Below, one piece after another: positions 1-64,000 of a stretch of DNA of 64,000 nt (the first letter of the stretch is position 1; each line of letters starts with the position of its first letter). Source of the stretch: Asterella californica. Its lineage: Eukaryota; Streptophyta; Marchantiopsida; Marchantiales; Aytoniaceae. Below the pieces are notes generated by a model. The model saw only the letters and a list, made by a program, of their open reading frames with translations. It did not search any database and was not told the DNA's origin. The stretch covers positions 11,346,001 to 11,410,000 of the forward strand of contig JAYKYS010000007.1 of the NCBI GenBank assembly GCA_036924285.1, given 5' to 3'. The translations under genes were made by a program, and so were the position numbers.

Positions 1-300
1 TATAATAAGAAGAGAAGAATTGACTGAATCGACCGAATCTTGAGTGTGAAGTTATGATCATTTGGTGTTAGAGAGCTCAAAGCGATATCTCGTGTCACGC
101 TTTCAAGTGTCGTTGAAGTTCTACATGAGATCTCAGAGTTTTCTCAAGTGGATTGAAGAGTTGACATTGTGCTGAATGCATTGACATAAAATAATGTTAG
201 GTTTGAGTTGGTGTCAACCTCATAGAGATTTGAATCTAGAAGGTCAAATTTGAGTATTTTAATTAGTTATCGTAGAAAAATAGTGACAAGAGTATTGTTA
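1..300. other. Left edge, nothing recognised
   Basis: AT-rich DNA with no reading frame of note, no hairpin and no similarity to the other parts of the window that I could see. It may be the internal side of the LTR that follows. Confidence 0.4.
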
Positions 301-1372
301 GAGCACAAGCCGACCTAAGGGGTTGCTTATATGAACTAAAATATATTTTTACTATATTTGGACCCTTATGTACTTGTCGTATGATTGTACGTCTAGTTGT
401 GTTGTGTGATGCACATGTGTTATCCTCCTTGGTTCAGAGAACCGCTTAGGATTCATCTGATCTCGACTTCCTGGCCTGTAAACCCTCCGCGATCCTATCG
501 ATCAACTACCCCCGATCTCTCAACCTCCACGATCGTCATCCACGAATCTGCAACATGTCGGGCCTGTCTCTCTCAAGGGTCACCTCTGATGGCTTTGATG
601 GAAGCACACCATGAACTTGAAGAGAAAAATGCTAAGATCACTCATTCATACACCCATAAAATCACCAACTAAAATTCTCCATAAACTCATAAACTAAAAT
701 CTTCCATTCTAACGACATCTCTCAAGTTCTCACATGCTAAAATATCACACTCTCTATATTACTCAAGTTGTCATTACGACGATGTGAAAACAAGGATGAG
801 GAGCTCTTCTCTACTCCTCTATTTATACATTCTAGGTTTTTACTTTGGTACCCTCCGGTAACTCAGCCGTAACTACTTTTACCGAGTTTTACTAAGATAT
901 TACTTACGGTAAAAGCATTAATCACATGGATTTTTACCCTTTTCACATGGGCTTATTCCTTCAAAGTCAACAACTTCTAGAAAGAATCTGAAATATTCTC
1001 AAGGAATCTCGAATTTCCACCCCCCTCTACACTAGGACCCACTAAAAAGGAAACATGTGGAATCTCTTCTTGTTTTTAATGCCCACAAAGTCCACAACTT
1101 TAATTCCACCACTAATATCAAGTCAAAAAGAAGATAAGGGATACTTTCCACCTCCTTTCTACCTTTTAGACAAGATGACAAGATAGTAGTGCTCACTCTT
1201 TTAGGAAATATCTGAATTCAGCTAAGTTTAACCATAACTAATTTTAGCTAGTCATGACTAACTTGATACCTCCTTAAAGTACTTGGGCAGCAAATAAACC
1301 TTCTCAACACTTAGTTATAACTAAATATCTTACTAATAGACAAACTTCATACGTGTAACATAGGTCGTTACA
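300..1372 (-). mobile_element. Solo or truncated LTR, minus orientation
   Basis: Read on the minus strand the segment opens with TGTAACGACC at 1372, the TG start usual for LTRs. It has an AT-rich U3-like stretch and then a good TATA box (TATAAATAGAGG on the minus strand, around 817-828) followed by a pyrimidine/purine-rich leader. No gag or pol frame follows, so I read it as a solo or truncated LTR. The far end near 300 is an estimate. It abuts the 5' broken edge of the GAAGAC-rich element copy that begins near 1400. Confidence 0.5.
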
Positions 1373-1399
1373 GGCCAAACCGTTCAGTCCTACACGCAG

Positions 1400-3395
1400 C
1401 ATTCACAACTTAGCGCAAGTCCACTAGGGTTCTATTGTTCGCGTCGGCGCCCGACCTTGAGACAGAGGGCCGCGACAAGGCACGTCTACAGCAGCGTGAC
1501 CAAGAGGTTCTGCGCATCAGAGGTAAGATCACCTCTCTCGCAGAAGAGAAGACGACATGGAAGGCACTATGAGAAGCCCCGGAAGCACAAGCCGCAGCAG
1601 AGAAGACGCAGCGAGAAGAAGCAGAAGCTTGAGCAAAAGGACTCATGGCGCAGATAGTGGAAGCACTTCTCAAGAAGTTCAACTTCACTGCATGTATGAA
1701 GCTTCTCACCCTAGCTAGGGAGTGTGATGACGAGTCCAGGACGATGCTAGTGGAGTGCAAGGACAGCATGGTCCGCTACCTGGATCGACAGATTGAGGGC
1801 TTGAAGACGCTTTATGGTCTTCCCTCAATCCCATAGCCAACAGCTACATCTTCCCATGCTCCAGGACCAGTGATCGGAGGAGATTCGGAGAAGGAGGAGT
1901 TTGACCTCGCTGTCCACTTGGTAGTGATAGCGCTGGAAGCCGAGAAGACCGCGGAAGAAGCCCCAGAAGACAAGGTGTCTTTTGGAAGACAAAAAGCCGA
2001 GTTGTCTTCCCAAGTGTTTCGAGTGAAGGAGGTGACTTCCTCTGATCACAGTGAGGTCACCCCAGCTCCTAGTGTCGAACTAGTGCCGCAGAAGAGCGAA
2101 GAAGCGCATGTGAGCTCAACTTCCCAGAAGATACTTCTGTTTCCGAAGACGTCCCAGAAGAGCAAGCCATGAACATCGAGGAGGAAGCCACCTCAGTCAC
2201 ACCCGAGGTACTCGTAGGGCTTCCCACTTTATCAGAGGTCGATTTAGAAGTTCAGGTAGGGAGGAGATCGCACCCAGCGAATTAGAGTCGGCAGCAAGTT
2301 AAGAAAACAGTTGACTTGCTAATTTTGGTAGGAAGCGAAGTCTGCTATCTTGAGAAGTGACAATTTATCTTATATTTTTAGATGACTGTTCATGTGACAG
2401 GGTAGACAACGGTAGGAGTAGAAAATAAGTTTTCAAATTGAGAAGGGAACCGACTGCATGTGAGGTGTTGGCCTTCTGACAGCGTCTCATCTCTCCTGAT
2501 GACAAGTTGGGGACTGGATGAGATCTCTCCTACGACTCAAGTGCAGAAGTATAAAGTAGAACACAGAGTAGGATTTGACACACATATGTGAGAGACACAT
2601 TTTACTGTACAGATGATCACACATCTTCATACAGTACACACACTACGCCCAATGCTAAAGACATACCAATAGATTTGGATTACACCGGAGGGAACTGCAT
2701 CCCCGCTTCCAGCAATGGACCGATGATGGACAGCCTAGAGCAGGGAACAACATCATCGTGCAGTCCTATTTCTAAGTTGGTGTGTCGAGGAGTAGGAGCA
2801 GGAAGTGGAGGGAGTGAGCTTCTCGAAACCAATGTACCTTCTTCTCGAGGAATTGATTTCAGATTTGAATGCAGAAGCTTTGTCTGTGTCTTCAGGGCTG
2901 TGGGTTTCCTCGAATTCATACCCAATTGTGCATGGAAAGCACTCTTCTTGAGTGGCGGTGATTGTTAGAAGCTGTGCAGAGTCGAAGCTCGTCTCATCCA
3001 GTGGAGCACTTCGGATCGACATACGGACAGTCCTAGGGATAAGTGATTCCAGACGATAGAGTAGTCAGAGCAACAACAGAAGAAGAAAGAAGCATTCTTT
3101 TCATAGTAGAAGACGACATACTCGAGTAGAAGATTGTGTAACTGTAAGTCAGTTTGTTGTCTTCCTCCCCAAATTATTACAAGCAAGGATGGCTTGTTAG
3201 TCAGGATCCGGACTAGAAGCCTGTCGGAGTCTTAATTTCTCATTTTGTGAGAAGACGAGATTTCTAAGTAAAATCTGTGTGTTTGTGTGTTTGAACAGAT
3301 CTTAGAACTTAGAGCAGCGATACTTGTGCAAATCCTATAGGGGAACGATATCTTTTATGCTAAATGGGCTAAAGGAGAAATCCTAAGACACTACA
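1400..3395 (+). mobile_element. GAAGAC-rich element, copy 1 (truncated)
   Basis: This plus-strand segment aligns over its length with the reverse complement of about 10.4-7.97 kb. Shared marks are a coiled-coil coding segment around 1480-1660, the peptide EKEEFDLAVHLVVIALEAEK near 1890-1950, and a stretch near 2770-2960 that translates similarly in both copies (ending SGGDC). The 3' part ends with a GTGTGTTTGTGTGTTTGAACAG motif near 3275-3300. The copy lacks everything 5' of the coiled-coil region and a block of roughly 430 bp after about 3238 that the minus-strand copy retains at 8.13-8.61 kb. Stops and frame changes make it non-coding today. Confidence 0.7.
1645..2172 (+). pseudogene. Coiled-coil/acidic protein fragment of the GAAGAC element
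   Basis: Two overlapping open segments (1645-1836 and 1870-2172, different frames) encode the peptides KKFNFTACMKLLTLA and EKEEFDLAVHLVVIALEAEK and then an acidic Ser/Glu-rich tail. Equivalent peptides lie on the minus strand at 10.2-9.7 kb in the larger copy. The segments are joined only by a frameshift, so this is a relic. The parent protein belongs to no family I can name; gag-like or plant-mobile-domain-like origin is conceivable but unproven. Confidence 0.5.
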
Positions 3396-4300
3396 TGGAG
3401 TTACTTTCAAGTGTAAGTGTCAAAAGTTGATTGTATGATCGTCTCGGCAGCCGTCTGTACATTAGAATCTGCGAAGCCATGTTAATTAACTTTTTTGTCA
3501 CGTAAGAAGATAGCACATGTTGATTTTCTTTATCTGAGTTTTATAAAACCTAGAAAGAGTGTACTACGGAGGAGATTTTTTTGATCATTATCTAGTAGAG
3601 TTATGGAAGAGCGAGAGGAGAGGTTTATAGAGCTGACGACTAGAGAAATTTCTGACTGATGATAGTTTTCACATCGAGGAATTGAGGTTAGAGGAGAGGA
3701 GACTTACAACTTGTACGCATATCTTTTTGAATAGAAAATGAGAAGCTTCTAGGTGAACAAGCGAGTGCTTCACATGAGTAGCTTTCTGAAATTTTGAGTT
3801 ATTGAACGTGAGATTTTCTGTCTGAATGATTTGGAGTTGAAGACTTACGAGCATGCCGTGTGTTTTGTTCGGATCGAGAACGTGATAAAGATTTTTGTGA
3901 TCCATATTCAATGTGTGATTTTGGCCCTCCTCTTCACCATTGTTTGACATCTAGAAGGTTCCGCCCTTCTCATGAAACTCTCGTCTCGACAATGTGGGCT
4001 GCATTCATGACCATCTTTTCGGTTAGAGAAATTTGATGATCATGCCATGTACCGAATGACAATGTTGATGCGATGACGATATTACAGTTGGAACTGTTAT
4101 ATAGTGTATTCTAGAGTTTGGATGACGAGACGCTGTTGTGAAGCTTCCTGTTAGCAAAGAGATGTTTCTCTTACTTTGAGATATGCTTCGATGCTTCTCG
4201 TCATAGGTTAGGTTCAAGGACTTGTTTAAGGATTTTAGGTGCAGTTTAAGGACGACTTAGATTTGTAATTCATAGAGAAACAACAAAGTGTGCATAAAGT
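3396..4300. other. No gene recognised; spacer inside a rearranged element
   Basis: About 0.9 kb without a convincing reading frame. It lies between the 3' end of GAAGAC element copy 1 and a displaced segment of the same family. Only short ORFs without recognisable domains are present. Confidence 0.4.
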
Positions 4301-4309
4301 GAGCTTGGT

Positions 4310-4780
4310 ATATTTGAAAGCTCATTGTTTCCTCTTGTTTGGATTTTCTCTTCTTCCTCATCTTCTCTCATCTTCCCATCTTCCTATCTTCTTCTAGTGA
4401 GCTTCCGAGACTTCTATTGAGCTTCCTGTGAAGGTGAATGTCGTTGTAGTGCTACAGGAAGAATGTTTTTGTAGACAGAAGCATGGGAAAGCTACAGGGG
4501 ACATACACTATGTGATTGATCTAACTCCATTGGAAATTGGAACAGCAATGTGTGATAGACAGTGATAATTTGACGTCTACGAAGTAGGAGTATTCTTTGG
4601 AGGTGTGAGAAGCCAAACTGAACTCCCAGAAGCCGAGAATTGCTTTGAAAAGACTGTCATGAGAAGACTGGAAGCAGTGATCGAGAAGTCGGAAGAGTCT
4701 TCTCGAGTTTCCTAGTAAATATCTGTGTGATATTTTAGGTTGTAATTGTTTGTTTAGGTCCAGAGCACCTTCAGAAGGGT
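4310..4780 (+). repeat. Displaced segment of the GAAGAC element
   Basis: The sequence from the TTGTTTGGATTTTCTC run near 4327 through GGTCCAGAGCACCTTC near 4757 matches the reverse complement of about 8580-8140, including the shared GGTGAATGTCGTTGTAGTGC and GTGATTGATCTAACTC words. That block is exactly what copy 1 lacks at about 3238, so it sits roughly 1 kb downstream of its expected place. Either the copy was rearranged or this is a second insertion. Confidence 0.6.
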
Positions 4781-6005
4781 CTGAAAGCCGTGTGTGTGGT
4801 TCTATGTCTCTCTCTCATATTGTTCTTGCTCACAATATCACCATGACCAAGAACTCCGTATTTTCATATACAACCTTCACCCAACACACGATACGTCAGA
4901 TACAAAATAGGTCAAAGATATAGTAAAGACTTGATCAAAGTGGACTAAAACATCCAAATGTCAAACTCGGATGAATGCAGATGTAATCATTATGTATGTC
5001 GATAGACTCGATATTATGGAACAGTGAAATCAACAACCAACTCTTTGTGAAATAGTCACAGAAGGATATCTTAACCAAGAGAGTAACAAACTGCTTCAAG
5101 AATATTTTAGACGAGTGACAAGAAAACTTAGTCATTAAACCCTGATATGATTATAAGTGCTCATGATAACGAGATGGTAATCCAAGAGATCTCATTCTGC
5201 AGGTTCGTGTTTAGAGAGTAATTTAACCATGAGGCACAAACTCTTTTCTAGTGATAAAGTTTTCACATGAGAACAGAATCAGTGAAACATTGACTCATTA
5301 AGCTCTCCACTAACTATACACGCTGCATTTGTTCTCTTGTCAATGTCTACTCGAATTAGACTACATACCGAGGAGAACCTGATCTGAAATGTGCTTTGCA
5401 CTACACATTTTCATTGACACACCCTCATGTTATATAACAATTCACTAATTTCACTCGGTATTGTTAGCGCACATTCGACCTCTAATTGATTCTCAATGTG
5501 TACTTGGTTGGACTAATTGCTTGATACACCTATATTAGAGAGTGACCCTTGCGCATATGTACCATTCTCGACGTATAAAGATAACTATATACACTGCACG
5601 AATGGATTGTTCAAATTGATTGTACTTGATTCTCGCAATCAAGTATTCAAATAAATAGAGCAGCGTGGAGAGAGAATTCAATGCATAGAGATGTACAAGG
5701 TATTCAGACCTTAACTCTCAATTTCAATGAAGTGGAAAAAGTGAAGTAGTGAACTTCACCACTGGAGCACTGAGAATATCACTCTATTCACTCACTAATG
5801 CCTCGTGGTAAACATATCAGTGATAGAATAAAACTATGTTTCACAGATCTAGTGAATCATAAATATGATTATTCTTAGCGTGTCTATCAGAAACTCTCTA
5901 ATTTTTGTTTGAAACTCGTCTACTTCCACCGGATCTTTATGATTAAAAACTATCCAGGGTCTTGTCGAGAGTGCTCAAATTTGTGAAAAGACAACAATTT
6001 TCAAC
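4781..6005. other. No gene recognised
   Basis: AT-rich intergenic DNA. Short reading frames lack start context, domains and similarity to other window regions. No clear repeats seen. Confidence 0.4.
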
Positions 6006-6021
6006 TGTAGAATGTTCATGA

Positions 6022-6215
6022 AGGTGACTATTCATGATGCATGCATAGTCACCTCCTTTTAAAGGATTTATAAGAGGATATTCAACTATGTACACTTCAA
6101 AGTGTACATGAGTGTACATTAATTAATATTTTCTGAAACGACACGCTTTGATAATTACTGCCCCGGACTTATCCTCCCAGCAACGCATCAGCCCGGACTA
6201 CACTTATGGGTTATA
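6022..6215 (+). repeat. Double-hairpin module A
   Basis: Two perfect 10-bp stems lie in tandem: AGGTGACTAT (6022-6031) with ATAGTCACCT (6045-6054), and ATGTACACTT (6088-6097) with AAGTGTACAT (6100-6109). About 90 bp further on is the motif CACTTATGGGTT (6199-6210), which also follows the paired hairpins at 28.1, 29.35 and 39.3 kb. The recurring order of stem, stem and motif marks a dispersed family. Its parent element is unknown. Confidence 0.6.
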
Positions 6216-6370
6216 TCCTGATGAGTTGGCTACTCCGAGACTGGTTAACATATATCAGTTATGAATTAATTCAATTTTTTCAATAACTTATTATAATATA
6301 TTTTTATAACATTGAGACATTTTCTGATAAGAGAAAACGAAATTCAGTGTACAAGGCTGTGGGGAAGGAT

Positions 6371-6466
6371 ATTCACCTCCTCCATGTTTAGATGGAGGAG
6401 TATATGTAACCATTAAATTTATGAACAAACTCTTCATCTTGGATGAGTTTGGTCATAAATTTATAT
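6371..6466 (+). repeat. Double-hairpin module B
   Basis: CTCCTCCAT (6377-6385) pairs with ATGGAGGAG (6392-6400), inside a TTCACCTCCTCCAT context like module C. A second long stem follows: TAAATTTATGA near 6413 pairs with TCATAAATTTA ending near 6463, with an inner CAAACTC/GAGTTTG stem. The CACTTATGGGTTTT motif was not seen after it. Confidence 0.5.
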
Positions 6467-6640
6467 ATTATCAAAAACAATATTACCATTCGTCTTGGCT
6501 CTTGTCTTTATGATAAAGAAGGGGGTCAAAGACTCACTGCGCATGCTCGACTTACAGGTTTATGTTTCACAAGAACCAAATGTAACCAAAATAATAATGA
6601 AGACTATATATTACTAAATTCAATTTATAAACTGAATTAA

Positions 6641-6722
6641 TGAGATTTCGCGTAGCTCTTTCTCAAGTTTACTTGTACTTCTTCTCTTTGGCTAGCCATA
6701 AAACGTTTTCAGCCTCTTGCAC
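6641..6722 (+). repeat. 80-bp module, copy at 6.64 kb
   Basis: This stretch, ending in CCATAAAACGTTTTCAGCCT followed by CTTGCAC, is nearly the same as 15566-15640 just downstream of the HUH gene. The match begins at TGAGAT and stops at CTTGCAC in both places, so it is a bounded module. At 15.6 kb it is flanked by 18-bp near-direct repeats; none was seen here. It may be an end or target segment of the Replitron-like element. Confidence 0.55.
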
Positions 6723-6940
6723 TAATATACATCAAACGGTCAAAACGGCAAAGGTGAGGAAGACGACAAGCTAGGGTTTCGGGACGCAAAATTCGAATGC
6801 GGGATTGGGCGGGTGATAGACGTGTAACGTCCAGCGCGGGTAGAGAGGAGTTTAGGTATAAGGGACGAAGGCAACTTAAATTTTCTCTGACGTCCGGCTC
6901 GGTAGGCGAGTTTGTTGTTCCCAAACGTAGCGTTCGTCAT

Positions 6941-7200
6941 TCGGTGTTGGACGAGTCTCGGTACACGGCTTTTCTCTGTCATCTTCGCGCGGCGTTTGTC
7001 GTTTCATGCAGTAGACTCGATTTTCGAACCGTGCGGTCTTGTTTTCGTTGCTGTCCTTCATTGTTCGATGTTGGAGGAGTCTCGGTAAGCAGCTTTTGTC
7101 TCTCGTCTTCGTGCGGGTGGCACAGATTGCGCGCAGCGTTCGTCGTTCCTTGCAGTAGACTCGATTTTGGAACCGTGCGGTGTTGTCTTTGCTGTCGATG
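6941..7200 (+). repeat. Tandem duplication, unit of about 125-140 bp
   Basis: TCGGTGTTGGACGAGTCTCGG at 6941 recurs as a close variant at 7065. The CAGTAGACTCGATTTT/GAACCGTGCGGT block recurs at about 7010 and 7153. The second unit carries an extra run (GGTGGCACAGATTGC) that lengthens it. The repeat makes the 197-codon frame at 6797-7390 look open in several frames. I do not regard that frame as a proven gene. Confidence 0.6.
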
Positions 7201-7344
7201 TTTGACATTCTTGTATCGTTCTGTCATTTGGGCAGGGAAGGTCGCTTCGCGGATTGGGCATTGGTACCGTGTCGTCGGACTCGTGGTGGCCTTGTCGTTG
7301 TCGTCTTATTCGGAGGAGAGTACTGATTTTTTGCGACGTTTGAT

Positions 7345-7560
7345 GAGGTGGACGTTGCCTCCTGTGAACCCGAGGAGTTTTCCGGAATGAGCTCGACGTC
7401 CTGCAGCGGGCTAGAAGATAAATATTAGATGTTTGTCTCTCGTTTTTTTGCTGCCTTTGCGGTCATAACGTGGTGGACGTTGGCTGCTGTCGACCCGAGG
7501 AGTTTTACGAGATGACCTGAACGTCTTGCAGCGGACTAGAAGATAAGTATTCGGCATTTC
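7345..7560 (+). repeat. Second tandem duplication, period about 126 bp
   Basis: GGTGGACGTTGCCTCCTGTG (7346) and its variant at 7472 start two units. They share CCCGAGGAGTTTT, GACGTC/AACGTC-TTGCAGCGG and ACTAGAAGATAA-TATT words. The period is close to that of the array immediately upstream, but the unit sequences look unrelated. Confidence 0.6.
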
Positions 7561-7579
7561 TCTCTTGCATTCGGTCTGT

Positions 7580-7969
7580 ATGGATGGTTTGGAGGTCGGT
7601 CCAGATGTGGATGAGTCAGCTGTGGAGGCTTCGTCTCTTGAACAGAGCGATAGCTCTGCTGAACAGGCAGACAACTTTGTCTCTCTGCATTTTTCTCCTC
7701 TGGAGTCGCGTTTTCCCTATTTGTCAAAAAACCTACCTATGATGTCGTTTTCCGAAACAAAAATCGAACTATGCAGTGCATATACCTATTTGGAACTTGT
7801 TTCTTCTCAACCAATCGTTCCGTTCTTGGTGAAGTTTGACTATGTGCGCATTAGCAAGACTTGCTTTCCTTGCTTCCGATATACAGTCCAGCTGGACCAT
7901 ATAGGTTTTTCTCATATTCTACTGATCATCTCTCTATGTATTTGCAAGATCGCAGGTATCGGATTATAG
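7580..7969 (+). CDS. Hypothetical ORF, 129 codons
   Basis: An ATG-initiated frame runs from 7580 to a stop at 7967-7969. The N-terminal 35 residues are acidic and Ser-rich (DGLEVGPDVDESAVEASSLE), and the C-terminal part is hydrophobic. No known domain is recognisable. It ends where the minus-oriented GAAGAC element copy begins, and it follows two tandem arrays, so it may be a chance frame or a first exon. Codon-level evidence is weak. Confidence 0.2.
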   Translation: MDGLEVGPDVDESAVEASSLEQSDSSAEQADNFVSLHFSPLESRFPYLSKNLPMMSFSETKIELCSAYTYLELVSSQPIVPFLVKFDYVRISKTCFPCFRYTVQLDHIGFSHILLIISLCICKIAGIGL

Positions 7970-9570
7970 TGACGCAAGATTACTCCTTTTGCCCATTTAG
8001 TATACAAGATATCGTTCCCACAGAGGATTTGCACAAGTAACGCTGCTCTAAGTTCTAAGATCTGTTCAAACACACAAACACACGGGTTTTGCCAAGGAAT
8101 CCCGTCTTCTCACAAAACCACGCGTCTTCCAGACACTCCAAAAGGTGCTCTGGAACTAAACAAACAACTACTAATTGAAATATCACACAACTATTCACAG
8201 AGAATCTCGAGAAGACGATCTTCCTGCTTCCAGGTCACTTCTTCCGGTCTTCTCGATACCGTCTTCCCGAAGCGATTCTCGTCTTCTGGGGGTTCAGCTC
8301 GTCTTCTCACACCTCCAGAAGAATGTCCTGCTTCGCAGAAGTCGACTAGCTCGGCTATTACACCTTACTCTCGCACTCACACTCCAACGAGTTAGATCAA
8401 TCACAGGGTGTATGCCCCCTGTAGCCTTCCCAGGCTTTTGCCTACGGAAATGGTCTTCCTGCAGCACTACAATGACATTCACCTTCACGGAAGCTCAACA
8501 GAAGTCTCGGAAACTCACTAGAAGAAGGTAAGAAGATGGGGAAGATGAGAGAAGAGGGGGAAGATGAGAAAATCCAAACAAGAGAAAAACAAGATAAAAA
8601 GAGGAGATTAAGATTCTGACAGGCTTCTAGTCCGGATCCTGACTAACAAGCTATCCCTGCTTGTAATAGTTTGGAGAGGAAGACAACAAACGTGAGTACT
8701 GTTGCACCGTCTTCTACTCGAGGATGTCGTCTTCTGCTGTGGGAAGAAGGCTTCTTTCTTCTTCACTTCGCTGCTTTGAATACTCTGTCTTCTGGGATCC
8801 CTTATCCATAAGACCGTTCGTACGTAGATCCCAAGTGCTCTACTGAACGAGCCAAGCTACACTTCCACAACTGCTGACAGTCACCGCCACTCAAGAAAAA
8901 CACTTCCCATGCACAATTGGGAGCGAATTCAAAGAAACCCAACACCCAGAAGACATGAACAAAGTTGCTGCACTCAAATCCACAATCCATTCTCCGAGAA
9001 GAAGTCACAATGGCATTGGTAAGCTCACTCCCTCTACTTCTTGCGTCTACTCCTCGACACACCAGTCTAGTCAACAGGACTGCACGAGGATGCCGTTCCC
9101 TGTTCCTAGACTGTCCACTACCTCTATCTACATCTCCGAACCTCTGCTGGTATGAGTATGCAGACCCCTCCTGTGTATTCCCAGACTATTCGTATGTTTC
9201 CAACAACGGGTGTAGTGTGCGAAGAACTATCTATCCTGTGTCCCTGCTCTAATGTGTCTCGTCTGCCTGCACCATAGAATCGATGTGTGTGTGCAGTAGC
9301 TACAGAACTCTATCTCCTACTCTTCGATCCTACTTATGTTGCTGCCATGAGAACTAAGGGAGGCGACCACCAAGGAGAGAGAGGCGCTGACAGGAGGTTG
9401 TCACCCCACATGCAAGCGGTTCCCCTTCCTAATTAGCCATCCACTGTGTTGCTCCTACGCTACCTATGCTGTCACATGGTGTCCTAACTATTTTTACATG
9501 GAAAACTGCCATCCTTAAGATAGCATGTTTGTTCCTACTAAATCTGGAAGTGTGTCACTTCGGTTGCTGT

Positions 9571-11865
9571 CTACTCTGATTGCTCCGTGGCAATCTCTAC
9601 CTGATCTGCTCCTATCGGAGCTACTATCTCGGCTTCTGATGGGCTGAGAAGCCTTGCACTTACCTCGGATGTCACTGAGGTAGCTTCCCTCTCCTCGCTC
9701 TTCGCTGGCCCTGCTGTTTCTATGACTGCGTCTTCCTCGGCTTCGGCTTCTGCTTCGGAAGACGGAATCGTCTTCTGGGAAGTAGAGTCGAGTGATGCGT
9801 CTTCGGTCTTTTGAGGCACGGGTGCGGTACTAGGGACCATGACGACCTCATAGGGGTCCGGGGAAGTCGTTTCCTCCACGCGGAATACCTGAGAAGACGG
9901 CTCGTCTTCCTGTCTTCCGGGGCGTCTTCCGGAGTCTTCTCGGCTTCCAACGCTGTCACCACCAGCTGCACAGCGAGATCGAACTCCTCCTTCTCCATTC
10001 CGGATCCAGTCGATGGTGCTGGAGCGTGGGAAGATGCGGTTGCAGGTGTCGGAAGCGAGGGAAAAATCTTAAAGTGTCTTCACTCCCTCTATCTGCCGAT
10101 CTAAGTATCTGAACATGCTCTCCCTGCATTCCACCAATATTGCTTTGGACTCGCTGTCCCATCCTCTAGCTAAGGTAAGTAACTTCCTACCCGCGGTGAA
10201 GTTGAACTTCTTCCGAAGCGCTTCCACCGACTATGCTAGCATCTCCTGTGCACGAGCCTCCGCTGCTTCTCGCTGCGTCAACTGCAACTCGCGCTTCTGC
10301 GGCTTCTCGCTGCGTCTTCCAAGTGGTATGCTCCTCTGCGAGAGTGGTGATCTTCTCCCGCACTCGGAGGACTTCCTGATCGCGCTGCTGCACACGCGCC
10401 TGCAACTCCTAGTTGCTCTTCCGGAGCTGCACCAGCTCCTTGGCAGCAGCGGTTTCTTCCGTCTTGTATATGGTTGCGACCTTCTCCGTGGTGCGGAGAC
10501 TAGCTTCCAGCGACTCCGTCTTATTCTGGTCTTCTCCCTGTCGCAGCAAGGTGCGCAGGCCGAATCCAGGTTGCAAGGGCATCTCCTGTGCCTTCGCTCT
10601 CTTCTCCAGCAACTCCATAGCTGGCTGGATTTCCTTGTAGAAGAAGGCGCTGAACTCTTCCAGTCTTCTTCCTGCGGAAGACACGTTCATCTCCACCACT
10701 CGCTCTAAGGTGTCAACCTTGTCTTTTAGAGGCAAGGATGCCTCTTCCATCACAATGGCCTTCATCTTCTACGCACGAGAAGAAGCTACTCTTCTCATCT
10801 TCCGGGGTGGAAGACTCCTCATGGCAGGAGCGGCTCTCTTCGTTGCGCTTCCTCGCATCGCAGCAGGAGCGCCCATCCATCCTTCGTCTTCTGGAGTCTT
10901 CGGAAGACTTCCAGGTGTTGCAGAAGCGGTCTTCTGCTCCGATCGGGTACTCAGCAGTTCTTCCTCCGAGTCGGACTCCGATCCTGAATGAATGAGGGAG
11001 ATGGGTGTCCTAGGTACACTTCTAGGACCCATCTTCCTCGGTGGCGTGACATCTTCTGACCCACTAGACTCGTCTTCCCTCACCAGAAGCGTCTTCTGGT
11101 GAGAGCCAGGCCTCAGTTGTGGCATCAGAGTGGGAGGGAGAGTTGCGGCTGCTGCTCGGTCATCGTCTTCCGAGGTCTCCTCCTTCTCCTCCTGTTGTCT
11201 TGTTGGCCCATACTCTGTCAACTGATCTCTCCTAAGATCCCTCATGGCTACGTACAAGTAGCAGAAGAAAGGTGTCAAGTGTCCTCCCGCCAAGGTACCC
11301 AAGTACGCTAGCTCCGTCTGTACATAGTTGTGGACGTATGCGTCCCAGTAGATGGGTACTCGTTTATCCCACCTGCTTCCAGGAAGTCTACGTCCTGATC
11401 TCACAGGTACCTCATCTTCTGCGCTTTCTCCTTGGGGAAGAGATACAGAAACAGCTTCGCCAGAAGTCGCTTCTTCGGCTCCCGGTAAGATTCGATCTTC
11501 CACCCATTCCTACCCTGCCTGTCTTCCACAAAAAGACAAGTGGTGCTCCCAAGCACATGTCACGTACTCACGACCCTGGGCAAAACCTTCTTCTCAAACC
11601 AATACTCTCGGTCCTCGGAGTCTGGCATGTGGAAAGCCCTGCGCCACCAATCTTCAGTCCAGGAAGATGGTCTTCCTCGAGCTACTCCTGCCTTCGCAAG
11701 TACACGGTTGCGGGGTGGTAACGCTGCCCACACCTCCTCCAGAAGTCCCTGATCGGCGAGGTTCCAATCCCACAGGAAGAAGTCGAGATCCAACTCCTTG
11801 AGGAAAGGAGTGACCTCGGCCAATTCTGCCGCTGGTAACACCAAGCCTCGCGGATGCATCGTCAT
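9571..11865 (-). pseudogene. Large degenerate protein gene of the GAAGAC element
   Basis: Minus-strand coding relic read from 11865 down. The first part (11865-11560) gives a Trp-rich segment with FLKELDLDFFLWDWNLA and a DWWRRAFHMPD run. From 11503 one frame continues past stops near 10769 and 10409 to about 10187. It starts with a region containing YVQTELAYLGTLAGGHLTPF and a Ser/Glu/Pro-rich linker (GSESDSEEELLS), then a long heptad-like coiled coil at about 10.76-10.2 kb. Frameshifts then lead to the acidic tail at 9998-9571. The N-terminal part faintly recalls plant mobile domain proteins, but that is only an impression. Copy 1 preserves the coiled-coil and tail parts. Confidence 0.5.
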
Positions 11866-13619
11866 ACTGGAAGATCTGTTGCACTAAGCCACAAGCACCT
11901 ACTATGAACTGAAGGCTCAGTCCTTCCCAAGTGCCCACAGTCTAGCTTTTACTTCTCAGAAGGCGAAACTAGTCTTCCAGAAGATAGCTACTCCGTCTTC
12001 CGGGATTCTAACAGTACTTCCTAGATAGCTCTCGTCTTCCGAGCTATATCTAAACAATCCTATCTAAGCAAGGCCTCGCATGGATTACCCAGAAGACAAC
12101 CCACCTTGCATTACATCCTACTTCCTATCAGAAGATACAAGATTCGTGAAACATAAAGTGCATAACAGGTTCAGAAGACGGTTGCGGGCTCCTGCGGTGA
12201 TAGTGATCTCTGAGAAGACACCCGGGACAATTTCTGATTCAATGTCTTTCTCGGAAGACCTCCCGAAGTCAGGCTTCCCTTCACTGGTCTCACCTGTCTT
12301 CTTCTTCCTACGCGCAATCTATCCTCACAACAGACTCAAGACAGTTGCACTCTGTTCTTCTGACTTCTCACCTCTCATACGCACTCAGAAGAAACTTGCT
12401 GCTCGGTGGGAAGACATGACCCTCGACCATTCTCTCCAGATTCTGCCAGCAAGTCTTCTCACGACTCTCTTCTAAGTTTGGGAAGAAGAAGGAATGGCTG
12501 CTAGGGGTCGGACTGAAGAGATCCGATGGACCCTCATGTCTTCTCGCTCATCTTGCCAGCCTTCTAGTCTTCTAGTCTCTCTAGGAAGATGTGGAGTTGA
12601 GAAGCTTGGAAGACCGGGAGGCACAGGCCTAGTTCCCGACTTCCAACTTCTCGAAATAACAAAACAACTCACCACACCACTCGGGATTCGTACCAAGCCT
12701 CTCTTAACACAAAAGCAACACAAATCCACTCTTGATACGAATTGGTTATAAGTCGACTTCCAAAGACAGTCTTCCGAAGACAGTCGAGTTTAAGAAGCGT
12801 CTTCCGAAGATGTTCCCATTTTCCTAAGCGTCTTCTGTTCGAGGTTTCAGGTGTAGAGGGGTAGTAGGGTAGGAAAATTGATAGCTGGGATCGTCAATTT
12901 GAGGACGATGGGTAGGGAAGCTCGAATTGAACTTAGGAAGAAGTGGGAAGATGTCTGACAGAAATTGGGCAGCGCTTCCGCACCCAATGTCTCAATAGAA
13001 AGAATGGGGGTGGGGATAATCGATCAGGCTGCCTGCAAACAACCGGGGAAGCGCGAGGAATACCAGACAAAGGCGAGAAGAAGTGGGAAGGGAAAGAACG
13101 TGGGAAGAACCTCTACAGCCTTCTTCTGCTTCCCGAGTTGTCTTCGACCTCCCGTGCGCTTCTGGCTCTGGTCCTAGCTCCAATGCGACTCCACACGGCT
13201 GCTTTCGCTGTTCAATTCCTGACCACGCCTCAATTCCACCTTCGATTCTACTCAGCTACTCTCCAATGTCAGCTTCTCGAGAGCTCACAGAAACGCTTTC
13301 GCTCCCTGCCTTCCGCGCTTCAGCAATTCGGTCTCACCCTTCGTCTAGCTGCCAACAGGTCCTCACCTCGCTCACTTTTCTCTCTCGATTTCCTCACTCG
13401 ATTTTCCTCACTCGCGAAGCTCACTCTCGGAATTCGATCTTCTCCACCAAGAGTGCACCTGCTGCGGGAAGCTGAGAATCCACTAATGCGCTTCTGTATC
13501 TTCCTCGCAGTTTAGGGGTTTCGACCCTAGATGACCTACCTAACCTACCTACCTGTTCGGTGCGACCCAGTAGGTACAACTACTTCTTTACTGAAAAAGC
13601 CGTGGTTAGGCCTTCGCGG

Positions 13620-13725
13620 TCGCTGTCTTCCGGAAGATGGATGTCTTCCGCCGTCTTCCGTCTTCCGAAGACGCAACTGAGAAGACGCTCTTCCGAAGAT
13701 GGTCGTCTTCCGAAGAAGTCAACTT
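13620..13725. repeat. Cluster of GTCTTCC/GGAAGAC palindromic words
   Basis: Within about 100 bp the words GTCTTCCG, CGGAAGA, CTTCCGAAGA and GAAGACG occur repeatedly, several as self-complementary CTTCCGAAG or CTTCCGGAAG cores. The 5' end of copy 3 (48.23-48.32 kb) has a similar cluster in the opposite orientation. This is therefore a property of the element's 5' end and not a local accident. Confidence 0.6.
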
Positions 13726-13789
13726 ATTATTACAAACAGCTCGTAAGATCATCTTCCTGCTAAGGAAGAAGTAACCTTAAGTAACAACG

Positions 13790-15310
13790 CTTCTTCAGTT
13801 ATATAAACAAGTTATTAATCATAAAATTTTTAAAAATTCGTGAATCCTGTAATTTATGGGCACCACACGGATGTTCGCGTACCCTGCATTTTTTAAGCAT
13901 CCGGATAACAGTTTCGAGTCCAATGTGGCTTCTTTGTACAGACTGCGTGGACTTCCCTGTGTATGCTTCGTTTTGGATCCATTTCTGTTTCGCTTCGTTT
14001 GTCCTCATTATTCAACCTTCTCACGGGACAATGTCTTTGAGGAGGGAAGCGAGAGCAAAGAGACCGACGTTGGAAGCGTCCGTGACAGTGTGCAGGACGG
14101 GCTGTGATCTGGACATGTCTTTTTTTCCCTTGCTTTGCGATTTTCTGCAGACACAATGTATGTCTGGAGTTTTCTCTGTCGAGCGTGGAGGGAGCCTCCT
14201 CCATTTGCATTTCCAAGGGGTGGTATGTATGTACACAAAATCGTCTATTGATGTCAAGAAGCGTGTGTCGCAGGCTCTTGGCTGGGACAAGAGCAAACCT
14301 ATCGGCGGGGAGGTGTGCGTCAAGGTACTTTCCAACAAGAGACTCCACACCTTTGTGGGAATGGTCGGATACTATCTCAAGGACCAGCAGGAGGAGCATC
14401 ATGTGGCCACCATGAAGAATATCAGCGACTCGATGGTTGCAGATGAGAAGGAGCTGTACATGTTACTTGGAGCTTCGGATACGAAAAATAGGGTGGAGTT
14501 GACATACTTTAACATCTTGCAGAGGGCACTTCAATTTAACAGGTATAAAAGTCGGCATCCACTATCTACAACCTTTCCACGTTGTCTTCGTGCTATGATT
14601 ATGTCCGGTAAATATATCTCGTCTCTCAGGTGGCTTCTGTAGCATGGGATTCACAAAAGTCGCACTGACGCACTGACGCACTATGGACTTGTCTCATCAG
14701 GCCTGCTGACATCAGTCCTGAGGATTGAGCAGATTTTCTTTTTCAGAGAAAGTGGCCGATGTGCATCTTGCAAACGCAGGTACTATGAGCGAGCGGTGTT
14801 TGATGCATCATCTGAAGGGGAGTCGTCTTCGCAACCACAAGTTCCGTACGAAGCTTAAGCACCAGCTTCCGAGCGGAGTCCGCTGCCCGAGTACATATCC
14901 CTCGTTGGTGCCCTTTTACGGTCTACAGGAGCCGACCGCTGTTTCCCCATACAAGTTTGAAGCCAGTTTGTCTGCTGCTGTTATAAAACCTGCTTTCAGT
15001 GCTTAGCTACTGTGTCCATTCTGTGTTTTTGCCTCGGACGTCCTTACTGTGTCCAATTTCTGCTTTGCCTGAAGAGACCTTACTGTGTCAGGAAATTACT
15101 TTGCCTGAAGTGGCCTTAGTGTCTCCATTTTCTGTACATACTTTCTCACCAGGAACTGTATTTGTTTTGCTGGCATATCAATGGACTTTCGAGAACCAGC
15201 GTTTGTCAGCTGTGTTCGTTCATTCGTTTGCTGTACTTGGACAAATGCCCGTAGAGGTCATAAAAAATTAAAAAACCGTGCATTTCTTCCGTGCAGTTTA
15301 TTGCACATGT
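13790..15310 (+). mobile_element. Replitron-like (HUH/Y1) transposon, decayed
   Basis: The unit contains a TATA-like TATATAAAC near 13799-13807, a HUH-nuclease reading frame at 14031-14858, and a 3' region with imperfect repeats of CCTTACTGTGTC/TTTGCCTGAAG (15.03-15.12 kb). Its 5' edge abuts the GAAGAC element. Its 3' edge is unclear; the 80-bp module at 15.57 kb may belong to it. Assignment to the Replitron superfamily rests on the order of the HUH, Tyr and Lys-Asp motifs in the protein, as known for those elements. Confidence 0.6.
14031..14858 (+). pseudogene. Replitron-type HUH endonuclease (Rep), one internal stop
   Basis: The start is chosen at ATG 14031, at the first conserved-looking residues. 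The frame runs 203 codons to TAG at 14640-14642 and continues in the same frame to TAA at 14856-14858. VERGG at about residues 50-54 precedes the HUH motif H58-L-H60 (LLHLHFQGVV), which binds the metal in Rep nucleases. HTFVGMVGYYLKDQ (106-119) carries the candidate nicking Tyr114/115 followed by Lys117-Asp118. Past the stop is a short Cys pair (CASCKRR). Such enzymes nick one strand and bind it covalently for rolling-circle-type transposition. The TAG probably inactivates this copy, although the nuclease core lies upstream of it. Confidence 0.7.
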
Positions 15311-15528
15311 ATGTATACACCTCTGCATAAACGAAATAGAGGGCGGAAATGAAATGAAGGAAACGGCAAGGGCCTTCGGAACGAAAAACGAAGGGACGTA
15401 AAGGGCTTCGTGACGGCACCGGACTGGTGAAAGGAGAGAAATTCGCAAAATACAAGGCACAAGCCCCCCGAAACCGAACGATCTTTCGCTGGGTGAATAT
15501 ACCCTCAATATGTACTATATTACTTCCC

Positions 15529-15673
15529 TAACTGGACCTGCATTAACTGAAGTTAAATTTAGTAGTGAGATCTCATGTAGCTTTTCAATTACTTACTTCT
15601 TCTCTCTGGCTAACCATAAAACGTTTTCAGCCTCTTGCACTTTATTACTGGCTTAACTGAACCCGCATTAACC
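15529..15673 (+). repeat. 80-bp module at 15.57 kb flanked by near-direct repeats
   Basis: The module 15566-15640 matches 6641-6722. It is bracketed by AACTGGACCTGCATTAAC (15530-15547) and AACTGAACCCGCATTAAC (15655-15672), which differ at two positions. The arrangement looks like an insertion with a long duplicated flank, or like the two ends of a small tandem repeat. Confidence 0.55.
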
Positions 15674-15869
15674 AATCTATCTTTTTCTTGCACACTTTCT
15701 GAGCGACCGTGCCCTGGGATGCATATTGTTTCATATCGAAAGAGATCTAAAATAATTGGTTTGATTCCGTGATTCATAAAATAAATAAAGTAGAAAAACA
15801 AGGTTGTTGCATTGATCTATTCTTGAAAAAATACTGGTTGATGACTGTGTTATAACAGTTGAGTGAGGT

Positions 15870-15907
15870 ATCCATTGGCCATAACAGGGATATTATGGCC
15901 AATGGAT
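15870..15907. repeat. Perfect 15-bp inverted repeat
   Basis: ATCCATTGGCCATAA (15870-15884) and TTATGGCCAATGGAT (15893-15907) form a stem with an 8-nt spacer. It lies in otherwise empty DNA 270 bp before the left gypsy LTR. No gene is close enough for it to be an obvious terminator or operator. Confidence 0.7.
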
Positions 15908-16175
15908 CTACAGTTTGCAGGAGTGCGGGTTTGGACTCTGGAGTCTGGACACGGTCAATGCTGTTCCCGCTACTTTTCCATAATTGAAATCCTTTTCCCT
16001 GTTTTCTCTTGCGCTTTGGCAGCTCACTCTGGATCTCTCCAGTTCCCCGCGTAATCTTCGAATGGCTGCCGAGCTCCGACGAGGCCCTGCGATGGGCCGC
16101 AATTCTACGGTCCGATAGCGAGCGGTTTTTGCAATGCGTCAGAATAGTTATACGTCGGTTGTAAAAGCCAGAAAA

Positions 16176-17117
16176 TGTAACGTTCGACCGCAGATCTCGG
16201 AACAGATTCCTTTATCTCTAACCAATGACTGCCGAACGTGAACCTCCCTGGAGACATGTATACTTTATTTGTGTCTCCAGATCCAGTTCGTTAAACTATC
16301 CGCTAATAAGCACAGAGGATTTAATAACTGTTGAACGGGTCTCGAATAACCAACTAGTCTTTTGTAGGTCTCGGGTCAATCTTAAGTTACTAAACACAGG
16401 TGGAACTATTCTAGACCTGGGTTGCCTAAAATTTGAGCAGCGCTTCCGCTATTGGTGATCAAGTCAGAACGCTAGGACCCACAAGGAGCAACCGCCAAGA
16501 CTGAGAGACCTAGTGGATGCTAGGAAGTAGGAAGGCAAAGCAATTACACCGAAATAAAGTCAACACGACACCAGATGCGCCCAACTCAGTTTTGGCACAC
16601 AACTCAAGCCTACTTATTAGAATGGAGGAATTCACGGGCTCATATACATTACATGGCATTTACTTGCTGACAAGGTCACGCAGCGCTCTTGGACCGGCAA
16701 TTCTTCACTACTCAGCAACTCCAGAACTAAGACTTCACCAGAGAACTTAATTTCACTCTGAACGCCCTGATTTCTGTTACTCAACAGATCAGACCCCAAG
16801 TCAGCGACCTAATCAACACCCCAAGTCTGCTCTCCAGATCTGCTCTCCAAGTCTACTCTCCAAGGAATCAGATTTGCATGCTCTCTGTTTTCTGAACTCC
16901 AAGATACAATCTTTCTATTCTGAAAATACAGTCTTCTCTCCTCATCACCAAGAGTGCTCTTCTCCCAAAAACTGAAATTGAGAATGGCCCCTTTAGGGCT
17001 CGCGACACTCTTTTATCTAGTCTCCTTGAGCCTGCTTTATGACCATGCAGCTGCCACTTTTTGGTTAATCACTGCCCGAATGCCATCTGGTTTGGGGAAA
17101 AAGCAAAAGGTGTTACA
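16176..17117 (-). repeat. Gypsy 3' LTR (left)
   Basis: 942 bp bounded by TGTAACG and GTGTTACA. It is nearly identical to 22346-23288 and more distantly similar to the solo LTR at 23526-24494. Apparent plus-strand ORFs inside it recur in both LTRs and are not genes. Confidence 0.93.
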
Positions 17118-17398
17118 ATCGCCTCAACCAGCAAAACGCAGTTCTTCCACTGAACTACGATATCTACAATACCACATTAGGAACAACACTTCCTCAAATC
17201 AAGAGAAACATTCCCCCATCCAAGGTAAGGTTAAGCCCTTTCTCAAGGCTATGCTCCATTACCGAGCATTCGTTGAAGCTTTCGAGTGAGACAGAACCCT
17301 AGCTTCCAGGTGGTGAACTCGTCAGTTTTCTTTTATCCACCTCCTTACTATGATACACACATAGTAGCGTCAGCCTAAACCTGATTGACATCCGACAG

Positions 17399-17770
17399 TC
17401 ATAAGAAGTCAGCAGACCACAACTCTACCTTTAGACGAGCAGATTGGTCAGATCTACTCGGTTCCAGTGTCCTTGAAGAGCCCTTTGCATGACTCTTCTG
17501 ACTCGATTCAATCCACCGCTTAGCTGGAAGAGACCACTGCGGACGCCGTCTCACAAAATATCTACGCAGTGGTTCTTGAAACTTGTACAATGCTAGATCA
17601 TCTAGGTACTCCCAAGCTTCACTTACCAATCCCGGAACTCTACCTGTCCAACGACATAGGTATTGAGTAATGGGTTCTCCAGCTCCATCTGGATTCGGTA
17701 ATGCTCGATGATCTACTATCTCAATCAACTCAAGATCATCAGCTCTTGGTAATGCTTCTAACACTGGATG
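17399..17770 (-). pseudogene. Gypsy chromodomain-like C-terminal tail
   Basis: This is the same reading frame as the integrase, separated from it only by the TGA at 17771-17773. It contains ITQYLCRWTGRVPGLVSEAW followed by EYLDDL, the pattern of the chromodomain that ends many gypsy integrases and steers insertion to marked chromatin. About 120 residues with a basic Arg-rich end. Because of the stop it would be lost from the polyprotein. Confidence 0.7.
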
Positions 17771-18964
17771 TCATTTTCGATATCTTCCAGGCAACGATTC
17801 TAGTTCTTCACGAAACATTTTCAAGTTAGAAACATGAATGATGGGGTGATAATGTTTCATACTAGCTGGAAAACGTAACTTATAAGTCACAGGACCTAAC
17901 TTCATCTCGATCAGGAATGGTCCTGCCCACTTTGGAAGAAGCTTCTTGGCTAAGTCCACCCCTGCTGGTATTCTGAAGTTCTTGGTTCTCAACCAGACCC
18001 TCTGCCCTTCTTCGAATTGTACGTCTTGCCTACCACGGTTTGCATACTTGGCATACCGTTGTTGTGCCTTCTCCATGTGTTTCTTGGCTTCTTGAAACAC
18101 AGTACCCTGAACACGTATGAAAGTCTCTAGATCTGGAGGATCCTGGTTTGACCTTCCTGTGTTTTCATGCCCCTTGGTAGCCAGAGCTATAGGAGTCCAA
18201 GGTGCATGAGAGCCTCGATAAACCACTTCAAATGGTTTAAATCTTGTACTCGAATGCTTAGTGTTGTTATATGTAAACTCCACCAAGTCCAAGTGCTCGC
18301 TCCAATCACTTTGATCTCGCATGATATAGTTTCTCAACCCTTGCTCTACTATCTGTATCGTCCTTTCCGTCTGACCATCAGTTTCAGGATGATAGGAGGA
18401 ACTGAACTTGAGGGTAGTTCCGAGTCTTCGAAACAAACCCTTCCAAAACTCAGCAACAAACCTCCTATCCAAGTCTGAAACAATGTCTTTAGGCATCCCG
18501 TGATACTTAAAAACATATCGAATGAATAGTTCAGCGGCACCTTTTGACGTTACTGCTTCCCTACAAGGGATGAGGTGAGCTTGTTTGCTGAAACGATCGA
18601 TGACAACTAGCAAAGTGTCAAAACCTCCTGACTCAGGTAAACCGGTGCATAAGTCCATACTTATGCTCTCCCAAGGCCCATCAGGTATTGGTAATGGTCT
18701 CAGCAATCCTGCAGGTCTCCTCCGCTCAATTCGTTGTTGCTGACATGTCAAGCAAGTCTGCACGTACTTGATCACATCCTCCAACATGGTTGGCCAATAA
18801 AACTGCACTTTAAGTCGTAACGTTCTATTCTGTCCTCCATGTCCAGCTAGTTCACAATCATGACATTCTTGCATGACTAGTGTCCTTAGAGCTCCAGCTG
18901 GAACATAGACCTTGGTTTGCTTATAAAACCAAAGGCCATTGCGAAATGAGAGATGACGTACCAA
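17771..18964 (-). pseudogene. Gypsy integrase
   Basis: About 397 codons. The N-terminal zinc-binding part has HDCELAGHGGQNRT then CLTCQQQR (H2C2). The catalytic core shows the D,D,E residues: SMDLCTGLPE, VSDLDRRF and HPETDGQTERTIQ. GPFLIEMKLGPVTYKLRFP and HVSNLK mark the GPY/F-like C-terminal region. It joins the upstream RNase H segment only through a frameshift near 18.96 kb, and ends at a TGA. Confidence 0.92.
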
Positions 18965-19746
18965 TGGATCTCTCCCTTGTTGGCTGGTCCAACGTTGAGC
19001 TGAGGATCATCTGGCAATGCTTGTCTAATTCGATCCAAAAGCTCTTCACTTGTGTCTTGGGTTGTTAACGTCTGGACACGTCTGCTTAACACATCCGCTG
19101 GAATATTTTCCTTCCCCTTTTGATATCGTCATTCGATATCAAAACGTGCAAGCTCCACTTGCCATCTCTGCTGTTTGCGTGACAACCGAGGTTTACTTTG
19201 AAAGTATGTATTACCCTCGCAGTCCGTCACAACAGTAACTTTGCTTGGTAACAAATAATGCTCCCAACGTTTCAGACAGTGGACAACTGCGAACATCTCC
19301 TGTTCATGAGCAGGCCATTTTGCCTCTGTTTCTGAAAACTTATGACTTTCGTAAGCCACTGGATGCTTTTCTTGCATCAGCACTCCTCCAATGGCCCATT
19401 GAGAAGCATCTGTGTGAACCTCGAAAGGTTCTCCCATCTTTGGAAGAGCTAGCACGGGCATCTCTGTCAGTGCTTGTTTCAATTCCTGAAACGCTCTTTC
19501 AGCTGCTGGATTCCAAACAACCTTGGAAGTCTTGCGTAATAAGCCAAACAAAGGTGCGGCTTTATGCGCAAATTGATAAACAAAGCGTCGAAAGTATGTG
19601 GCTAACCCAAGAAAAGATCTGAGCTCATGAACACTCTCAGGTCTCTTCCATTCAACAATGGCTCGAATCTTAGCCCTGTTAGGATGAATACCCTGCGCAT
19701 CGATCAAACATCCTAGAACACCACACTCTCTTGTCCAAAAGAACAC
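18886..19746 (-). pseudogene. Gypsy RNase H and connection, with a TGA
   Basis: The frame from 19746 begins at the end of RT (GCLIDAQGIHPNRAKI, then RSFLGLATYFRRFV) and covers RNase H with EVHTDASQWAIGGVL, the ESHKFSETEAKWPAHEQEM motif and VVTDCEG. It stops at TGA 19129-19131, where a Trp is expected before RYQKG. The connection continues in frame to RRVQTL and then shifts frame near 18.96 kb into integrase. Confidence 0.88.
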
Positions 19747-22295
19747 TTGCTCTTCTTGAGGTAGAGTTGATGTTCTTCTAGACGCTTAAACACCATTTCA
19801 ACATCTGCTAGATGCTGATTCCAAGTGGATGAGAAGATGATGATATCGTCTAAGTACACGATAACACTCTCATCCAAGAGATCTCTGAAGATCTCGTTCA
19901 TTAGCCTGCAGAAAGTACCAGGTGCATTGGACAATCCAAACGGCAACACTGTATACTCAAACAAGCCATACCTCGTCCTTATAGCCGTCTTTTCTTCATC
20001 TCCTTCTTTGATCCGGATTTGATGATATCCAGAACGAAGATCCAACTTGGTGAAGTACTTTCCTGTGGCCAACCAATCTGTGGTTTCATCCATGAGAGGA
20101 AAAGGATACTTGTTCTTGACAGTAACCTTATTAAGTGCACGGTGGTCTGCACACATGCGGATACCACCATCTTTCTTGGTCACGAACAAGACCGGTGCAG
20201 CATAAGGTGATATGTTGGGTCGTAAGATACCTTGAGCTATCAATTCTTTCAACTGAGTCTTCAGCTCTGTTAGCTCATCAAACGACATGCGTCTTGATGG
20301 CACTGCGATAGGTGTAGCCCCAGGAACCAGATCAATGACATGATCCAAGACTCTCCTCGGAGGAAGTCCTGTTGGTAACTGATCCGGCATTATATGAGAA
20401 TACCTCTCAATCAGCATTTGCATATCAGGATGTATGGGAAGAGCAGCAACACGTTCTTCCTCATCCGTCTTCACCTTGGGTTTAGACATCACTGTAACCC
20501 AAGCTTCGTCTACTGACTTGATCTGCTTTCCAAATTGTCTAGCTGTGTAGATCTGAAATGCCACCTTGGCTCGTTGGAACCTACGGACAGCATGGTTTGG
20601 CTCCTTAGGTCTCTCTTTGATGACCAATGGATGTGGTTGACCCGAGCCCCATCGATCCATGACTATGATGTTCCCTTCTTGAACATCTAGCTTTGCCTTG
20701 GTCTCTTGTAACCAAGACCAAGACAAGATACCCTCCATCGTGTCACCTAAGCTCATAACTAAAAACTCATGCTTCCTAGTTACCCCTCCAACAGTAATAG
20801 GAACACTCATGAGCTTTTCTGTAACGGTTGTGCTGCCTTGCACAAACCTTACCAACAACGGGCTCATGATCTTGGTTCTAGTCATCCCTAAGATCCTGAC
20901 CAGCTTTTCATCTAAGACATTCACATCTGCTCCAGTATCTAGAAGCAAACAACACCGGTGGTTTCCTATTTTTACTTCAATCCACGGTAGAAAATCTCCA
21001 TGTTCTACCAAATGCTCACCAGCACATACCTCTGCTTCAGTAGTTGCTTCAACTGGTTCTTCAACATTGGTTGTCTCTTCAGCTGTCAACCCACGAACGT
21101 TACTCGCTGTTGAACGTTGAGGACACTCACAAGCAATATGACCGTCTCGTCCGCATCGAAAGCAGATGATCGTCCTTGAAGGTGTAGCACTGCTAGCTCC
21201 ACTGCTCCTAGCACCTGAAGTCGAAGCTTGGTTGGATCCTGCATTGGATGCATAAGATCCAATAGGTCGGGTCTGAGTAGGACCACGAGTAACTCCTTGC
21301 TGTTGAGACCCACGAGGAAACCTCCTTCCCGCTGCACCAAATCTTCCACCACCACGTCCTCTACCACCTCTACTCTGAGAGGACGCTATCTGTCCTTGAG
21401 GATTGCGCCAAAATCCTCTACTGGGCTCGCCATCACTTGTTCCACGTTGAAACTTGGAGGGCTGCATGGTGTAGTTACGTTCCCTAGTGTTATCTGCTGC
21501 TTCCAGAAATGCAAACAAGTCTTGCATGTCCTCGGACTTATGAAACATAACCCAGCTATCAAACACACTAGCATAGAAACCTTGCAGACCTTTCTTCAAG
21601 TGAAACAGCAAGTCGGTGCGATCCACCATGTGCAAACGAGTAACCAACTCAGAAAATCGCTGGAGATACTGTCTGATACTCCCTGTCTGTCTCAGATGAA
21701 TAAGTTCTAGTCGAAATTGTGTAGCTTCATCCACTGGTACCAAATGTCGTCGGAGTTCATCCTTCAGCTCAGGCCAAGTGGACATAGGAGTTGTACCGTT
21801 CAAACTTCTCATCCGTTGTTGACCTCCATACCATTCCTTAGCCTCTCCTTCCAGTCTACTAACAGCATAGGTGAACCAACTGCGCTCATCGAAATTCTCC
21901 AGGTAATTCTCCATTTCAGTAATCCATAACTCAAACCTGGAAAAGCTTTTCTCACCGTTGAAGGCTGATGGTGTCGCTGGTTCAGCCCACTTCACTTTCC
22001 GCTTGTGCCCTTCTTTGGCTGAGCTGCCTTCTGCAACATTCTCTTGCACCTTCTGTGATCCATCTTCATTCTTATCTGCTTGAGCAATATCAACTGCTTC
22101 TTCGCCTGGTAGTGCTAAATCCTTGACTTGCTCGATTTGCAGTACAGGGACCTCCGCTTCCTTCTCTTGTGTCGCTTTTGCTTGAGTTAAATCCGCCTTA
22201 AGCACCTTGTTCTCAGCTTCTACTTGCTCAAGTCGGCCTTCCAACTTTCTCAGCAATGCTTTCATCTCGTCCAACTCGGTCGACACAGCCTCCAT
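19713..22295 (-). CDS. Gypsy Gag-protease-RT polyprotein
   Basis: 860 codons from ATG 22295, just inside the primer site. Order: heptad coiled coil (about 5-45), acidic linker, retrotransposon Gag capsid region (about 115-275, with ELWITEMENYLENF and EAKEWYGG), Arg/Gly-rich segment, CCHC knuckle CFRCGRDGHIACEC (about 377-390), aspartic protease LLLDTGADVNVLD (about 448-460), and RT with YPFPLMDETTDW, FTKLDLRSGYHQIRI, LPFGLSNAPGTF and the catalytic YLDD (about 813-816). The frame is lost by an indel in the RT thumb near 19.73 kb, after which RNase H continues in another frame. Gag and protease look intact. Confidence 0.92.
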   Translation of the reverse strand: MEAVSTELDEMKALLRKLEGRLEQVEAENKVLKADLTQAKATQEKEAEVPVLQIEQVKDLALPGEEAVDIAQADKNEDGSQKVQENVAEGSSAKEGHKRKVKWAEPATPSAFNGEKSFSRFELWITEMENYLENFDERSWFTYAVSRLEGEAKEWYGGQQRMRSLNGTTPMSTWPELKDELRRHLVPVDEATQFRLELIHLRQTGSIRQYLQRFSELVTRLHMVDRTDLLFHLKKGLQGFYASVFDSWVMFHKSEDMQDLFAFLEAADNTRERNYTMQPSKFQRGTSDGEPSRGFWRNPQGQIASSQSRGGRGRGGGRFGAAGRRFPRGSQQQGVTRGPTQTRPIGSYASNAGSNQASTSGARSSGASSATPSRTIICFRCGRDGHIACECPQRSTASNVRGLTAEETTNVEEPVEATTEAEVCAGEHLVEHGDFLPWIEVKIGNHRCCLLLDTGADVNVLDEKLVRILGMTRTKIMSPLLVRFVQGSTTVTEKLMSVPITVGGVTRKHEFLVMSLGDTMEGILSWSWLQETKAKLDVQEGNIIVMDRWGSGQPHPLVIKERPKEPNHAVRRFQRAKVAFQIYTARQFGKQIKSVDEAWVTVMSKPKVKTDEEERVAALPIHPDMQMLIERYSHIMPDQLPTGLPPRRVLDHVIDLVPGATPIAVPSRRMSFDELTELKTQLKELIAQGILRPNISPYAAPVLFVTKKDGGIRMCADHRALNKVTVKNKYPFPLMDETTDWLATGKYFTKLDLRSGYHQIRIKEGDEEKTAIRTRYGLFEYTVLPFGLSNAPGTFCRLMNEIFRDLLDESVIVYLDDIIIFSSTWNQHLADVEMVFKRLEEHQLYLKKSKCSFGQESVVF

Positions 22296-22331
22296 TGTCG
22301 ATGGTGTTTAGCAAAGACTCAACTTGAGCCT

Positions 22332-22343
22332 GCTCTGATACCA
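22332..22343 (-). promoter_or_regulatory. Primer-binding site (initiator Met tRNA)
   Basis: The minus strand reads TGGTATCAGAGC two bases inside the 5' LTR. This is complementary to the 3' end of initiator Met tRNA and is the usual primer site of plant gypsy and copia elements. Confidence 0.9.
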
Positions 22344-22345
22344 AC

Positions 22346-23288
22346 TGTAACGTTCGACCGCAGATCTCGAAACAGATTCCTTTATCTCTAACCAATGAAC
22401 TGCCGAACGTGAACCTCCTTGGAGACATGTATACTTTATTTGTGTCTCCAGATCCAGTTCGTTAAACTATCCGCTAATAAGCACAGAGGATTTAATAACT
22501 GTTGAACGGGTCTCGAATAACCAACTAGTCTTTTGTAGGTCTCGGGTCAATCTTAGGTTACTAAACACAGGTGGAACTATTCTAGACCTGGGTTGCCTAA
22601 AATTTGGGCAGCGCTTCCGCTATTGGTGATCAAGTCAGAACGCTAGGACCCACAAGGAGCAACCGCCAAGACTGAGAGACCTAGTGGATGCTAGGAAGTA
22701 GGAAGGCAAAGCAATTACACCGAAATAAAGTCAACACGACACCAGATGCGCCCAACTCAGTTTTGGCACACAACTCAAGCCTATTTATCAGAATGGAGGA
22801 ATTCACGGGCTCATATACATTACATGGCATTTACTTGCTGACAAGGTCACGCAGCGCTCTTAGACCGGTAATTCTTCACTACTCAGCAACTCCAGAACTA
22901 AGACTTCACCAGAGAACCTAATTTCACTCTGAACGCCCTGATTTCTGTTACTCAACAGATCAGACCCCAAGTCAGCGACCTAATCAACACCCCAAGTCTG
23001 CTCTCCAGATCTGCTCTCCAAGTCTACTCTCCAAGGAATCAGATTTGCATGCTCTTTGTTTTCTGAACTCCAAGATACAATCTTTCTATTCTGAAAATAC
23101 AGTCTTCTCTCCTCATCACCAAGAGTGCTCTTCTCCCAAAAACTGAAACTGAGAATGGCCCCTTTAGGGCTCGCGACACTCTTTTATCTAGTCTTCTTGA
23201 GCCTGCTTTATGACCATGCAGCTGCCACTTTTTGGTTAATCACTGCCCGAATGCCATCTGGTTTGGGGAAAAAGCAAAAGGTGTTACA
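22346..23288 (-). repeat. Gypsy 5' LTR (right)
   Basis: 943 bp, TGTAAC to GTTACA, with the primer site directly inside it. Its close match to the left LTR defines the element. Confidence 0.93.
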
Positions 23289-23525
23289 AAAGGAAGAGGT
23301 GAAGAGTGTACGCTTCCGTATTTACAGACAGAGTTATGGAAGAGCAGGACGGAATGGTATGAAACTCGTAAAAGAATTGGGTTAAATCCCAGTAAATTGC
23401 TAATGAATAGACCCATTGCTAATGCGTAGCTCCTCGTTGTCAACCTGCCAAACCTCATAGCGTATCTTCTGCTCGTAGTATTTGTGTGGTATGCGAGCTG
23501 CTGTCGTATATAAATGTGATGTACC
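23289..23525. other. Short spacer between two related LTRs
   Basis: 237 bp with no similarity to the gypsy interior that I can see. It separates the complete element from an older solo LTR of the same family, so the locus was hit at least twice. Confidence 0.6.
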
Positions 23526-24494
23526 TGTAACGTTCAACCGCAGAACTCAAAATAGATTCTTTAATCTCTAACCAATGAACTGCCGAACGTGAACCTCCCT
23601 GGAGACCTGTATACTTTATTTGTGTCTCCAGATCCAGTTCGTTAAACTATCAGCTAATGAGCACAGAGGATTTAATATCTATTGAACGGGTTTCGACTAA
23701 CCAACTAGTTTTTTGTAAGTCTTTGATCAATCTTAGGTTACTAAACACAGGTGGAACTATTCTAGACCTGGGTTGCATAAAATTTGGGCAGCGCTTCCGC
23801 TATTGGTGATCAAGTCGGAACGCCAGGACTCACAAGGAGCAACCGTCAAGACTAGGAGACCTAGTAGATGCTAGGAAGTAGGAAGGCAAAGTAATTACAC
23901 CGAAATAAAGTCAACACAACACCAGATGCGTCCAACTCAGTTTTGACACACTTATCAGAATGGAGAAATCACGGGCTCATATACATTACATGGCGTTTAC
24001 TTGCTGACAAGGTCACGCAACGCTCTTGGACCGGCAATTCTTCACTACTCAACAACTCTGCTGTGAGAAATTAACTCCAGAACTAAGACTTCACCAGAGA
24101 ACCTACTTTCACTCTAAACGCCATGATTTCTGTTACTCAACAAATCAGATCCCAAGTCAGCGATCTAATCAACACCCTATCATTCTTGTTGATCATAAGT
24201 CTGCTCTCCAGGTATGCTCTCCAAGTCTACTCTCCAAGAAATCTGATTTGCATTCAATTCTAACTCTCTGATTTCTGAACTCCAAGATACAATCTCTCTA
24301 TCCTGAAAATAGAGTCTCCTCTCCTCACCACCAAGAGTGCTCTTCTCCAAAAACTGAAAGCAGATAATGGCTCATTTAGGGTTCGCGACTCTCTTTATCT
24401 GGTCTCCTTGAGTCTGCCTTGTGACCTTGTAGCTGCCACCTTTTTGATAATCACTGCCCGAATGACATCTGGTTGGAAAGCAAAAGGTGTTACA
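23526..24494 (-). mobile_element. Diverged solo LTR of the same gypsy family
   Basis: It begins TGTAACGTTCAACCGCAGAA and ends GGTGTTACA, and aligns throughout with the two LTRs of the neighbouring element. It carries many more substitutions and small insertions (for example near 24056-24075). No interior is attached. Orientation follows the complete element. The flanks (GTACC left, TACAG right) give no clear duplication. Confidence 0.85.
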
Positions 24495-26113
24495 TACAGG
24501 GGAAGATGTATATATGTGTGATACATTTCACATACAGGGCAGGATTACGAGCGATGTGGCTCGGCTACTCCCAAACCGCCCTCCCGAGCCTTCTCGTTCA
24601 TTGTCGAGCTCTGGTCGACGTCGCTGAACCCTCCGTCAAGGTTCAGTTTTACACTATGGATGGTTTGTTCCCCGAGGTGGAAGTTTACGGCTCGATCCGT
24701 ATGCCTTCCTCGACGGACACCTTCGTCCCGGGCACGTGGGTCAGCAGCCGACGAGCTTCAGGTCGGGACGGAATGAGCAAAGAAATTACTTGTGAAAGAC
24801 CGTCTGTACAGTAGTTACCATCACTTTTCTTCCCCCCCACTTTATCACCTGGAGTAGTAGTTTGGCGCAACCAAGTTCGTATTATTTGGAGGTTAGACAG
24901 GCTGGCGCGATCTTCGGCCGATTTCGGTATCATACACAATTGACTTCGTCTTAGGAAACTCGTACTGTCTCTAGCATTCTATGACCTTGTCCACTTACAG
25001 TAAGTGTGGATCTTTCGTCCATAATGGTAGTATGGATCCATGCAACCTCTGCTGCGGATCTACTGTAGGTAGTAGATACGTCTGAAGTAGAATGGCAGCA
25101 AGTGGCGGCCTATGCGGTGCCAACTGTGGCTGAGAAGGCTACGTAGTCAACTCTTCACTCCTGTGGCGGTCCTTCGATCGGCCACAACTGGCAACAGCTA
25201 CAGGCTCTTGTCTGGCACACGTACCATAATCTGAAAAAGCGTTCCTCCTAAGGACCTCCTGCATCAGATCCAGGCTCCAGCCATCATCACGGAACCAGAC
25301 CAGACGAGACCGGAACGGACTCCTGAGTCCTGTACTGATCACCTCGTGTGTGCGTGTGCCTGGATCCCCCGAAGTCCATCGATGTCGCGTTGCTGTAGAA
25401 GGAGACTGTACGTGGATCTAATGCCGTAGCCGGGGAAACAAGACGAGCAGGAGAAAATCAGTGTTAACCCCGTGCGTTTTGCACCTCGCGTTTGTTCCTC
25501 TTCCTCCCTCTCTCTGTCTTCTCTCTCTCAGCACTCACTCGGCGCACCTTAGTTCACTCACTTGTATGGTTTTGTCATCTGACAGGACGACTCCTCCTAC
25601 GAAAAGGAGCACCCGTCCATCGAGTGAGTCACTTCGGTCCGGACATCAGAAGGAGGGAGGTACGTGTCCGTTCTTGATTTTCTGCTGATCATTAGAAGCT
25701 CTGTGCCCTCCGTGCGTGTAGGAGATATTTCAGGGGAAACTCCTGAGCATACAAATTTCTCCACCGTCATCTGCAATCGCTTTTCTTCTGGCTTGCCTTT
25801 CTGGCTCGTACGCGTTCATTCCGTTTTCCTGCAAGCGCCGACTTTACCACCCTCTTGTTGGCGCGGCAGTGAGAGCGAGATGACAGCTATCAGAAGGCCC
25901 GTTGATTGGTGAAGTTTTGTGCGGAACGAGGATAGGCTTCGTTGGCAATGCGCAGCTTTCTCTTGCCAAGAAATGGAAGCCTCGAATTATACAGTACTCG
26001 CTATCCCCAACCAACACATCACCGTCACCACGGGCAGATTCGAGGGTTCGATTTCTGTGCGTCTTCGGCTTCGGGTCCGGCTCCGTTGCCTTATCACAAC
26101 CCAGACGGGAAAA
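24495..26113. other. No gene recognised
   Basis: Some GC-balanced open frames exist, for example 24473-24814 with FVPGTWVSSRRASGRDGMSK, and a frame from ATG 25566 (Ser/Thr/Arg-rich) that runs into a GTACGTG donor-like site near 25659. None shows a domain I know. Fragments of an unidentified element or first exons are both possible. Confidence 0.3.
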
Positions 26114-26504
26114 GAGCCCTTCTGCACCTGCATTTTTGAAATTGGAATATTCACAGTTTCTCTCACATTTTCGTTACAGTTCAGTTTCGCATTAAAGTAA
26201 CATTTTTGGACGATTGTCTCCAAACTGCACTCTGCAGTTTCGTTACAATTTCGTGGTTTGGCTACTTGGGACTACTTGAAGCTGTCACGGCACTTTTCGC
26301 TCGTGTGATTTCGCTCGTGTGATTTCAAAACGGACCCTGTCTCAAACTCATCTCCTGAACTGGGGAAAACTGTACTTTTCTACTCCAACCTTGTTCGCAT
26401 GTCCGAAACTGTGCACAGTCCGGAGATGTCACTCATTATCAACCCTATCTCACACGCTTCAATAGCCCATTTTCAGTTTCAAAACTGCAGTTGTAGAGAG
26501 GCTC
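26114..26504. mobile_element. Diverged Harbinger-like MITE (third copy)
   Basis: The left end GAGCCCTTCTGCACCTGCAT followed by TTTTGAAA and the right end (reverse complement GAGCCTCTCTACAACTGCAG then TTTTGAAAC) match the terminal repeats of the elements at 32878 and 38040. TAA follows the right end and AAA precedes the left. At 391 bp it is shorter and more diverged than the other two. Confidence 0.5.
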
Positions 26505-28079
26505 TAACTGGAAAGCGGAACTCCTGCAGGCATACTGCACCTCTTTCATACTTTGCTCTTCTGTTCGTTCTGTTGAATGTCTAAGCATTTTCAGAGTTCC
26601 CTGACTCATCACACCTGCCGATCGGTCTTTCAACAGGAACAGAGGCGTGTCATTATACAACGCGCTTCTTGAAATACAAAGACATTCCCTGATCTCAGTC
26701 CTACACCTCTGGCACACTACCAGATGCTAAAGAGCTGCTGGTCTTGTCGTCACTACTTACTACCGTGTAGTCGGTTAACACTGTGCCAGGAACTGAGGTG
26801 CCGGCACATGGAGCAAATCTCCACGAAACCAAGGTATACCGGGCAACTCCAGTAAGTACGCCTCATTAATACGCTCTCTCACAGGTTAGTAATTTTATGC
26901 TTTTAGTTTCAATTAACAATTTTCACCGTTTAAAATATAATAATCATTTTTAAACGCAAACTGGACGAGGCCGGATGAGATTTCTAACAATTGACAAAAG
27001 TATCATTATTATCGACTGGACTTATTTTGTTGGAGGCGCGTTGGTATGGAATTCACATACGAGTTTTCCGGACGTTTTTGCAGTTCCATGTGCGACTAAC
27101 ATTTAACAGTTATATTTTAGTTTCCAAAAATAATTATATTTAATAATTATACTTTTTCCGATAACATGTACCAAACAAAAGTTGCGCACAGGTGGTTGAG
27201 CATGCTTATTATTAGTCATAAACTCTTAAGAATAGATCACTAAAACGGAAAAAGGAATCGTCGGCTATAAAGTCGTTGAATAATAACAGTGTCCGACGGT
27301 CGTTCCGGGAATTTTCCGGGTTTTATCCGGAGAAAAAAAACTGAAATTCTGCGGAAAACTAAGTGGACACTGGGAAACTTCAGTTACGATATGCTTCGGA
27401 AAACCTGTCAGAGCACTCTCTGCTCAGCGAGTGCGGGCAGCTTCAGCTTGACTCCTTGCTCGATTCCCTCTGCTCGCCGACAACTGACATGTCAGAATTC
27501 AGTTGGCCCGGTTGCTCCACCTCTGCCTTCCGATGTCAACGGTTTTGGTGAGCCTTGGAAGCGGCAATCGCAGGTCTACCAGTAGTCTTGAAGCTACGTT
27601 AACGGAATCGTGCAAGCAGCGGACGCAAAGTACCGTAGTCCAGCTAGAGCCGCAGGGGCAGGTCGACGAGCCAAACGGACGAAAAATTGCCGCTAATAAC
27701 TAGAAGTACCAAAGGTATTTTTCTCGATTAAATCCTGAAAAAGGTTAGCAGTATGGTAAGGTTCGTTCTTGTATGTGATAAGAAATAGTTGCCGATGCGT
27801 GCAGTTCTTGGATTCAAAATGATCATTTCCGTTCTTGATTTGATAATAGAAGATAGTTGGACGAGAGGAGAACTGCAGGATTTGTTTGGTGCGTTCAGTT
27901 CTCAGATTCGATATAATTTGTTTCAATAGCTGATGTGATATATAGTCCTGGTCCAAAGAATCTCGTCATAAGTCCGACAATAGCACAACAGGGAGAATTG
28001 ATTATACCGGCAGGTATGAACATACTTCGAGAAAAATGGGGGAGAATATGATACAATCAGTTCTGGATTGTTATTCAAG
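26505..28079. other. No gene recognised
   Basis: AT-rich stretches (26.9-27.2 kb) alternate with balanced DNA. The frame at 27289-27585 (98 codons) has no recognisable domain. No repeats matching other parts of the window were seen. Confidence 0.35.
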
Positions 28080-28274
28080 ATGCTTGCTTATTCACCTCTT
28101 CCATCTGAAGATGGAAGAGGTGAGCAAGCATCATTCATTTATTACCTTAACCCTTCCGACGGGAAGGGTTAGGTAATAAATGAAAGTATTTAATTAATGT
28201 ACTATTACTTTGAACTAGGCTCCCGCACTTGTACTTCCTGAAGCGCAAACTTTTGTACTCCACTTATGGGTTTT
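28080..28274 (+). repeat. Double-hairpin module C
   Basis: First stem: TCACCTCTTCCATC (28092-28105) with GATGGAAGAGGTGA (28110-28123), enclosed by an outer ATGCTTGC/GCAAGCAT stem (28080-28087/28124-28131). Second stem: about 22 bp from CATTTATTACC (28136) to GGTAATAAATG (28182), tip GAC. Then CCCGCACTTG and CACTTATGGGTTTTC (28261-28275). This is the best-preserved member of the family. Confidence 0.75.
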
Positions 28275-28279
28275 CTGAT

Positions 28280-29340
28280 CACTTTTTCGCGTTTCCAGGA
28301 ACATCTAATATATAACATTTAATGTTATTTAATATTTTTATAAAACTTAATCTAAAATATTCATATAACACTTACATCATTTTCAGTATCTTAAAGAGAG
28401 CAAAAGTACGAAAGTTCATTGTGGATGCTTATTCATCAACAATCGGTGGGGGCAAAAGAAGATTACAAAACAATATACTTTCCAAATAAGGTTCCAAGAC
28501 TGTCTGAAATAAGGCCCCCAGGGCCCATAAAATCGCACAAATACTTTTATCCATTTTATACGATGCTTCATCTTCGGGTTTCAGCCCTGAAAGGAAGCTT
28601 TGGAGCTATTCTAGCCTTGGTATCAATATAAGAATCATGAATGCTCGATGAAAGCTTTATACTCTCTCTACAGAAGATGGAATGTTTATTGCGATAGTTT
28701 CTAACGCTTATCTACAAGCGTTCTCTCTTCCATAATCATAGATTTCGTATAAAGTCACTCGATCACTGTAATCTTTTATTGTCGTTGTAAACAACTGGTT
28801 TGTTATAGAAAAAGCTTATATCGTGTATCAGTTGAACTAGTTTAAATTATACGCGATGTTAGTTATTTAGTTATATATTCAGAATTTGGAACAAATTATA
28901 ACATGATTTTATTCAATATGTTCTAATAATAAATCATTTCCATATTCACATATCATATTCAAGTTTATTCGTAAAAAGTTCATAATGTCTTAATTCGCTT
29001 GGCACTTTCCAGTTCTCTTTTGAGGTTAGGACCAGTTCACTACTCGGTTCATTACACAATATATTGCATTTAGTATGAGCATGAAATTAGTATTGTACTA
29101 CAAATATAGTTAATAACGCTATTGGGTCGATTCCGTAAGATACTTACACTAATTCGAGAAAGAGAAAAGACTTAATCATACAATTGACAAGATGCTTCAT
29201 TACCTTATTTTCCATGTTCATGCGTTATCTCTTCTAAAACTAAAAGTACAGATATTGCATATATCTGAAACTCAAGACTGGATATAACAGAATCAACGTC
29301 TTAAACTCAAGATTCAACATAGTGGTATGTACATATTGAA
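28280..29340. other. No gene recognised
   Basis: Very AT-rich DNA between two double-hairpin modules in the same orientation. No supported reading frame. The stretch may be the body or the spacer of the unknown element the modules belong to. Confidence 0.35.
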
Positions 29341-29345
29341 CTTCC

Positions 29346-29534
29346 TTGCTTGCTTATTCACCTCTTCCATTTGAAGATGGAAGAGTGCTGCAACCTTAAT
29401 TTATTATTTAATCCTTCTTACGAGAAAAGTTAGGTAATAAATTAATGTATTAATTAATTTACAATTCTGATGAAGTAGTCTCCCGCACTTGAACCCCTGG
29501 AACGCAAAGTCCTGCACTGCACTTATGGGTTTTC
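29346..29534 (+). repeat. Double-hairpin module D
   Basis: CTCTTCCAT with ATGGAAGAG (29362-29385), preceded by TTGCTTGCTTATTCAC as in module C. A second stem runs from AATTTATTA (29398) to TAATAAATT (29442). CTCCCGCACTTGAACC and CACTTATGGGTTTTC (about 29520-29534) follow. It aligns with module C across the whole 190 bp. Confidence 0.7.
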
Positions 29535-29799
29535 AAAAGAACAATTAACATATAATATTTACACTAATATTTTAATTTTTACTGAATTTAATTTAGAAAA
29601 AATAAATAATAATTATAATATTCTTTGTAACATAAAAAAATAACTCCCGCTCCCGAAATAAAAAGTTTCTCGAAACAGGATAAATACGGACAAAGATCTC
29701 GAATTTAATGCAAAAAGATTATCACCTCTTTCGACGTAAAGCTGAAGCAGAATTAGTTACCTCTGGTACAACGGTGTTCCGCAAACGGCGTTCCGCCGT

Positions 29800-30036
29800 T
29801 TGGGATGCCTATTTGAACTACAAGTGAAAAGTTATGTTCTTGAATTGCATCTTTTCATACTTCCGTATTTTCATGTCATATCTGATACTAGTTTTTCTTT
29901 TCTCCTCTTTTTTATGAGGTTTGGAAGAAGGTTTGAAGCTAATTTCGGTTCTGAAAGTGGAAAAAGAAGAAGAAGAAAAGTAATATGGAAGCTCAACACT
30001 CTCGGTGTTGATGGCGATATTGATCAAGAGAGTTAG
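29800..30036 (+). CDS. Small ORF of unknown function
   Basis: 78 codons from ATG 29800, with a hydrophobic middle (ILPYFHVISDTSFSFLLFFM) and a basic cluster KRRRRK near residue 58. It ends exactly where the left target duplication of the MULE-type MITE begins, so a longer frame could have been cut by that insertion. No known domain. Confidence 0.2.
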   Translation: MGCLFELQVKSYVLELHLFILPYFHVISDTSFSFLLFFMRFGRRFEANFGSESGKRRRRKVIWKLNTLGVDGDIDQES

Positions 30037-30368
30037 CCCCAGAAATCTACTTAGTCAGCCCCCTCCAGCAACTTCACGACTCTGTCAACCTCCACAGTTC
30101 AAAAGTATCTTTGTCAACCCCAGGACCTGATATTACCAGTAAGAGGAAGGCGCATCAACCAGTAATAGGTAATATGAAAAAATAGAAGAACATATCACAG
30201 CAGATTTGTGCACTAAAGTTCTTATAACACTTTTGTATCAAGAACATCATAAGAACTTTCCCTGTACATCCTACGTGGAGGTTGACAAAGAAACTTTTTA
30301 TTAGTTAGGGTTGAAAGAGTCGTGAAGTTGCTAGAGGGGGCTGACTAAGTAGATTTCTGAGTTAGCCC
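30031..30368. mobile_element. MULE-type MITE with perfect 9-bp target duplication
   Basis: The element 30040-30359 (320 bp) is flanked by AGTTAGCCC on both sides (30031-30039 and 30360-30368). Its ends form a terminal inverted repeat of about 50 bp beginning CAGAAATCTACTTAGTCAGC, with only a few mismatches. A 9-bp duplication with long terminal repeats is the signature of Mutator-like elements. There is no transposase gene inside, so it is non-autonomous. Confidence 0.9.
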
Positions 30369-32877
30369 TCCCCATAAGAGCCCACGTGCAAGCAGCTATT
30401 TATGATCATAAGCACACGGTCACCGTGAGAAGGGTGTAAAAGAACATGAACAACGTCATGAATCTCATGATCATTACAACAACTTGGAATTGAGAACCAT
30501 TGTAAGAGAATATATGCTGAATATGCAATGCGATCGACTACGCTAGCTACTAGTTAGACTTAAAACTGAAAAGTGCAACACCAGAGCAGAGATGTAGCTA
30601 GAATTGTCAGGTTTCAGAATCTAGTGATCGCGTCCGGTGGGAAGTTTGCCATGGACAGACTACATTTTAAGCTTTGTTCGGACCTCGCCGCAGGTGAATT
30701 CCGGATTGGTATGCACTGGCAGCTTATTTGTAAGGTAAGTACGTAGACTAGTACTTCTCTAGAAATATGCATGGCGCATGGCCCCGTCCACTGTGGCCGT
30801 TCTGACATCTAGCAGTATGCCCCTCCCAACAATCAGCAGAGAGATCGACAACTTTAAATTTCCTGTCTAGGAGCGTCTGAGCGACTTGGGAATCCAAGAA
30901 TCTTTCAGATAACAAGTTATGAAAGGACTAAGTTCAGCAAATTATGTTATGTACACTAATTATTGCGATACCAAAATTAATGTTAGTCACACTAATTCAA
31001 TATTCTTAGAAAATTATGACGGATCAACATGAATGACACAAAATGCAGTGTACAGTGTAGTGAATTGAAGGATATGAGTCTTGTATCCCACCTACCTTTT
31101 GTCACGAACATAGTTAATAGTAGCGGACACAATGGATGCAGAGTGCCCGCACTATACTGGTATATCAGCCCCCAATTCAGCATTTTTCTTGCTGCCCTGA
31201 AGCACGCCCAGAAGAGTGGAAAACAACCAATTCCATGGAACCCGTCCAAGCGGAAGCGAACACTTATCCAGCATCTAAAATTCTTCCAGTGTGTCGATTA
31301 GATCGACCTGCAGTAGATATCTCCTGCCGTCACTCAGATATGGTAAATCAAAATCTTCGACGGTTCATGTACTGACACGAGCACTGCGCAAGTCGACGGG
31401 GCAAAAGCTCCGCAGGAGCTTTTCGAAGATAGATTAACCTGCTGGATCTAGTTTAAGACCGTGGGCCTGCAACAATGGCGACTAGTTAGCATCTGAGAAT
31501 ATCGGCAGGTGCATGTGGTTCCGAAGCACCTATTGTTATTGAAACGTGAACATAATCCGAAATCTGCTCTACAGGTCCTAAGCGTGTGTCGTTGACAGTA
31601 GCAGTGTTGCCGACTTCCTGTTGAGATCACATGTCCGTAAAAGGTTAAACATCATTCGTTACAGATGTTGCGGTTTGTTCATATGTCGAGGTTTCTGCCT
31701 GCTCAGGCTGTCGTGTTCAAGGAATATTTCCCAGGACAAAGCCTGGTAAGTCCTGTAAATTGTAGAACTCACGTAGCAGCAGTATCCCGTCTGCTACTGC
31801 GTCATTCTCTTCTGTTGTGAAAGTAGTCATCGTTGTGAAAGCTTTGTCTTGGTTCATCCAGGCCTGCATTCGAATGTACGGATGCAGTAAACACATTAGT
31901 GGTGAGCGGAGTCAGCTGACGCCTTCCAAGCGTGTTACCATAGCATTACAAGATTGCGACTGTGGCGTGAGTGATTCTGTGAGATTGTGGTAGTGTACCT
32001 CAAAGTGAACCCGCGTTTGCCTTTGCCGCCGATACGCAGTATTGACCGAGTAGATGTCGTAGAGTGGAAATGTGAATGCTGGGTAAATACGGGTCTTTTG
32101 GTATCAGTTGCTCGTCATGATGGACATTCATCATCCTTCGACAGTTCAAAAGGTAGGTCAGGCATTCGTAGCCCTCGTATTTCCCGTGGGCGGGGAGACT
32201 CATCGCACCTAGACTAGTCCTGGAAGTTAAGAAGGGAGTTCTATTCCTTACAGTCCAACAACCCGCATGTGTAGAATTCAGTCATCCGACTTGCATTCAT
32301 CTCGGGACTACCTCTTAACAATGAAGCGTGCTAACCACTGTTCTGGCTGAAAGTACGTAAACTCACGGGTATTGGGATAATAAGGGGAAATCAAATGAAT
32401 TATTCTTGTGCTGGGCTCCAGCGGAAGCAGTCGTTACTGTTGGAAAGCTGGAATGCATGAATTTGGGCAAGTCCGTATTCTGTAGCTTCCTTGTGCCCTA
32501 CCAAATCAACAAGCGGGTACCCTAGGACCAAACAACCGAAACCCTAATGTTTGATTGAAGTGTACCCGGTGAGCCCTATTGACTGCACGTTTAACCTCTC
32601 AAACCATGAAAACTCCGTATCTCGTGAAGATCCTGCTCTGTGCAATAAAGACAGGAAGCACAGCACGAGGCTCAGTAACGACGATCTGCGAGCTAGACTT
32701 GGTCCTTATATTTTAATTTCGAGGATATGAACCTTCCAAAGCATTCTCTGCTTAGTGTTGAGAGTCTTACAGTACCGTAGAGTTGGCCCTTCTTCAAATG
32801 CTAAGGTGTATGGACATGTTATGGGTAACCACATACACAGTTTCGATTTCCGAAGCTAGGCTTCAGGGTTGGACTAA
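30369..32877. other. No gene recognised
   Basis: About 2.5 kb with only short ORFs in conflicting frames. One short palindrome, AAAAGCTCC-GCA-GGAGCTTTT, lies at about 31404-31424. No domain or repeat relationship seen. Confidence 0.4.
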
Positions 32878-33355
32878 GGGGCCTTCTGCACCTACACTTT
32901 CAAAACTGCGCAAGCATAGTTCACGTGTGTATGTTAGGGGTGGTAATAAACGGGTGCTTCAGACTGTGCGCAGTTTCACTTTTGCAAATAGGGTTGGTAC
33001 AAAATGTACAGGTTCCCGCATTTTGGGAGAAGGGTTGTGCCCGGGTGTTTTTGAGTTTGAAGCTTACAGTTTTGACCCAGACACGCGTGAGAGTTATCCC
33101 TACTGGTAGGTTTACCATAAATCTTTCCAGTAAACTTCCACGTGGCATCTTAGCGTGTACAGCACATGCCCAACACATGCCCAGCACACGCCCTACAGGG
33201 TACTTCATTCAAAACTGCAGAAGCAATGCGGAGAAGAAGGTGAGTAAAAATGAAACTGTGGCAAATTGTCTTTGGTTCGGGAGGTCTCTCGCAATAACGA
33301 AAATGTAGGAAACTGCAAGATATGCAGTTTTGAAACTGTAGATGCAGAAGGCCTC
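32878..33355 (+). mobile_element. Harbinger-like MITE, copy 1
   Basis: 478 bp with terminal inverted repeats GGGGCCTTCTGCACCTACA (left) and GAGGCCTTCTGCATCTACA (right, reverse complement), extending inward through TTTCAAAACTGC. It is flanked by TAA (32875-32877 and 33356-33358), the 3-bp duplication of PIF/Harbinger elements. A second copy lies in inverted orientation at 38040-38516. ORFs inside recur in both copies and are unlikely to be genes. Confidence 0.85.
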
Positions 33356-33539
33356 TAAAGCATATACCTCACACTACTTCTCAGTTTCAGTTTCACGAGA
33401 TCAGAACAGTCTGCCGTACATAATCTGTTGTTTAACGAGAAAGATTCTAGACGAGCATAATTCCACTAAATTATCACCAATTCCGGATAGGCACGTTCTC
33501 GCATTACTTGACGACTACATGCTACAATTCTACTTCGAC

Positions 33540-34845
33540 ATTTGAGTTTAGTAGTTCTAGAAGTTAGCTCAATATTATTTCTAGTCTTTTATGTATATGT
33601 TTGACACTTTTGCATATGGTGTTATATATTTTGAGTCCTAGTAGGTTGATAGTATCTTATTTATCTTCTTCAAGCACTCGTACGCTTGTGCAAGAGATTT
33701 CATATTTATCTATGTTGTTCAAAGTACATAACTTTAAGTCTATCATGTGGATAGAGTTTAAGCTCATGGGTTGTGCTTACATGTCGTCCATGCATGCTTT
33801 CTAGCTTGTTTAAGTTATCTTTTAAAGTTACATATCACTTTATATGTCTTCGTAGGAAATTTAAGATTTACGCTGGCAGTTTAGAGGTTTGACATGTAAC
33901 TTATGTATGAAGTTAAGTTTTCACGTGGATTGGGAGCACAAAAGGACATGGAAGTGGAGCTATGAACTCCCATTGGTCCATTTTTATCTTTTATGAAACT
34001 CTAAACTTGGAAGCAAGAGATCTTAGGAGAAGTTAGAGCTTTTGGTAAAGGAATTCAGAAAATCTGGAAACACAGAGTAAGAGAGCTCGTCGTGCCAGTC
34101 ACTATCAGTGCAAATTGCGATCGATTTGGAGCAATAAAGAAGGAGTTATGCCAAATTGAAGTTCGGATTGAGCTAGAATTGCATCATAATTATTGATCTG
34201 AAGTTTTTGGTGTCAATTGCAGCAGAATAGAGATAATTGCTTCAAACCTTCGTGGTTGCATTCACTGTCAACATGGCTACTTTATCAAAAAAGTTTCATG
34301 TCATTTGAGTGAGTGAGCAATTCAGGACGATCGCTGAAGCAGAGGGGGTCTGAAAAGCTTTCAATCTAGAGCAGCAACTTCAGAGCTCGAGATCTGGAGA
34401 ACCGTGTACAACCAGCAGGTCAAACTTCACGTGCTGTAGACTCCAAATCTTGTAAGAATAAGTGAAAGTTATTGAGCCAATTTTCTATTCTAGGTCGAAG
34501 TAGCTATCTAGATGTCAGAGATTGTCATAATTTCTTTACTCAAAACGTTTTTGCTCATATCTCAGTGCTCAGATTTGATCTCAGGCTAAAAGTTCGTATG
34601 TGTGTTCAGTAGAGCCTCCTTTACATTTAAGAGAAGTTTTGAAGTCAAAACCATCATATATTTTTTATTCTTGAGTGTTAAAGTTCACCATCTGATTTTA
34701 TTACTACTAGTTAGTCCTGATTTTTGCTTTCTGAACATATTAGAGGACCCAACAGACCTGTGTAAGTGTTTAGTGCCATGTTATAACCTGAAGCCTACCT
34801 CTTGAATAAAAAACCACAGTCAAAAGCCCAGCGCTTTCCTAGGTA
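33540..34845 (+). mobile_element. LTR of a second gypsy family (LTR-B), copy 1
   Basis: It aligns with the reverse complement of 55.74-54.58 kb and of 63.97-62.90 kb. Shared words include AAGCAGAGGGGGTC, GAGCAATAAAGAAGGAGTTA and GAGGTAGGCTTCAGGT (reverse complement). In this orientation the LTR is followed at once by a gag-like frame at 34.94 kb, so it is a 5' LTR. Boundaries are set by where the three copies stop matching. Confidence 0.7.
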
Positions 34846-34939
34846 GACTTATCACACTCCGACATACTTCTTTTTGATGACCTCGACTCGAAACACCTAG
34901 GGTGGAAGTTGTCTTGAGAGTGTTACTAGATCAGAGATC

Positions 34940-35653
34940 ATGACCAACCAAGGATCATCAAGTGGAGGTGCTGCTGCTGCTTAGCAACTTATTCAATTTG
35001 ATGCTGCTACAATGAAGATGTTCCAAGCTTTTCACATGTTTATGTAGCAGCAGTAGAGCACGGAGAGGAAGGAGATATTAGTAACCAAGACGTTGCAATC
35101 AGTGGTACCTAAGATGGACCAGTTCAAGAGGACAGATATTCCAAGTACGTGCGATACTATGCTAGGGACATGGAGGTGAACAAGGTGTCTGAGAAGGAGA
35201 TGGTGGAGATTTTTGAGTTTTAGAGGCTGTCCATGGAACTTTTGAGTTTTAGAACTTTTCATTAGTCTTCGTTTTGGTTTCAAGATACTTACATCAACTT
35301 TGAACCGCTGGTTGTGATGTAAGACGATCGACTGTGATTCTGAGTCCACAAAGCACTTAGTTCAAAAATCAGTAAGACTCACACGAGTTATAGATTCAGC
35401 CGATTGACAGATTGCATACGGGAACCTCTCAACTATGAAGCAAATTTCACCAAAGGAGCTGGAGGAGCAATTCTCTGAGTGGCATCGAGTTTGCATGGAT
35501 TGGTATATCGATGCAGATCATGCAGATGAAGATGTGCCCTTCTCTTCAATTTTTGAGCTCTCGATGTGTATAACTAGAAACTTTGCTGCAGCTGGACATG
35601 TAGAGCAGAGACGTTGTGAAAGACTTGCTTATGGAACTTCTCGCGGTTTCTAA
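34940..35653 (+). pseudogene. Gag remnant of the LTR-B element
   Basis: The frame opens at ATG 34940 with TNQGSSSGGAAAA, meets TAG at 34982, and continues with QLIQFDAATMKMFQAFHMFM to two further TAG codons in a Gln-rich stretch. It then runs on through VVPKMDQFKRTDIP near 35.1 kb in a degraded frame. A further open piece, 35435-35653, has SPKELEEQFSEWHRVCMDWY. The three TAG codons sit where CAG is expected, which suggests C-to-T change. It is non-functional. No protease or RT follows before 35.7 kb. Confidence 0.5.
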
Positions 35654-36878
35654 ACTCTACAAGATCGATTCTCGTTGTGCGAGACAGTAGATAGAGAATT
35701 CTCATGTCTTGGTGATTGCGAGGTCTGTAGGAATCCTTGGATCTAATCGCTCCTAAATCTTACCCTTGATACCGGTAAGCGAATCTACTTGATGTTTATC
35801 GATCTGATGTGGACTAAAACATTCGCTTCAAAATATATCATGATCTTCAAATTTCAAATTATCTCCGCTCTTGCAAATTTTGAATTATCTTCATTCTTGC
35901 CGTGTAAGCTTACGTCTCTTGTTTGATCGTTGGTCGTAAGCTTTTCTTGCATTAAGTCAACCACGTGCTAACAGACAATGTCCTATTCTGCAATCGATAA
36001 TTTAACATAGTTGACTAGATCTTTCTACTGGTATTTACACAGACTCCATCCACCCGGTCTCTTCACCATAAACTGATGTTTTGCTCCCCATCAAAGGTCG
36101 GAAGAGTTAGACCGTCGTTTAACTAACTACTCTCTCTTCACGTTCAACCACTCACATCAACTCCTTTCAGACAGTCTCGCCTCACTTGGATCAAATCCAT
36201 CCATTGCTTCAAATCCGTCGTCAAGAAGAACATCCGAAAGTTTCTATTGTTGTCGAATGCCTATGATGAAGTGTCTTTCTTCACGGTAACATTTTTTTCT
36301 CATCGATTCAATTCTGATCTCGGACACCTAACTTGTGCATCGACCGAAATTGAAGAAAAGGTGTTAATGTGACATGGCTGTCCAGCTTGGCAGGTTCGAG
36401 TGATTCTGCACGAACGATAACTTATGTATGCAATTACGTGGTAGTCTGTGTAGTTTAGAAACATGTAACAGAAACAATGGATTTCGATATTCGTACGTAT
36501 TTTAAACTGCGAGCTTGTCTATGCGGTGCTTTGTCACGTCAAGGCAACAAGACGCAATGAAAATGATAGCAGTTTCACAAGCTAGGCACAACACAATAAT
36601 CTGGAATAATGTCTAACAATCAAAACTGAAACTGGTGGTGCGGTAACGCTATTAGTCTATGGCTGTGCACGTATGCCACCTGAGAGACTTCCGACCCAAG
36701 GATTTCACCTTACCATTCTCTAACAGTACACGAGACGTTTGTTGAAGAAACTTCATCTAATCAAAGACAACAAAATGAGATTCTCAGCGATTGGAAAGGA
36801 CCAGAGGGACAAATGAAAAGCTAAAACCCGACGTGAATCCTTTACGTCCGACGTCACGGTGTGTACTTTCACTCTAAG
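35654..36878. other. No gene recognised
   Basis: Balanced to AT-rich DNA with no supported frame. The word CACCATAAACTGATGTTT near 36066 recurs near 47634, hinting at another shared dispersed repeat. Confidence 0.35.
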
Positions 36879-37255
36879 TATTAGGGGTGTCAAAGTTAAA
36901 GAATCTCTGAAATATTCGGGAGCCGCGGGCGTGAGTTACGGATTTGGCAACACTGCGGCCAGTGTTTCCTGCGGGTACCTCAGGGAGGTACCCGCAGGAA
37001 AACGCCGCGGACATTTTCTTAACAGCTATTCACTGGTTTCTTCTTATTCTTTTTGCAATGGATTCTCTGCTACTCTGAGTACTTATCTTAAGTATAGAAA
37101 CGGAAAAATAATCAATGGTAAAATCTTGATGTCCAATCTCAGGCGCGATCTAGAATGAGCCGCGGTTATATACAAACTTACCGGTGACAATTTTACGTCC
37201 AGTTACCTCTCAGCCGTTGAAGAATCTTTCTTCTAAACTTTGACACCCCCTATTA
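36879..37255. mobile_element. TIR element with TATTA duplication and internal hairpin
   Basis: GGGGTGTCAAAGTT starts at 36884, and its reverse complement AACTTTGACACCCCC ends at 37250. TATTA occurs at 36879-36883 and 37251-37255. The core TTA could also be read as a Harbinger-type 3-bp duplication. Inside is a 17-bp perfect stem (36965-36981 with 36985-37001, tip AGG; core GCGGGTACCTC). The short frame 36859-37158 spans the element edge and is not a gene. Confidence 0.75.
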
Positions 37256-38036
37256 AATACTCACCACAATTATGTTGCTAAGTTCTTACGGAACTCCTCC
37301 TTTAGCAGTAAGTATCGTACAAATTCTGCCGTCCTGAAGGAGACCAGGATGACAGAACCTGACTGCCACCACCAAACCTTTCCTTTATAAAGGAGCGAGT
37401 TGTGCCCACGATGTCAACAGTGACAGGAAAAACATCATTGGTGAGACACTGTGACTGATACTGCCTCACACACTTATCTCGTCCTAACAATTGCTTCAAA
37501 AGACTGCTCCTCGGCAGAGTCCTGTCAGTCCTCGCTAAGTTTCTCAAGGAGTGATGGTGTTTCTCCAAAGTTCCAAACTAAACTCATGCTGCAGCTTGTT
37601 AAGAACACGTACAATTCACAAACCAGAACCAAATGTCGATAACGCTGAACGCAAAGCATAGCAACAGGGTATCTCCGCACTCTCTAAACATAGTACTATA
37701 ATTACTGTACGAATTCAAAATAAGCAAACCGCGGTAGCAGCATTATCGCGTCCATAGGCGAACTCACTCACCTATACTGATCCTTCCGAAGCCACGGTAG
37801 AAGTCCCTCTCACTCACGAACTTGTGGACACCAAACGAGACAGTTCACCATTTCTTCTTCCGCCCATCACACGGATCGTCAAAACAACTGCGTACGTGCA
37901 ATGCGCTCCTCGTTGGCATTCACGCAGGTTTGGGTCTAGACAGTGCTTGCCGTTGCCACGTTTTGGTGTAGCGTGGTATCAGAACTCCTTTACAGAGTAC
38001 AGTATGCAGCAGGAAGCCCAACAGTGAGAGGAGGTC
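37256..38036. other. No gene recognised; possible old primer site
   Basis: No supported frame. GTGGTATCAGAACTCC at about 37974-37989 resembles the initiator-Met primer site of LTR elements, but no LTR pair was seen around it. Confidence 0.3.
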
Positions 38037-38039
38037 TAA

Positions 38040-38516
38040 GAGGCCTTCTGCACCTACAATTTCAAAACTGCATATTTTGCAGTTTCCTACATTTTCGTTA
38101 TTGCGAGAGACCTCTCGAACCAAAGACAATTTTTCACAGTTTCATTTTTACTCACCTTCTTCTCCGCATTGCTTCTGCAGTTTTGAGTGAAGTACCCTGT
38201 AAGGCGTGTGCTGGGCATGTGTTGGGCATGTGCTGTACACGCTAAGATGCCACGTGGAGTTTACTGGAAGGATTTACAGTAAACCTACCAGCAGGTATAA
38301 CTCTCACGCGTGTCTGGGTCAAAACTGTAAGCTTCAAACTCAAAAATACCCGGCCACAACTCTTCTCCCAAAAAGCAGGAATCTGTACATTTTGTACCAA
38401 CCCTATTTGCCAAAGTGAAACTGCGCACAGTCTGAAGCACCCGTTTATTACCACCCCTAACATACACGCGTGAACTATGCTTGCGCAGTTTTGAAACTGT
38501 AGGTGCAGAAGGCCCC
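38040..38516 (-). mobile_element. Harbinger-like MITE, copy 2 (inverted)
   Basis: 477 bp, the reverse complement of 32878-33355 with scattered substitutions. Ends are GAGGCCTTCTGCACCTACA and, on the other strand, GGGGCCTTCTGCACCTACA. TAA lies at 38037-38039 on the left and AAA follows on the right, so the duplication has probably changed by one base. Confidence 0.85.
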
Positions 38517-38882
38517 AAAGTGTGTTCCACTTTTCTCCATGTGGCAGAAACTTCAAGGGATTGAGGTGCTGCGCAATGGAATGGCGAGGTTCTGCGATTC
38601 GTCCAGTTAATATATTAATATTTTACTGTCGTCTTGCAAAGTCGACAGTTAGCTATATTTTTGCAATACATAGCAGAAATATATAACGAATTCCTTTCTG
38701 TTTTATTCATGGCCCTACTCCATTGTGATATTTCTTCTCCAATAACTACTAATTTGTGTCCAAATTATGAGTCGTGCTGCTTTTGCATACTTAAAAGGTA
38801 TAGGTTTGCTTTTGTTTCCATCGTTTGGAGAACAGCTATCAGCATCCCAACTCCCCTCAACAGCAACGACGAGAAATACAAA

Positions 38883-38952
38883 TAGCGATTGATAAACAAC
38901 GATTGATAATAGCGATTGATAATAGCGATGACAACAGCGATTGATAATAAGT
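38883..38952 (+). repeat. Minisatellite, AGCGATTGATAAT unit
   Basis: Four to five imperfect copies of a 13-bp unit (AGCGATTGATAAT and variants such as AGCGATGACAAC) in 70 bp. Confidence 0.75.
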
Positions 38953-38967
38953 TTAGTGCCAGAGTGA

Positions 38968-39240
38968 ATATGCGTGCAAAACGAAATTCTGGGGAACTTT
39001 TGCCAGCTTGTTGTTATAAAAAAAGACATAAATGTTAAGTTGAAATTCTACACCAACTGAATATGAGAAGTTACCCAGACCTAGAGATATGAGAAGATCT
39101 CGACATAACCGATAAGGGAAAATAAACTCATCCGCTTCAAAGACATCAAGTGCACCCATCTGTGCTGAAAAAAGAAAACATAGTAAATGCATATTTTCAC
39201 CTCTTCTATCTTCACGGTTGCTCACTTTTTACCATCGTTT
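38968..39240 (+). repeat. Dispersed repeat, pair of 46.72 kb
   Basis: TGCGTGCAAAACGAA, GGGAACTTTTGCCAGCTTG, ATAAATGTTAAGTTGAAATT and ACCCAGACCTAGAGATATGAGAAGA occur in the same order and spacing near 46.72-46.88 kb. The shared part then leads into a hairpin region in both places, so it belongs to the same family as the double-hairpin modules. Confidence 0.55.
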
Positions 39241-39280
39241 ACCATAAATTTTCACCCATCGCAGTAGTTGGCTGTATATT

Positions 39281-39444
39281 CACCCATGTACACTTAGACA
39301 GTGTACATGGGTGTAATTTAGTGCTAACCCTTTTCTTAAGAAGGGTTAGCTCTAAATTATAGCCTCAATGATTGACTCGATTCATGACAGAGATTGAATT
39401 ATAGTCGGATGATTCCAAGTGTGGTCACAGTGCTTATGGGTTTT
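39281..39444 (+). repeat. Double-hairpin module E
   Basis: CACCCATGTACACT (39281-39294) pairs perfectly with AGTGTACATGGGTG (39300-39313). The second stem AATTTAG-GCTAACCCTT runs from 39315 to 39358. GCTTATGGGTTTTG follows (about 39432-39445). The stems differ in sequence from modules C and D, but layout and following motif are kept, so the structure looks selected and not merely copied. Confidence 0.65.
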
Positions 39445-39768
39445 GTTGATTTTCAGAAGACCAGGTGTTTCGTTCCTATGATATATTTAAATAGATTTTT
39501 TAAATTTAGATTTTTAAATTTAGATATTTATCGTCTTCAAGAAACCAAGCGTGTTAAATTCCTTCACTTGTACAGAATGTATACTTAAATTTTACTGTGC
39601 ACCCCTCCCTTCACCAAAAATGCACCCCCAAAAATCAAACTCCTGGCTGACGTGCAATCCTTTTTGAAATAGCGAGGTATTTGTATATTTTCTGTCTTTG
39701 TTTTATTTCTTGTACAAGTCCGTGGGGCAGGATATTGACTGATCAACCGTGACTAACTATTTTACATG

Positions 39769-39771
<3 letters not shown>

Positions 39772-39801
<30 letters not shown>
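39772..39801. repeat. (TA)n microsatellite
   Basis: About 30 bp of uninterrupted TA dinucleotides. Confidence 0.95.
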
Positions 39802-39810
<9 letters not shown>

Positions 39811-41028
39811 AGATCTCGCGTGACATTACTTTTCTGGATGATGATGTTCGTGAAGTTACGCGAACACAAGAAAAGGAAAATATGCAGATTAAGATGCAAG
39901 GCAGATTATCTGTTGGGTTATTCATACTGCATACTATCTAAATATGTGGAAGCATGGAGTTCATTTAATGTCAAAGCTCGAACATTTGGTCTCTCTCAAA
40001 CTATTTGTTGGACGCGCAAGATGAAATAAATAATAAACCTATAAATATGCAAAGATGCAAGACTACTAAAACATAAATATACCGCAGCGGTAGAATGAAA
40101 ATTGTATTGAACTGGTCATTCGAATTAATGATTAAATGCTTTGAGAACAGAAAAATAATCAAAAAGTTAAACCCCGACTAACCGTATTTGGGGTCTGGGT
40201 AACCCAGACCCGGCATTCCGCTGTTTCGAATTCGCGAAACGGCGGGATCTTGGTTATCCAGACCCGATTTTCCGGTGCCCATATCTTTCTCAATTCGCGA
40301 CGGGAGTTGGAGTGCCGCATAGCGATAGAAAGATAATTTCGAGATCTATCTTTCTATATAAAAAGAATTATAAATGATGCAGAAATAAAAATAAATTATG
40401 GATCTGAAATTCGAAAGTTCTCAGAAAGAAGCCGCCTGTCACTGATTGGCTAAATACAGGAACATTCCAATTTCAAAATAGATTCTTGTTTGGGCAGGTG
40501 CCCACAAATACAGGGCAATTTTACAAAAATTTTGCATCTGACCCAATCCGAAGTTTCCAGTGCCTGCGGGAGCAGAGTGAGGTGAGACTAAGACTCCATG
40601 TTGTGCTCATTATCACAGTAAGACTCCAGGTTGTTCTCATTATCACCAGCAGGAGTCCAGAGTTCCTTAGGAGAAGCAGCTGCGCTGTGGGTCCATGCAA
40701 ACACAGAGTGTGTATTACTATGTACATCTGTTGTCCCTGCTCCTCCTAACGAATTACTCTTTCTACTAATTTCCACTTCTGGTTAGAGGTATTCTCGAAT
40801 CTCTTGACATATTTAGTTTATATTTGTTATATATTCATCTTCAACAGTTTTCTATAAGGATACATAAAAGCTGTTGTGTGTTGGTGTTATGATTTTTCTT
40901 TGAATGTTTTGATAGTAATATTGGGATCCCGCTCTTCGGATAGATTAGTCTTGTGATATATTAGTATTTGATTGGATTATTGTAATATATCTATATATAT
41001 TTTTTATTATCTGGAATGGTGACACATA
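39802..41028. other. Intergenic DNA upstream of the SAP-DDE gene
   Basis: No supported gene. Contains the palindrome GGTCTGGGTAACCCAGACC (near 40190) and an imperfect GTTTCG/CGAAAC inverted repeat near 40223-40250. A TATA-like CTATATATATTTTTTATT lies near 40990-41007, about 80 bp before the chosen start, and could serve the following gene. Confidence 0.4.
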
Positions 41029-41076
41029 TTGTTGTCATGGGTTTGTCATGTTTTGAAGTCTGAGTATCGAGGAGTC

Positions 41077-43371
41077 ATGGCTGAACGACGTTGGGGACAG
41101 TTCCCGTCCGATCATGTCAATTATCATACGAGGAGACGTCCAAACATGACGCAGGTTATTAGAATTCCTGAGGACCTCTTAGACACATACACCCGTTTAC
41201 GTCATGCATTGGGAGAAGGTGCGTCACATGCTCAGGTGTTGAGGTGGTTGTTAGATGGTGCAGCAGGACGTATAGAGGCATTAGAGAGAGCGCGTGCAGC
41301 TCGTGTAGCAGCGCCCGAGAGAGTTTCACTCGAGGAAAGAGCTGAGAGAGAGGTGTTAGATGTCAACATGGAGAATAGTTGGACACTTATTCGTGATAGT
41401 CAAGAGGTAGCTACAGCGAGTACGAGTGGTGGTGATGCTACCCAGAACGTATTACCAGATGCCATGGATGAGGAGCACCTTTTTGAGACGGCAGATGAGC
41501 CGAGTGTTCGGATGTCAGCAGAGTATGGACTTTGGGGTCGAGGGAAGATTCTTGAGTTCTGTGAGGTCTTTCATGTCAAGTGTCCTCGGTCCGGTTGTGT
41601 ATTCTACTGTCTCCCTCCCGTGATCACAGAGTTTCAGCAGTGTTGGCAGCTGAAGTTTGGATGCGATGCTGGACATACGACAGTATTTGTGACAGCGGAG
41701 ATGGAAAGAGAGAAGGGTACACCAGATGTTATAGGGCAGATGTACCATGCAGCATTGTGTTCAGGTCTCAGTTATACTTCTATTGCGAGTATGCTCGAGG
41801 CCATGCGACTTCATGTTCCCACGGAGAAACATTGGTACGACTTCCAAGCTGGCATTGGACGACCTATTGGGTGGTGCAAAGCGACATTGCAGTTGTGGGA
41901 GGAACATAAGACGATATTGCATTCTGAGTTGTTGTCTTCTACGGGTAAATATTTCTTTATACTTTATTCGTGTTTTCATAGTTCGCTTGATTCTAAGCGT
42001 TTTGGATCATTTTTCATTTCTTATTTTCTTTTGTTCTATCATTTTTGCAGAGGGTTTGGTGGTATATGTTGACTGTAGATGGGACTCGTCACGGAATGGT
42101 TATCATGGGACTGTTCCATTCATCAATGCTGCTGATAATCGTGTTCTTGAGATGGTGACGATGACACGAGTAGAGGTCGAGAGCTCTTGGCGAATAGAGA
42201 CTGCAGCTGTCGAGAGAGGCATTGAGATGCTCATCGAGAAAGGCATACATATCTCTGAGATCATCCATGATGATAATCATGCCGTCGACACAATTATCGA
42301 TAGGTTGTAGAATAATTGATCTCTTTGCATTTTATTTCTATTGCGACTTTTGTATTTTATTCCATTTTTTGGTTAGATATATAATATTTTTATGTACTGT
42401 CGTTCTCATGGTGCAGGCATGGAATATGCAATCAGAAAGATCTTTGGCACAAATGCAAAGGCATCTTGACCAAGTTCAAAGAGGAGTTACAAGATGTGCG
42501 AGTGTCAGCTAGTGATCGTTCAATAGAGAGTGCGAGATGTCGGAGAGAGCTATCGGTGTTTTCGGTCACTCAACTAAAGGTCTTTTGTCGGACAAACAAT
42601 CTTCTAATATCAGGTTCTAAGACAACACTTGTAAACAGGATAGCAGAGCATCTTGCACTTCCCCCTGAGGACTACTGGGAAGTTGAGCGCACTCGAGGAT
42701 ACAAGTATCCTGAACTTGCTATCCATGATATTACGTACAAGCTCAAGTCTTGGATCTACACATGTGCGAGACGTTGCTCTGAGAGGTGATTTTTCGTTGT
42801 TGCATCGTCTTGACTCATTGAATATAGATGTCACATGAAGTATTTATTCTCTAATATTTCGTGATCTTTTTGTGTTTACAGGGGTGATTCTGGTCCAGGA
42901 TTGATGATTTTCGACATATTGACTGCAGCTTCACACTGGGCAGGTGATCATTCTGATTGTTGCATACTCCCAGGTGATCGTCAGTGTTCTTCTCGTATGT
43001 TTGGAGAGGGTGCACGATATGCATATGGCGGAACGACGCATTTAGCCGTGCAAGCCTTCTTGGCAAAGCATATCACTCCTGCCAAGATGCGCTTCTATAC
43101 TCACGCTCGAGAGAACTACATGAGCGAGACCTTCCACTCCGTCATCAACAAGTTCGCGACGAAGAGGATCCATTGGGAGCGTTCACATGAAGCTCGGCTA
43201 GCATGTGCAGCGATGGATTGGAATGAGAACATCAGACGTGAGGTTGTGGCAGTATATCCACGTCGTCAAAATGACTCTAGTGTTCGTCGTCGACCAGCTA
43301 CAAATCGAGTTCTTGTACGTCGTACAACAATATGGAAAGACGAGTTGAGGAAACGTATTTTTGGACACTGA
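41077..43371 (+). CDS. Intact four-exon SAP-domain DDE transposase-like protein
   Basis: Exons 41077-41944, 42051-42303, 42417-42785 and 42882-43371. All three introns (106, 113 and 96 bp) are GT...AG, and the joined frame is exactly 660 codons (659 residues plus stop). Residues 24-65 (TQVIRIPEDLLDTYTRLRHA...) look like a ribbon-helix-helix DNA-binding unit followed by a short coiled coil. C169, C174, C178, C189, C196 and H200 form a likely zinc site. The core shows VDCRWDSSRNGYHGT (D297), IHDDNHAVD (D363/D364), NQKDLWHK, HWAGDHSDC (515-523) and NYMSETFHSVINKFATKRIH (E579). This pattern recalls Kolobok-like DDE proteins. A SAP DNA-binding domain (about 421-454, SVTQLKVFCRTNNLLISGSK) is inserted between the second Asp and the Glu. 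The gene could be an active transposase or a domesticated one. I recognised no terminal repeats around it. Confidence 0.88.
41945..42050 (+). other. Intron 1 of the SAP-DDE gene
   Basis: Donor GTAAAT, acceptor TTTTTGCAG. Removing it joins a split Glu codon (G + AG) and keeps the frame open across conserved residues. Confidence 0.85.
42304..42416 (+). other. Intron 2 of the SAP-DDE gene
   Basis: Donor GTTGTA, acceptor CATGGTGCAG. Reading through would hit a stop at once, whereas splicing joins HDDNHAVDTIID to HGICNQKDLWHK through a split Arg codon. Confidence 0.85.
42786..42881 (+). other. Intron 3 of the SAP-DDE gene
   Basis: Donor GTGATT, acceptor TGTTTACAG. The split Arg codon is restored and the frame enters GDSGPGLMIFD. 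Confidence 0.85.
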
Positions 43372-43487
43372 TATAAGATAGTAGCTCACATTCACTTGTT
43401 ATTTTACACAAAAAATATAGAGGCACTATACAAACAATTATGAGTATATTTTCAACATAAATTCATGATTCCTCTCGCTGGTTTACT

Positions 43488-43622
43488 TTTCACTTAGAAG
43501 TTTTGCTTTTCACTTAGAAGTATCGCTGTTTTACTTTTCACTTAGAAGTGAAGCTTTTTCACTAAGAAGTTTTGCTGTTTTGCTTTTCACTTATATTATC
43601 TCTGTCTTTCTTTTCACTTACA
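43488..43622 (+). repeat. Degenerate tandem repeat CTTTTCACTTAGAAGT
   Basis: At least six variants of TTTTGCTTTTCACTTAGAAG in 135 bp just past the stop of the SAP-DDE gene, the last ones decayed. It might be subterminal repeats of a transposon, which commonly bind transposase. No matching array was found on the 5' side. Confidence 0.65.
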
Positions 43623-43872
43623 TTACTATATCATCGATGTGGATGATCCAACATTTGAGCATCAGATCTTCTTAGATTATGGTTTTCTTATCAGGTTTTT
43701 ACCTGTTTCTTCTAAACCGGAAGTTGACACTCTTGTAATAATGAGATATATGTGAGCAGAAATTTGTGCAGCAAATGAGGCTTCGCTTGGAACAGGCTGA
43801 GTTTGTTGAACTTCTTGAACAGGCTGAGTTTGTTTGAGTTGATTGTGTCTTCCATGTAGTAAGTAACTATAT

Positions 43873-43949
43873 AGCGTAAGTAGGAATTGAACCCACCAAG
43901 ACCCCCATTTGGGTTTACGCTTCACAGGAACTGCATATGCAGCTCCTGG
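43873..43949 (-). other. tRNA-like fold fragment and palindrome
   Basis: On the minus strand AGCGTAA and TTACGCT form a 7-bp stem enclosing GTGGG-TTCAATT-CCTAC, which looks like a T-arm. The whole is only 49 nt, with no D-arm and no clear anticodon arm. Next to it is the palindrome CAGGAACTGCATATGCAGCT followed by CCTG (43926-43949). Possibly a decayed tRNA or organelle-derived piece. Confidence 0.2.
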
Positions 43950-44035
43950 ACCCGCTATCCAGGATGCAATGCTCCTGTAAAAACTAAAATGCTCCTAACA
44001 TGCAAGATACAATACAGAACACAAACATATAGACA

Positions 44036-44434
44036 TCAAACCGCTCTAAATCCAACAAATTTCTCCTCAGGTTCTGACCACGTATTTTTCACAGCCTGTT
44101 CAAGAAGTTCAGGAAGCTGGGTGCGGTCAAGATACCCAAAATATAGTGCTAACGCCCTATAAACCTGAAAACGTTTACGAGGAAATTCAGTTTCTGTCAA
44201 TGAGGCAGCTGCTCGACCTATGAGTTGAAGCTCATCTTCTGCAGTGTGGAAGTCATCACTGCTTTTGCAAAACTCTACGCAGGCTTCTGAGTACAGAGGG
44301 AACTGGACCCGCAACTCTTCTGGTGTCACACGTATAGACTTAGACAATATTCCTCCACTGACCTCCCAGTACCCATTCGCTCCCCCTTCCCAATGTACTC
44401 TTGCAGTATGCCGACCCTTGCTTGACTGTGACAT
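44036..44434 (-). CDS. Hypothetical protein, 132 residues
   Basis: The start is taken at the ATG whose complement is 44432-44434 (SQSSKGRHTARVHWEGG). The frame also stays open upstream to 44728, but that part is a repetitive hydrophobic stretch that resembles noise. The protein is soluble-looking, with VTPEELRVQFPLYSEACVEF and a charged C-terminal half with TQLPELLEQAVKNTW. No domain is recognised. A TATA-like box and a palindrome lie about 0.95 kb upstream on the same strand. It could be a small host gene or part of an unknown element. Confidence 0.4.
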   Translation of the reverse strand: MSQSSKGRHTARVHWEGGANGYWEVSGGILSKSIRVTPEELRVQFPLYSEACVEFCKSSDDFHTAEDELQLIGRAAASLTETEFPRKRFQVYRALALYFGYLDRTQLPELLEQAVKNTWSEPEEKFVGFRAV

Positions 44435-44639
44435 GATGTGCAAGAAAAACCAAGACGATACCAAGACGCCAAGAAGCCCAAACAATGACAGTCGATGGTG
44501 AGCCGGAAGCTGCCAAGCAAACACTCTGCGTGGCAAAGCACAAGGAGCTAAGCCAAGCCAAGCGAGCCAAATAGAAAGCAGTCCTCGTGAGATACAAGCC
44601 GTGGGACAGAAAGTCCTCAGGTGAGCCACGAAATGAAGT

Positions 44640-45170
44640 GTAACGACCAAAACTGCAACACTGCTGATGGTTACAGAGAAACAGTCGATGATGGAAAGCC
44701 AACACCCGAGCTCAAGATCGTGGGCCAAAGCTTCACAAGAACACTGCCACTATCGAGCGGTCGGAAGCCATATCAAAGGCGCTGCCAATCCAAAGCAAAC
44801 AAAGACGAGAAACATTCAGAAAGCTTGCTTGAAGAAGTTCAGGAAGTCCTTCAAAGAAACAGTCGATGGTGAGATGCAACCCGAGCAGCAAGAAGTCCTG
44901 AGGTGAGCAAGAGACTGGAAGCCAAACCTTCACAAACGCGCTGTCAATACAGAGCCATCGAAAGCTAGCACCCAGGCGAGAGATCGGAAGTCAAATCTCC
45001 ACAAAAATGCTGTCAATACCGAGCGACTGAAAACTAACACCACAGCGAGAGATCGAAAGTCAAACTTTCATGAAAACAGTGCCAATACAGAGCGATCGAA
45101 AGCCAAAAGAAAGACGCTGCCAATCCCCGCACGATCGAAACGAACACGCGGTCAAAATCCACGAGAAATT
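44640..45170. repeat. Imperfect tandem repeats, about 70-80 bp
   Basis: Words such as GAAAGCC/AACACC, CTTCACAAGAACACTGCCA, GCTGTCAATACAGAGC, GAGAGATCGGAAGTCAAA and GAGAGATCGAAAGTCAAA recur four to five times with drift. The array lies between the minus-strand ORF and its putative promoter. Confidence 0.6.
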
Positions 45171-45351
45171 TTCAAAATCGAGCCGGAGCACTGAGTACAA
45201 GTCACTTTGTGCTTCGCGAAGCGGCGGGGCCCTTTGAAAAAGCTGGTCTAGTCCGTGAAACGGCGGGCCCTGAGAATGAACTGCGGGCAGGACGCGTTGA
45301 TCCTGCCCGCGGAGCCGCGTCCGTCTTTGACGTGCCCCCCGCTCTGACAGT

Positions 45352-45386
45352 CCGGAGGGAATGATTCCCTCCGGAGTTTATATACC
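45352..45386 (-). promoter_or_regulatory. Candidate promoter: TATA box and 25-bp palindrome
   Basis: TCCGGAGGGAATGATTCCCTCCGGA (25 bases, core GGAATGATTCC) is a perfect palindrome around the central G. Directly beside it the minus strand reads GGGTATATAAAC, a strong TATA box (TTTATATA on plus, 45377-45384). If used, it would drive transcription leftward into the GC-rich leader, the repeats and the 132-residue ORF. Confidence 0.4.
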
Positions 45387-45399
45387 CACAGCGGGGGTT

Positions 45400-46714
45400 T
45401 AAACATGCATATTTAAATAATCATTTCCATTTATAACCAAATCTTCTCAAGGAAAAGATGTTGTTTCTAAACTAAGATCTATATATTCTCCATTCTCATC
45501 TCGAGATAGAGCTCGGTGAATAATATCTATAACAGACTAATAATAATATCGGAACACGTGTTCCTCTTGGGAGTGTAATGCTTCTCAATCGCGACAGGAC
45601 AATATCTTCCTACTGTCCACGCTGGCTTCTCCAATCTCGGTCAGGCTGCGCATCTTGCTCTCGGCGCGCGACGTTTTCTACTCTAGTACTTCACAGTACT
45701 AGTGGGTTTACTCGATGGGGTCTTCCCATCAGTTAGCTATTCATTGTCGCGTGTTTCATCTTTACAGTAATGAGTAGGTCGTGAGGATGGATTGGCTTGT
45801 GGCCCTTCGCTGTTCTCTATTAAACCACAGGTCGGGTATAAAAGGAGCAACCTTGCATTGTATAAAAAGTGTCGTAACCTAGATGGTTGAGGTTCGAACG
45901 TGAGGAGGCAGAGGTCTCAAGTTCAAATCATGGTTTGAGCTGAAATTTTTGTCAGAAACTCTACTTTTGATTATAATTTCTGATAAATTTTCTCAGAAAA
46001 TTGAATTCTAGAAAAATAATTTTCATTTCAGACGAGCCGGTCACTGTAACAAAATTTTTGCTCACTGTAACAAGATTCATTCAATAAGAAAACTTTTCAA
46101 AATTCAAAATAGAGCATATTCTTTATTTGTGGTTCACATCACAGTTTTTCTTTTTGATTTATTTCTCAGTCGTCAGATCTCGGTTTGAAGACATCTATGG
46201 CTCATTTTGTAGGTTTCAAGATTCTCATCGTTTTGAGCCCTAGATCACCAACTTTAGACAATAAATAAGAACGTGACAAGTAGGTGCAGTTTCGGTGGGC
46301 TAGCCTGCTGGAGCTAATCTCCGAAATTTTAAACTGAACTGATTCCGATGGGATATCTCACCGTTAATATAGTGCCACCTGTGGTTTAACAGTGCACTCT
46401 GTCAAGGTGGCATCATGCCTTTTCTCGAGTTTCTCCTCTCTTTGTCTGTTGTCCTGCGGTTCCCTTCTTGTAGCCTTCCTCCATCACTCTCATAATACAT
46501 AATCTCGGTGTTGGAGGTCGGCCCCCGGGGCTCCGTGCAGGCGGTTTTATCACTCTGTGTGCTTACTGTAAAGTTCCCCATACGCACCGCCGTCCTTTCT
46601 GAAGAACAATTTAGAATCAAATATTGTAATATTTTCCTACTGAAATTTAGTCTCTTAAACTTGCACGGGTATGAATAAGCAAGATTGTATGCATGCTTCA
46701 ACAAAATCTGAATA
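45400..46714. other. No gene; a tRNA-derived SINE-like patch at about 45.87-45.95 kb
   Basis: Mostly AT-rich. CTAGATGGTTGAGG (45879-45892) and AAGTTCAAATCATGG (45917-45931) resemble the A and B boxes of tRNA-type internal promoters at a plausible spacing of about 40 bp. An AT-rich tail follows. The cloverleaf is not convincing, so a SINE or tRNA relic is only possible. Confidence 0.3.
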
Positions 46715-47034
46715 TGCATGCAAGATGAACTTCTGAGAACTTTTGCTCGCTTGCTGATATAGAGAAAATATATAAATGTAAAGTGAAAATCTTATATCAA
46801 TTTGATAAGAAAAATCAAAATATTATATACATTTTAACTGTTAACCCAAACCTGGAAACACGAGAAGACTCGAACATGAACCATAAAGCATGAAGAACAA
46901 TAGTTATTTATATATTAATTTACTTTAATTTTGATTTATTATCTAACCCTTCTGGCAGGAAGGATTAGATAATAAATTAAACCGTTGCATATTTGTCGCC
47001 TTCATCTTTCAATGAAAGAAGTGAATAATATGCA
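46715..47034 (+). repeat. Dispersed repeat and double-hairpin module F
   Basis: 46.72-46.88 kb matches 38.97-39.12 kb in the same orientation. Two stems follow: TTTATTATCTAACCCTTC (from 46935) with its partner ending near 46977, and GCATATT...CTTCATCTTTC with GAAAGAAGTGAATAATATGC (46987-47034). The order of the two stems is the reverse of modules C and D, so the hairpin pair reads as a minus-strand member. Confidence 0.55.
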
Positions 47035-47217
47035 GAGTGCTCAAAACCTATCAAATGTGATGAATATCCAAATCGATATTCACATCGAGTTTTGGACTAC
47101 CGTGCTGATATTCTTATCCTCAGAAGAAGTAGGTTTTATCTCCGGAACATCAGTATCAGATCCACGTTTCATATCTGTGACTTCTCGTGTGTTAATAGCA
47201 CCTCGACATATGTATAA

Positions 47218-47448
47218 TCATGTCTCGATAGACGTCCACGCCAGAACTTGAAACTGATAACGTAACATCACGTCAACTTCTCCTCCAGTATCATCCCCGA
47301 CATTAGTACCGAAGATACCAAAAAGAACTCCAAATGTCTTCGACACTCTATCTGTCCTTCCAAGTCCATCCACTGTATCATATCGTACAAATTTTGTGTA
47401 TGAAAGTTGTCCGAGAAAACACGATGTTCTTGGTTGTGGAGTTGTCAT
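47218..47448 (-). CDS. Small ORF of unknown origin, beta-strand-rich
   Basis: 76 codons with GQLSYTKFVRYDTVDGLGRT and a C-terminal GDDTGGEVDVMLRYQFQVLA. The alternating hydrophobic pattern suggests beta strands. I do not recognise the family. The sequence just upstream (47.40-47.47 kb) matches 56.63-56.71 kb, so it is linked to a dispersed repeat. Confidence 0.25.
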   Translation of the reverse strand: MTTPQPRTSCFLGQLSYTKFVRYDTVDGLGRTDRVSKTFGVLFGIFGTNVGDDTGGEVDVMLRYQFQVLAWTSIET

Positions 47449-48200
47449 GTAGGTAAGAAGTGTGTAAAGAAGTGTACAACCAAGTAAAAATCCTAAGCTA
47501 ACTACAAAATTTTTCTTTATTTATACTTGCAAACCCAATCCAATTCCATTGTTTAAAACTCACTCCAAATCCCTAACCTAACAAGCTGAATTTGTAGTCA
47601 TTGAAAAACATTATCCAACCGTACCTCAAACACCATAAACTGATGTTTGGAGTTCGAGTTAAGCTAAAGTCAGATCAGTAAACCTTAAAAACACCCTTCC
47701 TCCTCTATTAGCTCAAACACTTCCAGTTCTCTCTTTCCAACTCCAAATCCAGTGCTTATTATCTTGTTGGAACGCTCTTTCAAAATCTCCCTAACGATAT
47801 CAAGAATACCCCAAACTGAGCTCTGTAGCCACTAGTACGGCCACTCAAAGTTCACAAAAGTCTCTCTACACATGGAAAGCTTACAACGGGTGCAGAAGTT
47901 TTTTCTCCAAAGCAGCAATCTGAGCTCACAAATAGATAGCCCTATCAATATCCTTTCCAATGGTATCAAAAACACCCAAAATGGTTATCAGTAGTCCTAG
48001 TTATAACCCTTCCATTTCTCACAGTGAATGCCTTAGTGTGAGAAAAGCTTACACGACCGCAGAAGCTTTTTATTGAACAGCAACAGCAGACTTTAAATGT
48101 GTGGTGCCCACAATTTACAAGATTGGAGATTTTTTTGAAATTTTTAAAGTTAATGACATGTCTATGTAACTGAAATAACCTTATTACTTAAGATTACACC
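47395..48200. repeat. Dispersed repeat related to 56.6-57.4 kb
   Basis: GTCCGAGAAAACACGATGTTCTTGGTTGTGGAG at 47409 parallels GTCCAAGAAAACGCGAGGTTCCTGGCTGTGGAG at 56657 (core AGAAAACxCGAxGTTC), and both are followed by a similar purine-rich run. Beyond that the match is weak. No gene seen. Confidence 0.4.
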
Positions 48201-48204
48201 TTGC

Positions 48205-49605
48205 TTAGAGAAAAGATGATCTTAAGGAGTTTTTGTAAAGGAGAAGCCGACTTCTTCGGAAGACGGACATTTTCCGAGAAGACGTCTTCTCGATCATGTC
48301 TTCCAGAAGACAGAAGACGGTGATCGCGACTGCATGGATACCAACCCCTCGCCACATAGACAAGGGGTAGGTGTACCTATCAGGTAGCCACCGCAGTAGT
48401 AGGTAATTTGGGATAACCGAAGACACTAACTTAAAACGCATAGAAGATACGGAGCGAGGCGCATTCGCGTGAAACCGGTCGACTGCTTCTCGCACTGAGA
48501 GTGGACTGCGTCTTAGAAGTCAATTACAATCGGGGTACCGAAGTATGTTGTGGAAGCAAGGAGAGTGAAATTGGGAACTCATAGGAACGAATTGGTGCAA
48601 GAGAGAAAGCGAGGTCAACTATACTAGCTAGAACCACATGGAGCTGAAGGAATCGTTGGGGCGCAGCTCAAGATTGACAACATAAGTAGGATCATGGTGT
48701 CACATCAAATGTGGAATTGAAGGTTGGAAGTGCGTGGAAGACTGACGGTGCAACAGAAGCAGCCAGAAGTAGCACTGAGGTTCTTCCCATGTTCTTTTTC
48801 TTTTCTCACCGCTTCTCATCTCTGATTTGATGTCCCTCGCGCTTCCCTGCTCGTTTGCAGGAAACCGATTGATCGATTTCTCTACCCTGAAGTTCCTTCT
48901 GCGAAATTTGGGCGCAGATGCGCTGTCCAATTTTCGATAGCCATCTTCCGACTTCTTCCCAAAGTTGGAATCGAGCTTCCTCATCTCTCATTCTTATATT
49001 TGATCATCTGACTATCAATTTTCCTACCCTACCACACCTTTGTTCCCGAATCCATGGACGGAAGACGCTTCTAAAGATGTGAACATCTTCGGAAGACGAC
49101 TGTTTGCAATTCGTATCAAGATTGGATTTGATTGAGTTTTGTGTTGAGAGAAGCTTGGTACGAATCTTGAGTGAGTTGGTGAGTTGATTGTTGTTTCGAG
49201 AAGCTGGAAACTGGGAACCAGGCCTGTGCCTCCCAATCTTTCAGTCTTCTCAAATCCACATCTTCCTAGATAGACTAGAAGGTTGGAAAGGCTGGCAGAA
49301 TGCGCGAGAAGACGTGAGGGTTCTTTATGGATCTCTTCTGTCCGACCCATAGCAACCTATTCCTTCTTCTTCCCGAACTTAGAAGAGAGTTGTGAGAAGC
49401 CTTGCTGGCAGAATCTGGAGAGAATGGTCGAGGGTCATGTCTTCTCATCATGCAGCAAGCTTCTTCTGAGCGAGTATGAGAGGTAAGGAGTCGAAAGAAC
49501 AGAGTATGAACGTTCCGTGTTTGTTGAGAGGTTAGATTGTGTGTCGGAAGCCGAAGACAAGTGAGACTAGTGATGAAAAGCCTGGTTCCGTAAAGTCTTC
49601 CGATT
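48205..49605 (+). mobile_element. GAAGAC-rich element, copy 3 (5' part only)
   Basis: Similar to the reverse complement of 13.77-12.25 kb: it opens with GATGATCTTA, then a GACTTCTTCGGAAGACG cluster, and ends at TCTTCCG near 49603, where copy 2 continues with different sequence. The break adjoins the methyltransferase end of the gypsy element, so one element has interrupted or replaced the other. Frames at 48.2-49.9 kb are shadows of the repeat. Confidence 0.65.
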
Positions 49606-49649
49606 ACATCAGTTAATTGGAAATTGTCTCGGGAGTCTTCTTGGAGGTC

Positions 49650-49789
49650 ACTGTCCATCCGACGCTGCTCAGCCAATCCAAGGCTAACAATCCATGTCAA
49701 GCAGTTCAAGTCCCTTGCTTGATCCAACACTTGACGACGTGAAGCGTCCGACACCGAAGCTACTACCGTCGTGTCCGTAAGACAACCCA

Positions 49790-49852
<63 letters not shown>

Positions 49853-50671
49853 GGCATTGGACTCCACCAACTGTCGTAACCGAGCATCCCACACAAGCCC
49901 AGGTCCTCCATCTCTGTAAGCATGTGACGCTAGAAAGCTCACCAAAGTGGGTAACGCTGCCATAGGTCGTCTCACTAGGTTCACCACTGCCATGGGTGAC
50001 CTATCGACAACTCTCACTACTTGAGATCATCGTCTTGCATCCAAGATGCCATCAACTGTGAGGTGCGCTGGTCGTCTCACTACATCGTGTGCGCGCTTGA
50101 GCACCTCCCTCGATAACAAGTTTGTCCACCACAATCGTGGATGATGTGCACGAGATCCCACTCTCGCTGCATCTAACAACACTGCCAGTCCGATCCATGA
50201 CCGCCCTTGGTGCACACTCGTCATCATATGTGCGCGAGCATCACCCAACAAAGGAACGTTCTCCAAGATGTACGTTGGAGAATCCACTTGATGCATCTGG
50301 AGATGTCGTAAGATCCGTAACATCTCTCAGAACATACTAGATCGTGGGTCATGTAAACCTTGACATCTCTCAGCACGCGTATGACCTTGACATGACCACC
50401 TGGCTATCATCAAGTGAATGGTGCCAACAAACGTGAGATCCTGCGTCCCCAGCAGCAAAATATCTGACGGTAATGCTTGCCGGTATCCTCTAATAGCTGA
50501 TATAGACAACAACTCAGGATATCTCTGCACCAAACGTGCCACGTGACGCAATGAGACGCATCTTGCGATCTCATCTCTCTCCACATACAAGTATCGATGT
50601 ACTTGTATGCCTGCCTGCAATACCACAGCCAAACCTGTGCTGATCCCTCCAAACAACTCTAGCACACACAC
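49650..50671 (-). pseudogene. Retroelement-borne C5-cytosine DNA methyltransferase
   Basis: Motif I is VCVLELFGGISTGLAVVLQA, which binds S-adenosylmethionine, followed by the acidic YVERDEIARCV motif and ALPSDILLL. The catalytic loop reads WSCQGHTRAERCQG. The Cys is kept, but the usual PCQ Pro is Ser. YILENVP is motif VI, RLWWTN follows, and the C-terminal RRQVLDQARDLNCLTW matches motif X. TGA codons lie at 50327-50329 and 50027-50029, both where Arg (CGA) fits. A (CT)n tract has expanded inside the ERER segment and changed the frame. The layout looks closer to DNMT3/DRM-type than to DNMT1-type enzymes. It would methylate cytosine de novo, perhaps on the element's own cDNA; this copy is dead. 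Confidence 0.85.
49794..49849. repeat. (CT)n/(GA)n microsatellite inside methyltransferase coding
   Basis: About 56 bp of uninterrupted CT. On the minus strand it encodes Glu-Arg repeats at the place where methyltransferases have an ERERAMG-like motif, so it probably grew from a short GAGAGAGA coding run. Confidence 0.95.
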
Positions 50672-50689
50672 ACCCTCCTTTGGATAATG

Positions 50690-51763
50690 TCATGCAATGA
50701 GAGTCGTGTCCAACGGTGTTAAGGTCACAGGGTCAGTAACAGGAACACCCCGATGTTCCTCTACTGGCGGTACAAAGACTTCACTCCAAGCTTGCTGCAC
50801 CAACCGATCAGCATACTGCTGCAAATCTCCACTCGAACTCCAGAGTAGAACATCCAAGACAGATGATACTAACGTAGACATGTTAGGCATGTCCTCCACC
50901 TCCTCAAAGACTGGAGTATCCTCCGCATGGGCATTACCCTCTAACAACTCGTCAGGTCAAGTGATGACCGAACTGAACTCTGCAACGGATGCCATCGTCT
51001 CTGATGTAAGCTCCGTTGTCCCAACTCTAGCACTGAACCGCACTTGTAAGCTGTTCACTCGTCCCTCATCGGACTGTCAACCCGGTCTGTAAGATGCTGT
51101 CTCCGTCCAATAGTCGATCACAAACCCCATAGGATATAATACAACACCTCCAACCAATACATCATAAGACTCCGCGGCCGTAATGATAGCCTTGGCCCTC
51201 ACCATGGAGCCATCTATGGGATGATCTGGTCTAACTCTCACCGTCAGCAACTCGCGTGTCATGTGTAAAGTTGAACCTCCTGATCCCCCTAGAGATGTCT
51301 GTAGCTGGAATCGACATCTCTCCACTTCGGACTTCCTCAAATCGAAATCGATACACGTCGCCTTCTCCAACATCAACGGTTGGGCTCCAGAGTCTAACAA
51401 TACTTTCTGCGGTTGATACACCTTCCTTGAAGGTGCCACCAAACAGAAGATACCACTTCTGTTGTCCAACAACATCACACCTGGTGTCAATCCAGCACGG
51501 TCAATTGCCGGTCTAGCTGGTAACTCATCTAGCCTGGCAGTCGCCGCTTGCCAAGTACCACTAGTAGCTGTCCTGATCTTCGACTCCATGGACACATCTA
51601 CCACCTCTCGTTGAACCACCTCAGCGTTAGAAGTAACCACATCCTCGCTCTCACTGAGCGTGGCTGCCAACTGGAACACTAGAGCCAAGCTGACTCCCAA
51701 TGCCCTCATATCCGTGGCTGAAAATAGTGGGGCTCGCAAAACTATTGTAGCCGCCCCCAACAT
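50690..51763 (-). pseudogene. Gypsy aspartic protease and linker upstream of the methyltransferase
   Basis: Frame from 51763. An Ala/Glu-rich lead is followed by the protease centre VLLDSGAQPLML (DSG, about 51.39 kb) and further strands through YDVLVGGVVLYPMGFVIDYW, typical of retroviral-type aspartic proteases. After TGA codons at 51077 and 50957 the same frame continues with an acidic linker (EEVEDMPNMSTLVSSV, LQQYADRLVQQAW) to TGA 50690 and then straight into methyltransferase motif I. Confidence 0.75.
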
Positions 51764-52099
51764 GAGGTTCGACGTCGAGGGTTGACTCGCATGGATGTCG
51801 ATGTCTCCAACTCCCGTACACTATCGGTAGGTCGTTTAGGACCATAGAAGTGGTCCTCAATGCCTCCGATAGAGTGAACGACTGAGGAAGTCAGACATGT
51901 CTACCAACCTCCCCGTGTTGTGGATCCAACTCCACTGACGCACCTTGTGGCTCAGAGATACATACTGCACTCTGAGTCACTGCCGCAAATGTCTCAATCT
52001 GCGTCACACTAGCCATGAAGTCGAAGTCACCTCCTTCTCCTTCATAAGACGTGGAAGCTTCTATTCCATCATATCTCCGCTGAGCCATAGCCATACTAG

Positions 52100-53544
52100 C
52101 TATCCTCTACTCCAATTGCTCAATCCGAGCAGCCATATCTGCTTCTGACGTCATAGCAGGCAGTGGACCGACTGATCCTCTCTCAGGTGCTGGACCTCTA
52201 CCTCCAGCTCGACCACCACGGCCTCCATGAGCTCCTCCGCCTCGTCCACGATCAACCTTCTCTTGTCGTAACTTGGGATAGAGATCAAAACAACGGTCAC
52301 TATTGTGACCTGATCGTCCGCAATGCTCACACTGTCTAGACACTGCTTGAGACGTCCCATATGTCTCATAACTACCTCTCCTTTTGCTGATGAAGACCAT
52401 CACATGTCCAACAAGGACCTGCTTGCTGCTGACTAGAGAAGGACGGCATGGGCTTCTGCCCATCAGATCCTCCAGCACCTCCATGAGATCGTGAGTGTTC
52501 AGCACGATCCTTACTCCCACCACCACCACGCTGTTGCGCAGCCTATGATCCTCGAGAAGAGGAGGTCGTCTCATGTGATACGTCTCTGCTGAACCCAGCA
52601 GTCACCACCCTCTCCTCTACCATGTTGAGCTCTATCCACTCAGCCAAACCAAAGACAACCGCCAATGTCGGAGCGATGTCTCTAAGGAGAGTGGCATCTC
52701 TGACTCTCGTACGCAGCTCCTTGTCTAGTATCTCATACTAGAACTGGACTGCTTGTGCTTTAGTCACCCCTTGGGTAACATTGATTAATCGTCTCATGCG
52801 AGTAAACGTCTCACGTAGGCTCTCTCCAGTCCTCCACTGGAACTCATGCAAACTCTTCAACTTGTCGGTCCGCACACCCTGATAGTTCTTCCTCAAACAG
52901 TGGAAGAACTGAACCACAGGGTTAAACCCTGGTGGTATTCCGCTTGCACTACCACCTGCTCCACTACTAGTGGACGCATCGCTGGTAGTAGGTACTCCGT
53001 CACCTATGGATGTACCACTGCTATTGGCACCCGAACTAGTAGGTGCTACGCCTCCTGAAACTGCACCAGTAGTGATAGAAACGTAGTTGAGAGACCAATG
53101 TTGTCTCCACAACTCAATCTCAACACCATAGTCTCGCTTGAACTCGTGATAATCGTCCATCGACGGTCCCTCCAAGTGCTGAAACAAACCCTTCCACGCC
53201 ATGAAAGGTGTAAACAGTTGTGGGTTCCGCATCTGCTGCAGATTGTACCAACTCTCGAACTCTTGGATGAAGTCATCTAGTTCGATGATACCCACCGCAT
53301 CCGAGTAACGTCAAGGTCCCTTCGTGATCCCATAGATCTCGTCCATGTCCCACAACAACGATGTGGTGACACTAGACTCATCATCAGAAAATGCACTGTC
53401 TACGTCTAACTCGTCCTCTGGAACAACCAACGGCAATGGTGTAGATAGTCGGTACCTCACCCCACTCCGTGTATACCCACTGTCCGAGAAGTCCCCACCA
53501 GAACCTCTCGAGAACTTCGTGGTGATAGAATCTCGCGGACACAC
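52100..53544 (-). pseudogene. Gag of the methyltransferase gypsy element
   Basis: The frame from 53544 crosses a TGA at 53311 and continues to 52738. It shows EFESWYNLQQMRNPQLFTPF, a Ser/Thr/Gly-rich linker and SLHEFQWRTGESLRETFTRM, the pattern of retrotransposon Gag. After a frameshift, 52574-52107 holds the CCHC knuckle CEHCGRSGHNSDRC (about 52.29-52.33 kb) and a Gly/Arg-rich RNA-binding-like tail. Confidence 0.75.
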
Positions 53545-54231
53545 TCTCCAACCAGAATGTCAAAATCTCCGTCACCACCGTAACTACAACTTGTCTATCC
53601 TCGCTCCTACTGAGCTCACCTATCATCTACTAGGACAGTCAAGGTAAGGGTAACCTGTACCTGCCATCACTGCAAGCAGCCTCTCACGATCTGTTGGTCG
53701 TCACTCCAACTGCATCGTGAGAAAAAAGTAGTCTGATTGGTCATCACTCCAGCCGCACTACCGACAACACACTAGAGTGAACTCACTCCGGAAATCAAGC
53801 GCCAACACAAGCAAACACGGCGCACAAACAGGAAACAGAATATGGAAGAGTTCCAACCACAAGAAGTCCAAACGATAACCCTCCACACTCAAACATTCAC
53901 ATAAAGAGAAACCCAGTCTCACCTGGACTGACTCGTCTTCTTCGGTGACCACATGCACAATATATGACCATCAACTGTCATAACTTGCACTTAAGGTCAC
54001 TACCTAGATGTCTACACCTCTAGTAGCTCCAAAAATATCTACTTGGTAGCTCTACTAGCTCACCCAAGACAACTGCCACCAACTGCCTCCATACGCATCT
54101 TTACGGTATAGGCAAACACTACCACAACAACAACTTCCCCTTAGTACTCTGGGGTCGTCCTACCACTCCTCTAGGAACGTGCGAGAAGGTCTCCTACTAC
54201 CTTAACCAGTCCCTAAGTACTTGCACGCATC
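53545..54231. other. Leader region upstream of gag, no gene
   Basis: No supported frame. On the minus strand this is where the 5' untranslated region or LTR of the methyltransferase element would be expected. I could not find a partner LTR in the window. Confidence 0.35.
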
Positions 54232-54345
54232 CTTGTACGACACCAAGAGGTATTGATCTAGTGGTACAGCCAAAGTTAAGCGTCCAAGTCCGGAAATAGT
54301 GTTGGGATGGGTGACCTACTGGTTTTACACTTCCCACACAACTGA
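54232..54345 (+). other. 5S rRNA-like sequence
   Basis: AAAGTTAAGCGTCCAAGTCC (54273-54292) and GTTGGGATGGGTGACCTACT (54301-54320) match the internal control region of plant 5S rRNA (GTTAAGCGT..., GGATGGGTGACCT). The remainder is diverged, and no second 5S unit is nearby. It is therefore a 5S pseudogene, a 5S-derived SINE, or a 5S module within an LTR as in Cassandra-type elements. Confidence 0.5.
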
Positions 54346-54574
54346 AACTTCGATACCTCTCTCACGCACGCCAGCAAGCTGGCTTGCGGTGGGCGCGGGC
54401 TCAAGCTCAGACTCCGCTCCGCCTCTGCACTCTCGCACTCCGCTCTCACGCACCTCTGCTCCTCGAAGCCTCTAAACGCCTCCTAACACGCACTCTCACT
54501 CTTCGCTCCGCTGTCGAGTTGAGAGTTTTCCTGGGAAGGGCGAAACCTTCTGGCTGTGATATGATCTTGAAGGC

Positions 54575-55745
54575 TGTGTTCAGTCTACTCATGAAAGCGT
54601 TGGGCTTCAAGCTATGGTTGCTTACTACAGAGGTAGGCTTCAGATCAAAAGGGAACACTATAAACACTCACTCAGGTCGAATGGACCCTCCAGTATGTTT
54701 AGGAAGCGAAAATCAAGTCAGACTAGCAATAATAAGGTCAGCCAGCGAACTTTAACAGTCCAGAATCAGAAACATACGATGATTCAGACTTCAGAACTTC
54801 TCCTACATGTAAATGAGGCCCTACTGACCATACATACGAAGTTTTAGCTTGAGATCAATTCAGAGCACCAAGATATGGACAGAAACGTTCTGAGCAGAGA
54901 AATTATGGCAATTTCTGATACCCAGACAGCTATTTCGACCTAGAACAAAGAATTGGCTCGGTCACTTTCGAAGATTCTTACAAGATTTGCAGTTCACAGC
55001 TTGCTGAACACTCCTGTGAAGTTGGACCTCCTGATTGTACACAGAACTCCAGATCTCCCTCTCTGAAGTTGCTGTTCTAGATTGAGAGCTTTTCGGACCC
55101 CCTCTGCTTCAGCGGTCGCCCCGAATTACTCACTCATTCAATTGACATGAAAATTTGAGGACAGTCGTAGCCCTGCTGACAATGAACGCGACCTCGAAGG
55201 TTTGAAGCGATTTCGCAAATCTACTACGATTGACACCGAAAACTCCAAAATCAACAAAAGTGCTGCAATTCTAGCACAAATCGAACTTCAATCAGCCATA
55301 ACTCCTTCTTTATTGCTCCAAATCGATCAAAAATTTCACTGACAGCGAGTGGCACGACGAGCTCTATCCTCCTGTGCTCTCAGATTTCGTAGTCTCCTCA
55401 CCAAATGCTCGAACCTCTCTTAAGACCTCTACTACTAAGTTTAGCGGTACACTAAAGATAAAAATGGACCAATGGGAGTTCATAGCTTCATTTCTCTGTC
55501 CTTTTGTGTCCCAAACCACGTGGTGACTTAATTTCATACATAGGCTACCACGTCAAGCCCCTAAAGTGCCAACGTAACCCCTAAACTACATGCGAAGGCA
55601 TGTAAAACGACGCGTAATCTCGAAAGATAACTCAAACACGCTAGAAAGCATGCAGGGGTGACAAGTAATTACAACCCATGAGCTTAACTCCATCTACATG
55701 GTAATCAACCTACTAAGACTCAAAATATATAACATCCTCCAGTGT
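54575..55745 (-). mobile_element. LTR-B, copy 2
   Basis: Reverse-complement match of 33.54-34.85 kb and direct match of 62.9-63.97 kb, including CCCCCTCTGCTTCAGCGGTC, TTTATTGCTCCAAATCGATC and AGGTTTGAAGCGATTT. A gypsy integrase C-terminus on the same strand ends about 140 bp before it, so this is a 3' LTR of a minus-strand element. Confidence 0.7.
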
Positions 55746-55883
55746 CGACTTCTCTGAGGTCCTAACTTCACTCAGAGAGACTAACGATTGACAGAGAGGT
55801 GAATTATTTACAATGTAAAATGATTCACATCACGACATCCGCCTCCTCCAAACCTGCACATCCTCCGGCATGTGCCAACCTCT

Positions 55884-56950
55884 TCAGTCTTCCGATTGTT
55901 CTTCTTCATCGTCACTCTCCTCCGCCTCAGCCTCTTCAGTAGCCGAGTCGTCTTCGTCCCTTGGCATCCTCAGCTCAGACTTCATAAAGTTGAACAAATC
56001 TACTGACCCTCCACGTCGTTTGAACAACTTCACTCCTTTGCCAGCCAAAGATAGTTTCAAAGAAGTACCATCTAACTCAAGTAAACTATAAGTGGCATTC
56101 TCGTATACATCTAACACAACATAAGGCCCGAACCATCTTCGCGAGAACTTACGAAGTGTAGAATGCTGGTTCTCCAGCGTGCTATCATACACCAGAACCC
56201 AATCACCAACACGTATTGGCTTTGGTCATAGTCGGTGACTCTTGTCGAAACACTCTGTGTTTCTGACTCGAGCCACCTTCAGCTTCTCTTGCGCCTCAGC
56301 AAGATCCTCCTCCCTTCGCTCCAACTGCCTAGTTCCAAAGCAAGGAGTTAAGTATGATCTATACCATCTTCCCACGGTAGCGTAGCCCACGTAGGAAAGT
56401 CCTTCTCAGCAGGCATGATTGGCTTCTGTCCCAACATAAGCTCAACTGGCATATACCCAATCGTGGTATAGTGTGTAGTTCTATCAGCCCGTAAAGCAAA
56501 TGGAAGTAGTCTCGGCCATTCTCTAGGCCTACCATCACATGCTTTTACTAAAGCGTGAACAATAAAAGGGTGTCCTCGTTCACTCTTCCATAATTGGAGA
56601 GATCTTCTCGAGCCAACACCAAGTAACGCTATCGTGTCGGATTTTGCGTGAAGGATGTCCAAGAAAACGCGAGGTTCCTGGCTGTGGAGATGCTGTGTGA
56701 TGAGAGAGAGACAAGACAGAGAAAAGCAACCACGAAAATGAATGCTACGATATATATCAACTCCAAATGTATGTACACTGCCGGTTCTTTCTCCTAAGAG
56801 CACAGAACTGAAAAACAGACATGAACAGTATGTAACCTGCTTCAAAGTCCTTAAAAACAACCCCTGATTCTCAACCCTGACCCAAAAACACCGAAGCATA
56901 GCTCAAAGCAAGAGAAACTTCCCTTTGTTAACAAGCAGAGCCACAGCAGT
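55884..56950 (-). pseudogene. Gypsy integrase C-terminal half
   Basis: 56348-56899 contains HPFIVHALVKACDGRPREWP and TTHYTTIGYMPVELMLGQKP (end of the core domain), preceded by unrelated residues. After a gap and stops, 55884-56192 has TLRKFSRRWFGPYVVLDVYE and YSLLELDGTSLK, the GPY-type C-terminal fold, then an acidic tail. The D,D,E core upstream is missing. It ends against LTR-B copy 2. Confidence 0.75.
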
Positions 56951-57477
56951 ATCACACGATCCAAACCCAAGTCCAAATCACATCCATGTACAAGTTCTTA
57001 GCTAAAGCTAGCTACCACAAGCTGTATATGGCCAACCAGAACTCTAACGAACTCAAAAGAGCAAAACCCATAGCGAAGAAATCGGAAAAGGCCTATCTGT
57101 GAACTTCCTCCTTTCACCGAACGGACTTCAGATGTCGATAGGGTCTCCTCCGCTGACCCCGTTAACCCAAGAAACCTTCAGATCCGACTCCCAACAGCCG
57201 AGATGTCGCCGATTTTTGATCGTAGGTGACCGAACCTTCAAAAACTACTCCTTGCGGCTTAAAATCGCACACCACGCACAAACGGATCGTCTAAACTGAT
57301 ATCCGTCTTCTCTGGTACCTAGGTAGATCTAGCTACCCTGAACCCAACAAGACTCCAAACAAGCCGTTTGGAGTTCTCCTTGCAAAACCACGCAAGAAAT
57401 TTGGCCGCATGTTGCAAAAAACTGACGTAAGGTGAGGTTTTTCGCGTACATAACAGTGCAATTTCTACATTGCAGCT
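56950..57477. other. No gene; leader before a copia gag start
   Basis: No supported frame. 56.6-56.75 kb shares a patch with 47.4 kb. CTCCAAACAAGCCGTTTGGAG near 57353-57373 is a short inverted repeat. The tract leads to a TTGCAGCT-ATG at 57470-57480. Confidence 0.35.
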
Positions 57478-57621
57478 ATGGCGGAGTATGTGTCTTTGAT
57501 CACTGGAGAGAAGTTCGACAAGAACAACTACCAAGTGTGGAAGTTTCGGATGATGACTTTCCTGCAGGGACAAGATCTATGGGATCTTATTACAGAGGAG
57601 GAGAAAGCGCTTGAACTCTAG
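57478..57621 (+). pseudogene. Copia-type Gag N-terminus, truncated
   Basis: 47 codons from ATG 57478, with GEKFDKNNYQVWKFRMMTFL followed by QGQDLWDLI, the start of copia (UBN2-type) Gag. It ends at TAG 57619-57621, and the following sequence is gypsy, so two superfamilies are joined here. Confidence 0.7.
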
Positions 57622-58980
57622 TATGGAGGACCAAGTCGTATCTTTCTCTGGTCAGAGAGTAGATGATGAGTCTCCAGATCTTGAGGGTGGAGATGGTGTA
57701 CCAGACCAGCGAGATATCCATGACGATGTGACTGTAATGGAGTATCTACGTACTGACATGGTGATAGACACAGTAAGTACCAAGGAGCGAGATCGTGTCT
57801 TTCAACGTAGGAAGAGATTTTGACGAGAAGGACGACATGTACTTCGAGTGTGAGATGATGAGAGAGGAACAAATAGTGCCACATCCATCTCAGATCGCAC
57901 AGTTAGTACGACATGCCCATGAAGAGTTGGGACATTTTGGAGTGAAGCGTGCGCATAGCTTACTCCAAGGACAGTATTGGTGGCGTGGTTTGCACGTCGA
58001 TGTGCAGCAGCTTGTCGCACGATGTGTGGTTTGTGATCGAGTACGAGCATCGTTTAATGCTCTTATTCTACAGTTACACCCCTTACCAGTTATGGGTTGG
58101 GTCACTGTTGGAGTTTGGATTTTGTGGGAGTCTTATCGCTGACCATACGTCATCACCGGTATGTGTTGGTGATGGTGGAGCACTTCTCCATTGTATTACT
58201 GGACAAGACGAGTGAAGAGACAGCGTATGCGTTCTTAGATCGAGTGCTGAGTCGTTTTGGAGCACCAGCTGAAGTGCTGACGGACCAAGGTACATAGTTC
58301 CTTGGTGAGTTTCAGACCTTGTGTGATCAAGCGTTTGATTGATCATCGGATTACATCTCAAGATCATGCTGAGGCGGATGGTTTGGCGGAGAGGGTAGTT
58401 CAGACGATGAAGAGAGGATTGCGCAAGTATGACTTGCAGAAGGTGCACTTGGGAGATTGGGATGTGTAGTTATCATGGTTGGCTATGGGCTATCGTTTTA
58501 GCCGACAAGCGTCTTTGACTTCCTTCTCACCGTATTTTTTATTGTATGGCCAAGATCCATATCTACCTTCAGACATTCGTCGTGATTCTGCTGAGGTGCT
58601 GAACCTTGATGACCCTGATATGTGAGTGAACGCATGTTCTCAACGAGCAGAGACATTTCGGAGAGTTATGCCTATAACTTTTGAGAACCTAGCGATTGCT
58701 CAGCATAGAGACACGTTGCGATATGCAACTATTCGAGGAGGAGGTTATCGACCATCGATTTGCAGGTTTCATCCTGGTGATTATATCTATCTATAGCAGA
58801 CTGCACCGATGACATTGGAGGTGACCGCAAGATGCCTATTTTACGAGTGCGTGAGGTGTTACCTTCTAGAGTACTCATGTTAGAGTGCCGTGATGGTGTT
58901 GTTTGGAAGGACCATGTGCGTAATTGCATGTCATGACATCTTCCCAAGATCGATGATACAGTTGACTCAAGCTTAACAGT
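57622..58980 (+). pseudogene. Gypsy integrase fragment
   Basis: The zinc-binding part is clear: HAHEELGHFGVKRAHSLLQG followed by QYWWRGLH and ARCVVCDRV (H2C2). The core follows in shifting frames: LDFVGVLSLT near 58.11 kb, APAEVLTDQGT with a TAG after it (58296-58298), DHAEADGLAERVVQTMKRGL near 58.37 kb and SFSPYFLLYGQDPYLP near 58.53 kb. Frameshifts and stops show decay. It leads directly into a PHD-type zinc finger. Confidence 0.8.
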
Positions 58981-58998
58981 TGTACGGGCGGGCTTGAG

Positions 58999-59132
58999 GT
59001 GTATGTTATGTGGGTCTGCTGGTGGAGCAGCTCGTATGTTGGGATGTGATGCTTGTATTGACAATGTCATGTTTGACTCCACCTCTCAATGTTGTTCCTA
59101 CTGGACAGTGAGTTTGTCCTCGATGTATATAG
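58999..59132 (+). pseudogene. PHD-type zinc finger at the end of a gypsy integrase
   Basis: CMLCGSAGGAARMLGCDAC in one frame and, after a one-base shift, CLTPPLNVVPTGQ, TGA, VCPRCI and TAG in the next. Together they give the Cys spacing and the PPLxxVPxGxW-xCPxC ending typical of PHD fingers, with TGA replacing the conserved Trp. PHD fingers read histone tails, so an integrase tail like this could target insertion. This copy is broken. Confidence 0.7.
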
Positions 59133-59289
59133 CAGGGATAACCGATTAGATCTTTGCGTGGTATGGATTGCTTACATGCGACTAATGATGTGATGATGTA
59201 GCATCCGGTCTCCTAATTCTTTGCACCCATGAAGGTGTATATCAAGTAGTTGGGATATAGAGCTATCTGAAGTTAGAAGGACTTAACTG

Positions 59290-59936
59290 TCAGTTAGGGG
59301 GCGATTGTGATACACTTGTGTATGTGTATGTCATCGTCCATGTGTTATGTGTATGTTCTGGTGTACCTCTAACAGCGATGTATGTTGTGTAGCAATGTGT
59401 ATGCGTACGACACTCCTCCTCAAGATCACCGTTGAGGAAGGCGTTCTTGAAATCCATTTGATGCATCTTCCAACCTTTTTGAATTGCAACTGCAACTGCG
59501 GTTCGAATAGTCACCATCTTCGCAACTAGAGTAAAGGTCTCATCAAAATCCACTCCATGTTGCTGTGCATAGCCCTTGGCTACCAATCTGATCTTGTACT
59601 GAGACACGGTATCATCTGAGTTGCGCTTGACCTTGAAGACCCACTTGCAACCAATCGCTTTCTTACCTTCATGTAAGTCCACCAACTCCCAAGTCTGTTG
59701 GTGATGAAGCGCAGCAAGTTCAGCTTTCATACACTTACCCATTGAGCTTTGTGCATCGCCTCCTCAAGTGAATTCGGTTCTTGTTCGTGAAAAACATTGG
59801 TCATATATGCATGGTGTGCAATAAGAAAGCCTTCATGCATATACCTACTCACAGGAAGTTTTGCCTGTTCAGATCTGCAAGAGATAATCAGTGCACTAGT
59901 CAACTCTCCTTGCAACTGATCTGACGTAGACGTCAA
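59290..59936 (-). pseudogene. Copia reverse transcriptase, N-terminal part
   Basis: 59936-59727 gives EPNSLEEAMHKAQW. 59742-59290, in another frame, gives MKAELAALHHQQTWELVDLH, AIGCKWVFKVKRN, RLVAKGYAQQHGVDFDETF and MHQMDFKNAFLNGDLEEE. These are the opening blocks of copia RT. The YVDD active site is lost because the frame ends in unrelated CACA-rich sequence. Confidence 0.85.
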
Positions 59937-60104
59937 GGTCTAGGACAAAGTATCCAATGGATGTGGAAGATCCAAAATATCTAGATGAGTCAAACATATG
60001 CTGCAATAGCACGCGCTCACCATGTGTAAAAACTACACTTGTTACACTACGCTGTGTTACGTTGACTTTAGCGTTAACAACAGCTCTATGTGCAATTGAT
60101 TCTG

Positions 60105-61035
60105 ATATGAAATCAGACTTGGTTACAAGTCTGCCCAAATTCGAATCTAGTGGGCCCATTGAAGTTTGTGCAGCATATCAGTCCGGCAAGCAAGCTAGAC
60201 AACCCTTTAAGGGATCAGATAGCAGAGCGAACAATCTTCTGGAGCTTGTTCACATTGATGCATGGATTGCTTCTCAGCCAAGTATGACCGGTATCTAGTA
60301 CTTTGTGTCGTTCATTGATGATCATTCGCATTATACTTAGATATATTTGTTAAAAAACAAGTCCTCTGCCGAAGTATTATCAACATTCTAGACTTTCTGC
60401 AAGTTGATGGAAAAACAGTCTGGAGCATCTATCGTCTGTCTGAGATATGATGAAGGAGACAAGTTCCTTTCTGGAGAGTTTGATGTATATCTACGTGAGC
60501 ATGACATTAGACGCCAGAAGACCTACAGTTGCAATCCGCAGCAGAACAAGGTTGCGGAGTGCAAGAATCAACACATAGCAGAAGTTGCTCGTGTGATGTT
60601 GAATGAGAAAATCATGCTTAGACCTTACTGGGTAGAAGCTGTTTCATGTGTGATGTATTTGATGAACCGTACGCCTATTGTGGTAGTCCACAGTCAGACA
60701 TCGGTGGAGGTCTTCACATGTAGTAAGTCTGATTATTCGTTTCTTAAAGTTTTTGGATGTATCTGTTATGTGCACATACTTGATAAGAGACATAAGAAAC
60801 AGATCCGAAAGCAAATAGATGTGTTTTCCTTGGATATGTTCTTGATACGAAAGAATATAGATGTTCCAATCCTTCGTCCAAGCAGTTCTATACCAGTAGA
60901 GATGTTGTTTTTGATGAGCTACAGTCTTGGTTTGCTCTTGCACCTGTCCTAGCTATCCCTGTACTTACTGTACAACCAAGGAGTCAGTCCACTGTAGTAC
61001 CTCAGAATAGTACGTTGAGTGGAGGATCTGGAGAA
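60105..61035 (+). pseudogene. Copia integrase in inverted orientation
   Basis: Starts with LPKFESSGPIEVCAAYQSGK then NNLLELVHIDAW (first Asp), YFVSFIDDHSHYT, and YDEGDKFLSGEFDVYLREHD. It continues with TYSCNPQQNKVAECKNQHIA (catalytic Glu region) and VSCVMYLMNRTP. A frameshifted tail RDVVFDELQSWFA runs to 61.03 kb. Stops occur near 60298 and 60339. It lies on the plus strand while the copia protease and RT on either side are on the minus strand. Confidence 0.8.
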
Positions 61036-61037
61036 GG

Positions 61038-61493
61038 AAGGCTTTTCAACCTCTGAAAGTTCATGTGGTCAATTCGCTTGTGTCAGATGTCAATATCAGA
61101 CACTATTGGATCACTCTGTCCATACATGACAGCTTGTAACTTAGGCTCAGAGACATCTAGTTTAAATAGCCTATCACTCTTGCTACCTCGAGCTATGACA
61201 ATGCTATTCAAATCTTCAATAAAGAATCCATCTTTAGTGAAGTGCACTTGCAGATCCTTCTTTATCAACTGTCTTACAGATAGCATGTTTCTAGTCAATG
61301 TGGATACATGCAAGACATTCAGTACACCAGTAAACGTTGAAGCAAGAATGTCAAGCAGAATTTTATCCTTGTGTTGGATCTTGTGCTTGGTGTCATCTCC
61401 TGTCATCATAAACTGAGGAGTCTCCACATGCTCGAGTGAACTGGACCATTCTCGATGAGATGTCATGTGACTGGTGGCGTCGGAGTCAATCAC
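61038..61493 (-). pseudogene. Copia protease and pre-integrase region
   Basis: IDSDATSHMT stands where copia proteases have DSGAT, so the catalytic-loop Gly is replaced. MTGDDTKHKI, STLTRNMLSVRQLIKKDLQV and FFIEDLNSIVIARG follow. After TGA 61083-61085, in place of Trp, HKRIDHMNFQRLKSL completes the pre-integrase motif. The integrase itself is inverted next door. Confidence 0.8.
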
Positions 61494-61599
61494 TCAGTCA
61501 GGCTATGGCTCGAAAGCTGCATAACTCTGATGTGTTGTAATCAGCAACTGCTCTGAATAGACTTGCTCATTGACTGCATAGCCTTGTTGGTTACTGTTA

Positions 61600-62155
61600 C
61601 CTTGCTGGGGGTTGTTGTCGTTTTGTCTTTGATTGTTCTATCGCTTGTAGCGCTGATTCGCATTGTGGCCTTGCTTCTTGCAGTAGTTGCAAGAATCAGA
61701 CGCACGTCTCTAGCTGTTGGAAGAACCAGACTGTTGCTGGTTCTTCTGATTCTGCTGCTGTTCCGTCCGGGACCCCGTCCACGTCCAGCATCTTTGCCAC
61801 GACCCTTATCTCAAAATCCTCCAGAACCTGCAAAATAGACACTTTTTTGCTGACCCATTGAAGTAGAACTCCGCAATATGCACACCTCCTCTCCTAACAT
61901 AATAGGAACAAGTTCATCAAATCGTGAAAAGAGTTCTCTGGTCAAAATTGATGTTATGAATTATTTGTACTCTGCATGCAGTCCTTGCAATGTGATCCCG
62001 ATCAATACAACTCGACTTTGACAAAAGATAACGGATCTGCGAGCTGCTTGACATGGTTCACGTAGTTGTTGATACACATCGACCCCTTCTTCACAATACT
62101 GAACTACTGCAGCAATTGCAGCTTCCGCGTCTCTGTTCATGATTAAAACGGACAC
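61600..62155 (-). pseudogene. Copia Gag remnant with a degenerate CCHC knuckle
   Basis: The minus strand at 61650-61702 reads CNYCKKQGHNANQRYKR, a zinc knuckle lacking its last Cys. 62155-61961 holds a helical Gag-like piece (AAIAAVVQYCEEGVDVYQQL). Frames are broken. It lies in the expected place upstream of the copia protease. Confidence 0.5.
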
Positions 62156-62299
62156 GCGAGTGCATCTTAAGCTTTCTAAGACGTATCACAGTCATGAATG
62201 TGTCCGATCGTTGATTCTGAAACTGTCAGCGAAATATAGTGAATCGTCTAGTACGATCGCTTCTTTCACTCCTTTAATTTCAGGTCAAAATTCAAGGAG

Positions 62300-62890
62300 T
62301 GGAAGAAGAAGATGCATGCCACCCTAGCACTATCTCCTCATCAACCTCGTCATGCCATCGAACCCCAGTCTGATCTTGCTGATTCGTGCATGAGTTACGA
62401 TTCAACCCATCGGCATCTAGGTTTGCAACTTCAAGTCTATGTACTACTTGGAAGTCATAGTCCTGTAAGATAAGAGCCCATCATGCAAGCTTTCCTGTAA
62501 GCTTGTCGGACTCCATCAACCACTTGAGTGACTGGTGATCAGTGATGAGAGTAAAGGGGTTCCCAAACAGATAACATCGGAAGTGTGCAACAGCCCACAT
62601 TGCAGCTAAACACTCCCCCTCGTACGAACTGTACCTCGCCTCCATCGAATTGTTGGAGCGACTAACATACGCCACCACAAACTCCTTTTTCTCATCATCA
62701 TACTGAGTTAGCATTGCTCCAAGTCTCAACATACTCCAATCAGTGTGCAGTTAGAAAGGACGCCCTCTAACGGGTCTCCTCAAGATGAGAGCAGATGTCA
62801 ACCTATCCTTGAGCTTTACAAAAGCTCACTCTTGCTCATCTTCCCACTGTCACTCTTGGTCCACCTTCATCAGCTCTGGTAAAAGAGAGC
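62300..62890 (-). pseudogene. Gypsy RNase H fragment
   Basis: AFVKLKDRLTSALIL and LHTDWS lead into 62732-62481 with GAMLTQYDDEKKEFVVAYVS, ARYSSYEGECLAAMWAVAHF and TLITDHQSLKWLMES, the gypsy RNase H motifs. A TGA follows KLTGKLA, where Trp is usual (RW), and AxxLQDYDFQV-like residues continue past it. RT is absent; LTR-B copy 3 cuts in at about 62.9 kb. Confidence 0.8.
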
Positions 62891-62894
62891 CCAC

Positions 62895-63967
62895 TGAGTA
62901 CATACACGAAGTTTCAGCTTGAGATCAAATTCTAGCACCGAGATACGGGCAGAAAAGTTCTGATCAAAGATATTGCGGCAATTTTTGGTACTCAGAGAGC
63001 TATTTTGACTTACAACAGAAAATTGGCTCAATCACTTTCGAAGATTCTTACAGGATTTGGTGTCTACAAGATGATGAACATCCCTGTGAAGTTAGGACTC
63101 CTAATTGTACATAGTTCTCCAGATATCGTTCTCTGAAGTTGCTGCTCTAGATTGAGAGCTTTTCATACCCCCTCTGCTTCATCGGTCTCCCTGAATTACT
63201 CACTCACTCAAATGACTTGAAACTTTTTGGACAGTCATAGCCCTCCTGACACTGAACGCAACCACGAAGGTTTGAAGCGATTTCCCCAATTCTGCTGCAA
63301 ATGACACTGAAAACCCCAAATCCAACAAAAGTGACGCAGTTTCAACTCAATCCGAACTTCAATTGGGCATAACTCCTTCTTTATTGCTCCAAATCGATCA
63401 AGAATTTCACTGACAGTGCTTGGCACGATGAGCTCTCTCTTCATGTGTTCTCAGATTTTGCAGTCCCCTCACCAAATGCTCGAACTCTCCTTTAGACCTC
63501 TGTTTCTAAATTTAGAGTTTTACAAAAAACAAAAATAGACCAATAGGAGTTCATAGCTCCACTTGGTTTTCCTTTTGTGCCTTAAACCATGTGGTAACGT
63601 AATTCCACTCATAGGCTACCAAGTCAAGTTCCTTAAAGTGTCAACGTAAATCTTAAACTACCTAAAACGACACGCAGCCCTGAAAGTAAACTTAAACCAG
63701 TTAAAGAGCGTGCATGGGCAACACGTAAGTACAACCCATGAGCTTAAACCCTATCAACATGGTAAATCTAAGTTATGTACATTGAATATCATAGACAAGT
63801 AAGAAATCACTTGCACAAGCGCACAAATGCTTGAACAAGATAACTAGCATACTGTCAACCTACTATGACTCAAAAAAGTGTTAACACCGTATGCAAAGGT
63901 GTCAAACATATACATAAATGACTAGAAGTAATATGAGCTAATTTCTAGAACTACTAAACTCAAGTGT
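62895..63967 (-). mobile_element. LTR-B, copy 3
   Basis: Aligns with 54.8-55.74 kb directly and with 33.54-34.6 kb as reverse complement, including ACTCACTCACTCAAATGACT and TTTATTGCTCCAAATCGATC. Its outer end near 63967 (TTGAGTTTAG on the minus strand) matches the outer end at 33.54 kb. The inner end is truncated against the RNase H fragment. Any attached interior would lie beyond the right edge of the window. Confidence 0.7.
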
Positions 63968-64000
63968 TGGAGTAGAAATGTAATATGTAACCGCCAAGTA

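Follow-up and report, generated by a model that had tools for sequence, protein, structure and literature searches.

Gag, protease and methyltransferase in the window

The window, as we call the whole stretch of 64,000 nucleotides analysed here, carries on its minus strand (53346-49644) a dead Ty3/gypsy copy in which gag, protease, a linker and a DNMT3-type C5-methyltransferase follow one another consecutively (Table 1). The preliminary description had proposed that protease and methyltransferase share one minus-strand frame broken only by TGA codons, and this was confirmed: VLLDSGAQ, ELFGG (motif I), SCQG, ENV and the AHHPRLWWTN block lie in a single frame from about 51796 to 49850, interrupted by five TGAs. 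Besides those in the linker, two fall within the methyltransferase (50327-50329 and 50027-50029) and another just ahead of the domain (50690-50692). The element had been placed at 49650-51763; this interval holds the protease and the methyltransferase, but gag lies outside it (53346-51843). Motif X, a label that we presume for the conserved tail, had been assigned to the shared frame, but was found in a separate frame (-3; 49793-49644), past a GA tract that shifts the frame and ends the protease-methyltransferase frame. At 49655 an unrelated repeat starts and cuts the element off.

Table 1. Features of the methyltransferase element and of related pieces in the window
Feature	Positions	Strand	Evidence or remark
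Gag, N-terminal part; frame -2, in-frame stops inside	52378-53346	-	tblastn: P0025 58%, P0026 56%, P0042 43%
Gag, C-terminal part, with zinc knuckle CEHCGRSGHNSDRC; shift to frame -3	51843-52331	-	tblastn: P0025 49%; knuckle seen in sequence
Aspartic protease region, VLLDSGAQ; frame -1	51101-51490	-	Alignment to relatives
Linker, protease to methyltransferase; TGA at 51077-51079 and 50957-50959	50723-51100	-	Alignment
DNMT3-type C5-methyltransferase, motifs I to VIII and beyond	49850-50689	-	DNMT3A match 2.9e-7; alignments
GA microsatellite, 56 bases (28 copies of a 2-base unit)	49794-49849	-	Expanded at codons reading ERERAM in relatives
Conserved tail with presumed motif X; frame -3; EASRRQVLGQAMDLNCLTWIVSL in relatives	49644-49793	-	tblastn: P0025 74%
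Unrelated repeat truncating the element	48777-49655	-	Self-BLAST; inverted copy at 12199-13113, 75%
RNase H piece, stops inside; separate remnant or rearranged	62298-62825	-	76% to Marchantia P0031; 65% to L001 ORF2 residues 352-527
Integrase zinc finger, integrase core and PHD finger piece; frameshifted	57674-59126	+	68-74% to Sphagnum P0042

Pfam assigned no family, at E up to 1, to the protease piece or to either methyltransferase piece of the window. Weak Pfam protease matches were obtained for P0044, P0047, P0052, P0081, P0087 and L001 (a complete element described below). Recognition of the window domains came via their relatives. Identity to six relatives was highest in the methyltransferase (64-73%), followed by the protease region (52-65%, in the case of P0024 over just 49 of 130 columns), the linker (39-50%) and the stretch preceding the protease (35-46%). 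P0044 was more distant, with 31% in the protease region and 13% in the linker. The methyltransferase is therefore the best preserved part in the window alignments, pointing, at the protein level only, to a function that the family has retained.

Relatives have Trp at four of the five TGA sites (18/18, 15/18, 17/18 and 17/19 rows with a residue) and Tyr, His, Arg, Asn or Ser at the remaining one (16 rows). A changed genetic code, with TGA read as Trp, was ruled out: TGG is kept at 9 of 13 conserved Trp codons of the window copy, and 3 of 4 other window ORFs checked terminate in TGA. The TGAs thus represent decay. Together with the gag frameshifts, the frameshift at the GA tract and a Pro-to-Ser change in the catalytic loop (SCQ in the window, PCQ in the liverwort relatives), they argue that the window copy is nonfunctional. 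The CpG ratio gave no depletion signal of past methylation (0.71 in gag-PR-DNMT versus 0.75 for the whole window). TpG was high in gag-PR-DNMT (1.49 versus 1.15 for the window).

Self-BLAST of the window identified no LTRs assignable to the methyltransferase copy. It found repeats at 54575-55734, 62879-64000 and 33505-34856, which are probably those of a different gypsy element. The first two were not assigned to the copy as LTRs, being preceded by an integrase C-terminus (55884-56902) that looks different from the L001 family and had no match with it.

Of the gypsy order, the window retains gag, PR and DNMT in sequence, with RNase H and integrase present as displaced pieces only (Table 1). 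The integrase piece is 45% identical to L001 ORF2 residues 605-1030, PHD finger included, and matches Integrase_H2C2 at 5.4e-15. The RNase H piece stops near residue 1139 of P0031 and the integrase piece begins at residue 1135 of the same protein, consistent with an inversion of 57674-62300; alternatively, there may be two truncated copies. No RT of the methyltransferase family was found within the window; the one located near 20 kb matched at 30-39% and is part of another gypsy.

The window holds several other elements. At 16173-23289 there is a different, apparently young gypsy. Its 947-base end repeats share 98.5% identity and enclose an integrase frame and an open frame of 864 residues; a third copy of the repeat lies at 23525-24494. 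A Replitron HUH endonuclease domain (PF21859, 1.3e-13) is located at 13785-14642 (+), and Copia-type fragments at 59290-59763 (-) and 60392-60952 (+), with matches to RVT_2 (2.2e-29) and a retroviral SH3-like domain (7.4e-07). A large inverted repeat is formed by 1478-4794 and 7967-10401, in pieces of 70-87% identity.

Identity and conservation of the methyltransferase

With TGA read as Trp, the window methyltransferase alone matched human DNMT3A at 2.9e-7 in a single-sequence PDB search. A family profile made from the domains of seven relatives, with the window left out, returned DNMT3C/A/B first (1.6e-21 to about 1e-17), ahead of HaeIII (4e-8), 4onj, which we take to be a DRM (5.6e-8), and DRM2 chains (3.1e-6). 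No DNMT1 was among the 57 matches listed in this search. On the results of this profile search, a bacterial origin was rejected. The NCBIfam C5-methyltransferase model matched the domains of all seven relatives (best 3.6e-13), under its cut-off score, which was displayed for the first member only.

A structure model of the relative P0030 had a mean pLDDT of 57.9 overall, with the methyltransferase blocks mostly at 78-95. In a fold search with this model, DNMT3 entries accounted for all 50 listed PDB matches (the best 50 of 971), with a best listed TM score by target of 0.81. The P0030 methyltransferase is thus predicted to have the DNMT3 fold. The preliminary description would have been refuted by similarity to bacterial methyltransferases only; in the sequence and fold matches, similarity is to DNMT3 first. 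In the window and its relatives, motifs I, IV, VI and VIII occur in linear order, without the rearrangement of the DRM type, indicating that the enzyme is not a DRM.

The catalytic Cys is present in 63 of the 64 rows with a residue at this position, and the Glu of ENV in all 65. The residue before the catalytic Cys, where normal C5-methyltransferases keep Pro, is Pro in 35, Glu in 28 and Ser in 1 of 64 rows of relatives; the Glu-for-Pro swap was counted over rows P0024-P0089. The swap places the activity of the Glu-type relatives in doubt and suggests, at the level of sequence, that activity may have been lost in part of the family.

Relatives, their two layouts and the stop before RT

Three protein searches for relatives yielded 22 matches among 27 candidates, 21 among 7991 scored and 46 among 2879. 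Named hosts were Calypogeia fissa, Marchantia polymorpha, Sphagnum fallax and Closterium sp. NIES-53 and NIES-54. No relatives were found in the viral contigs searched, and a search of genome contigs gave a relative in 1 of 117 candidate stretches. Of the 21 matches among the 7991 scored proteins, 16 gave one BLASTP alignment piece with the window (44-59% identity) that ran through the protease and the whole or the greater part of the methyltransferase. Together with the DNMT3A match of the window domain, these alignments put the finding well outside what chance would give. The order protease then methyltransferase was observed in 31 of 66 relatives, including those from Calypogeia, Marchantia, Sphagnum and Closterium. 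The protease-methyltransferase junction noted in the window therefore recurs in other gypsy copies.

Two of the 66 relatives begin at the methyltransferase and continue into RT. In the other 33, the methyltransferase lies between RNase H and integrase, or starts the protein and continues into integrase. We thus distinguish layout A (gag-PR-DNMT followed by RT-RH-IN-PHD), to which the window belongs, and layout B (RT-RH-DNMT-IN-PHD). Gag, PR, RT, RNase H and a DDE integrase (rve core found in relatives) are in gypsy order in the relatives and L001. A PHD finger after integrase is often present in layout B proteins; in layout A it was seen in Marchantia P0041 and L001.

The two layouts were separated both in a methyltransferase tree (99/98; 60 family rows, after 7 of 67 rows shorter than 200 residues had been dropped) and in an RT-RNase H tree (95/85), which comprised 27 rows after removal of sequences whose RT match was no longer than about 130 residues. 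In the methyltransferase tree a 16-row group (98/88) contains the window together with Calypogeia, Marchantia, P0028 and P0030, and the window methyltransferase is 72% identical to that of Calypogeia over 278 columns. The preliminary description had pointed to charophyte elements; the nearest named relatives in this tree are liverworts. The tree lacks a sure root (DNMT3A branch 3.5), and P0044 and P0045, both of layout A, adjoin layout B at 87/77. Layout A is therefore one side of a branch and not a proven clade. The split fits one capture of the methyltransferase followed by one move; alternatively, two sister lineages may each have made a capture.

The sole complete layout A DNA seen was L001 (CADCWO010000201.1, 9285 bases). 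It is filed in a cyanobacterial genome bin, yet is plainly a eukaryotic-type gypsy element, and probably represents contamination from a eukaryote. Its ends join by 127 identical bases, as expected of an LTR element with one collapsed LTR. Reading across the contig ends, ORF1 encodes gag-PR-DNMT (1346 residues) and stops at UAG-CAAUCA, beyond which the same frame is open through RT-RH-IN-PHD (ORF2). This stop matches the type I readthrough motif, the consensus of which is quoted as UAG-CAR-YYA in a passage of PMC3542737. A stable RNA fold downstream of the stop had a z of -4.43 (0 of 200 shuffles). Note that the control for this fold was modest, with the site ranking second or fourth lowest of 109 windows in the coding region, whose RNA is structured in general (mean z -1.3). 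A further caveat is that L001 has two occurrences of the 9-base motif, one of them on the opposite strand, versus 0.36 expected.

Among 16 C-terminal tails examined, 13 stop between methyltransferase and RT, although several of these come from gene models flagged as partial or may have been cut by the end of a contig; P0029 and P0035 continue, and P0034 ends early. The methyltransferase is joined to RT in P0045, P0087 and the gene models P0029, P0031, P0035, P0039, P0042 and P0043. In P0045, DNMT-RT-RH reads as a single protein, so the stop is not universal. The gene models that join the two domains may be spliced, whereas P0045 is probably unspliced, as one ORF. In all of these proteins and in L001, RT follows the enzyme, the order that the preliminary description had anticipated. 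Its placement of the enzyme inside a pol frame fits those layout A proteins in which the methyltransferase is joined to RT, but is not quite right for layout A in the one DNA read, L001, where the stop separates the enzyme from RT and leaves it on the gag-protease side. With an in-frame stop at this position, as seen in one DNA, the layout A enzyme would be made together with Gag.

Possible role of the enzyme and comparison with known elements

Gag, protease and methyltransferase are consecutive in the window and lie within single proteins in relatives; from this arrangement we infer the role of the enzyme in the element. Our preferred reading, which we consider fairly probable, is that the locus is a dead gypsy copy whose gag-protease polyprotein included a DNMT3-type enzyme, and that working relatives would likely methylate their own new DNA copies. 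The layout A enzyme would be produced at the level of Gag, enter the particle and be released by the protease. Once freed, it would methylate double-stranded cDNA before or at integration, such that new copies would arrive already methylated, and the integrase would be guided by its PHD finger in the choice of insertion site. A more elaborate history is possible, and we put it forward tentatively: a streptophyte gypsy lineage may have taken up DNMT3 early and later moved it across the gag/pol expression boundary. In layout A, a UAG-CARYYA readthrough stop would then have the enzyme made along with Gag and protease, for packaging in bulk and methylation of cDNA, with a PHD reader on the integrase choosing the target. 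If true, a single mobile element would combine a writer and a reader of chromatin marks, and would do so in algae, mosses and liverworts alike.

Alternatively, the element could be no more than a bryophyte version of the published KnitGypsy-Dnmt3 elements, carrying its enzyme in Pol, in which case the placement would be irrelevant. The shared ingredients speak for this, namely gypsy domains plus DNMT3, without introns and with purifying selection reported in passages of PMC5890265, as do the several gene models that fuse methyltransferase and RT, and P0045, probably as one ORF. We nevertheless regard it as doubtful, considering the stop in L001, the 13 of 16 tails that end before RT and the separation of layouts A and B in both trees. 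Passages of the same paper raise action on the host as possible: the methyltransferase might alter methylation of host genes or of the silencing machinery to keep the element expressed, or slow the element and spare the host. Fusion of the enzyme to gag and protease favours action in or near the particle instead, and a host-directed role appears unlikely.

In some members of the family the domain might have lost methylation and now serve in structure or binding; the 28 of 64 rows with Glu instead of Pro ahead of the catalytic Cys, and the Ser of the window, would be compatible with this. However, the Cys, ENV and other motifs are conserved in the same rows, and liverwort rows that keep the motif have Pro, making such a module quite improbable. 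The possibility that a host DNMT3 gene or retrocopy landed beside gypsy debris by chance might be entertained for a broken copy in a window full of nested repeats. It is ruled out, to the point of being negligible, by the shared order in 31 of 66 relatives and the single alignment pieces spanning the junction in 16 of 21.

The closest known system is found in Klebsormidium nitens, where passages of PMC5890265 (2018) describe DNMT3 in the Pol ORF of gypsy elements (KnitGypsy-Dnmt3), along with DIRS-like repeats. According to these passages, gypsy- or DIRS-borne DNMT3 methylates CG de novo in yeast, and the role of the element-borne enzyme was left open. Passages of PMC12344493 repeat the K. nitens finding and name Copia and DIRS. 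The main text of PMC5890265 contains no mention of PHD, liverwort or moss, and the passages of PMC6453930 and PMC5784723 contain none of element-borne DNMT3. Our literature search, which covered the text of openly available journal papers, recovered no recognisable report for bryophytes, of the PHD finger or of gag-side placement. To the extent of this search, gypsy elements with DNMT3 are known from K. nitens, and the bryophyte hosts, the gag-side placement and the PHD finger are new.

K. nitens proteins were absent from the named matches of our three protein searches, and the comparison with KnitGypsy-Dnmt3 is by published description. Both combine gypsy-type domains with a DNMT3 that lacks introns and lies within the coding part of the element. 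In contrast to the Pol-ORF enzyme of KnitGypsy-Dnmt3, the layout A enzyme is on the gag-protease side, and the present family occurs in liverworts, Sphagnum and Closterium and has a PHD finger after integrase. Layout B and some layout A proteins fit the Pol-ORF placement, whereas L001 does not. SymbioDIRS-Dnmt3 of Symbiodinium, described in passages of PMC5890265, likewise has DNMT3 in a retrotransposon polyprotein, but is of the DIRS class with a tyrosine recombinase, while the present relatives carry a DDE integrase core. With host DNMT3 and DRM enzymes the family shares the DNMT3 catalytic domain and, as in DNMT3, the linear motif order; it differs by its fusion to gag and protease and is not rearranged as DRM is. 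Chromoviruses are gypsy elements with a chromodomain. The present family resembles them in having a chromatin-reader-like domain at the integrase end, which is a PHD finger in place of the chromodomain.

DNA methylation is the tool by which hosts silence such elements, and an element that keeps a de novo methyltransferase of its own is therefore a paradox. Predictions on the time and place of its action follow from the gag-side position of the enzyme and from the PHD finger. Since Marchantia polymorpha, for which good genetics is available, belongs to the bryophyte branch, the question is testable. Passages of PMC5784723 list five DNA methyltransferases for Marchantia (MET, CMTa, CMTb, DRMa and DRMb), with no mention of DNMT3; element-borne DNMT3 domains would thus be an unlisted source of enzyme in this plant.
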